Shown here: in pieces, positions 1 to 38,020 of the stretch
How positions within the stretch are numbered: the first letter of the stretch is position 1
How the letters are laid out: every line of letters begins with the position of its first letter
Source: Chitinophagales bacterium
Lineage (GTDB): Bacteria; Bacteroidota; Bacteroidia; Chitinophagales; CAIOSU01
Assembly (NCBI GenBank): GCA_040877935.1
Contig: JBBDNB010000009.1
Coordinates: 1-38,020, forward strand
DNA: 38,020 bases
Direction of reading: 5' to 3'
Notes under the pieces: generated by a model
The model's input: only the letters and a program-made list of their open reading frames with translations
The model's database searches: none
What the model was told of the DNA's origin: nothing
Translations under genes and position numbers: made by a program

Positions 1-2284
1 TCACTGCTGCCTCGCATACGCCTACATCCGCTGTTTGGGTGATGTCAGATGGACAAGTAATTGATGGATTCTCATCATCCGTGATCGTCACGTCAAAAGT
101 ACAAGTGGCTGTATTGCCGTGGATATCGGTTACGGTATAGGTTACCGTTGTTGTTCCAACCGGATAGGTATCGCTCGCATCAGCAGTACCATTGTAGTCA
201 TTGGTCACTGATTGTACGCCACAGTTGTCATCTGTTGAAGGGGCGGGAACTGTTACAGCTGCTTCACATACGCCTGCGTCTGCTGTTTGGGTAATATCCG
301 AAGGACAAGAAATAGTTGGGTTTTCATCGTCCGTGATCGTTACGTCAAAAGTACAAGTGGCTGTATTGCCGTGGATATCGGTTACGGTATAGGTTACCGT
401 TGTTGTTCCAACCGGATAGGTATCGCTCGCATCAGCAGTACCATTGTAGTCATTGGTCACTGATTGTACGCCACAGTTGTCATCTGTTGAAGGGGCGGGA
501 ACTGTTACAGCTGCTTCACATACGCCTGCGTCTGCTGTTTGGGTAATATCCGCTGGGCAAGAGATTGTTGGATCTTCGTTGTCTGTTACAGTCACAGTAA
601 TTGAGCAAGTCGTTTGCCCTCCATTTATAGTTGTGATTGTATAAACAACATTTGTATTTCCTACCGGGTAAAAATCACTTGCATCTGAAGTGTTGTTATA
701 ATCATTGGTGATGTTATCAATTCCAGCTCCGTCTCCCACAGCGGGGCCGGGCAATGTCACTTGTGCACCACACAAACCGGCATCATTGGTTTGATTAGCA
801 TCAGAAGGACATGTAATTACATAAACATAAACCGTAGCCTGGTCGCAATTGCCAGGATTGGCATCTTCACAAATTTCATAGGTCAACTGATATGTACCCG
901 CAGGCGTATTCGAAGCTACATCAACAGTTCCATCGGGGTTAAGAGTAAGGTTTCCACTTGGATCGGGTGTTAACTCTGTTAAATTTACATCGGCAGGATT
1001 TAACAGCTGGCCACCCAAACTGTCATTGTCAAATACATTCAAAACAGCAGTTGCTCCACTTAAACCATTAACAGGGCCAGCAGTATCATTCACTGCTACG
1101 ATATCAAGAGGTTCATTATATATTACAGCAGTATCCTCATCTTCATATGGATTGCCATTATAGATAGTAAAAACAGAAGCAATATTCTGGATTGAATCCA
1201 GATTCAAATCGCCTGAAGTAATAAAATAACTTTCTATTATTGTTGCACTGTTACCCACAGTAATTGTACTAATGGTGGAATCTAAACCTGTTAAAGGGTC
1301 AGTTACTTCAATATCGAACAGATCAACATTACCGGTATTGCTTACAACAATGGTATAGGTAATTTCCTCGTTGGCATGACTATAAGTAAAAGGATCAACA
1401 GATTTGCTGATACTTACACTTGGATCGGGACAGAATAAATTTCCCAAATCTACTTCCAAGATAGCAGAGGCTGTTGTTCCTTCAGCATCAGTAATAGTGA
1501 GTACTGCATCATATACATTGGTAGTGGAATTATAGATATGACATGGATTAGCCGCAGTAGATGACCCCCCATCACCAAAATCCCATGAATACGTATATGG
1601 CGGGGTTCCTCCAGATGTGAGTTCCTGAAAACATACTTCAGTAGTAGAAGAGGTAAACTCACCACAAGAGTAAGTGAAATTTGGTATCAAAACTGAAACC
1701 GGGGCAAAATTTCTAGCACATTTAGAAGGTGAATAATCCCCACATTGTGAAACATACCCTGCCCCCCCAGGATTAGAACATTGTGCGCCAGCAGAAGTTG
1801 ACCAAGCCACCCAGGTGTTTATCATTTCTATTTCCTGGCCATAAGTAAATGTGATGGGCCCTAAAAGCACTGCATCAAACTGGCCGGGAGACAAAACATC
1901 AAAAGAACAATCACTGATCAAAGTACTAAAACTACCATCAATATAAACTTCCGAACTTGTTCTTACAGCATATCTGTTGGTACCGGTTCCATTAATAAAG
2001 GTACCCCAAAGATATACATCCACTTGTTGTCCTGTGCTGAAAATCGGAAGTGGGTCACCATTTTGATCAGCCAGGTAAACACCTGCCATGTTTACATCAT
2101 TGGCAGTACAGGGATTACCCTGAATACCACAGGAGTTGTTTAAATAACACTCACCGGTCCAGGGATCATTACTGGCATTGTTAACCGCGCCAGGCTCACA
2201 GGTGCTTGATTGCGCAAAAACGCCTGTAGTGCTAAACAATAGCATAAAAAACCCGACAAGCAGGTTAATGTATTTCAGTTTCAT
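1..2284 (-). CDS. Secreted HYR/PKD repeat protein, 3' end outside window
   Basis: This reading frame starts at the ATG at 2284-2282 and stays open to the window edge, giving about 761 N-terminal residues. It opens with a clear signal peptide (MKLKYINLLVGFFMLLFS, then TTGVFAQ). A PKD-like motif SWDFGDGG sits near residue 232. A DUF11-like repeat (PSVSISKSVDPFTYSHANEE) covers about 283-360, and an Ig/cadherin-like segment (VLNVFDNDS) follows. From about residue 490 come HYR-type modules of 84 residues, each starting CPxDxxQTxDAGxC and containing NDYNGTADASDTYPVGTTTV. HYR, PKD and DUF11 modules are usual in large Bacteroidota adhesin-like exoproteins, so a surface or extracellular role is inferred. 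A T9SS sorting domain would be expected at the missing C-terminus but cannot be seen. The protein family is clear; the ligand is unknown. Confidence 0.9.
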   Translation of the reverse strand, partial: MKLKYINLLVGFFMLLFSTTGVFAQSSTCEPGAVNNASNDPWTGECYLNNSCGIQGNPCTANDVNMAGVYLADQNGDPLPIFSTGQQVDVYLWGTFINGTGTNRYAVRTSSEVYIDGSFSTLISDCSFDVLSPGQFDAVLLGPITFTYGQEIEMINTWVAWSTSAGAQCSNPGGAGYVSQCGDYSPSKCARNFAPVSVLIPNFTYSCGEFTSSTTEVCFQELTSGGTPPYTYSWDFGDGGSSTAANPCHIYNSTTNVYDAVLTITDAEGTTASAILEVDLGNLFCPDPSVSISKSVDPFTYSHANEEITYTIVVSNTGNVDLFDIEVTDPLTGLDSTISTITVGNSATIIESYFITSGDLNLDSIQNIASVFTIYNGNPYEDEDTAVIYNEPLDIVAVNDTAGPVNGLSGATAVLNVFDNDSLGGQLLNPADVNLTELTPDPSGNLTLNPDGTVDVASNTPAGTYQLTYEICEDANPGNCDQATVYVYVITCPSDANQTNDAGLCGAQVTLPGPAVGDGAGIDNITNDYNNTSDASDFYPVGNTNVVYTITTINGGQTTCSITVTVTDNEDPTISCPADITQTADAGVCEAAVTVPAPSTDDNCGVQSVTNDYNGTADASDTYPVGTTTVTYTVTDIHGNTATCTFDVTITDDENPTISCPSDITQTADAGVCEAAVTVPAPSTDDNCGVQSVTNDYNGTADASDTYPVGTTTVTYTVTDIHGNTATCTFDVTITDDENPSITCPSDITQTADVGVCEAAV
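91..552 (-). repeat. 252-bp tandem coding repeats (HYR modules)
   Basis: Bases 91-300 and 343-552 appear identical over about 210 bp at a spacing of exactly 252 bp, which is 84 codons or one HYR module. The roughly 42 bp between the identical blocks (301-342 against 49-90) has diverged. A third module at about 553-810 is homologous in protein but clearly different in DNA. The array probably continues to the left of the window. Confidence 0.9.
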
Positions 2285-2921
2285 ACTTTTTATTTTTGTA
2301 TTACTTTCAGCAAAACCACTTAGAAGGGATTGGCTTTCCTTAGAAGACACGTTAGTTATTTTCATATCTGATAGTTGGTGTAATGTGGAAATTAAGTTTA
2401 AGTAAAATTCTTATGGTTCAATCAGTTTTATACTACTTTATACGTAAAAAACAAAAAAAGATACCTCAAATTCATAGTTATTAGCTCAATTGAAATTTCG
2501 TCAATAAAATTAAATATCATTTAAGTCACTTAAAAAGTGTCCTCTTTATTTTTCGGGACACAAAGCTAATAATTAAAACTAATATTTCAAGGCAATGTAA
2601 TCTTGATAACTAAAAAAATCAAGTATTTCTTTCTAAGTAAAAATACCAGTAAGATTTTCCATACATTAAAATTACAAAAAAACTGTTAAAAAGCTTGTCA
2701 ATTAAGAGGTGATGAATGTTATCTTATTTTATTAACCCAAAAATAATTTAACTGCTCTTGGAAATAACAATAGAAATTTAACAATTCAATTGCTTTAAAA
2801 CTGTCTAAAGTTAATGCTTAAGTCCAATTGCTTATTATAATTTGAATTAAACTGAAAGCCGGAATATTTCGATTATACAAATGCTGAAAAACAATTTGAT
2901 ATGAACTGAAAAAATATTCAG
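2285..2921. other. AT-rich gap between the HYR gene and pckA
   Basis: About 640 bp without a credible gene; the short open frames here have no recognisable composition or motif. It is the 5' region of the HYR-protein gene and carries one candidate promoter (2561-2590). No other repeat or RNA structure was seen. Confidence 0.6.
2561..2590 (-). promoter_or_regulatory. Candidate promoter of the HYR-protein gene
   Basis: On the minus strand, 2568-2561 reads TAGCTTTG, which matches the Bacteroidetes -7 box TAnnTTTG. A TTG at 2590-2588 lies 19 nt further upstream, where the -33 element is expected. It would give a 5' leader of about 270 nt. Predicted from the consensus only. Confidence 0.35.
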
Positions 2922-2950
2922 CAATAAAAAACCCCGGAAAAATCCGGGGT
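2922..2950 (-). terminator. Rho-independent terminator of pckA
   Basis: The hairpin has arms ACCCCGGA (2931-2938) and TCCGGGGT (2943-2950) with a 4-nt loop. On the minus strand it is followed by a T-run (the complement of 2924-2930). It lies 27 bp past the pckA stop. Confidence 0.9.
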
Positions 2951-2977
2951 CAATATGTTGTATGTTTAAATTTAATA

Positions 2978-4591
2978 TCAAATTCCAACAGAAGGTTTTG
3001 GTAAAGCTTTTAAAATTTCTTCACTGGCTTCTGATTCAAATTTTTCAAAGTTTTTATTGAATTTTTCCGCAAGTACGTTTGCCTTTTTATCATATGCCTC
3101 TTTATCAGACCATGTATCACGTGGGTTTAATACTTCTGCAGGAACACCGGGAAAAGTCAATGGCACTTCAACACCAAATACAGGGTGTGCTTTATACTCC
3201 ACTCCATTCAAACCACCATTCAATGCTGCTGTAATCATGGCACGGGTATATTTCAACTTCATTCTTCTACCAACACCATAGGGGCCGCCTGTCCAGCCGG
3301 TATTCACCAGCCACACATTCACTTTGTTCTCTTTCATTTTCCTGCCCAGCATTTCTGCATATTTGGTGGGGTGCAATGGCAAAAATGGCGCGCCAAAACA
3401 GGCTGAAAAAGTGGCCTGAGGTTCTGTTACTCCTTCTTCAGTTCCGGCAACTTTAGCTGTATAGCCCGAAATAAAATGAAACATAGCCTGCCCCGGAGTT
3501 AATTTAGAGATCGGAGGCAAAACGCCAAAGGCATCAGCAGTCAGGAAGAATATGTTTTTGGGAATTCCACCTTTGGATGGCTCCACAGCATTGTAAATAT
3601 GGTGTATAGGATAAGACACCCTGGTATTTTCTGTAATGCTGGTGTCTTCATAGTTTACAGTTCGCGTACCTTCAAAAAACTTTACATTCTCAAGGATAGC
3701 TCCAAATTTTATAGCTCCGTAAATTTCAGGTTCTTTTTCAGCGCTAAGGTCAATACATTTTGCGTAGCATCCTCCTTCAAAGTTGAATACCGCATCTTCA
3801 GACCAACCATGTTCATCATCGCCTATCAATTCCCTTCTGGGATCGGCAGAAAGTGTTGTTTTTCCGGTACCGGACAATCCAAAAAACACCGCTACATCAC
3901 CCTTCTCCCCAATATTTGAGGAACAGTGCATAGCAAGCACATTGTGTTCAAAAGGCAAAATAAAGTTCAATACCGAGAAAATGCCTTTTTTGATCTCACC
4001 GGTATAAGCCGTTCCGCCAATAATCACTGTTTTCTTGGTAAAATTAATGATGGCAAAATTGTGCTGTCTTGTTGCGTCTTCTTCAGCATCTGCCATAAAA
4101 CCCGGTGCGGCTATCACATGCCAATCCGGTTCCGCCTTTTTGATCTCTTCGCGTGAAGGGCGCAAAAACATATTCGATGCAAACATATTCTGCCAGGGGA
4201 ATTCAGTGACCACCCGGATATTCAAGCGGTATTTGTCATCGGCACAAGCATACGCATCTCTTACATACAACTCTTTGTCATCAAAGTATGCCGTTACTTT
4301 TTTGTAAAGGCGATCAAATTTATCCGGGTCAAAAGGCAGGTTTACTGCGCCCCAATCAACTGCTGATTCCGTATAATCGTCTTTTACAATAAAACGATCT
4401 TTCGGAGATCTTCCGGTGAATTCACCAGTGTTGACTACCAGTGCACCGGTATCATTCAATACACCAAGATTTTTACCCAGCGTATGTTCTGTCAGCTCTG
4501 CCGGGGTTAAATTCCAATAGGCCTTCTTCGCTTTTCCCAATCCAAGATCTTCTAGTTTCGCTGCGGGATTTTTGAGCCCTGCTTCTACCAT
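2978..4591 (-). CDS. pckA: Phosphoenolpyruvate carboxykinase (ATP)
   Basis: ATP-dependent PEP carboxykinase (EC 4.1.1.49) converts oxaloacetate and ATP to PEP, CO2 and ADP in gluconeogenesis; it is cytosolic. At 537 residues it is of normal family length. Visible motifs are the P-loop GLSGTGKTT at residues 238-246 (Lys244), the metal-binding kinase-2 motif LIGDDEHGW (255-263), the TGRSPKDRF substrate motif near the N-terminus, and the conserved NTGWTGGPYGVGRRM and EPQATFSACFGAPFLPLHP blocks. The ATG at 4591 follows a -7 promoter box by 26 bp, and a strong terminator follows the stop, so this is a single-gene transcript. No active-site residue looks missing. Confidence 0.98.
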   Translation of the reverse strand: MVEAGLKNPAAKLEDLGLGKAKKAYWNLTPAELTEHTLGKNLGVLNDTGALVVNTGEFTGRSPKDRFIVKDDYTESAVDWGAVNLPFDPDKFDRLYKKVTAYFDDKELYVRDAYACADDKYRLNIRVVTEFPWQNMFASNMFLRPSREEIKKAEPDWHVIAAPGFMADAEEDATRQHNFAIINFTKKTVIIGGTAYTGEIKKGIFSVLNFILPFEHNVLAMHCSSNIGEKGDVAVFFGLSGTGKTTLSADPRRELIGDDEHGWSEDAVFNFEGGCYAKCIDLSAEKEPEIYGAIKFGAILENVKFFEGTRTVNYEDTSITENTRVSYPIHHIYNAVEPSKGGIPKNIFFLTADAFGVLPPISKLTPGQAMFHFISGYTAKVAGTEEGVTEPQATFSACFGAPFLPLHPTKYAEMLGRKMKENKVNVWLVNTGWTGGPYGVGRRMKLKYTRAMITAALNGGLNGVEYKAHPVFGVEVPLTFPGVPAEVLNPRDTWSDKEAYDKKANVLAEKFNKNFEKFESEASEEILKALPKPSVGI

Positions 4592-4617
4592 GACTGCTTT
4601 TTTTGATTATAAGGTGT

Positions 4618-4625
4618 CAAAGTTA
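4618..4625 (-). promoter_or_regulatory. -7 promoter box of pckA
   Basis: The minus strand reads TAACTTTG, a perfect TAnnTTTG, 26 bp upstream of the pckA ATG. No clear -33 TTG was found at the usual distance. Confidence 0.5.
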
Positions 4626-4818
4626 AATAAATTTCCCCATGCCCTATTAACCTGAGTTCGATAATTATTTAAAAGCTCAGAAATTTATTAAAATGCAACC
4701 TGCCAGAGGCAAAGACAAGTAAGAAAGAAACATTTGTGAATATCTATCGGGAAAAACCGCATACCCGCTCGAACGCTTCCATTCGGACGGGGATACAACG
4801 CTGTATATTGGGTTTTAT

Positions 4819-4941
4819 GGATTATTTAATGCCAGAAAACAGCAATCTTCTTTCTGGAAATATCTCAAAATAGCCCGCTATTATATCAATATTTCCAGTC
4901 GAATCTCACTATTTTCAGGCATTCTGAGCCCTAAATAATTT
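4819..4941. repeat. Long imperfect inverted repeat in the pckA-dprA gap
   Basis: The 495-bp gap between dprA and pckA has no gene but contains a long interrupted hairpin. Arms pair in order: ATTATTTA (4821-4828) with TAAATAAT (4932-4939), ATGCCAGAAAACAG (4829-4842) with CTATTTTCAGGCAT (4909-4922, two mismatches), TCTGGAAATAT (4853-4863) with ATATTTCCAG (about 4890-4899), and a central AATAG/CTATT. Several bulges interrupt the pairing. It could be a degenerate MITE-like element, a REP-type intergenic repeat or a structured RNA; nothing decides between these. The rest of the gap shows nothing recognisable. Confidence 0.6.
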
Positions 4942-5086
4942 CAAAACTCAGATTATATTAAAACTTAACAACTAATAAATGCTTTTTTAAAAGCAGGAAA
5001 TATTGTTGAAGTTTTATTTTTGGGGAATAGCTACACCTGAACCTTCTTTCAAAGAATTTCCAGATTTATAAATCGGATTCAATTTT

Positions 5087-6184
5087 TTAACTCAACTTGT
5101 AGATTTTGCCCGGCAATTGGGTGATCAAACCTTTGAATTCGAGTTCAAGCAACATTCCTGCTAAAAAACTATTGCTGTAGCCAGATTTTATGCTCAATTG
5201 ATCAATGGGTATTTCTGCATTTTCTTTCAGCAAATCAATTACTTTAAGTTCTTCATTTTTCAAATCAAGCGGCAATTCATACTGCGCATTTTTTTGCATA
5301 CCCTTTATGTCCTGCCAGGCCATCTGCTCGGGAAATTTTGCCGGATCATCCAATATCTGGGCCTTCAAAATTTTTATCAGGTAATTACAGCCCTGCGAAT
5401 TTTCCTGATCGTAATTCCCGGGGACTGCAAAAACATCCCTGTTACAACTGAAAGCTATTTCAGCCGTAATCATTGAGCCGCCTTTCTTTTTGGTCTCAAC
5501 AACAATTAATGCATCCAACATTCCGGCCACAATTCGATTGCGCTTGGGAAAATTCTCCTTTTCAAATTTAGAATCCGACATAAATTCGGTAAGTAAGCCG
5601 CCCTGATTGGTCATTTTTGCGGCAATATTCCTGTGCACCGAGGGGTAAATCGTATGCAAGCCATGCCCCAGAACTGCCACTGTATCCAATTCCTTATCCA
5701 ATGCAGCAGTATGCGCGGCAATATCAATTCCATAGGCCAAACCACTTATCACAAGGGGCTTATAAGGTGCAATGGCCTCTATAATTTCGCGCACCGCTTT
5801 TTTGCCATAATTGGTGGCATTGCGTGTACCCACAATTCCAATAACCTTTCTGTTATTCAAATCTGTATTGCCTTTGTAAAACAGCACAAGGGGATGGTCG
5901 TAGGTGTTTTTTAAACGATACGGAAAAGCCTTGTCCAAATAGGAAATGAGCTGGACATTATTTTTCTCCGCCCACTCAACTTCCTGATGGGCTCTTTCTA
6001 TGGCTTCCCCGATAACTCCCTTTTCAGCTTTTTTTAATTTCGGGATCAGTTGGATCAAGTCATTTTGATTTTCAAAAACCTGGTCAACCCCACCGAAATG
6101 CGCCATAATATTGCGCGCCTTCACCGGGCCTATTCCGGGCAAAAGACCTAAAGCGATCAGGTATTTTAATTCTTCTTTACTCAA
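5087..6184 (-). CDS. dprA: DNA-processing protein DprA
   Basis: DprA (Smf) binds incoming single-stranded DNA and loads RecA during natural transformation. The 365 residues contain an N-terminal helix-hairpin-helix region (LLPGIGPVKARNIMAHFGG, about 14-32) and the Rossmann-like core with GIVGTRNATNYG (116-127), SGLAYGID (147-154), FPKRNRI (212-218) and GGSMITAEIA (235-244). The C-terminal winged helix (about 305-365) ends LPGKIYKLS. No in-frame ATG fits the family N-terminus; the start is taken as TTG at 6184-6182, and no in-frame ATG was found in the codons read upstream. The gene is divergent from the M1 peptidase gene, with 35 bp between their starts. Confidence 0.95.
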   Translation of the reverse strand: MSKEELKYLIALGLLPGIGPVKARNIMAHFGGVDQVFENQNDLIQLIPKLKKAEKGVIGEAIERAHQEVEWAEKNNVQLISYLDKAFPYRLKNTYDHPLVLFYKGNTDLNNRKVIGIVGTRNATNYGKKAVREIIEAIAPYKPLVISGLAYGIDIAAHTAALDKELDTVAVLGHGLHTIYPSVHRNIAAKMTNQGGLLTEFMSDSKFEKENFPKRNRIVAGMLDALIVVETKKKGGSMITAEIAFSCNRDVFAVPGNYDQENSQGCNYLIKILKAQILDDPAKFPEQMAWQDIKGMQKNAQYELPLDLKNEELKVIDLLKENAEIPIDQLSIKSGYSNSFLAGMLLELEFKGLITQLPGKIYKLS

Positions 6185-6189
6185 TTGCC

Positions 6190-6197
6190 TATTTTTG
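6190..6197 (+). promoter_or_regulatory. -7 promoter box of the M1 peptidase gene
   Basis: TATTTTTG matches TAnnTTTG and lies 22 bp upstream of the ATG at 6220, inside the 35-bp divergent gap with dprA. No clear -33 element was seen. Confidence 0.45.
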
Positions 6198-6219
6198 CGA
6201 TAGAAATAATAATCAAAGG

Positions 6220-9200
6220 ATGAAAATAATAAATATGCGCTTTATCAGCTTGTTTGCCTTATTGTTAATTTTTCAAGGAGTAAATGCCCAGCACAACCCA
6301 TTGCAACCGCCCAATACCTACCAAAACCCGGACAATCCCTGGTACTGGAAAAACAAAAAACCGCATGAGGGCTACTGGCAACAGGATGTGCGTTACGAAA
6401 TCGATGCCTACATCAATGACCAAACTAATATTCTGGATGCCACTCAAAAATTGACCTATTGGAACAATTCGCCAGACACCTTACATGAAGTATTTTTCAT
6501 TCTCTACCAGGAAGCCTTTCAGCCGGAATCTTATTACCACAAGCTTTACCAAGCCAATGGCAGGAAAGTAAAATTCGGGGAATACGAAGCCGAAGGCCTG
6601 GGCACGGAAATCGAAAAAATGGAGCAAAATGGAAAGGCGCTGGAAATAGAACAGGAAAGCACCGTTTTGCGCATCAAACTGGCCGAGCCAATTTTACCCG
6701 GTGGCAGCACAAGCTTTGACATAGCATTCAAAACCTATTTTGACTACGGCAGCATTCGCAGGAGAATGAAGCAGTTCGAGCATTTTGGCAACAAACATTA
6801 CAATGGCGTGCATTGGTATCCGAAAATTGCAGTATATGACAAAAAATTTGGCTGGCAGACCGATCAGCATTTAGGTCGCGAGTTTTATTCCAATTTCGGG
6901 ACTTTTGAAGTAAGCCTGAATTTCCCATCTAATTACATAGTAGAAGCTACCGGAAACTTGCTCAATCGAGAAGAAATGTTGCCCGATTCGCTGCGCCAAA
7001 AACTGGACATCTCCAATTTCAAGGACAAGCCCTGGAATGAAAAACCTTCGGTAATCATACCCTATGATTCCACGGAAAGGAAAATCTGGAAATTCCATGC
7101 AGAGAACGTGCACAATTTCGCCTTTACGGCCGATCCGAGTTATCGCATTGGCACCGCCTATTGGAATGATATAGAATGCGTGGCATTGGTAATGGAGCAG
7201 CACGCTTCCGGCTGGCAGAATGTTGCCCAACTCACGGCAGATATTGTACAGATTTACTCCGAGGATTTTGGCATGTATGCCTATCCCAAGATGGTGGTGG
7301 CCGATGCCGAAGATGGTATGGAATATCCCATGCTGACGCTTTGCGGAGGAAAAGATCCCAGCAATAGAGGGTTGATTGCCCACGAGATCGGGCACAATTG
7401 GTTTTATGGGATGCTCGGCTCCAATGAAACCTATCGAGCTGCTTTGGACGAAGGTTTTACCCAATTTCTCACGGCATGGGCATTGGAAAAATTAGACGGT
7501 AAAAACCGCAAACATTATCCCTATGAAGGCTATTCCGCCCGCTTTAAGGATTCGCTGGAAAATCGTGAAGTCAGGGTGTATTATGGCTATCTGGCAGATG
7601 CGATTCGCCATCAGGATGCTCATTTGAATACGCACTCGGATGGATTTCACGGAGCCATTCGTCATGGTGGCGGATACCGGCATGTGTATTACAAAACGGC
7701 AGCCATGCTCTACAATTTGCAATATGTACTTGGAGATTCCCTTTTTCAAAAGGCCATTCAAAATTACGTAAGCACTTGGTCCATTGCCCATCCTTATTTT
7801 GATGATATGCGACAGGCTTTTAAAGATGGTGCCGGGGGCGTGGATCTCAATTGGTTTTTTGATCAGTGGCTGGAAACGGATAAACGCGTGGATTATGCCA
7901 TTAAGAAAGTGAAGAAAACCGGGAAAACGGATTCGGGCTATACCTATGATATTACCATCAAAAGAAAAGAACGGCAACAACAGCCCATCGATTTGCTATT
8001 GACTACAAAAGAAGGCGACTCCGTAAAATATTATATTCCCAATACTTGGTTTGAAAAAGAAACCGATGCCAAAACGCTGGATCGCTGGATTGGTTGGGAC
8101 AAATTGCAAAAAACCTATACGGCCGAAGTGGAAGTGCCGGGCAAATTGAAAAACGCCATTATTGACCCGAGTTACCGTTTGGCGGATATTTACCGACCGG
8201 ACAATACTATTCGCGGCAAAGTGGATTTCCGATTGGATGGCTTTGTGAGGCAATGGCTGCCCACGCGCAAAAAATACACGATGTACATGCGCCCCGATCT
8301 CTGGTGGAATGCCTACGATGGCTTGAGACCAGGACTGGTTTGGAGCGGGCATTATATGCGCTATAAGCACAAGTTTGAACTGGGTATTTGGGGCGGAACA
8401 GGATTGTTGCAGGGCAGCAGTTCCCGCTTTTTCTACCCCGAGGGCAAAACCAAAAAATTCGACAAAATCAATTACCGCTTTCGCTACAGCACGGGACTAA
8501 ACAAGCGCATCAAAGGCGGTGAGATTTCCGTATGGTCGCAATATTTGGAAGGACTGGAAGCTTATGAGCTGAAATTTGGGCAGAATTTCCCGAGCAATTT
8601 CAGCTATGCCATTTCCGTGCGCTCTCTCAATCGTCCGAGGGCTGAAAAGTTGAATTACCTGCATTATCCCAATGAATGGATTGCCGAAAAGCTGAACAAT
8701 TCGCTGAATCTTGAGCTGGGCTATCATTATAAAAAAGGAAAGGTGAAAGGCGATCTGTCGCTGTACATCCGCAGCAGTGCGCTGTTCAGCGATTTCGATT
8801 ACCACTACGCTGCCTTTGAATCAAAACAGGAAACCGATCTATGGCGCTTTGAACTGCGCAGCCGATTGTACGGCAGAATAGGAACGGGCAGCAATCCCGC
8901 ACCGGAATCGATGTTGTTTGCCGCAGGTGCCAATAATGAGGAAATGATGGACAATGCTTTCACCCGCAGCCAGGGCTATTTCCCGCCTTCTTGGTCGGGC
9001 TTTGGCGCTGAGACTTCTCCCTTTCATGCCGGGGGTGGATTGAACTTGCGGGGCTATGCCAACTATCTGATTACCGAGGAACATGATGGGAATACTTATC
9101 TAGCCTATAAAGGACAATCAGGTGCGGCCATCAACCTGGAGCTGGATTTTGACAATATCATCAACTGGCGACCCAAACGCTGGAACAAATACATCCATAT

Positions 9201-9444
9201 CGATACCTATCTTTTTGCCGATGGGGGCATCCTGCACTACAATGCCGGAGGGGAAAATGAATTTGCCCAGCCTCGCATGGATGCCGGAGCAGGAACGGTA
9301 TTGACCATAAAGCGCTTTGGTCCATTGGAAACTATCAAGCCCCTGAGCATCCGCTTTGATGTGCCCTTTTACCTTAGCCATGCCCCTGCCCTGGAAGACA
9401 ATGTGCAGTTTCGGTTTGTGGTGGGTGTGAGTAGGAGTTTTTAG
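6220..9444 (+). CDS. M1-family metallopeptidase fused to an Omp85-like beta-barrel
   Basis: A predicted zinc aminopeptidase-type enzyme of family M1 (gluzincin). A signal peptide (MRFISLFALLLIFQGVNAQ) starts at residue 6; translation may begin at 6220 or at the second ATG at 6235. The zinc site is HEIGH (His388, His392) with Glu411 exactly at the HEXXH-X18-E spacing, in ALDEGFTQFL. The exopeptidase motif GxMEN is replaced by GMEYP (366-370). M1 domains end near residue 650. From about 670 to 1074 the sequence alternates as in outer-membrane strands, carries GGGLNLRGY (Arg944) like the Omp85 VRGF/Y motif, has the sequence FADGG, and ends in SRSF with terminal Phe. I infer a periplasmic or surface protease domain tethered to an outer-membrane barrel. 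The peptidase call is firm; the barrel call is from sequence pattern only. Confidence 0.9.
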   Translation: MKIINMRFISLFALLLIFQGVNAQHNPLQPPNTYQNPDNPWYWKNKKPHEGYWQQDVRYEIDAYINDQTNILDATQKLTYWNNSPDTLHEVFFILYQEAFQPESYYHKLYQANGRKVKFGEYEAEGLGTEIEKMEQNGKALEIEQESTVLRIKLAEPILPGGSTSFDIAFKTYFDYGSIRRRMKQFEHFGNKHYNGVHWYPKIAVYDKKFGWQTDQHLGREFYSNFGTFEVSLNFPSNYIVEATGNLLNREEMLPDSLRQKLDISNFKDKPWNEKPSVIIPYDSTERKIWKFHAENVHNFAFTADPSYRIGTAYWNDIECVALVMEQHASGWQNVAQLTADIVQIYSEDFGMYAYPKMVVADAEDGMEYPMLTLCGGKDPSNRGLIAHEIGHNWFYGMLGSNETYRAALDEGFTQFLTAWALEKLDGKNRKHYPYEGYSARFKDSLENREVRVYYGYLADAIRHQDAHLNTHSDGFHGAIRHGGGYRHVYYKTAAMLYNLQYVLGDSLFQKAIQNYVSTWSIAHPYFDDMRQAFKDGAGGVDLNWFFDQWLETDKRVDYAIKKVKKTGKTDSGYTYDITIKRKERQQQPIDLLLTTKEGDSVKYYIPNTWFEKETDAKTLDRWIGWDKLQKTYTAEVEVPGKLKNAIIDPSYRLADIYRPDNTIRGKVDFRLDGFVRQWLPTRKKYTMYMRPDLWWNAYDGLRPGLVWSGHYMRYKHKFELGIWGGTGLLQGSSSRFFYPEGKTKKFDKINYRFRYSTGLNKRIKGGEISVWSQYLEGLEAYELKFGQNFPSNFSYAISVRSLNRPRAEKLNYLHYPNEWIAEKLNNSLNLELGYHYKKGKVKGDLSLYIRSSALFSDFDYHYAAFESKQETDLWRFELRSRLYGRIGTGSNPAPESMLFAAGANNEEMMDNAFTRSQGYFPPSWSGFGAETSPFHAGGGLNLRGYANYLITEEHDGNTYLAYKGQSGAAINLELDFDNIINWRPKRWNKYIHIDTYLFADGGILHYNAGGENEFAQPRMDAGAGTVLTIKRFGPLETIKPLSIRFDVPFYLSHAPALEDNVQFRFVVGVSRSF

Positions 9445-9563
9445 GGATTTGTGATGCTGGTTTTTTTATGATTTTTTATCCCATCTCCATTTAGTGTAAA
9501 AGCATTAGGAATGTAAATTCCACCTTCTTCTATTTTTATTAAAGCCGGCAATGCTATTGGCAT
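9441..9563 (-). pseudogene. Remnant of a T9SS type B (CHU_C) sorting domain
   Basis: The minus strand encodes about 40 codons containing GGIYIPNAFTLNGDGIKN. This closely resembles the YIPNAFTPNGDGINDxF signature of gliding-motility-type C-terminal domains (TIGR04131). The rest of the roughly 80-residue domain is missing, the frame stops soon after the motif, and an in-frame stop lies just upstream (about 9576-9578). It overlaps the last bases of the M1 gene. It looks like the decayed end of an older exported protein gene rather than a working gene. Confidence 0.6.
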
Positions 9564-9602
9564 GCTTCTTCTATTCTATTTGTTCTGGTTAATGAATTAA
9601 TA

Positions 9603-9989
9603 TCATGGACTTTCCTTATGACGACAAGGAGCATTTTCATAAACACGCACCTTACTTGATTTAGCTAATAAATCTTTTGATTCTTGTATAAAATCTACTT
9701 TTTCCTGTTTTGTTAAATCAGTAAGCAGTATGCAAAAATCTATTTCACCTTCCTTACCCCAAGATGCTTTTTCATAGTCTATCTTCACCTTATAATTGCT
9801 GATAAACTCAACAAACTTGTTTTTCGTTTTATGATCTATACCGTTGCCCGGGCTGTAAAACGAAACCACTAAACCATAATTAATATCTGTACCATCGTTT
9901 TTTGTACTTGAGGTGATATTAATGTTCTTACTGTTGTTGCAAGCATTTACAAGTAAACTAACTAGGATTACATAAGCTATTTTAATCAT
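9603..9989 (-). CDS. Small lipoprotein, function unknown
   Basis: The 128-residue protein starts with a lipoprotein signal (MIKIAYVILVSLLVNAC, lipid-attachment Cys17), so it is predicted to be anchored in an outer or inner membrane. The mature part has no motif I recognise. It has two Cys residues besides the lipid one and is rich in charged residues. It follows the M43 protease gene by 4 bp and is the last gene of the eleven-gene run, so it is probably co-transcribed. No terminator is visible after it. Confidence 0.8.
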   Translation of the reverse strand: MIKIAYVILVSLLVNACNNSKNINITSSTKNDGTDINYGLVVSFYSPGNGIDHKTKNKFVEFISNYKVKIDYEKASWGKEGEIDFCILLTDLTKQEKVDFIQESKDLLAKSSKVRVYENAPCRHKESP

Positions 9990-9993
9990 TTGA

Positions 9994-11268
9994 TTAGTTT
10001 TTTATTATACCTTTTTTATTGACTGTATTATTTCCAATTTTAATAGAGACCAAATATACTCCTTGTAACTTATTGCTCAGATCAATCCTTAAATTTTCAA
10101 TAGCAGATAACTCCGGTTTATAGAACTCATGTACCAGCGCTCCATGAATATTAAAAACTACAATATGGACGTCTGTTGCCATTTTATTCAACACATTGAG
10201 ATAAAAGATTCCGTTAGAAGGATTAGGAAACAACTCAATCTCAAATTCATCTTTGTTATTTGTTGCAATACCAACAGGAGTAGAACATCCCTGAGAACTC
10301 AAAATTGCCGATCTTGCATTAAGCAATGCAGCATCCATCCTATCGGCTTGACCAAATGTGAACATAACCATACAAGTATCATCTACATAATCCATATAGT
10401 TCATATACATTTCTCCATTAGCATCGCTTCCACAGCCATTAAATGGAAAAGCCGGGAATGTTGGGCAGCCTGAATTGTCCTCTTCCTGAGGGGGAGTGTC
10501 GGCAACCAAATCGTCACCACAAACATCATCACCCCATATATGAAACAGGTTTAACCAATGTCCAACTTCATGGACCGCAGTTCTACCATAATCATTTGCT
10601 TCAAATCCATCGGTTCCTGCAGTACCAGTATAACCAAATGCCCTAAAATCAATGACAATGCCATCTAATTCAGGATCGGTGGATAACTCTGAAGGAAATG
10701 AAGCATATCCTAAAGTGCCATCTGAGCCATCTAAATTGCAAACCCAGAAATTCAGATATTTAGTAGGGTCCCAATTATCCTTACCACCAGTTGCATCAAA
10801 TTTTTCATAGTCATAACCCGAAAAGTAACTCGAATCTGTATAGGTGCGGGTAATGCCAGTTGTAGGATTTCCTTCTGGATCTTGTTGTGCTAAACAAAAC
10901 TCAATTCCGCAATCAGCAGAGTAAATCCAAAAAGGATGTGTCGGCATAAGTGAGTCTTCATTTTGTAATCTAAAATCCCAGTTAAGTGCTTCTATTTGAG
11001 AAAAAATTTGTGCATCAGTAATGTTTTCCGTGCTTGTATGATATAATACGTGTACAACTACCGGAATAGTAATAATTGACGAGCGCTTCTTTTTCCCTTT
11101 GTATTTCTCAATCCATTTTTGTGTTTTTAATTCAAGCTGTTGCATTCGATGTTCAGCATTCGGATGCTTAGTTTTAATGCATTCCCAACGCTCCATTGTT
11201 GTACATTTTTGTGCGTTTATACTCATTACTGTAATGAGCAGTAGTGTCAATAAAACTCCCTGTTTCAT
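9994..11268 (-). CDS. M43 (pappalysin-like) metalloprotease with T9SS sorting domain
   Basis: A predicted secreted zinc endopeptidase of family M43 (cytophagalysin/pappalysin group). After a signal peptide (MKQGVLLTLLLITVMSINAQ) comes the propeptide and catalytic domain with the extended zinc motif HEVGHWLNLFH (His233, Glu234, His237, His243) followed by GD, and a Met-turn region MYMNYMDY (287-294). Cys residues near the active site are as expected for the family. Residues about 345-424 form a type A T9SS sorting domain (ELFPNPSNGIFYLNV, ending VNKKGIIKN), so export across the outer membrane and surface attachment or release is expected. It sits 17 bp after the SBBP gene in the operon and may process its surface partners; that last point is inference. 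Confidence 0.93.
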   Translation of the reverse strand: MKQGVLLTLLLITVMSINAQKCTTMERWECIKTKHPNAEHRMQQLELKTQKWIEKYKGKKKRSSIITIPVVVHVLYHTSTENITDAQIFSQIEALNWDFRLQNEDSLMPTHPFWIYSADCGIEFCLAQQDPEGNPTTGITRTYTDSSYFSGYDYEKFDATGGKDNWDPTKYLNFWVCNLDGSDGTLGYASFPSELSTDPELDGIVIDFRAFGYTGTAGTDGFEANDYGRTAVHEVGHWLNLFHIWGDDVCGDDLVADTPPQEEDNSGCPTFPAFPFNGCGSDANGEMYMNYMDYVDDTCMVMFTFGQADRMDAALLNARSAILSSQGCSTPVGIATNNKDEFEIELFPNPSNGIFYLNVLNKMATDVHIVVFNIHGALVHEFYKPELSAIENLRIDLSNKLQGVYLVSIKIGNNTVNKKGIIKN

Positions 11269-11285
11269 GATATCTGTTTTAATTA

Positions 11286-13241
11286 TTAATGCTTCACTAC
11301 TTTCTCCCTATACGACTTACCGGCTGACAACAGCTCCACAAAATATATGCCCGGGGCATAAGTGCTGAGGTCAAGCGTAAAGTGGTTGCCACTTAGATTG
11401 TTTTTAATGGTTTGTCTGCGACCTTGTATATCTATCAGGCTGAGAGTGGCATTGTGCAGCACTGTTTCAGTGGATATGGTGAGGTTGCTTTGGGTGGGGT
11501 TGGGATAAAGTTCAATGTGGTTACTACTATACTTATCATTTGTATTATTGGTATTTAAGCTATTAATTTTAAAACACAAAGATGTATCTGTGCATATATT
11601 TCCGGTTATAATTACAGCATAGCTTCCGTTTATTGTTGCTGTAAAACTTTGATTGGTTTCCCCACTCAAAAGGCTATTGTTATTACAATCAATCCATTGA
11701 TAACTCACTCCTGTCGCATTAGCAATTAAAGTTGGTTCTTTGTTAGTTACTGATAGATCAACAAAACATTGAGTCATTTTATGTATATAGCTATCATCGT
11801 AACTAGGAAGAGTAGAAAGCAATTCGTATTTGCCAGTTCCAGGGTCAAAATCAACAGGATTGTTTCTTGAAGTAGAAAAAATACCTGATGAAAATATTTC
11901 TCCAAGATACCCTATAGACAAGGAATTTGGTATTACTCCTCCGCCACTCCCGCTCGTTACTTTTAGTGGCAGTGACCAGAACAAGTTTCCTTCTGAATCA
12001 AGCTTTGATATATAAGTTGCGGCTGTTGAATCTGATATTAGCACATCATTTTGACTAGGGTTGGTGTTAAAATCCAACAAACCTTTAAATCGTCCAGTGA
12101 GATAAACATTATCATAACCATCCAAAGCAACAGATCTTGGTCTATTAAGATCACTTCCATAAAAGCTTTTTGCCCAGATAAAATTTCCATTTGAGTCACA
12201 TTTAAGCACATAGGTATTAAAAATATTATTTGGCGTTGATAAATTAAAAACTCCAGCCCCTGGATCAAAGTCAACTACATCCTCAAAACCTCCAACTGTA
12301 TAGATATTGGAAGCCTGATCTACTGCAATGTGTTGCACATATATATCATACCTGCCTTTTAGATTTTTTGCCCAAACCAAATTTCCGGCAGAATCTAATT
12401 TTATTATGAATTTATCAGTCGATCCCCATGAGCCGCCTGAACTTGTTCCATAATCTGATTCTAAAATATACTGTTGGAACCAATCTGGATTAAAATCAGC
12501 AGTACCCAGGAATTGTCCTGTAGCATATACGTTTGAGTGAATATCTAACGCAATTGAATAGCATCTAAGAAAACTTATGGTGGAACCACCAGAAATAAAT
12601 TTAGCATCCCATAGTAAATCACCATTCGAATTAAACTTAGTGATAAAACCACCTTCTTTACCACTATATGATTCCTGAACACCAGTCGCAAAGATATTGC
12701 CATAATTATCCATTACAACTGATTTATTACTATTGTATTCGGGTGAATTCAATGAACCAAAGTTTGTACTCCATAAATAGTTGCCGTTATCATCTAACTT
12801 CAAAATAAAACCATCGAAATCGCCAGATGTTGTTAATGAAGCAATTTGAAAAAACTCAATTTTTGCGTTAAAGTCTCCTCCAACTATGATATTACCTTGA
12901 TTATCAGTGCCAACAGAATTAATATATACACTTGGTGTCGCATTAATATAATAAACCGGGCTACCTACTATGTGTCGGACCCAAATTATATTGCTATTTG
13001 AATCCATTTTTAGGACATAAGCGTCAGGTGAACCACTTGCGGTAATTGTGCTCGGGCCAAACTGGACTGTACCGTGAAATGAACCAGCAACATATAAATT
13101 TCCTGCCTCATCAGTAGTGATAGAAGGGGGGTGATGACTTTGATTATCTAATTGGTATACCCACTCAAAATCAGGTGTTTTTGCATGCAAAAAAACTCCA
13201 AAAAATATTAAAATCCAGATAAAACCTATTGCTTTTTTCAT
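11286..13241 (-). CDS. SBBP-type beta-propeller surface protein with T9SS sorting domain
   Basis: The 651-residue exported protein has a signal peptide (MKKAIGFIWILIFFGVFLHA). At least eight repeats of about 50-60 residues follow, each with patterns such as DEAGNLYVAGSFHGTVQFG followed by D(A/G)(Y/F)(V/I)LK(M/L)D and GNxxW, which is the SBBP/bacterial propeller signature. A short Ig-like region (about 495-550, SYQWIDCNNNSLLSGETN) follows. A T9SS type A domain ends the protein (about 575-651: IELYPNPTQSNLTIS, then PGIYFVELL). It is expected on the cell surface as an interaction scaffold. It lies between the FISUMP lipoprotein and the M43 protease in the same run. The ligand is unknown. Confidence 0.9.
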   Translation of the reverse strand: MKKAIGFIWILIFFGVFLHAKTPDFEWVYQLDNQSHHPPSITTDEAGNLYVAGSFHGTVQFGPSTITASGSPDAYVLKMDSNSNIIWVRHIVGSPVYYINATPSVYINSVGTDNQGNIIVGGDFNAKIEFFQIASLTTSGDFDGFILKLDDNGNYLWSTNFGSLNSPEYNSNKSVVMDNYGNIFATGVQESYSGKEGGFITKFNSNGDLLWDAKFISGGSTISFLRCYSIALDIHSNVYATGQFLGTADFNPDWFQQYILESDYGTSSGGSWGSTDKFIIKLDSAGNLVWAKNLKGRYDIYVQHIAVDQASNIYTVGGFEDVVDFDPGAGVFNLSTPNNIFNTYVLKCDSNGNFIWAKSFYGSDLNRPRSVALDGYDNVYLTGRFKGLLDFNTNPSQNDVLISDSTAATYISKLDSEGNLFWSLPLKVTSGSGGGVIPNSLSIGYLGEIFSSGIFSTSRNNPVDFDPGTGKYELLSTLPSYDDSYIHKMTQCFVDLSVTNKEPTLIANATGVSYQWIDCNNNSLLSGETNQSFTATINGSYAVIITGNICTDTSLCFKINSLNTNNTNDKYSSNHIELYPNPTQSNLTISTETVLHNATLSLIDIQGRRQTIKNNLSGNHFTLDLSTYAPGIYFVELLSAGKSYREKVVKH

Positions 13242-13259
13242 AACATTTTAATTTTTAAA

Positions 13260-14399
13260 TTAATCCATCACGCACCTACACGAGAGGCCGTTCCAATGGT
13301 TTTCAAAATCCCTAAAAACGTAGCTACTACTATAGTCTATCATTCGGGTTCGGGCATTAAAGCCATCATAATCCGTAGCAGTCCACCATAATGCCAGCTC
13401 GCCTTTGTCTTCGAATAGTGAAGCAAATCGGTTGCCGGCAGGGTAGGCTGAAAAGTCATATTGATCGTTGCCGTTTCCACTGTTTTGCCATCCGGTAGTG
13501 GTTTTCAGGTAATTGCCCGGTTCATTGCCGGTTACGGAGGAAATAAACGAGGTCATTTCGCTCCATTCCGCATCAGTGGGTACATGCCATCCGGTGGGGC
13601 ATATTCCCCGACTGTCGTTAATGGCATCCCAGTTGTACAATTTACCATAAGGTGTATTGTTGCTGCTATTGTTATCGTAATAGCACCAGGCTCCCGAACT
13701 CGTTGCTATCCATTGGTTATCGTCCGGAATATTGGGAATGTCGGTTCCGTCCCGGTATTTTAAAGTTTTCAGGTTGGAAGCGGTCCAGCATTGGTTGCCT
13801 ATTCTCACTACCAGGTAGGTATTGCCGTCAATATCAGAAACGGAGGACGGACATGTAACGGTGCTGCATTCGTTTTGGCAATCTGAAAGCGTGGCATAAG
13901 TACCGGAAGGATCGGAGCTGCAGTTTCCATTGATACAGGCATAAGGGCCGCCCACTGTTTCAGAAATTTCAAACCTGGTGCAACTGCCTTCATTTATAGT
14001 TACATTGAAAGGCCCCCAGGTAGTATTCTCATCATAAGAGCACTTTGCCGTAAGATTGTAGGTGCCAACCGGGTATTCTTTAGTTAAAGTTCCACTTGAT
14101 CCGCATAGTGGAGCTGACTGATAATTCTCCGTAATTGTACCAATAGAACTACCATCAAGAAAAACTTCAATTTGCTTATCAAATAAAATAGCTCCGGGAC
14201 AAGGATTGTCTATCGAAGTCCACACCAAAATATCTCCCCATGCCCTACAAAAGCTTTGACAATCTTCCTTGGAGGCATAATCACCATTATCGGTTTCTAC
14301 ACAATTGCCGCTGATACATGTGTAGAGGGCTTCTTCTTTTTTGCATCCGTATGCAAAAAGTAAAGCACAGGTTAAAAAAATCAAGATTAGTATTCTCAT
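13260..14399 (-). CDS. FISUMP-domain lipoprotein with Cys-rich modules
   Basis: The 379-residue lipoprotein has signal MRILILIFLTCALLFAYGC and lipid Cys19 followed by KKEE, an acidic tail typical of surface-exported Bacteroidota lipoproteins. A small Cys module YTCISGNCVETDNGDYAS (26-43, through Cys51) is followed by a roughly 90-residue beta-rich module (54-144, WGDILVWTSIDNPC). A second Cys module (153-178, YACINGNCSSDPSGTYAT) and a Fib_succ_major (FISUMP) domain (183-379: DIDGNTYLVVRIGNQCW, GKLYNWDAIND, CPTGWHVPTDAEW, ending SCRCVMD) complete it. FISUMP domains are C-type-lectin-like in appearance, but their binding role is not established. The Cys module and 90-residue module recur in the first gene of this operon. 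Confidence 0.9.
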   Translation of the reverse strand: MRILILIFLTCALLFAYGCKKEEALYTCISGNCVETDNGDYASKEDCQSFCRAWGDILVWTSIDNPCPGAILFDKQIEVFLDGSSIGTITENYQSAPLCGSSGTLTKEYPVGTYNLTAKCSYDENTTWGPFNVTINEGSCTRFEISETVGGPYACINGNCSSDPSGTYATLSDCQNECSTVTCPSSVSDIDGNTYLVVRIGNQCWTASNLKTLKYRDGTDIPNIPDDNQWIATSSGAWCYYDNNSSNNTPYGKLYNWDAINDSRGICPTGWHVPTDAEWSEMTSFISSVTGNEPGNYLKTTTGWQNSGNGNDQYDFSAYPAGNRFASLFEDKGELALWWTATDYDGFNARTRMIDYSSSYVFRDFENHWNGLSCRCVMD

Positions 14400-14432
14400 A
14401 AGCTATAAGCTTTTCTCAAGCCAGAAAATTGA

Positions 14433-15989
14433 TCATTGATAAGGTTCCAATTCAAAGGTTCCGTTAAGCTGAATAGTCGAAACACCACATGAAGGACAAC
14501 AGCTTGATGTTGGCACATTAAGGTTATAATTCCCGGATACGATATTGTTGGAATACCCCGTGATATTCACCGTTCCAGTGCCTTCACAATCGCTGTCTGG
14601 TGCATGATAAGGGGATACTATCTGTTCAAAGTCAACAAAGCCAACGGAAGTAAGGCTATTGGGCGTAACTTGATAACTCCCTGTTATAGTTGGATTGTTG
14701 CCGAGGTAAAGGTCGAAGCCCCAGTAGTATGAAAAGTCGCCAACCGTAACTCCACTATCAGAAGAAAGTTCCAAATAGAGAAATACAGAATCAGGAGGAC
14801 CAGATAATGTATCTAATTCCCATCCAGCAGGATTATTTATTTGTACTGTTGTACCGTTAATGGTGACTTGGTTACCGTTAGCGCTACCACCACTGCAATC
14901 ATCACATGCATCCACCTCTCCAAGATCAGTGGTTTGGTCGGCTGAGAAAGTTACAGGCATAGTGCAACCTTCAACAGTCATTTGATAAGTGCCTCCCGAA
15001 GCAGGAATACCCACCTGAACCAATACTTCACCATTGTCATTTGTTTCTGTAGTGTATATCATGGCATATCCCAAATCTCCCCGCAACTGTACGGTTTTTC
15101 CTTTGAGCGGATTATCGGTGGTATTACAATAAAAACGGGCTTCTAATGTTGCGCTACTGGTCATCTTGTCGCAGTTTCCAAATACAGACGCGGTTACGGG
15201 CATCGTCACTTCATTACCATTTAGGGAAACACCACCTCCAAAACCCCATTCAAGACTTTCATCGTTAAAAGCCCAGAAATCTGCACCATTGGTATTAATA
15301 CGGTCCATTGCTTCCTGAGGGACATCAATAACAACCTCTGCGCTTGATGTATTTGGCACTACACGATTGCCAGACTCATCCCTAAACTCTATGGCAGTGA
15401 ACCCATAGGATTCTAAAATACCTTCGCCACCATTCTGATCAATAGCGGAAAAATCCCCACCGGGCATTAATTCCGCCAGCAATTCCAAATTATCAGCCCT
15501 TACATAGCGTGCATGAACGGTAATAGTGCCACTAACGGATTCACCATTTAGACCGGAAAAGCCCTGCCCATTTAGCTCAACTTTAAATTTATCACCTGGT
15601 AGCGTAGCTGCGGTATTGGCATCCACGCTGCCCAATACCTGTTGTTCAATTAATTTCACTTTAGCATACAATGCTCCATCGCCATCAATTTTCATCACAT
15701 TCCTGTACCCAGGAAAATATCCGTCTTTCTCTACTTTGATCTTATATTTTTCACCATCGAGAGAAGCATTATTAATAGTGGCCTTACCATCTCCCCCCGT
15801 TACAGCATTCGAACTACCGGATGAAACGGTAGCCCCGTTCACCGGCATACCGGTTTCATTCAACACCGTTACATGAATGGTTTCCCCTCCTGTTGATATG
15901 TCATTGGAATTGTCATCTTTTTTACATCCTGCCATCATATAGATAACAAGCGCTAAAAAAGCTACGAATAGGATTGGTTTGTTTTTCAT
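14433..15989 (-). CDS. Surface lipoprotein with carboxypeptidase-regulatory-like domain
   Basis: The 518-residue lipoprotein has signal MKNKPILFVAFLALVIYMM, then AGC (lipid Cys22) followed by KKDDNSND, which fits a surface-export signal. Residues about 35-110 look like a CarboxypepD_reg/Ig-like domain (HVTVLNETGMPVNGATVSSG, DGKATI, then YKIKVEKDGYFPGY). The middle (about 115-345) has repeated beta-sandwich patterns, including another such stretch around 285-345 (KGKTVQLRGDLGYAMIYTTE). The C-terminal region (about 370-518) is Gly/Asn/Ser-rich and contains a CC pair (TSSCCPSCG). No enzyme motif is visible. A structural or binding role at the surface is inferred from architecture and operon position. 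Confidence 0.85.
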   Translation of the reverse strand: MKNKPILFVAFLALVIYMMAGCKKDDNSNDISTGGETIHVTVLNETGMPVNGATVSSGSSNAVTGGDGKATINNASLDGEKYKIKVEKDGYFPGYRNVMKIDGDGALYAKVKLIEQQVLGSVDANTAATLPGDKFKVELNGQGFSGLNGESVSGTITVHARYVRADNLELLAELMPGGDFSAIDQNGGEGILESYGFTAIEFRDESGNRVVPNTSSAEVVIDVPQEAMDRINTNGADFWAFNDESLEWGFGGGVSLNGNEVTMPVTASVFGNCDKMTSSATLEARFYCNTTDNPLKGKTVQLRGDLGYAMIYTTETNDNGEVLVQVGIPASGGTYQMTVEGCTMPVTFSADQTTDLGEVDACDDCSGGSANGNQVTINGTTVQINNPAGWELDTLSGPPDSVFLYLELSSDSGVTVGDFSYYWGFDLYLGNNPTITGSYQVTPNSLTSVGFVDFEQIVSPYHAPDSDCEGTGTVNITGYSNNIVSGNYNLNVPTSSCCPSCGVSTIQLNGTFELEPYQ

Positions 15990-16020
15990 GATAATTGAGT
16001 TTTTCTCTTAAGAATTTCTA

Positions 16021-17103
16021 TTACTTACCGATTAAATGAACAGACATGTGGGTTGAGCCTCCCATCAAAGTAGAATTAGCTCCAGTAGTCTGAAAAACAT
16101 GTATGCTCAACTGATCGCCCTGGTTTAAATAGACAATGTCACTTCCGCTTAAGAAAACTCGAGCGGTTTGCCCAGCATCCCTACTGTCATTATCAAGCTG
16201 TGCCACAGTAGTTCCATTTACACGGTATTGAACATGAGGCTGTGCACCAATACTCCAGGTCTGGGTATCAAAAACTACCCTTGATTTTACTTCATAATAG
16301 CCTGCCACCGGGCAAATAAAAACTCCCGCAGTTGGATTATAGGCATTGTGTGTATCAAAGTTTTCATTGGGAAAAGTTGCCAGCGTTACCTGGTTATGTG
16401 GTATAGTCGTATTTTGATTATTTATCCCTTCAGCCCTTGCCACCACAAAATTTTCAAGCGCATCCAAGCGTGCATCGTTCTCGTCAATCGCATCTTGCAC
16501 GTTGCCTGGATTGTTTGGGATATTTGAACTGGTGTTGTTATAGGGTGTATTGGCTGCCGAGGTGTTGCCAGTAGGACCTTGAGGTCCTGTCAAATCACCA
16601 GAAGTAAAAGAAGTATTATCAGAATAATTGATGGTAAATGTACCGTCACCATTGTCAATAGTACTAACTACACCAACACCATCAACACCTGCCGGGCCGG
16701 GTGTGCCGGAAGCTTCGGCATAAAGGGCATAGGGTACACTTAACAATTGGCTCGTACCGCTGATGGAATAATTTGTTCCACCATTGGGATCCGTTTCCGT
16801 TTTGATGAAATATGGACCGTTTGCCCAGTCAATTGTTGAGAAATCACCGCTTTGCACATTACCCCCGCCAATTTCCAGTGTTACTAATCCATTATCGTTG
16901 GAAGAAGAGGTTTGTGTTTCTACATAAACGGCCGTTCCGGTGGCAGAACCTTGCAGAATACTGATCCGCATTCCGATCGTTGCATTAGCAGCCAGGCTAT
17001 TGTCCGCCTTTCTGACTACTGCCTGGTAGCTCATTTTTTGAGGCTGGGCGGATAAAGTTGAGCACAATATAAGGGCGGTTATAATAATGATTATCCTTTT
17101 CAT
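16021..17103 (-). CDS. Collagen-like/C1q-like fibre protein
   Basis: The 360-residue exported protein has a signal peptide (MKRIIIIITALILCSTLSAQ). The N-terminal domain (about 22-130: MSYQAVVRKADNSLAANATI, LLSVPYALYAEA) is the conserved head often found in Bacteroidota fibre proteins. Short collagen-like Gly-X-Y stretches (GTPGPAGVDGVG and LTGPQGPTGN) follow, then an 'AIDENDARLDALE' coiled-coil segment. The C-terminal globular domain (about 245-360: GVFICPVAGYYEVKSRVVF, VYLNQGDQLSIHVF) has the look of a C1q/TNF-like trimer domain. It probably forms trimeric surface fibres. It has no T9SS domain of its own and starts 2 bp after the T9SS-sorted gene upstream, which suggests tight co-expression. 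Confidence 0.85.
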   Translation of the reverse strand: MKRIIIIITALILCSTLSAQPQKMSYQAVVRKADNSLAANATIGMRISILQGSATGTAVYVETQTSSSNDNGLVTLEIGGGNVQSGDFSTIDWANGPYFIKTETDPNGGTNYSISGTSQLLSVPYALYAEASGTPGPAGVDGVGVVSTIDNGDGTFTINYSDNTSFTSGDLTGPQGPTGNTSAANTPYNNTSSNIPNNPGNVQDAIDENDARLDALENFVVARAEGINNQNTTIPHNQVTLATFPNENFDTHNAYNPTAGVFICPVAGYYEVKSRVVFDTQTWSIGAQPHVQYRVNGTTVAQLDNDSRDAGQTARVFLSGSDIVYLNQGDQLSIHVFQTTGANSTLMGGSTHMSVHLIGK

Positions 17104-17105
17104 GA

Positions 17106-17588
17106 TTATTGGTTTTTGATGATTTTAAATGATTGAATGTTTTTCCTGTCCTTTACTACCCGAAGTATGTAGCTTGCAAGGGGTAGTTCAGTAATGTCAA
17201 TTTGCGTTTGCCTATCATTGATCTCATTACTTATCAATAATTTTCCCTGAAGGTCAAATAATTGATAAGTCAGTTCACTTGCTGGAAAATCATCCATTTC
17301 AAGTATCAGGATATTTGAAACCGGGTTGGGAAATACGGAGATGGAACTACTTAATTTCATATCGTCAATTCCCGTTATTTCAAAGATTTCATAGGGTTGT
17401 TGTACGCCTCGGGCTACAGTGCCTTCAGGGGTAGTATTAGCAGTGTAAACTACCTGACCGACAGAATAGGCTACGGTACCTCCAGATCCTGAAGCATCTC
17501 CTCCTGAGGAAATGGATGATTGTTGGGCAAAGCTTGTCAGAGAGCATGTTAAAAGCCCCAATGCAAAGGATATTAGTTTAGTTTTCAT
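17106..17588 (-). CDS. Small T9SS-sorted protein
   Basis: The 160-residue exported protein has a signal peptide (MKTKLISFALGLLTCSLTSF) and a short N-terminal domain of about 60 residues (SGGDASGSGGTVAYSVGQVV, GTVARGVQQPYEI). It ends with a type A T9SS sorting domain (about 83-160: SISVFPNPVSNILILEMDDF, LASYILRVVKDRKNIQSFKI). I recall this short GxVAYSVGQVVYT module as frequent next to collagen-like fibre genes in Bacteroidota; here too the C1q-like fibre gene begins 2 bp downstream. A partner or surface anchor for that fibre is inference. Confidence 0.88.
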   Translation of the reverse strand: MKTKLISFALGLLTCSLTSFAQQSSISSGGDASGSGGTVAYSVGQVVYTANTTPEGTVARGVQQPYEIFEITGIDDMKLSSSISVFPNPVSNILILEMDDFPASELTYQLFDLQGKLLISNEINDRQTQIDITELPLASYILRVVKDRKNIQSFKIIKNQ

Positions 17589-17610
17589 TGTATTATATTT
17601 TTATTTATTG

Positions 17611-18870
17611 TTAATCTTTAACACATCGGCAGGAATTACCACCTTCGTTAAAAAAGTAATTTGAGAGTATGCTTTCGTGAGTATATTTTAATTGGAAAAA
17701 CCATCCTCTTGGATCTGTGTTTCCCTGAGCACTTGAACTCCACCAAGCTGTATTAATATTTATCGAATAAAATTCTCCATTATTATAAGAGGCTCCATCA
17801 CGATACCCCCCAGGTAATCCAGCGAATCCGCTTTCATTGCCGGCCCCTGTATTGGGTGATTCCCATAAAGATGAAGTTGATTTCATCTTTCCACCAGCTA
17901 CACCTGACCCGCCCAAATGGTCTATTAACTCATTCCATTCTAAATTAGTCGGAATGTGCCATCCGGAGGGGCAAAGCTTACCCGTATTAACGGCATGCCA
18001 GTTGTAAAGCTTCCCATAAGTATCCTCATAACTGTTATCATTGTCATAGTAGACCCATGCGCCAGACGTTTGATTTATCCAGTCATATCCATCGGTAACA
18101 TTTTGAATTGGGCTACCATCATTATACTTTGAAGTGTTCAGGTTTTCAGCCATCCAGCATTGACTTCCTATTTTTACAACTTCATAAACATTACCGTCAA
18201 TATCGCTAACCGTTGAACCGCAACTACCGCCTCCACCGGTATTGTTATCCTCCTTTTTCACTCGAATCACTATAGGCCGTTTAGCCGACCAGGAACCAAT
18301 ATTCATCAGGTGGCTCAAATCCGGCACATTGCCTTGTAAGGGAGGCTCATATATCTGTACAGTAGCGGGGGCAACCAATTCTTGGGGAACATAAGGAGTG
18401 GCTATAAAACCACCATTACATTGGCCGTCCGGAACACACATACAAATTGTTCTATCAGTTCTGGCATTAGCCGCTAAATTGCTATTTTTAAATACACTAT
18501 TACCGTTAGCATCAATGGTAATTTCAAAATGTTCATCCGCACCATCAATTTGCAGATAGATGATTTTAGCAACACCATCCGATTCAATGCTCAATTCCAT
18601 TTTATAATCATCCGGGCTTAAAACAATTTCAGGGGTAAGCACTTCCAGATTTTTGCCATAAGTACCGCCACCTGATGGTTCAGGGATGTCACCGCTTTTG
18701 CGTATGGCACCATCCAATGTGAGATTCGCGCTCAGGCTATTGGCGTCAGTAATTTCAACCTGAGGTAAGTTATGTTGATCGTCATTATCGTTGTCATCAT
18801 CCTTTTTACAACCCTGAATAATTATAGCCAGGAAGAAAAAAGTTAACAGGAAAAAATATCTCGTATTCAT
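17611..18870 (-). CDS. FISUMP-domain lipoprotein
   Basis: The 419-residue lipoprotein has signal MNTRYFFLLTFFFLAIIIQG and lipid Cys21 followed by KKDDDNDNDD, a strongly acidic tail of the surface-export type. Residues 35-205 form a domain I do not recognise, containing a short Cys cluster (TICMCVPDGQC, 141-151). After a poly-Gly linker (212-215) a Fib_succ_major (FISUMP) domain runs from 217 to 419 (DIDGNVYEVVKIGSQCWMAE, GKLYNWHAVN, CPSGWHIPTNLEW, ending SCRCVKD). The FISUMP domain is paralogous to that of the lipoprotein at 13260-14399, but the N-terminal halves differ. Spacing to the next gene is 22 bp. Confidence 0.9.
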   Translation of the reverse strand: MNTRYFFLLTFFFLAIIIQGCKKDDDNDNDDQHNLPQVEITDANSLSANLTLDGAIRKSGDIPEPSGGGTYGKNLEVLTPEIVLSPDDYKMELSIESDGVAKIIYLQIDGADEHFEITIDANGNSVFKNSNLAANARTDRTICMCVPDGQCNGGFIATPYVPQELVAPATVQIYEPPLQGNVPDLSHLMNIGSWSAKRPIVIRVKKEDNNTGGGGSCGSTVSDIDGNVYEVVKIGSQCWMAENLNTSKYNDGSPIQNVTDGYDWINQTSGAWVYYDNDNSYEDTYGKLYNWHAVNTGKLCPSGWHIPTNLEWNELIDHLGGSGVAGGKMKSTSSLWESPNTGAGNESGFAGLPGGYRDGASYNNGEFYSININTAWWSSSAQGNTDPRGWFFQLKYTHESILSNYFFNEGGNSCRCVKD

Positions 18871-18908
18871 TGTTTCACTATTTATTTAAGGTTAAAAATT
18901 GTTTACTA

Positions 18909-19355
18909 TTAATGATCGCAATCTGCATAAGTCCCACCCCATGACCTGTCATTAAATTTCACTTTATTTATATAGAATTCAATATTATTTGCATTTTTAT
19001 CATTTAACCAGTAAGAGCGTTTTCTTGAATCCCCTGAAGAAATGGAAAAACGTTCCGCTGCATAGCCATCAACTATTTCAACAGACATGGTAAGCTCTGC
19101 CTGATAAATATTCTTGAACTCTATGTACCACTTACCAGGGTAGGAATCTCTCTTTACTCGGTATCTAATACCTCTATAGCAAGAAGTTGTAGCCCAATTG
19201 CTCCATTCATATTGCAAGGCAGGGTAGCGTTCGCCAGCTTCTGAATGTACTTTATTGAAGCCTACAGATTCATAAAATACAAAGCTTTGTAGTATTGCCA
19301 TAAATGATATTATGACAATGTATTTTGCTGTAGCCAGAAATTTTTTAAAGTTCAT
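18909..19355 (-). CDS. Small exported protein, function unknown
   Basis: From the ATG at 19355 the product is 148 residues (MNFKKFLATAKYIVIISFMA...). The hydrophobic N-terminal stretch (about residues 11-26) acts as a signal or membrane anchor. An upstream ATG at 19382 would overlap the preceding gene by 13 bp and add nine residues before the signal, so the downstream ATG is preferred. The mature part is rich in aromatic and basic residues (YEWSNWATTSCYRGIRYRVK, GKWYIEFKNIYQAELTMSVE), which suggests a compact beta-sandwich. It has two Cys residues that could pair. No family was recognised. It belongs to the eleven-gene run. Confidence 0.8.
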   Translation of the reverse strand: MNFKKFLATAKYIVIISFMAILQSFVFYESVGFNKVHSEAGERYPALQYEWSNWATTSCYRGIRYRVKRDSYPGKWYIEFKNIYQAELTMSVEIVDGYAAERFSISSGDSRKRSYWLNDKNANNIEFYINKVKFNDRSWGGTYADCDH

Positions 19356-19369
19356 AGTTATAATTTTTA

Positions 19370-19798
19370 TTATTTTATCCATATTTCCCTTATTTGCTCA
19401 TTTCCACTAGCTCCTGTATTAAAAGAGAGCGTCATTGTGTCGTCAGTTAGCTCCTGTACGGTGCTTATATATTCACCGTCAATGCCATCATAAGTATAGA
19501 TGACGGTACGCTCATCTGACGATAAGCGCCAGGTACCATATCTAATACCAGCGGTAGCACCGGTACACCATAAATCACCGCTATACATAATAAGCTCACC
19601 ACCATCGACATATTCATCACTATCATCAAGCCTGCATGGTCGGTTTTCCTCTGTCCATGGCTGTGAATCACTTTGCTTCTCGACCTTAATTATGTACCAG
19701 GTCCCAACAATTAAATGAGGTTCTGGCTCAGATTCTTTTTTACAAGCTGAAGCCATTAATAGATAAAAGACAAGCCCAAAAAGAGTAAGCAACTTCAT
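19370..19798 (-). CDS. Lipocalin-like lipoprotein
   Basis: From the ATG at 19798 the product is 142 residues, starting with a lipoprotein signal (MKLLTLFGLVFYLLMASAC, lipid Cys19) followed by KKESEPEP, an acidic tail. An ATG at 19831 lies within the upstream gene and would put eleven residues before the signal, so it is not used. The mature part has the pattern of Bacteroidota lipocalin-like lipoproteins: IVGTWYIIKVEK early, then GELIMYSGD, a YGTWRLSSDERTVIYTYDG strand pair, and VQELTDDTMTLSF near the end. Lipocalin folds bind small hydrophobic ligands, but no ligand can be inferred here. It begins 4 bp after the Cys-rich gene. Confidence 0.85.
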   Translation of the reverse strand: MKLLTLFGLVFYLLMASACKKESEPEPHLIVGTWYIIKVEKQSDSQPWTEENRPCRLDDSDEYVDGGELIMYSGDLWCTGATAGIRYGTWRLSSDERTVIYTYDGIDGEYISTVQELTDDTMTLSFNTGASGNEQIREIWIK

Positions 19799-19802
19799 AT
19801 TG

Positions 19803-20768
19803 TTAGTATAAATTATATTTAGAACATCCACCTGCTACTACTTGAATGGTTCCCGGAGACCATGAATTCGTACCGCATGTAGCAGACACCGAATAAGTGC
19901 CGGGTGAATAAGTCTTTGTTATAGCTCCCGATGCTCCGCATGAAGGTGCAGAATTGTAGTAATTGGATAGCCCGCCCACATATGAACCATTCACGTAAAC
20001 AGAAATAGTGCTGCCTGCACCTGCAGAGCACGGTTGTGTATTTGAGGTCCAGATCATCAATTGCCCGGTGCTGCTGACACAACTATTCTGACAGGCAGAC
20101 AGCGATGAATAGGTCGCACCACTACTTACGTAAGAGCATGTTCCGCCTGAACAGTTGTAACCGGAAGTGCTACCGCCCCCACCGCCTGAAAGATTTGCCC
20201 GGTTAACCGTTATAAGACCACATGCTGTTGTTGCAGCTTCGCAGGTAGAATAGCACTTATTGTTCACCGAACAATAAAAGGGGCTGCTTTCCGGACAGCA
20301 AGCACCTTGTGCAGCAGGGTAGTACCCACTGTTGCAATTATGTGTTCCTGTATATTGGTGATAGGAATAGAGGCAGCCACCTCCTCCGCCTCCACCTCCA
20401 CCTCCACCTCCGCCACTTGATGACAAATTAGCCTTGCTTATAGTTGTAGAGCCACAGGCATTATCTGCTGCACTACAGGAGGAATAACATTTAGTGTCAA
20501 CTGGACAATAATAAGGCGACCCTTCCGGGCAGCAAGTGCTTGACGATACAGGATAATATCCGCTGTTAGTACAACCGCCTGTTCCCGGGTATTGATAATA
20601 ATCACAATCTATGTACTGGCAACGATCACCATAATAGCCGGAAAAGCATTCACAAATGCCATCCTCACAAATACCGAATTGACAATCAACGTCTGTACAC
20701 TTGTCACAGGAGGAAAAAAAGAAGATGATAATTCCTATTGATAAGGATAACAACAATTTTTTTTTCAT
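19803..20768 (-). CDS. Cys-rich EGF-like lipoprotein with poly-Gly linkers
   Basis: The 321-residue lipoprotein has signal MKKKLLLSLSIGIIIFFFSS and lipid Cys21. It has an EGF-like domain (24-51, CTDVDCQFGICEDGICECFS). Two copies of a roughly 55-residue Cys module follow (65-118 and 144-194; each has SGYYP, CCPExSPxYC, KCYSxC and ACG, then xANLS). A run of 13 glycines (119-131) ends the first copy and a run of five ends the second. A short Cys module (204-230, YNCSGGTC...CQNSC) and a roughly 90-residue beta-rich module (235-320, GQLMIWTSNTQPCSA, GTYSVSATC) complete it; both are shared with the FISUMP lipoprotein at 13260-14399. Many Cys residues imply oxidative folding outside the cytoplasm. 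It is the first gene of the run after the LuxR-type gene. Function unknown. Confidence 0.88.
   Translation of the reverse strand: MKKKLLLSLSIGIIIFFFSSCDKCTDVDCQFGICEDGICECFSGYYGDRCQYIDCDYYQYPGTGGCTNSGYYPVSSSTCCPEGSPYYCPVDTKCYSSCSAADNACGSTTISKANLSSSGGGGGGGGGGGGGCLYSYHQYTGTHNCNSGYYPAAQGACCPESSPFYCSVNNKCYSTCEAATTACGLITVNRANLSGGGGGSTSGYNCSGGTCSYVSSGATYSSLSACQNSCVSSTGQLMIWTSNTQPCSAGAGSTISVYVNGSYVGGLSNYYNSAPSCGASGAITKTYSPGTYSVSATCGTNSWSPGTIQVVAGGCSKYNLY
20376..20414 (-). repeat. Glycine-codon microsatellite
   Basis: Thirteen consecutive Gly codons, built mainly of GGA/GGT-type triplets on the minus strand, encode the linker between the two Cys modules of the lipoprotein at 19803-20768. Because the unit is a triplet, slippage would change linker length without breaking the frame. 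Confidence 0.85.
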
Positions 20769-20860
20769 GATGATTATTTTAAAAATTAAAACAGACGACC
20801 GAACTTCATATTAATGATTGTCCAAAATTGAATTATTCCAACAATTCGCACAATCCCCGT

Positions 20861-20872
20861 AAACCGTGATTT
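20861..20872. promoter_or_regulatory. Candidate operator AAACCGTGATTT, copy 1
   Basis: This 12-nt word lies between the LuxR-type gene and the first lipoprotein gene, 92 bp upstream of that gene's ATG and right against the LuxR stop codon. An identical word occurs at 21284-21295 on the other side of the LuxR gene. Binding by that regulator or the LytTR regulator is a guess. Confidence 0.35.
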
Positions 20873-20874
20873 TT

Positions 20875-21144
20875 CTATGCTATCAACCCCTTCCTTATCG
20901 CCATAACAGCCGCATGCACAATATTTTTTGCTTTCATCTTCTTTATGATATTCCTGCGATGGGTTTCCACTGTATTGACACTGATATACAATACATTTGC
21001 AATTTCTCTAGTGGTACTTCCATTTGCTACTTTAGCGAGTATTTCCGTTTCCCGCTTGGATAGAATTGACAGGTGCTTATATATTGTATTATCCCGCCCA
21101 TTGGACTCAATCACGCTATTGCTTGTTTTTACAGAATATTCCAC
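20875..21144 (-). CDS. Stand-alone LuxR-type HTH regulator
   Basis: The 89-residue protein consists of a short N-terminal tail and a GerE/LuxR-type helix-turn-helix (about 24-89: LSILSKRETEILAKVANGST, TREIANVLYISVNTVETHRR, NIIKKMKAKN). It has no receiver or sensor domain. The start is GTG at 21144-21142; a stop lies five codons upstream and no ATG is available. It is on the same strand as the eleven-gene run, 106 bp upstream of its first ATG, and divergent from the delta-60/kinase/LytTR unit. It could be a truncated response regulator or a genuine single-domain factor; either way it is the likely local regulator of the run. Confidence 0.88.
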   Translation of the reverse strand: MEYSVKTSNSVIESNGRDNTIYKHLSILSKRETEILAKVANGSTTREIANVLYISVNTVETHRRNIIKKMKAKNIVHAAVMAIRKGLIA

Positions 21145-21462
21145 GGAAATAACTTTTTATCTTAATTCAAATTAACAGGGATAAAAACTGATCGGCAAGT
21201 AATTGTTGTCTGCTATGGGATTTATGTTGAGAAGCCCGGTAATATTGTTGAGTTGGGCAAATTCAGGGTATACCTATCCCTGAAAACCGTGATTTGTTTT
21301 ACGGTAAAGCTTATTAAGTTATATAGGATTTCAGCAATTAAAATATATTACTTATTTTTAGAGCTATTCTGGATATTGAGAAATGATGTTAAGCGGCTGT
21401 TGTACCCTCTTTGGTTTTACCAGGATTCCTTGACTTGACTTAATTTATCTATAGCTGCTTAT
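21145..21462. other. Divergent regulatory gap between luxR-type gene and delta-60 gene
   Basis: This 318-bp stretch has no credible gene and must carry the promoters for both directions. It contains the second AAACCGTGATTT word (21284-21295). That word overlaps a small inverted repeat ACCGT-N10-ACGGT (21286-21305), a plausible dimer site. No perfect TAnnTTTG box was found on either strand; TTAATTTG (minus strand, about 21169-21162) comes closest. Confidence 0.5.
21284..21305. promoter_or_regulatory. Candidate operator, copy 2, with inverted repeat
   Basis: AAACCGTGATTT (21284-21295) is identical to 20861-20872. Here it is part of an inverted repeat with half-sites ACCGT (21286-21290) and ACGGT (21301-21305), centred about 170 bp upstream of the delta-60 gene start. 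Confidence 0.35.
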
Positions 21463-23802
21463 ATGAAAACATTTCAGATATTCATACTGCTTTCCTGCAT
21501 TTATTTTCTGTCACATGCGCAGCCCGGGACACTTGACCTGAGCTTTGATCCCGGAACGGGATTTAATGATGTCATACTTACTTCCACAATACAGGCAGAT
21601 GGCCGGATTATCATAGGCGGGCAATTCACGGATTACAATGGATTTCCGACCCGCTTCCTGGCAAGACTAAACCCCAACGGCTCTGTTGACAGCAGTTTTG
21701 TAAGCGGAACAGGCATTGACAATGTTGTAATAACAAGCGCAGTACAAGCAGACCAAAAAATCATATTGGGAGGGGTTTTTACTGCCTATAATGGTACAAT
21801 TGCAAACGGAATAGTCCGGATCAACCCCGATGGCTCAATAGATTCAGGGTTCAATACCGGAAGCGGTTTTAATGATAGGGTCAAATGCATTGCAATACAG
21901 GACGATGGAAAAATATTGGTAGGTGGGGATTTTAACTCTTTCGATGGAAATACCAGCAATAATTTAGTAAGGCTTAATACCGATGGGAGTTTTGACAATA
22001 GTTTTAATATCGGGACTACGCTTAATTCCTCCGTAGAGGATATTGACATTTACCCCGGAACAGGACAAATTTTAATTGGTGGTGATTTTTCCGTAATACA
22101 CAGCATGACCAGTGCCAATATAAGATTGCTGCGCCTAAACCCTGACGGATCCATGGACTCTACTTTCACCACAGGCTGGGGGCCGAGCAGGGTTGTATTT
22201 GATGTTGATATTCTAAAGGACGGGACGATTGCTATTGTCGGCAACTTTTCATCCTATAATTCTGCTTCGGTAAACAGATATGCCCGATTGAATCCAAGCG
22301 GCACCCTTAATGGTTCGCATGTTTACGGTTTGGGCTTTAATAGGGAAGTGAAAAAAATACTGACTGTTGATAGAAACCATGACGGTATAAATGATGCCTA
22401 TTTCTTTGGAGGGCTTTTTACGGATTACCAATCTCAAACGGCCAACCATATAGCCCTGATCGACACTTTTGGACTTTCCATTCCTGATTTTAATCCCGGT
22501 ACTGGCCCTGACAACAGTGTTCTGGATGTTTCCTTGCAAAATGACAATAGAGTCATTATTGTTGGAGGATTCAATGAATACAACGGCATCCCGCGAAACG
22601 GCATCGCGCGCATTTATATTTGCCAAACGGCACAGCCCGACAGCATCATTGGAAGTGCTACTACACGCTGCCCGGGAGAAACATTGACTTATTCTGTTCC
22701 TTTAAACCCAGTAGTAGATTATTACGAATGGACATTGCCACCGGGCTGGACAGGCAGTTCCGATTCTGCTTCCATTACTGTAATATCCAATGGGCAAGGT
22801 GGTGTGCTATCCGTAAAAGCCTTTACCGATAGCTGTGGCTACAGCATTCCCATGCAGAAAAATATTGAGCGGGTACAACCGCCCTACACGCCCATCTGCC
22901 TGGTGACCGTTGATTCCAGCAGCAACCACAATATTGTGATCTGGGGCAAACCAATGGATAAGTCATTTATTGACAGCTTCCTGATTTATAGGGAAACTAC
23001 AACAGGGGTTTATACTAAAATTGCTGGTAAACATAGGGATTCATTAAGCGAATATCATGATTATGATGCCAACCCCAATGCAACTTCCTATCGCTATAAA
23101 ATTTCGGTATTGGATACCTGTGGTGTAGAATCGGACTTAAGTCCTTATCACAATTCAATTCACCTGCAAAATTTGGGCAACGGGAATTTGCAGTGGACTT
23201 TTTACCAAATTGAAAGCAGTACCAACCCGGTGACTGAGTTCAATGTTTACCGCGACAATTTTGGCAATGGAAATTTCACGCAAATAGGACTGGTCCCCGG
23301 CACCAATTCAACATTCACCGATATCAGTTATTCCTCTTTTCCCGATGCAGAATATTTAGTGGATGTGCATTGGGGCATTTCCTGTTCTCCGGTTGCCCGT
23401 ACTGTCAATACCACCCGCTCCAATATCAGGAAAGGAAGTGCGGTGACAATCATTGACACCAGCATTATTGACACGGTTAACAACCCAATAGATACATTGG
23501 ACAACGATACCACGCAGAACAATGATACAAGTACTGTTCTGGTCAATTTCGATGCACTGGATCTGTATGTCAATATTTATCCCAATCCCGCTACTGATGT
23601 GGTCTATATTAATACCGATGCCCATGTTCAAGTTAAGGCCATTCAGGTCTTTGATTTGCCGGGAAAAGAAGTGTTGCGCAAATTGCTGCCCTCCAATTCA
23701 AATCTGCATTCCATTCCCCTTGACAATTTGAAAACAGGCATTTACCTCGTGCTGATAGATACCAACCGGGGACAAGTAAGGAAAAAACTTTTTGTTCGGT
23801 AA
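21463..23802 (+). CDS. Delta-60 repeat surface protein with T9SS sorting domain
   Basis: The 779-residue exported protein has a signal peptide (MKTFQIFILLSCIYFLSHA). About seven delta-60 repeats (residues 22-385) follow, each with patterns like FDPGTGFNDVILTSTIQADG, then RIIIGGQFTDYNG and ARLNPNGSVDSSF, which should fold as a beta-propeller. A Cys-containing PKD/Ig-like segment comes next (about 395-470, YYEWTLPPGWTG), then a fibronectin-III-like region (about 480-570, SYRYKISVLDTCG), an Asn/Asp/Thr-rich linker (about 665-695) and a type A T9SS domain (about 700-779: LYVNIYPNPATDVVYINT, GIYLVLIDTNRGQVRKKLFV). It is predicted to be displayed at the surface. Its stop lies 10 bp before the kinase ATG, so it is probably co-transcribed with the signalling pair and may be its sensory accessory; that role is inference. 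Confidence 0.92.
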   Translation: MKTFQIFILLSCIYFLSHAQPGTLDLSFDPGTGFNDVILTSTIQADGRIIIGGQFTDYNGFPTRFLARLNPNGSVDSSFVSGTGIDNVVITSAVQADQKIILGGVFTAYNGTIANGIVRINPDGSIDSGFNTGSGFNDRVKCIAIQDDGKILVGGDFNSFDGNTSNNLVRLNTDGSFDNSFNIGTTLNSSVEDIDIYPGTGQILIGGDFSVIHSMTSANIRLLRLNPDGSMDSTFTTGWGPSRVVFDVDILKDGTIAIVGNFSSYNSASVNRYARLNPSGTLNGSHVYGLGFNREVKKILTVDRNHDGINDAYFFGGLFTDYQSQTANHIALIDTFGLSIPDFNPGTGPDNSVLDVSLQNDNRVIIVGGFNEYNGIPRNGIARIYICQTAQPDSIIGSATTRCPGETLTYSVPLNPVVDYYEWTLPPGWTGSSDSASITVISNGQGGVLSVKAFTDSCGYSIPMQKNIERVQPPYTPICLVTVDSSSNHNIVIWGKPMDKSFIDSFLIYRETTTGVYTKIAGKHRDSLSEYHDYDANPNATSYRYKISVLDTCGVESDLSPYHNSIHLQNLGNGNLQWTFYQIESSTNPVTEFNVYRDNFGNGNFTQIGLVPGTNSTFTDISYSSFPDAEYLVDVHWGISCSPVARTVNTTRSNIRKGSAVTIIDTSIIDTVNNPIDTLDNDTTQNNDTSTVLVNFDALDLYVNIYPNPATDVVYINTDAHVQVKAIQVFDLPGKEVLRKLLPSNSNLHSIPLDNLKTGIYLVLIDTNRGQVRKKLFVR

Positions 23803-23812
23803 AGCAAGAACC

Positions 23813-26800
23813 ATGCGGCAATGCTATTCCGGTTTTAAAATCTATTTCCCCTCTTTTAAAAATACGCGCCTACTTGTTGTACTGTATTTTTTTGTGGGAA
23901 TATTGGGTTTTTCGAGCTATGCCAAACAATACAGTTTTAAAAACTATACCGCTACCGATGGTATTGGCAGCTCCAGTATCAATCACATTTTCCAGGACAA
24001 AAAAGGATATATCTGGTTTGCCACGCAGGGAGGAGGTGTCAGCCGCTTTGACGGCAATAGTTTCTTAAATTTCACCAAAAAGGACGGATTGATAAGCAAC
24101 GATGCCACCTATATCAACCAAGACAAGCAAGGTCGGATATGGATTGCCACAGCAGCAGGACTTTCTATTTTTGATGGCAAGCAATTCAAAAACTATTCGC
24201 AAGAAAATGGATTGACGAATGGCGTTGTATTTTGCATTTACATGGATAGGAAAAATACAACCTGGATTGCCACACAGGATGCCGGGCTTATTCTCTTTGA
24301 TGGAGAAAATTTCAAATCGATCACAAGGGAGCAAGGATTGCCCACAAATGAAATATATACCATCACACAGGATCATAGTGGAAAAATCTGGCTTGGCACT
24401 GCAAAGGGAGTAGCATCTATTTTTAATGATCGCATTACTGTTTACAATGATTCTACTATTAAAGACAATGCTTACTTTTCTTCCCTAACCGATAAAAGTG
24501 GGCAGGTATGGTTTGGCTCGGTTGGCGATGGATTGCTTTTGATCGATAAAAATGATTCCATCCGCAAAATTAAATTGCCCATGCCTGCTGAAAATGACTT
24601 CATTGGAGGTTTGACGCAAGATGGGGAAGGAAATATTTGGATGGCAAGCGATCACGGGCTGTTGAAATACAAAAAAGACAGTTTTCAGCTATATGGCGAA
24701 CAGGAAGGGCTCTCGGTAAATATTGTCCAAACGGTGATGTGCGACTATGAGGGGAATATTTGGAGTGGCACCTTGGGCGGTGGAATTGATATGCTTTCTA
24801 GTGAGGCATTCATCAACTTTACTGCTAGCGATGGCCTGAGCAGCAAAAACATCACTTGTATAGAAGCAGATATTGCTGACAAAATATTTTGGGTGGGCAG
24901 CAGCGAAGGGCTTTTTACATACAATTCTCAAAGCAATCCACTGTTTGAAAAGATCAATGGCATCGATGAGTTGGAAAACACCAATATTGTTGATTTAGCA
25001 ATAGATACAAATGGGCTGATTTGGATTTGCACCCACAGTGCTGTTTATGTTCTGGAAAGAAAAAATGATACCTACAGGATTCAAACGAGCATAAAGGAAA
25101 TTGCTGGAAATAAACTGGTCAGCCCTACAAAGATTTTGCATGATTCAAAGGGCAATACCTGGATAGCTAGCTATGGATCGGGGCTGTTCAAGTTCAATTC
25201 AGGGGAAATCAAAAATGATGCATTAAAAGGCACTTGCTACCAGATCGACAGCGGGTTTATCAGCAATAAAATATTGAGCCTATTTGAAGACCAAAAATCA
25301 AATATCTGGATAGGGACGCATGACAAAGGCATCGTGAAATTTGATGGAAAAGATTTTCAGCCTTTGACAAAAAATGAGGAAACCGGAAAATCCATTTGGT
25401 CAATTACAGAGGATGCTCAAGGAAATATTTTTTGGAGCACGCTGGAAAATGGACTTTTCAGATATGATGGGAATGAGGTGTACAATTATTCTAAAGCACT
25501 CAACAGACGCTCAATTTTTAATACCGCATTGCTATGGGATGAGGCAGAACATTGCCTGTGGCTGGGCAGCGAAAAAGGACTTTCCAGACTTTTGTTTGAT
25601 ACAAATTTTGAAATAATAAAAACACAGCAATTCACGGAAAAAGACGGTTTTATCCCATCGGGGATTAATCAAAATGCCATTGTTCCGGCAAATGATAAGC
25701 AAATATTCCTGGGCTCCTCAAATGGCCTTTGGCTATTGGACAACAAAAAAATATCCAAAAAAAACATCCCTCCAAAAATACAATTGACCAATTTGCGCCT
25801 GTTTTTCGAAGCTGTGGATTGGTCAGCCTTTACCGATTCCATAAATGTATTCAGCCAATTGCCCATCCATCTTGAACTGCCCTATAAACAAAACCACCTT
25901 ACATTTGACATTCAGGCCCTTACCACACAAGATGTCAGGTACAGCTTTATGCTAAAAGGACAAGACAAAACATGGTCTGTTCCGGGCAAAAACAATGAAA
26001 TTACCTATTCCAATATTAGCCCTGGCGAAAATTATACTTTTTTGGCAAAAGCCCTCAACAAAGATGGTATTGAAAGTGATGAGCCGATAGTTTTTTCTTT
26101 TTCCATTCTGCCTCCGTGGTGGCAAACCTGGTGGTTTCAATTGCTGGCTGCTATAGGTATTATAGGTGCGCTCCTATTTATTGTAAAAACAAGGGAGAAA
26201 GTTTTGAAGGAGCAAAACCTAAAACTTGAAACCACTGTAAAAGAAAGAACCCGTGAAATTGAACATCAAAAAAATATTGTAGAGCAGACCCTTTCCGAAA
26301 AGGAAGAATTGTTGCTACAAAAAGGAGTGCTACTCAAGGAAATTCACCATCGGGTAAAAAACAATCTACAGACCATATCCAGTTTGCTTATGCTGCAAAG
26401 TTCTGACATTACTGACGACAGAGCAAAAAACGCCATCAGGGAAAGTCAGAACAGGGTGCATTCCATAGCAATGGTCCATCAAAAACTCTATCAAAACGAG
26501 GGCGTAGAAAAGGTTGAATTGAAAAATTTTACAGAAGATCTCTGCAAGCAAATCCAATCCATGTACCCACTTGATACGCAGGTGGAAATCCAAATCAATA
26601 TGCCCCAAATTTATCTCCCTATCGATATTGCTGTTCCACTGGGATTGATTTTCAATGAATTGTTGACCAATTCCTTTAAATATGCTTTTAAGGGAAAAAA
26701 TACGGGAGAAATCACCATTAAAGTAAGAAGCAAAAAACCTGTTACTTCTGGTAAAATCGAATCGAAACAAAATTTGCACATCAGCTATAGTGACAATGGC

Positions 26801-26977
26801 CCCGGCCTCAAATCCTCAGCTCAACTGAACAACCCCGAAACCCTGGGATTGCGACTTATCCAATTGCTCTCCAGCCAGATAGGTGCAAAAGTGGAGTATT
26901 CAAATGAAATTATTAGTAAATTTATATTTACCTTCAAAAAAGCTGAAAATCCCGTAATAATTGAAAACAATGGCTGA
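23813..26977 (+). CDS. Propeller-type HisKA_2 sensor histidine kinase
   Basis: A membrane sensor kinase of 1054 residues from the ATG at 23813; a TTG at 23792 would overlap the preceding gene and is not needed. An N-terminal signal/anchor (LLVVLYFFVGILGFSS) leads to about 14 two-component-regulator propeller repeats (for example GYIWFATQGGGVSRFDG and GRIWIATAAGLSIFDG), residues about 40-640, then a Y_Y_Y domain (about 665-765). A transmembrane helix near 775-790 (WFQLLAAIGIIGALLFIV) and a coiled coil come next. The HisKA_2 dimerisation domain (LKEIHHRVKNNLQTISSLL) has phosphoacceptor His845, and a HATPase follows (NELLTNSFKYAF, SDNGPGL). The periplasmic propeller resembles HTCS sensors, but here the output is a separate LytTR regulator whose start overlaps this stop. 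Confidence 0.95.
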   Translation: MRQCYSGFKIYFPSFKNTRLLVVLYFFVGILGFSSYAKQYSFKNYTATDGIGSSSINHIFQDKKGYIWFATQGGGVSRFDGNSFLNFTKKDGLISNDATYINQDKQGRIWIATAAGLSIFDGKQFKNYSQENGLTNGVVFCIYMDRKNTTWIATQDAGLILFDGENFKSITREQGLPTNEIYTITQDHSGKIWLGTAKGVASIFNDRITVYNDSTIKDNAYFSSLTDKSGQVWFGSVGDGLLLIDKNDSIRKIKLPMPAENDFIGGLTQDGEGNIWMASDHGLLKYKKDSFQLYGEQEGLSVNIVQTVMCDYEGNIWSGTLGGGIDMLSSEAFINFTASDGLSSKNITCIEADIADKIFWVGSSEGLFTYNSQSNPLFEKINGIDELENTNIVDLAIDTNGLIWICTHSAVYVLERKNDTYRIQTSIKEIAGNKLVSPTKILHDSKGNTWIASYGSGLFKFNSGEIKNDALKGTCYQIDSGFISNKILSLFEDQKSNIWIGTHDKGIVKFDGKDFQPLTKNEETGKSIWSITEDAQGNIFWSTLENGLFRYDGNEVYNYSKALNRRSIFNTALLWDEAEHCLWLGSEKGLSRLLFDTNFEIIKTQQFTEKDGFIPSGINQNAIVPANDKQIFLGSSNGLWLLDNKKISKKNIPPKIQLTNLRLFFEAVDWSAFTDSINVFSQLPIHLELPYKQNHLTFDIQALTTQDVRYSFMLKGQDKTWSVPGKNNEITYSNISPGENYTFLAKALNKDGIESDEPIVFSFSILPPWWQTWWFQLLAAIGIIGALLFIVKTREKVLKEQNLKLETTVKERTREIEHQKNIVEQTLSEKEELLLQKGVLLKEIHHRVKNNLQTISSLLMLQSSDITDDRAKNAIRESQNRVHSIAMVHQKLYQNEGVEKVELKNFTEDLCKQIQSMYPLDTQVEIQINMPQIYLPIDIAVPLGLIFNELLTNSFKYAFKGKNTGEITIKVRSKKPVTSGKIESKQNLHISYSDNGPGLKSSAQLNNPETLGLRLIQLLSSQIGAKVEYSNEIISKFIFTFKKAENPVIIENNG

Positions 26978-27701
26978 AAAATTGAAAATAGGAATTGTTG
27001 AAGACGACCTGATCATAGCCGAAAGTATTTATTCCACTTTGAAGCAAATCGGTTATGAGGCATTAAGACCTGTACGCAATTTCGATGATGCCATTGCGCT
27101 GATAAAAAAAGAGGCTCCCGATCTGTTGATTTTGGATATTACCATAGAAGGCCGCAAAGACGGAATTGACCTTGCAGCAGAAATCAACAATAGCTTTAAA
27201 ACTCCTTTTATATTCCTTACTGCCTACAGTGATGAAAACACATTGAACCGATCAAAAAAGGTCAATCCGGCAGCTTACCTGGTAAAACCTTTTTCGGAGA
27301 AAGACTTGTACAGCTCTATAGAAATTGCCATTAATAATTACCGCTCGCAGGGCAATTTTCCCCGACAAAACAATAGCCCAAAACAAAGAAAATTCGCATT
27401 GATTAAAGACGGGCATTTGTTCCATAAAATTAATTTCAACGACATTCTCTACATTGAAAGCGACAATGTGTATTTAAGTATTTACACTCCGCAAAAGAAA
27501 TTTGTGATTCGCGAAAAACTCGGCAATTTCATTCAGGAAAATCCCAATTCCGATTTTGTAAAAGTTCATAGAAGCTACGCCATCAATACCCAGCACCTTG
27601 AAACCGTGAACGAGCTGTATGTAGTAGTGGCTGGAAAAGAGATTCCGGTACAGAAAAACTACAGGAAAGAACTGCTAGAAATGGTGCGATTGTTTAAGTG
27701 A
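26970..27701 (+). CDS. LytTR-family response regulator
   Basis: The 243-residue response regulator partners the propeller kinase. The receiver domain (5-122) has the acidic pair E11/D12, phospho-acceptor Asp56 (LLILDITIEG), Thr84 (FLTAYSD) and Lys106 (LVKPFSE). The LytTR DNA-binding domain spans about 143-240 (FNDILYIESDNVYLSIYTPQ, FVKVHRSYAINTQHL). The ATG at 26970 overlaps the kinase stop by 8 bp, suggesting translational coupling; a TTG at 26961 is also in frame. It is followed by a hairpin terminator. Likely targets are the neighbouring surface-protein genes, but no site is proven. Confidence 0.96.
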   Translation: MAEKLKIGIVEDDLIIAESIYSTLKQIGYEALRPVRNFDDAIALIKKEAPDLLILDITIEGRKDGIDLAAEINNSFKTPFIFLTAYSDENTLNRSKKVNPAAYLVKPFSEKDLYSSIEIAINNYRSQGNFPRQNNSPKQRKFALIKDGHLFHKINFNDILYIESDNVYLSIYTPQKKFVIREKLGNFIQENPNSDFVKVHRSYAINTQHLETVNELYVVVAGKEIPVQKNYRKELLEMVRLFK

Positions 27702-27712
27702 GATTTAAACTA

Positions 27713-27747
27713 AGAGCTGACATCTTTTTTGGAAAGATGTTAGCTCT
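27713..27747 (+). terminator. Hairpin terminator after the LytTR gene
   Basis: Arms AGAGCTGACATCTTT (27713-27727) and AAAGATGTTAGCTCT (27733-27747) pair along 15 bp with one G-U pair. The loop is TTTGG. No tight T-run follows, though T-rich sequence begins about 10 bp later. Confidence 0.6.
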
Positions 27748-27768
27748 GGGTGCTTTCGTTTTGCTTTT

Positions 27769-27790
27769 CCAATGGGTCATGACCCATTGG
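27769..27790. repeat. Perfect 22-bp palindrome
   Basis: CCAATGGGTCA is followed directly by its reverse complement TGACCCATTGG with no spacer. It lies between the LytTR gene and the HicB patch and is not followed by a T-run. It could be a dimeric-regulator site, an extruding cruciform or the trace of an element end. Confidence 0.9.
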
Positions 27791-27876
27791 AGTTCGGGCT
27801 GTCAAAGTAGTCAAAACTTAGATTTACCTGCTGTAAGCAGGATTGTCTGTCCACTATTTGATAATTAGAGAATATC

Positions 27877-28014
27877 TTAGGCTATCAATCTTCTCTTTTT
27901 GGGTTTGGGGATTGGTCTTTTTAACAGACGTGCTGTTTCTATCCACTCTTCTATTATAACTTCTACATTATTTAGGGCTTCCCAGTAAGTTTCCCCAGCC
28001 GATGTGTGTAGTGC
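27877..28014 (-). pseudogene. Truncated hicB copy
   Basis: This 138-bp stretch repeats the 3' part of the intact HicB-like gene at 28324-28542, offset by 447 bp, with most bases identical. It still reads in frame (ETYWEALNNVEVIIEEWIET, then ARLLKRPIPKPKKRRLIA and stop), but the first half of the gene is absent. It begins directly after the stop of the 28015-28170 gene and in the same frame, so it has no start codon of its own. Confidence 0.85.
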
Positions 28015-28170
28015 TTACTTGGTTTGTAGCTTTGAACTTTCTCTTTTTAAATATTCCTTAATTTCCTCAAAACTCATTCCTTTTAAGTCTTTTGAAATTC
28101 GATCTTTAATTTTTCGAAACGTTTTTACGGTATCGAATTCTTTCTTTTGATTTTCATCTTTAGTTTTCAT
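28015..28170 (-). CDS. Small charged protein, possibly antitoxin-like
   Basis: From the ATG at 28170 this encodes 51 residues (MKTKDENQKKEFDTVKTFRK, ending KRESSKLQTK). An in-frame ATG at 28206 would add 12 residues. The KKEFDTVKTFRKIKDRISKD stretch is of a kind I associate with short Bacteroidota proteins beside toxin-antitoxin genes, but I cannot name a family with confidence. It overlaps the 25-residue ORF upstream by 11 bp and is framed by two copies of hicB sequence. No toxin gene is visible next to it. Confidence 0.6.
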   Translation of the reverse strand: MKTKDENQKKEFDTVKTFRKIKDRISKDLKGMSFEEIKEYLKRESSKLQTK

Positions 28171-28237
28171 TTGATAATTGCTTAATAATTGAAAGGATTT
28201 GGTCAAATGTCAAATCTACCTTGAACGAGATTCCCAT
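28160..28237 (-). CDS. 25-residue ORF, possible truncated antitoxin N-terminus
   Basis: It encodes MGISFKVDLTFDQILSIIKQ followed by LSNEN and stop. The DLTFDQILxxIKQL pattern is like the start of a longer (about 70-residue) antitoxin-type protein, here cut short where the next ORF starts in another frame. It could be a translated leader for the 51-residue gene or a remnant. Low certainty that a product is made. Confidence 0.35.
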   Translation of the reverse strand: MGISFKVDLTFDQILSIIKQLSNEN

Positions 28238-28323
28238 TTTAATTGATTTTTCTAGTTTCAATTTACTGAAAATTAACGAATTTAGTGCTCTACCTATCAA
28301 TCAAGCTTTTAAAAGTTAGAACC

Positions 28324-28542
28324 TTAGGCTATCAATCTTCTCTTTTTGGGTTTGGGGATTGGTCTTTTTAACAGACGTGCTATTTCTATCCACTCTTCTA
28401 TTATAACTTCTACATTATTTAATGCTTCCTGGTAAGTTCCCCCATCCGAAATACACCCTGCCAGTTCCGGCACTTCAGCAATATAAGACTTATCGTCTTC
28501 ACTCCAGTAGATCACTATTTTGTATTTCATTTCCTTACTCAT
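28324..28542 (-). CDS. HicB-like (UPF0150) protein
   Basis: The 72-residue protein has the HicB antitoxin-type fold pattern: KYKIVIYWSEDDKSYIAEVP, ELAGCISDGGTYQEALNNV, IIEEWIE. It ends in a basic tail PIPKPKKRRLIA. HicB antitoxins normally pair with a HicA mRNA interferase, but no hicA-like ORF lies on either side, so it is an orphan. HicB-like proteins of this short kind often lack a DNA-binding domain, as here. A partial second copy lies 447 bp away. Confidence 0.88.
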   Translation of the reverse strand: MSKEMKYKIVIYWSEDDKSYIAEVPELAGCISDGGTYQEALNNVEVIIEEWIEIARLLKRPIPKPKKRRLIA

Positions 28543-28645
28543 ATTTACGAAAATTACTGAAGTTTAGTTTAAAAACAAAGCAGCCTTTTCAGTACTAACC
28601 CTAAATGTTCAGATAACCTTCAGGGATTAATACCCCAACAATACC

Positions 28646-28653
28646 TAACTTTG
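28646..28653 (+). promoter_or_regulatory. -7 promoter box of menB
   Basis: TAACTTTG, a perfect TAnnTTTG, lies 15 bp upstream of the menB ATG at 28669. It includes the bases of a TTG codon at 28651, which argues against translation starting there. Confidence 0.5.
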
Positions 28654-28668
28654 AAAGCAAAAACCAAT

Positions 28669-29508
28669 ATGACCAAAATCAACTGGAAAACCGCAATAGC
28701 GTTTGAAGACATTACTTATAAAAAGGCCAATGGTGTGGCGCGCATTGCCTTTAACCGCCCGGATATACGAAATGCTTTTCGCCCCAAAACCACAGCAGAA
28801 CTGTACAAAGCTTTTTACGATGCGCAGGAAGACACTTCCATAGGTGTGGTTTTGCTTTCTGCGGAAGGTCCTTCTTCCAAAGACGGTGTCTGGTCCTTTT
28901 GCAGCGGAGGCGATCAAAAAGCACGTGGCCACCAGGGCTATGTAGGCGATGATGGCTATCACCGACTGAATATACTGGAAGTACAGCGCCTAATTCGTTT
29001 TATGCCCAAAGTGGTGATTGCCGTAGTTCCCGGTTGGGCCGTAGGTGGCGGACACAGTTTGCATGTAGTTTGCGATATGACATTGGCCAGTAAGGAGCAT
29101 GCCATTTTCAAACAAACAGATGCGGACGTAACGAGTTTTGATGGTGGTTATGGCTCTGCTTATCTGGCGAAAATGGTGGGGCAGAAAAAAGCTCGCGAAA
29201 TTTTCTTTTTGGGGCGCAACTATAGCGCACAGGAAGCCTTTGAAATGGGCATGGTCAATCAAGTGGTTCCGCACGATGAATTGGAGGATACCGCCTACGA
29301 ATGGGCGCAGGAAGTGCTTGGTAAATCCCCTACATCCATTAAAATGCTGAAATTTGCCATGAACCTGACCGATGATGGAATGGTAGGTCAGCAGGTATTT
29401 GCCGGAGAAGCCACCCGCCTTGCTTATATGACTGACGAGGCCATTGAAGGCCGCAATGCATTCCTGGAAAAGAGAAAGCCCAACTTTCCTAAGAAATGGA
29501 TTCCTTGA
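28669..29508 (+). CDS. menB: 1,4-dihydroxy-2-naphthoyl-CoA synthase
   Basis: MenB (EC 4.1.3.36, crotonase family) closes the second ring of menaquinone, turning o-succinylbenzoyl-CoA into 1,4-dihydroxy-2-naphthoyl-CoA. The ATG at 28669 gives 279 residues (MTKINWKTAIAFEDITYKKA), a normal length. Family motifs are RPDIRNAFRPKT (30-41), SFCSGGDQKARG (76-87), GWAVGGGHSLHVVCD (122-136) and the catalytic block QTDADVTSFDGGYGS (149-163). Asp151 stands where E. coli MenB has Gly156, which marks the type II enzymes that do not need bicarbonate. The C-terminus (RNAFLEKRKPNFPKKW) is also typical. No other men genes are adjacent. Confidence 0.97.
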   Translation: MTKINWKTAIAFEDITYKKANGVARIAFNRPDIRNAFRPKTTAELYKAFYDAQEDTSIGVVLLSAEGPSSKDGVWSFCSGGDQKARGHQGYVGDDGYHRLNILEVQRLIRFMPKVVIAVVPGWAVGGGHSLHVVCDMTLASKEHAIFKQTDADVTSFDGGYGSAYLAKMVGQKKAREIFFLGRNYSAQEAFEMGMVNQVVPHDELEDTAYEWAQEVLGKSPTSIKMLKFAMNLTDDGMVGQQVFAGEATRLAYMTDEAIEGRNAFLEKRKPNFPKKWIP

Positions 29509-29528
29509 TTTAAATACACTACCGAACG

Positions 29529-29562
29529 AAACCTTCAAGGTCTTTGAAAACCTTGAAGGTTT
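29529..29562. terminator. Hairpin AAACCTTCAAGG...CCTTGAAGGTTT after menB
   Basis: A 12-bp perfect stem (29529-29540 with 29551-29562) around a 10-nt loop lies 21 bp after the menB stop and 18 bp before the next start. It is symmetrical and can work on either strand. I recall very similar CCTTGAAGGT hairpins as recurrent intergenic sequences in Bacteroidota, so it may also be a dispersed repeat. Confidence 0.65.
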
Positions 29563-29579
29563 AATAAAACCACACCCAA

Positions 29580-30449
29580 ATGCGATTTAAAAATTCCCTA
29601 TTTATTATTCTGATTCTTTCATTGCTGAATAATGCTCTTTCCGCCCAAGAAAACCCGGCCTATCAACTTTACAATGAAAAAGGCAAGGCGGTTGATTATG
29701 GCAAGATGCTGAAAAAATTGACAGAAGCGGATATTGTCTTTTTCGGGGAATTGCACGACAACCCCATTTGCCATTGGCTGCAATTGGAATTATCTCAGGA
29801 TTTGTATGAAGCAAGGGACAGCCAATTGATCCTTGGTGCCGAGTTTTTTGAAACGGACGATCAGTTGATCTTGGATGAATTTCTTTCCGGTTTGATCTCA
29901 GAGAAGAATTTCGAAAAAGAAGCCAAACTTTGGCCCAATTATTCTACGGATTACCGACCGCTGATTCAATTCGCCAATGAAAAACAATTGCCTTTTATCG
30001 CTACAAATGTACCGAGGCGCTATGCCAGCTTACTTTATAAAAAAGGCATGGAAACCTTGGAAAAACTGAACAATGAAGCCAAAGCATTGATGACTCCCCT
30101 ACCCTTTGAGATTGATATGGAATTGCCCTCCTACAAGGCTATGCTGGAAATGGGCGCGGGGCACGGCAGCGAACAGATGGTGCAGGCACAGGCGCTAAAA
30201 GATGCTACCATGGCACATTTTATTCTTGAAAATTTTGAACCCCAAAAATTGTTTTTACATTTTAATGGAGCTTATCACAGCAATTCCAAAGAAGGCATTA
30301 TTTGGTATTTACTACAGGAAAATCCCGATCTGAAAATTGTGAATATTGCTTCCGTAATGCAAGAATCTGTAATGGAGTTGGAAGAAGGGAATCAAGCTTT
30401 GGGAGATTTTATCTTGTGCATTCCAGAGAATATGACGAGGACGCATTAA
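29580..30449 (+). CDS. ChaN-like (haem-binding uptake, Tiki superfamily) protein
   Basis: The 289-residue exported protein has a signal peptide (MRFKNSLFIILILSLLNNAL, then SAQE). Two ChaN/Tiki-type conserved sites are seen: ADIVFFGELHDNPICHWLQL (50-69, Glu57 and His59) and a late KLFLHFNGAYHS. GAEFFETDDQ and NVPRRYASLLYKKGM between them are also typical. ChaN of Campylobacter is an iron-regulated haem-binding lipoprotein; the wider superfamily contains proteases, so iron/haem uptake is only the best guess. It is convergent with the deoxynucleoside kinase gene. Confidence 0.85.
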   Translation: MRFKNSLFIILILSLLNNALSAQENPAYQLYNEKGKAVDYGKMLKKLTEADIVFFGELHDNPICHWLQLELSQDLYEARDSQLILGAEFFETDDQLILDEFLSGLISEKNFEKEAKLWPNYSTDYRPLIQFANEKQLPFIATNVPRRYASLLYKKGMETLEKLNNEAKALMTPLPFEIDMELPSYKAMLEMGAGHGSEQMVQAQALKDATMAHFILENFEPQKLFLHFNGAYHSNSKEGIIWYLLQENPDLKIVNIASVMQESVMELEEGNQALGDFILCIPENMTRTH

Positions 30450-30500
30450 AAAATAAATGCCTAAAGTTTGGAATTAAAAGTGAGCTAAAATTTACCCTGT

Positions 30501-31136
30501 CTAAAACAACCCAAAAAGCTCAGCATTCACTTTGTTTACTACATCTCCCAGGTGCTCTTGGTCGTCTGCGAAATTGCAATTGTCCACATCAATTACCAGC
30601 AATTTGCCGTCTTTGTATTCCTTCACCCAATTTTCGTAGTATTCGTTTAGCCTTTTCAAATAATCCAAGCGCAAGTTTTCCTCGTATTCCCTGCCCCGCT
30701 TTTGAATTTGATTGACCAAAGTAGGAATGGAAGCTTTGAGGTATATCATCAAATCTGGAGGTTTGATCAATGAATTGACCGTCTGAAACAGATTGCTGTA
30801 GTTTTCAAAATCCCGGGAAGTCATCAAGCCCATAGAGTGCAAGTTGGGGGCAAATATCTTCGCATCCTCATATATGGTTCTATCCTGAATTACGGTTTTT
30901 TCTCCGTTTTGAATCTCAATGATTTGCTGAAAACGAGAATTGAGGAAATACACCTGCAAATTGAAAGACCAACGCGGCATATCTTCGTAAAAATCATTGA
31001 GATAGGGATTGTTCTCCACATCCTCGAAATGTGCCTGCCATTCAAAATGCTTGGCAAGCAATTTGGTCAAAGTAGATTTTCCTGCACCGATATTACCTGC
31101 TACAGCAATGTGTTTAATTGAGTTGTTGTTTTTCAA
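30501..31136 (-). CDS. Deoxynucleoside kinase
   Basis: The 211-residue enzyme phosphorylates deoxynucleosides in the salvage pathway. It has the P-loop AVAGNIGAGKST (11-22), the substrate-binding Glu38 in HFEDVENNPYL, the DR(T/S) motif QDRTIYED (84-91) as in dGK/dAK-type enzymes, and a lid region IQKRGREYEENL. Substrate preference (dG, dA or broader) cannot be decided. The start is TTG at 31136; a stop lies two codons upstream and no ATG is nearby. It starts 9 bp after trpS ends and is probably co-transcribed with it. Confidence 0.93.
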   Translation of the reverse strand: MKNNNSIKHIAVAGNIGAGKSTLTKLLAKHFEWQAHFEDVENNPYLNDFYEDMPRWSFNLQVYFLNSRFQQIIEIQNGEKTVIQDRTIYEDAKIFAPNLHSMGLMTSRDFENYSNLFQTVNSLIKPPDLMIYLKASIPTLVNQIQKRGREYEENLRLDYLKRLNEYYENWVKEYKDGKLLVIDVDNCNFADDQEHLGDVVNKVNAELFGLF

Positions 31137-31145
31137 AACTTAAAT

Positions 31146-32141
31146 TTATAGAGCTTTCAAACCAATAATTTTTTTCACTCCGCTAAGTGTTTCACCCGCA
31201 CTTTCATGTGCTTTTTCAGCACCTTTTTGTACAATACTTCTCAGCAGATCTTCTTCCTTTAGATAATATTGAATTTTGCTGCGCAGCGGATCGGTGAATT
31301 TAATAATATCCTGTGCCAATTGCTTTTTTAAATCACCATAGCGAATACTGCAATTGGCATAATCTTCCTTAAAATTATTCAATACATCAGGTTCTGACAC
31401 CAATTCCATTAATTTAAACAAATTTGCGACAGGTTCCGATACCGGGCTGTTTTTTTCTTTAGGCCCACTATCTGTAACTGCACGCATCACCTTTTTTTGA
31501 ATAGCTTTAGGATCTTCTATTAAATACACCGCATTGTTTGCACCCTCGGATTTACCCATTTTTCCCTTGCCATCCAAGCCGGGCACTTTTACCAGGGCTT
31601 GATTAAAATTAAAAGCTTCTGGTTCGGGAAAAAAATCGGTTTCGTACAAATGATTGAAACGATTGACAAAATTGCGCGTCATTTCCAGATGCTGCTCTTG
31701 ATCTTTACCTACCGGAACTTTCGTTGCTCTGTGAATAATAATATCCACCGCCATTAAAACCGGATAAGTTAATAAACCCGCATTGATATTGCTTTGCTGT
31801 TTGGCGACTTTATCCTTAAAAGTAGTGGATCTTTCCAGTTCGCCTAAATGTGCCAGCATATTGAAAATAAGATAGAGCTCAGGAATTTCAGGAATATGGC
31901 TTTGAATATAGAGCGTAGTTTTATCAGGATTGAGTCCACAGGCCAGGTAAGTCGCCAGTGTTTCTTTAATCCGATCTTGCAGTTCTGAAGCATTGGGGTG
32001 TGTTGTAAGTGCATGATAATCTGCAATAAAGAAGAAGGTTTCACACTGCTCCTGAAGCGCTACAAAGTTCTTAATTGCACCAAAATAGTTTCCCAAATGT
32101 ATATTTCCTGTAGGACGCACACCACTAACAACTCTTTCCAT
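31146..32141 (-). CDS. trpS: Tryptophanyl-tRNA synthetase
   Basis: Class Ic aminoacyl-tRNA synthetase charging tRNA-Trp. The 331 residues include the HIGH-equivalent PTGNIHLGNYFG (10-21), the tryptophan-pocket region, VGKDQEQHLEMTR (144-156) and the KMSKS-equivalent KMGKS (194-198). Length and motif order are those of bacterial TrpS. The ATG at 32141 is 34 bp from the divergent plsC ATG. It leads a two-gene unit with the deoxynucleoside kinase gene. Confidence 0.98.
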   Translation of the reverse strand: MERVVSGVRPTGNIHLGNYFGAIKNFVALQEQCETFFFIADYHALTTHPNASELQDRIKETLATYLACGLNPDKTTLYIQSHIPEIPELYLIFNMLAHLGELERSTTFKDKVAKQQSNINAGLLTYPVLMAVDIIIHRATKVPVGKDQEQHLEMTRNFVNRFNHLYETDFFPEPEAFNFNQALVKVPGLDGKGKMGKSEGANNAVYLIEDPKAIQKKVMRAVTDSGPKEKNSPVSEPVANLFKLMELVSEPDVLNNFKEDYANCSIRYGDLKKQLAQDIIKFTDPLRSKIQYYLKEEDLLRSIVQKGAEKAHESAGETLSGVKKIIGLKAL

Positions 32142-32163
32142 GCGGCTAAAATTACAAAATTCT

Positions 32164-32171
32164 TAACTTTG
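32164..32171 (+). promoter_or_regulatory. -7 promoter box of the plsC cluster
   Basis: TAACTTTG, a perfect TAnnTTTG, ends only 4 bp before the plsC ATG at 32176. If used, transcription would begin at or very near the start codon and the mRNA would be almost leaderless. Confidence 0.45.
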
Positions 32172-32175
32172 GATT

Positions 32176-32964
32176 ATGAAATCACAGAGTATTATACTTC
32201 GTAAATTTTGGGGCATTTATTTCTGGTTCGTGTTTGGAGGATCTTTGATCTTGCTTTTCCCTTTGTTTTGGCTGCTTTTACGCAGCGAAAAAACTTATCC
32301 GGCAGCCAACAGACTGAGGAAAGTCTGGGGCAATATCATTATGGCTTTTACAGGTGTTTATTACCAGGTAGAATTTGAAAGTCCTATTGATCCCAATCAA
32401 CCTGTGATTCTCTGTGCCAACCACAGTTCTATTCTCGATATTCCTTTTTTCGCTTTTATTTTGCCCGCCAAATTTTGTTTTATGGCTAAAAAGGAATTTG
32501 CAGAAATCCCTATTTTCGGCCATTTTTTTAAAACAGTGGATATTCCAGTAGACAGGGAAAACCGCATGAGTTCCTTCAAGGCCTTTAAGGCAACACAGAA
32601 GAGATTAGAAGAAGGGTACAACGTGATAATTTTTCCGGAAGGCAGGGCCAATCCCTCTCCTCCTGAAATGTTGCCTTTTAAAAACGGGCCTTTTAAAATG
32701 GCCATTGAATGTAAAGTGCCAATAGTTCCCATTACCTTTATAGACAATTGGCATCGCTTTTTATTTCATGCTGAAACATTTGGCGGAAGCCCGGGAGTAT
32801 TGCGCGTAAAGGTACATGCACCGGTCTATACACAGAATATGGAAGCAAGTGATTACAATATATTATTAAAAGAAGTGCGTCAAAAAATTGAGACCCCTTT
32901 AATCGAAACCTATGGAAGTCAACAAGGAATTAATACAGAATATAGCCACTTTAGCAAGGCTTGA
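32176..32964 (+). CDS. plsC: 1-acyl-sn-glycerol-3-phosphate acyltransferase
   Basis: PlsC acylates lysophosphatidic acid to phosphatidic acid at the inner membrane in phospholipid synthesis. The 262 residues have an N-terminal membrane helix (about 11-36), the catalytic NHxxxxD motif as NHSSILD (82-88), and the substrate-binding FPEGR (153-157) with VPIVPI later. The 3' end overlaps gatC by 53 bp in a different frame. It begins a plus-strand cluster with gatC, an ABC ATPase and an adenosyltransferase. An exact acyl specificity cannot be read from sequence. Confidence 0.93.
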   Translation: MKSQSIILRKFWGIYFWFVFGGSLILLFPLFWLLLRSEKTYPAANRLRKVWGNIIMAFTGVYYQVEFESPIDPNQPVILCANHSSILDIPFFAFILPAKFCFMAKKEFAEIPIFGHFFKTVDIPVDRENRMSSFKAFKATQKRLEEGYNVIIFPEGRANPSPPEMLPFKNGPFKMAIECKVPIVPITFIDNWHRFLFHAETFGGSPGVLRVKVHAPVYTQNMEASDYNILLKEVRQKIETPLIETYGSQQGINTEYSHFSKA

Positions 32965-33214
32965 GTTTAAAACCGAAGCAGAACAAGAACAAATCAGATC
33001 TGACTTGAGCAATATGTTGAATATGGTAGATAAGCTCAACGAACTGGATTTGGATAATGTGGAGCCGCTAATCTATATTACTGATGTAGAAAATGTGCTT
33101 AGAGCAGATGAAGTTCGCCAGGAAATCAGTAAAGAACAAGCTTTGGAAAACGCCCCGCAAAAAGATTCCGATTATATAAAAGTGCCGAAAGTACTCTCTC
33201 AGCCCAATGAATAA
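32912..33214 (+). CDS. gatC: Asp/Glu-tRNA amidotransferase subunit C
   Basis: GatC is the small structural subunit of the GatCAB amidotransferase that makes Gln-tRNA(Gln) and Asn-tRNA(Asn) from mischarged tRNAs. The 100 residues are of family length and show the N-terminal motif [14 protein letters not shown] (6-19) and the C-terminal LRADEV, then [12 protein letters not shown]. The family N-terminus requires the ATG at 32912, so the 53-bp overlap with plsC is real. gatA and gatB are not adjacent. The next gene overlaps by 8 bp. Confidence 0.95.
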
Positions 33215-33902
33215 TGTGATTCAATTAAAGGACATCCATAAAAATTACCAGCTTGGTAAATTGATGATCCCTGCATTGAAATCCATAAACCTGGAAATAG
33301 AACGCAATGAATATGTAGCACTGATGGGGCCATCGGGCTCGGGAAAATCGACTATGATGAATATTCTCGGTTGTCTGGATACGGCAAGTTCCGGTACTTA
33401 TTTGCTCAATGGAAAAGATGTGAGCAACCTGAGCGAGGAGCAACTGGCAGAAATCAGGAATATTGAGATTGGTTTTGTTTTTCAAACTTTCAATCTGCTG
33501 CCCCGGCTAAATGCATTGGAAAATGTAGAACTGCCCATGATATATAAAGGTATGGGGAAAAAAGAACGCAAAGCCAGGTCAAGGGAAGTTTTGGATATGG
33601 TTGGTTTATCTGACCGGATGGACCACAAACCAAATGAACTTTCAGGGGGGCAGAGACAAAGAGTAGCCATAGCGCGCGCATTGGTCAACAATCCATCAAT
33701 TATACTGGCAGATGAACCCACAGGAAACCTGGATTCAAAGACTTCTGTAGAAATTATGGAAATCCTGAATGAAATCCACCGGCAGGGCAATACTGTGATA
33801 CTGGTGACACATGAAGAGGATATTGCTGAATTTGCAGAAAGAATCATTCGATTAAAAGATGGTGTAGTGGCATCAGATGATCAAAAAGAAAGCATCGCTT
33901 AA
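33207..33902 (+). CDS. ABC transporter ATP-binding protein (LolD/MacB type)
   Basis: The 231-residue ATPase subunit carries the Walker [10 protein letters not shown] (41-49), Q-loop VFQTFNLLP (91-99), signature LSGGQRQRV (145-153), Walker [14 protein letters not shown] (165-177) and switch His in VTHEE. The pattern is that of the LolD/MacB/FtsE group, which acts in lipoprotein release or macrolide-type mechanotransmission. No permease gene is adjacent, so the transported substrate is unknown. The ATG lies inside the end of gatC, suggesting coupled translation. Confidence 0.95.
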
Positions 33903-33904
33903 AT

Positions 33905-34456
33905 ATGAAAATATATACCAAAAAAGGAGATCAGGGAAAAACCTCATTGCTGGGCGGAAGCCGTGTGTCAAAAGCCGACCTCCGTATAGAAAGCTATGGT
34001 ACTGTTGATGAATTGAACAGCTACCTGGGATTGTTGAGAGATCATTTGGGTGAGGATGATCAACAAAGTGCAAATCTATTGATTGTACAGGAAGTGCTTT
34101 TTAGTATTGGGGCTCAATTGGCCAATGACCCCGAACATTCTAAATTTGAGCCTCCTAAAATAAAAGCTGACAGCATTGAGCAGCTCGAAATTTGGATAGA
34201 TGAAATGGAGCAAGAACTCAGTCCAATGCGCAATTTTATTTTACCCGGTGGGCATATTATAGTTTCTCATTGTCATATAGCAAGATGTGTGTGTCGCAGG
34301 GCAGAACGCGCTGCTGTTAGATTGCAGGAATATTCTAAAGTGGATGTGTTGATTTTAAGCTACCTCAACCGACTTTCCGACTATCTTTTTGTGCTTTCCA
34401 GAAAAATAGCAAAAAATAACAATGCACCTGAAATCCCCTGGAAGCCTCGTGGATAA
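33905..34456 (+). CDS. Cob(I)yrinic acid a,c-diamide adenosyltransferase (PduO type)
   Basis: ATP:cob(I)alamin adenosyltransferase makes adenosylcobalamin (EC 2.5.1.17). The 183 residues begin with the PduO signature MKIYTKKGDQGKTSLLGGSR, followed by SKADLRIESYGTVDELNSYL. The helix with CVCRRAERAAVRL and the late LNRLSDYLFVLSRKIA match the active site of the family. It starts 2 bp after the ABC gene. A weak terminator-like hairpin follows. Confidence 0.95.
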   Translation: MKIYTKKGDQGKTSLLGGSRVSKADLRIESYGTVDELNSYLGLLRDHLGEDDQQSANLLIVQEVLFSIGAQLANDPEHSKFEPPKIKADSIEQLEIWIDEMEQELSPMRNFILPGGHIIVSHCHIARCVCRRAERAAVRLQEYSKVDVLILSYLNRLSDYLFVLSRKIAKNNNAPEIPWKPRG

Positions 34457-34473
34457 AGGTTTTTACTAATTCC

Positions 34474-34495
34474 TTGAAAATTTATTTCAATTTTT
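34474..34495 (+). terminator. Weak terminator after the adenosyltransferase gene
   Basis: TTGAAA (34474-34479) pairs with TTTCAA (34485-34490) and is followed directly by TTTTT. The stem is short and AT-rich, so the strength is doubtful. Confidence 0.35.
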
Positions 34496-34518
34496 GAACA
34501 AAAGAATTTGCTTAACGT

Positions 34519-34548
34519 TTTGCTGTTTTAAATTAAATTCTATATTTG
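34519..34548 (+). promoter_or_regulatory. Promoter of the DUF2795 gene
   Basis: TTTG at 34519-34522 and TATATTTG at 34541-34548 fit the Bacteroidetes -33 (TTTG) and -7 (TAnnTTTG) elements with an 18-nt spacer. The ATG follows 22 bp later. It is the best-formed promoter in the window. Confidence 0.65.
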
Positions 34549-34570
34549 CGGAAATTTTAAAGCAGCATTT

Positions 34571-34792
34571 ATGTACTGGACATTAGAATTAGCGTCACAT
34601 TTAGAAGATGCTCCTTTTCCATCTATGAAAGACGAATTGATTGATTATGCCATTCGGTCCGGTGCTCCTGTAGAGGTGATTGAGAACTTACAGGAACTCG
34701 AGGATGAAGGTGAAATCTATGAAGGAATGGAAGATATCTGGCCAGATTATCCAACTTCAGATGACTTCTTTTTTGATGAAGATGAGTACTGA
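34571..34792 (+). CDS. DUF2795 family protein
   Basis: The 73-residue acidic protein (MYWTLELASHLEDAPFPSMK, then DELIDYAIRSGAPVEVIENL, ending DDFFFDEDEY) matches the short DUF2795-type proteins that are highly conserved across Bacteroidota. Their function is unknown; the very acidic C-terminus (DIWPDYPTSDDFFF) is typical. It has its own strong promoter and is monocistronic. Convergent with the receiver-like gene. Confidence 0.9.
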   Translation: MYWTLELASHLEDAPFPSMKDELIDYAIRSGAPVEVIENLQELEDEGEIYEGMEDIWPDYPTSDDFFFDEDEY

Positions 34793-34868
34793 AAATTATC
34801 GCTCATTTTAAAGGAGTGGACTGCGGTATTTTTACCAATTTCAATTTGTTTTTAACACAGACTTTGCT

Positions 34869-35237
34869 CTAATTTTGAGCAAGGAGTTCACGGATTTTTT
34901 GCTCAATTGTATGGTATACTTTTTGTTGTTCTACATAAGCAGTGGCACCTGATGCTAAAATTTTCTCAATCAATTGAGGATCTTTGTATGTGCCTATTAC
35001 AAGCAATGGAATAGTTTTAGGTAGCCGGGCAGATATGAATTTCAGGATTTTCATATTTCCACTATCCCAATCAGACAAATTAAGGATACACAAATTTGTT
35101 TCGGGTATTTCAATATCGGTAAACGTATTTTGACGTATCCAAATTGAAGTGAGCTGAATATTTTCGATTTGGGCTGCTAATTCTACAATAGTTTGAGAAC
35201 CTGCCGTGTTTTTCCCAATAAAAATCACTTTACCCAT
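34869..35237 (-). CDS. Degenerate receiver-like (pseudo-receiver) protein
   Basis: From the ATG at 35237 the product is 122 residues (MGKVIFIGKNTAGSQTIVEL). An ATG at 35327 would add 30 residues that do not fit a receiver fold. The pattern is that of a CheY-like domain: hydrophobic strands around CILNLSDWD (50-58) and IPLLVIGTYKDPQLIEKILA (76-95), then SGATAYVEQQ (96-105). The acidic pair after strand 1 is missing (GKNT), the phospho-acceptor position is Asn53 or nearby, and the conserved Lys appears replaced (VEQQ). It may work without phosphorylation or bind the neighbouring kinase or regulator. This assignment is from pattern only. Confidence 0.65.
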   Translation of the reverse strand: MGKVIFIGKNTAGSQTIVELAAQIENIQLTSIWIRQNTFTDIEIPETNLCILNLSDWDSGNMKILKFISARLPKTIPLLVIGTYKDPQLIEKILASGATAYVEQQKVYHTIEQKIRELLAQN

Positions 35238-35358
35238 AGCACCTGTTTCAATAATCTGCTCAAAGTAAAACAAGTACTTGAAAAAAGATATCGGCATTTG
35301 CAGTATATTACATATTGGCAAAAACACCTACCACAGTAATATAAACACCTATTTTAAG

Positions 35359-36018
35359 TTATTTTTTTCTTTTGAACAGCTCTTTTTCCATAGCATAGCG
35401 TACCAGGCCTGCTGTGTTTCTGGCACCTACTTTCTCAAGTAGATTTCTTCGGTGTGCATCGACAGTTCTTACACTGATAAAGAGTTTTTCAGCTATTTCC
35501 TGGTTGGTAAATTCTTTCACAATGTACTCCAATACTTCAAGTTCGCGGTCTGTGAGCGGAACAAGAGTTGAATCAGATTCAACGCGCCTCCCTTTTTGCC
35601 CTATCAAATCCATCATAATAGATTTAGTTGCATCTTCTGAAAAATAGAATTTGCCTTCGCTTACATGATTGATGGCATTGAGCAATTCTTCTTTGCCGGA
35701 ATTTTTAAGAACATAGCCTGAGGCTCCAGCTTTTAATACCTTTTTTATATGCTCATCTTCATTAAGCATACTCAGGATTAAAATTTTCATTTCCGGAAAA
35801 TCAGCCTTTATTTTTTCAGTACATTCTATGCCATCTATTACTGGCATATTGATATCCATCAATATCAAGTCAATATTATCTTTTGACTCATTCACTTTTT
35901 CTATAGCCTGTTGTCCATTTTCAGCCTCGTAAACAATATTTACATTATCATCATCTAGAAACAGAGATTTAATTCCATCTCTCACAATTTGATGATCATC
36001 AACCAAAAGTATATTCAT
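35359..36018 (-). CDS. NarL/FixJ-type response regulator
   Basis: The 219-residue regulator has a receiver domain with acidic D7/D8 (LLVDDHQIV), phospho-acceptor Asp55 (LILMDINMPV), Ser83 and Lys105 (YVLKNSG). A LuxR-type HTH spans about 151-212 (LTDRELEVLEYIVKEFTNQE, KLFISVRTVDAHRRNLLEKV). Its ATG overlaps the kinase gene's end by 20 bp, so the pair is translationally coupled. HisKA_3 kinases with NarL-type regulators are a standard pairing. The target genes are not known. Confidence 0.96.
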   Translation of the reverse strand: MNILLVDDHQIVRDGIKSLFLDDDNVNIVYEAENGQQAIEKVNESKDNIDLILMDINMPVIDGIECTEKIKADFPEMKILILSMLNEDEHIKKVLKAGASGYVLKNSGKEELLNAINHVSEGKFYFSEDATKSIMMDLIGQKGRRVESDSTLVPLTDRELEVLEYIVKEFTNQEIAEKLFISVRTVDAHRRNLLEKVGARNTAGLVRYAMEKELFKRKK

Positions 36019-37798
36019 AGTTTTTATTTTTATCGATTAAAGGTATTGCAATTGTTATTAATGTTCCTTTCCCAGGTGATGAATCTATCTCAAGCTTACC
36101 ACTCATACTTTTAACCCGGTTTGCTATACTTCTTAAACCCAAACCATTTTGGTCATATTTAAGCTTATCAGTTAAAAAGCCTTTCCCATTATCTTCAACT
36201 GTAAATATAAGCTCATCTTTATGGCAAATAAGCTGGACTATTATTTTAGTTGGTTTGGCATATTTTAAAGCATTGTTTATTGCTTCCTGGGTAATTCTGT
36301 ACAAATTCATTTCTCCCTGGGCATCAAGTGAAATCTTTTTAGAATTGTGGTAAAAATTAAGCTCTATCGGCAATGATTTGCTGATGTTATTAATAAGTGA
36401 TTCTATGGATAATATAAGCCCAAAATCCTCTATTGCTTTGGGCATTAAATTCTGTGCTATGCTTCTGCTTTCATCAATTGCTTGTTGTAAAAATTTGAGG
36501 CCGAGTTCAAAACGAGCCATTTTTTTGCTCTCAAGATGGGTGTCTGCCTTAATGGAGTTTAAATTTAAGTTTGCAGCAGTGAGATACTGTGCCAGTCCAT
36601 CATGAATTTCTTTTGCTATGCGGTGTCTCTCCTTGTCTTCGCCTCTTATGAAAGAACTTAAAATTTCTTTTTCAGATTCCTTTTGATCAGAAATATCCTC
36701 ATACATTATAACAATATTCTTAATATTTTTATCTGATTTAAAAATGGGATACATCCTGGCTTTAAACCATCTTCTCACATCTGAATCCAGACCATCTTCT
36801 CTGGGGTCGTACTCAAATTCAGGGGTTTCAATTATTTCTCCTTTAAAAGCTCTTTCAATATATGGAAGAATTCCCAGTTCATAAAAATGTCTTGATTCAA
36901 GGATATTGTATGTGCCTATCAAATCGCTGGGCTTGAGTTTCCAAACAGATTCAAACTCTTTGTTGGCTTCTTCTAAATAACCTTCAGTATTATATATTTC
37001 AATAGCAAATGGGGCTTGTTCTATCAATTGCCTGAATCGCTGTTCACTCTCAATGATCTTTTGATGATATACCTTTTCTTTTGTAATATCCCTAATAATT
37101 GACACTCTGAATTTTTGTCCTTCATCTTCAATATTTTTTCCAGAAATATGCGCATAAAATTTAGTGCCGTCTTTTCGTATACCCACTCCTTCATAAGGTT
37201 TTTCTATTCCCTGGTTGAGGTGCTTATAAACCAGCCGGGTAGTGGCTTCATCAAATGCAAGATTCAAGACATTTTTTCCGTACAACTCTTCTTTAGCATA
37301 GCCAAACAAGGTGCCAAAAGCACGATTTACTTCAACGATCCGCATATCTTTACTTACACATACACCTTCTTCAGTTACATCAGAAAGCCTTCTGTATCGC
37401 GCTTCATTAAACCGTGCCAATTGCTCCTTATCCTTTAATTCCTGGATATCTATGCAAGCACCAAACCACTTTTCTAAAGTGTTTTCTTTATTAAATATTG
37501 GAATTCCCTTAACCAGTAATAAATGATAGCGCCCATCCTTTCTGTTAAATATGCGCAAATGATCTTCAAAAACAGGTGATTTAATTTCATTCGAATCACT
37601 TATGCTTTGTTTGATCTTGTCCAGGTCATCAGGATGTACAGCTGCCATCCAACCTAAGCCTTTGTATTCTGCTTTTGTTTGACCTGTAAATTCAGACCAG
37701 CCCTTCTGCTCCGTCAGCATTTCACCATTGGGAGTCAAACTCCATGTAATAGATGACAGAGCTGCTAGTAATTGTTTGTATGAATTTTCTGAAACCAA
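35999..37798 (-). CDS. PAS-domain sensor histidine kinase (HisKA_3)
   Basis: The 599-residue kinase has three PAS/PAC domains at about 10-125 (LEKWFGACIDIQELKDKEQL), 127-243 (IVEVNRAFGTLFGYAKEELY) and 250-372. A HisKA_3 dimerisation domain follows with phospho-acceptor His399 in ERHRIAKEIHDGLAQYL, then HATPase_c (EAINNALKYAKPTKI, VEDNGKGF, GLGLRSIANRVKSM). No transmembrane segment is seen, so it is probably a cytosolic sensor of a small ligand or redox state. The start is TTG at 37798; a stop lies three codons upstream and the next in-frame ATG would remove 26 residues of the first PAS domain. Confidence 0.95.
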   Translation of the reverse strand: MVSENSYKQLLAALSSITWSLTPNGEMLTEQKGWSEFTGQTKAEYKGLGWMAAVHPDDLDKIKQSISDSNEIKSPVFEDHLRIFNRKDGRYHLLLVKGIPIFNKENTLEKWFGACIDIQELKDKEQLARFNEARYRRLSDVTEEGVCVSKDMRIVEVNRAFGTLFGYAKEELYGKNVLNLAFDEATTRLVYKHLNQGIEKPYEGVGIRKDGTKFYAHISGKNIEDEGQKFRVSIIRDITKEKVYHQKIIESEQRFRQLIEQAPFAIEIYNTEGYLEEANKEFESVWKLKPSDLIGTYNILESRHFYELGILPYIERAFKGEIIETPEFEYDPREDGLDSDVRRWFKARMYPIFKSDKNIKNIVIMYEDISDQKESEKEILSSFIRGEDKERHRIAKEIHDGLAQYLTAANLNLNSIKADTHLESKKMARFELGLKFLQQAIDESRSIAQNLMPKAIEDFGLILSIESLINNISKSLPIELNFYHNSKKISLDAQGEMNLYRITQEAINNALKYAKPTKIIVQLICHKDELIFTVEDNGKGFLTDKLKYDQNGLGLRSIANRVKSMSGKLEIDSSPGKGTLITIAIPLIDKNKNYEYTFG

Positions 37799-37927
37799 GC
37801 AATGCTAATGTTAAATAATAAATTACCCGATGATTATTCGCACAGGAATTTAAGAACTTTATTTGAATAATATTAATCATGAGTCAATTCTTTCATAATA
37901 CAATTGATTGAATTTGATCGTACAATT

Positions 37928-37960
37928 AAAAAAGCCCCGTCATTTATTTGACGGGGCTTT
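37928..37960 (-). terminator. Strong terminator of the gene at the right edge
   Basis: AAAGCCCCGTCA (37931-37942) pairs perfectly with TGACGGGGCTTT (37949-37960) around a 6-nt loop. On the minus strand it is followed by a long T-run (complement of 37928-37933). It lies 23 bp beyond the minus-strand stop at 37984. It could also work from the left. Confidence 0.9.
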
Positions 37961-37983
37961 AATTTTCTATGTCCTGTTTTTAC

Positions 37984-38020
37984 TTATTTATAGATGTGTA
38001 TCCATGCATCCTGGAAATCG
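37984..38020 (-). CDS. 3' end of a gene cut by the window edge
   Basis: On the minus strand the frame reads DFQDAWIHIYK followed by a stop at 37986-37984. The strong terminator a few bases downstream supports a real gene end. Too little is visible to identify it. Confidence 0.45.
   Translation of the reverse strand, partial: DFQDAWIHIYK

Follow-up and report, generated by a model that had tools for sequence, protein, structure and literature searches.

A probable signal-switched surface-adhesion cassette in a Chitinophagales bacterium

In a 38,020-nucleotide stretch of contig JBBDNB010000009.1 (the whole stretch analysed, hereafter the window), we found eleven consecutive minus-strand genes for surface proteins, headed by a solo LuxR-type gene and divergent from a kinase and a LytTR regulator. 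A signal-switched surface-adhesion cassette is the best explanation we can offer for this locus, and a moderately probable one. It builds on the genes and their order, on control genes that recur, on repeats with a promoter layout present in three genomes, and on a partial second copy of the payload; from these we infer the binding events, the direction of regulation, the signal, the expression, the adhesion and the role of the protease. The Reg_prop kinase would sense an envelope signal, perhaps via the T9SS-tailed DUF5122 propeller encoded beside it, and phosphorylate the LytTR regulator, which would bind three 21-bp-spaced repeats and activate the luxR promoter just downstream. LuxR would bind AATCACGG where the payload promoter has its -33 element, and probably also beside luxR itself. 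Expression of the payload would then equip the surface with a C1q-tipped trimeric fibre resembling mosaic adhesive trimers (MAT), along with lipoproteins (two of the FISUMP type and several small ones) and two T9SS products, a propeller and an M43 protease (Table 1).

Table 1. Features of the cassette in the window, and counterparts of payload genes at a second locus (L266) of the same genome
Feature	Position	Strand	Description
Gene 1, last of operon	9603-9989	-	128-aa lipoprotein; no Pfam/NCBIfam family over cut-off
Gene 2	9994-11268	-	M43 metalloprotease with T9SS tail; PF05572 58 bits, PF18962 48 bits
Gene 3	11286-13241	-	SBBP beta-propeller with T9SS tail (Pfam)
Gene 4	13260-14399	-	FISUMP lipoprotein (Pfam)
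Gene 5	14433-15989	-	Lipoprotein with CarboxypepD_reg, 35.3 bits (cut-off 32.3)
Gene 6	16021-17103	-	Probable fibre: MAT-like N-terminal domain, C1q tip
Gene 7	17106-17588	-	Small protein with T9SS tail (Pfam)
Gene 8	17611-18870	-	Second FISUMP lipoprotein (Pfam)
Gene 9	18909-19355	-	Anchored protein of 148 aa; model weakly suggests an Ig-like beta-sandwich
Gene 10	19370-19798	-	Lipocalin-like lipoprotein; Pfam Lipocalin_4 28.2 bits (cut-off 22.4)
Gene 11, first of payload	19803-20768	-	Cys-rich, glycine-rich lipoprotein
Candidate payload promoter	20823-20853	-	TTG (20853-20851), 20 nt, CAATTTTG (20830-20823)
Motif copy 2	20851-20871	-	AATCACGGTTTACGGGGATTG; end overlaps payload-promoter TTG
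luxR	20875-21144	-	89-aa solo GerE HTH; Pfam PF00196 70 bits
Candidate luxR promoter	21168-21198	-	TTG (21198-21196), 20 nt, TTAATTTG (21175-21168)
LytTR-type operator candidate	21204-21254	-	9-mers AACTCAACA / TTCTCAACA / CAGACAACA, 12 bp apart
Motif copy 1	21274-21294	-	AATCACGGTTTTCAGGGATAG
Cargo	21463-23802	+	DUF5122 propeller, PKD_6, T9SS tail (Pfam); predicted exported
Sensor kinase	23792-26977	+	Reg_prop/Y_Y_Y sensor with HisKA_2 histidine kinase (Pfam)
Response regulator	26961-27701	+	Receiver and LytTR DNA-binding domain (Pfam)
Gene 3 counterpart	L266 6724-8514		34% over 186 aa, C-terminal part
Gene 4 counterpart	L266 8528-9964		32% over 331 aa
Gene 6 counterpart	L266 10007-11359		42% over 118 aa
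Gene 7 counterpart	L266 11410-12030		29% over 159 aa, E 1e-12

The eleven open reading frames form one run from 20768 to 9603. Their ten intergenic gaps measure 2-38 bp if an inner ATG is taken for genes 9 and 10, as we did because the upstream start overlaps neighbour genes; a sequence-only reading of this DNA had given the same count, strand and gaps. luxR lies on the same strand, 106 bp from gene 11, and a candidate promoter sits inside that gap. Lipoboxes and signal peptides were assigned by eye, with a lipobox in genes 1, 4, 5, 8, 10 and 11, while Pfam placed T9SS sorting tails on genes 2, 3 and 7 and on the DUF5122 protein, and on none of the other eight payload products.

Most product assignments of the sequence-only reading were borne out by Pfam: two FISUMP lipoproteins (142 and 145 bits), a T9SS M43 protease (Peptidase_M43, T9SS tail; zinc motif HEVGHWLNLFH intact), a T9SS propeller, a small T9SS-sorted protein (gene 7) beside a C1q-like fibre (gene 6), and a lipocalin-like lipoprotein. 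Two were borne out in part. In gene 5, the supposed Ig-like lipoprotein, Pfam finds CarboxypepD_reg, and the Big_1 match (24.7) is below the cut-off of 34.9; gene 11 is a Cys-rich lipoprotein whose EGF-like match (15.5) stays below 22.1. For gene 9, with no Pfam or NCBIfam family over cut-off, a helix is predicted at the N-terminus, spanning residues 3-34. Its single-sequence model (mean pLDDT 70) found its best fold match in a designed protein (E 1.0e-3) and weakly suggests an Ig-like beta-sandwich; matches to PDB sequences had an E of 0.18 or worse. Pfam gave no SusC/SusD or carbohydrate-enzyme match over cut-off in the 12 genes, and neither Pfam nor NCBIfam a fimbrial domain (FimA/Mfa) in the 11 payload proteins, in agreement with the view that this is neither a PUL nor a recognised fimbrial locus. 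The proposal of a dedicated surface set with a trimeric fibre likewise holds, the fibre being probable. That the lipoproteins act as a 'platform' is a guess, and it is doubtful that the gene 2 protease trims or releases the fibre.

The divergent genes at 21463-27701 on the plus strand are probably the controlling half of the cassette, and the DUF5122 cargo is a candidate input partner of the kinase. We found the same layout in a genome of another family (G013, locus L070; LuxR 45%, DUF5122 cargo 42%, kinase 46%, LytTR regulator 56%), and all four gene types in a genome of another order (G436, locus L245; kinase 39%, regulator 45%, cargo 47%), where other genes lie between them and no surface operon follows luxR. 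A receiver-LytTR regulator is encoded nearby in all three loci, and we hold the control module to be almost certainly real. LuxR sequence cannot serve as proof of L245 orthology, as the LuxR comparison does not single out L245's LuxR.

Across 396 genomes of the order, the cargo C-terminal domain matched in 43 at E<=1e-12, exceeding 500 bits only in the window and G013, and in 20 regions of weaker matches nothing resembled the window's LuxR, kinase or LytTR regulator at E<=1e-4. A contig scan with two peptide patterns of this domain returned 4 weak loci. The relatives search gave one of the 30 genomes of G013's family, and, in 33 genomes searched for relatives of G436, a match at E<=1e-60 in G436 itself and G415 only. 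Solo LuxR HTH genes are scattered in this order, among the matches listed. In the window's LuxR, GerE is the only Pfam domain over cut-off: it lacks both the autoinducer-binding domain of a quorum-sensing receptor and the receiver of a NarL-type response regulator.

A candidate link between the two halves lies upstream of luxR. A triple CAACA with an exact 21-bp period occurs in the window and in L070, and otherwise, among the loci of the first scan, only in excerpts of these two places; a further 20 loci had it only in a tandem array in L251 (the scan covered loci other than regions L264-L272). Run over the 19.9 kb of L245, a matrix built from the six repeats of window and L070 scored highest immediately upstream of luxR. 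All three loci thus have three direct repeats of 21-bp period there. The distance from repeat end to TTG is 5, 6 and 5 nt in window, L070 and L245, and that from TTG to a TTnnTTTG box 20, 19 and 20 nt (TTAATTTG, TTGCTTTG, TTCCTTTG); the proposed -7 boxes are one position off TAnnTTTG.

This geometry was present in 3 of 3 module loci and in none of 78 control loci (1.16 Mb) at a repeat score of at least 14, a threshold chosen after L245's score (14.4) was known and applied to controls that include L244 and others holding module parts. At a score of at least 8, one control site had the same layout (L185), far from its luxR. Matrix-free scoring of 15 solo-luxR upstream regions placed the module loci on top (19, 20 and 21 of 27, against 11-17 for the other 12), and in these three alone the promoter layout follows the best repeat; in 4 of the 12 others it follows weaker repeats (6-13 of 27). 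Twenty loci (L166-L185) are all in the 78-locus control, 12 of them also in the LuxR comparison and repeat scoring.

LytTR promoters of S. mutans carry repeats of 9 bp, in most cases spaced by 12 bp, that lie 4-11 bp ahead of the -35 (PMC6193735); measured here to the -33 element, the repeats of all three loci fall within that range. Based on this arrangement, the LytTR regulator likely acts on luxR. The sequence-only reading had put LuxR at the head of the operon: the same-strand HTH gene is there, but control seems not to lie with LuxR alone. The unit takes in the divergent kinase and LytTR regulator, and a LytTR-type repeat layout marks the luxR promoter in three genomes.

How the signal would pass from LuxR to the payload is less clear-cut. 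The AATCACGG motif has one copy on either side of luxR in the window; since the pattern was derived from these two copies, the fact that they match it exactly does not in itself count as evidence. Searching 149 genomes with it led to L070, where the motif lies about 30 bp from luxR; a TTG with a -7 box follows it at an equal offset in the window and in L070. No promoter passing the test lies directly at the end of copy 1, and L245 has degenerate motifs only. The motif is not enriched: outside the window's genome the motif search hit 13 places, and the control 7. As a broad regulon the motif can be discarded, with fewer sites at <=3 mismatches than the reversed control in 52 genomes (71 forward vs 100, summed). 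The weight falls only on the exact 20-mer (G013, G140) and the copies beside luxR. We give LuxR acting on the payload an even chance, a lower grade because L069 (G140), which has the exact motif, fails the -7 test.

The same observations bear on one long transcript, in which luxR and the eleven genes would be read from the LytTR-activated promoter, LuxR would act elsewhere or regulate only itself, and the AATCACGG copy in the luxR-gene 11 gap, rather than being an activator site, would be a relic or an RNA hairpin tuning read-through. It is possible, if rather unlikely. luxR and gene 11 share a strand across their short gap, the L070 payload has no AATCACGG motif before it, L069 has no -7 box after its motif, and by eye the L070/L069 18-mer is a perfect inverted repeat that could fold into a 7-bp hairpin, flanked on one side by a T-run. 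However, that T-run is on the strand opposite the operon in both loci (by eye), and the window's repeat is imperfect and followed by the TTG and -7 box shared in offset with L070. The sense strand at 9.5-21.5 kb holds one exact TTG/TAnnTTTG promoter, inside gene 3, which says little on a single transcript because the proposed promoters are one-mismatch.

Alternatively, AATCACGG may belong to another regulator, for instance of fibre genes, with LuxR's own site elsewhere. In G140 the exact 20-mer also precedes an operon with a MAT-like fibre, and the 19.5 kb fetched there gave no LuxR match; in G007 a 1-mismatch copy stands before a gene that, by eye, encodes a receiver-LuxR protein. We nevertheless find this improbable, given the two copies flanking the window's luxR and the one adjoining that of G013. 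LuxR switching the payload through AATCACGG is the step we retain in the cassette.

The payload itself has a partial counterpart. At L266, in the same genome, a small T9SS protein, a fibre, a FISUMP lipoprotein and a propeller follow the same order as in the window, and genes for a Reg_prop kinase and a receiver-LuxR regulator diverge from them. A comparable gene set, whose presence in a second genome the sequence-only reading had taken as a mark against chance, thus exists, but in the same genome, which answers that point only in part; no second genome with it turned up among the fetched loci. The FISUMP payload was found twice, both times in the window's genome, with no FISUMP in the fetched loci outside it (picked for other reasons). 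In G013, the lipoprotein adjoining luxR is not homologous to gene 5, and the other payload genes differ in make-up from the window's. A gene 6-gene 7 pair in L069 and L066 was not counted (opposite order; N-terminal stretch at 25-26% identity). We regard the run as more than chance because part of its gene order recurs in the same genome; a chance run of unrelated surface genes, which would suit a payload set found in no second genome and the differing module-adjacent payloads, is very improbable against that same-order copy beside a second propeller kinase and the conserved control region.

Gene 6 is probably an adhesive fibre, as its sequence suggests. Its C1q domain scores 33.8 bits over a Pfam cut-off of 23.7, and the second copy has an S74 domain (L266 11984-13324), both adhesive-type tips. 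The N-terminus matches the MAT profile NF053851 of NCBIfam at E 7e-8 (32.4 bits, under the cut-off of 60; profile 4-78 of 162), and six of seven related proteins, gene 6 included, match this profile, all under cut-off. The Bdellovibrio MAT have a signal peptide, a conserved N-terminal domain of ~130 aa and TNF/C1q-type or S74 C-termini (PMC10769870); gene 6 shares the signal peptide and the C1q-type C-terminus, and its N-terminal domain may be of a similar kind. Unlike them, it lies in a locus of Bacteroidota type, where its operon also encodes T9SS cargo and FISUMP lipoproteins, and its N-terminal match is under the curated cut-off.

In Bacteroidetes, a Reg_prop/Y_Y_Y sensor also stands beside a surface-protein operon in SusCD loci with their hybrid two-component systems. 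The same is seen here, but kinase (HisKA_2) and LytTR regulator are two genes and not one chain, and SusC/SusD and carbohydrate-enzyme matches are absent from the 12 genes, unlike in a PUL. The luxR promoter resembles LytTR-activated promoters (AgrA, PMC4227749; HdrR/BrsR, PMC6193735), which likewise have direct repeats of 9 bp, usually separated by 12 bp, just ahead of the promoter, and a LytTR regulator encoded nearby; it differs in having three repeats rather than two, in its CAACA core, which replaces the repeats listed for them, and in its presumed target, a solo LuxR gene inserted as second regulator. No title or abstract start among the matches listed ties a solo LuxR to LytTR systems, and FISUMP, searched by that name only, is in no paper of the literature searched.

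In Porphyromonas gingivalis, the T9SS-CTD protein PorA is thought to relay a surface signal to the two-component system PorXY, with SigP (PMC7712824, PMC4800418). Likened by description, both cases combine a T9SS-tailed protein with a two-component system working through a second regulator; there, however, an ECF sigma factor controls secretion-machine genes, whereas the apparent targets here are cargo and lipoproteins, under a LytTR regulator and a solo LuxR.

A wider picture, speculative and in our view unlikely, would be a Bacteroidota contact-sensing circuit. The T9SS propeller would be the outer sensory arm of the kinase, and a LytTR-to-solo-LuxR relay would deploy mosaic trimeric fibres together with a metalloprotease and FISUMP lipoproteins to grip one specific surface or cell, much as Bdellovibrio does with its fibres, the control head being movable among different surface payloads. 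With testable operators, a defined regulator pair and defined surface targets, the locus makes these roles directly testable. Finally, propeller sensors whose output is a kinase, SpoIIE or a cyclase recurrently have T9SS-tailed cargo encoded nearby, which suggests a general link of exported proteins to signalling in these bacteria.

The sequence-only reading had described an eleven-gene minus-strand run of surface proteins behind a LuxR gene. This observation stands, with inner gaps of 2-38 bp when inner ATGs are taken as the starts of genes 9 and 10, and with 106 bp between luxR and gene 11. As for the product types it had proposed, Pfam recovered two FISUMP domains, an M43 protein and an SBBP propeller protein, each with a T9SS tail, a C1q domain, a small T9SS-tailed protein and a lipocalin-like lipoprotein, while the EGF-like and Big_1 matches fell under the cut-off. 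A regulatory circuit is added to the earlier interpretation, and its account of the protease is now less certain. LuxR itself has no receiver or ligand domain over the cut-off, and the word FISUMP occurs in none of the open-licence papers searched.

Features of the window and of the second payload locus (L266, on contig C26 of the same genome)
Locus	Feature	Position	Strand	Remark
Window	Payload run, eleven genes	20768 to 9603	-	downstream of the small LuxR gene
Window	luxR	21144-20875	-	bare helix-turn-helix, 89 aa
Window	DUF5122 propeller with PKD_6 and T9SS tail	21463-23802		divergent to luxR
Window	Reg_prop/Y_Y_Y/HisKA_2 kinase	23792-26977		divergent to luxR
Window	Receiver-LytTR regulator	26961-27701		divergent to luxR
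L266	S74-type fibre			operon on C26
L266	Small T9SS-tailed protein			29%, E 1e-12 to gene 7
L266	Second fibre			42% over 118 aa, N-terminal part, to gene 6
L266	FISUMP lipoprotein	8528-9964		32% over 331 aa to gene 4
L266	Propeller protein with T9SS tail			34% over 186 aa to C-terminal part of gene 3

The same layout recurs in another family of the window's taxonomic order, at L070, which runs payload, solo LuxR, motif and then, in the divergent direction, DUF5122 cargo, kinase and LytTR regulator, the last three with 42%, 46% and 56% identity to those of the window. Its payload is unlike the window's and comprises a Big_2 lipoprotein, a T9SS-tailed protein and a DUF7948/SBBP/cohesin protein with a T9SS tail. 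When the C-terminal domain of the window's DUF5122 cargo served as a distribution marker, two genomes out of 396 from the order gave matches above 500 bits, and the best further matches in a class-level search of 395 genomes were G444 (349 bits) and G436 (333 bits). The G436 locus, L245, comes from another order; a LytTR regulator, a HisKA_2 kinase, a solo LuxR and a DUF5122 cargo, the full set of four gene types, lie there within about 10 kb, with other genes interspersed; a PIN-like toxin-antitoxin pair, recognised by eye, lies between its kinase and luxR (4131-4720). Across 20 class regions, covering 23 of the 28 listed places outside the window's genome, six matched the window or L070 kinase at 38% or more, namely L245 and L244, L246, L249, L256 and L258, and L262 gave a weak match (25%). 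The five of these six other than L245 are Reg_prop/Y_Y_Y sensors with a SpoIIE (three) or guanylate cyclase (two) output and no kinase; T9SS proteins sharing the cargo's C-terminal domain lie near them. For a T9SS-tailed protein working with a kinase, the nearest parallel is PorA, which acts on PorXY-SigP signalling (PMC7712824).

Judged from its sequence, the luxR control region is a candidate LytTR-activated promoter of close fit, since LytTR operators in S. mutans consist of 9-bp repeats that are mostly separated by 12 bp and lie 4-11 bp ahead of the -35 box (PMC6193735); the third repeat is an extra here. The window and L070 share three CAACA cores at an exact 21 bp spacing (AACTCAACA-12-TTCTCAACA-12-CAGACAACA and AACTCAACA-12-TCCACAACA-12-TTCTCAACA, respectively). 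No other period between 12 and 40 gave a match in these two loci, and the triple repeat was absent from 100 single-base shuffles of the window. Applied to the whole 19.9 kb of L245, a matrix built from these six repeats gave its highest score, 14.4, immediately before luxR; the second-best site reached 12.5. In the window, L070 and L245, 5, 6 and 5 nt separate the last repeat from a TTG, the consensus of the -33 element, and a further 20, 19 and 20 nt lie between this TTG and TTAATTTG, TTGCTTTG and TTCCTTTG, respectively. The sigma-A -7 consensus of Flavobacterium psychrophilum is TAnnTTTG (PMC9723704).

At a score of at least 14, no control locus out of 78 (1.16 Mb, with 21 sites that high) shows this layout; at a score of at least 8 a single site does, in L185 and distant from its luxR. 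The matrix threshold was chosen after L245 had been seen, which makes a comparison without a matrix the fairer test. It covered the regions upstream of 15 solo luxR genes, three from the module loci and 12 from the 20 other loci fetched. The 21-bp-spaced 9-mer scores were highest at the module loci (19, 20 and 21, versus 11-17 in the other 12), the only ones whose best repeats carry the promoter layout; four of the 12 show it behind weaker repeats (scores 6-13). The repeat scan also let through a tandem array of 21-bp units with TTCACAACATTC (L251, 4750-4850), owing to its tandem repetition; the promoter layout is absent there. No title or abstract opening among the matches listed in the open-licence literature describes a relay from LytTR to a solo LuxR in Bacteroidota.

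That LuxR acts on the payload is, in our judgement, an even proposition, slightly lowered from before. A motif occurs twice around luxR (copy 2 at 20851-20871, copy 1 at 21274-21294), and the end of copy 2 forms the TTG of a candidate promoter upstream of gene 11 (TTG, 20 nt, CAATTTTG). Within the window, each strand has 0.13 sites per 100 bp that pass this TTG/-7 test. The dyad centre would be near -42 of this candidate promoter, and LuxR-type activators are often positioned near -42. The L070 motif has a TTG at the identical offset, with CATCTTTG 19 nt beyond it. When up to one mismatch is allowed, the motif occurs in 11 of 149 related genomes, the window's own included, at 13 places outside that genome versus 7 for a reversed control; a LuxR match adjoins one of the 13, L070. 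The LuxR-payload step is weaker than the LytTR step, because no TTG/-7 promoter lies at the end of copy 1 or of the exact L069 motif, no copy was found before the L070 payload, L245 has degenerate copies only, and 52 genomes showed no enrichment of the motif (71 sites versus 100 control sites). In L069, from genome G140, the exact 20-mer AATCACGG-TTTT-CCGTGATT (10870-10889) lies upstream of a MAT-like fibre operon, and the 19.5 kb fetched around it contain no LuxR match.

At its N-terminus, gene 6 carries a domain that matches the mosaic adhesive trimer (MAT) domain of Bdellovibrio with E 7e-8, below the curated cut-off; five of six relatives match it too, each likewise below the cut-off. In MAT proteins the signal peptide precedes a common domain of ~130 aa, and the C-terminal end is S74 in some and a tip of TNF/C1q-like or other fold in others (PMC10769870). 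We refer to the gene 6 fibre as MAT-like and do not class it as a MAT member.

One of the eight FISUMP domains in the window's genome belongs to the L266 operon, whose order of gene 7, fibre, FISUMP and propeller homologs is identical to the window's, gene 5 excepted. A HisKA_3-type Reg_prop kinase and a regulator of the receiver-LuxR type are encoded divergently from it. Both payload copies may combine a metalloprotease with a fibre, because the N-terminal half of the L266 FISUMP lipoprotein has a metalloprotease-like HEMVH motif; its Pfam ATLF match (23.7 bits) is under the cut-off of 27.4. FISUMP and the fibre N-terminal domain occur together in the window and L266 only, among 94 loci biased by all FISUMP loci coming from this genome.

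Elsewhere, a solo LuxR adjoins a kinase and LytTR regulator pair in L170 (9889-13737; Reg_prop/His_kinase) and a TPR kinase and LytTR regulator in L182 (6549-10217), both without the window's repeat operator; the association of LytTR with solo LuxR may thus extend beyond the module loci. L168 carries a tandem pair of solo LuxR genes (9798-10443). The window has a second, ordinary two-component pair at 35359-37798, a NarL-type regulator and a PAS kinase, nearest to MctR/MctS and under the curated cut-offs of those models.
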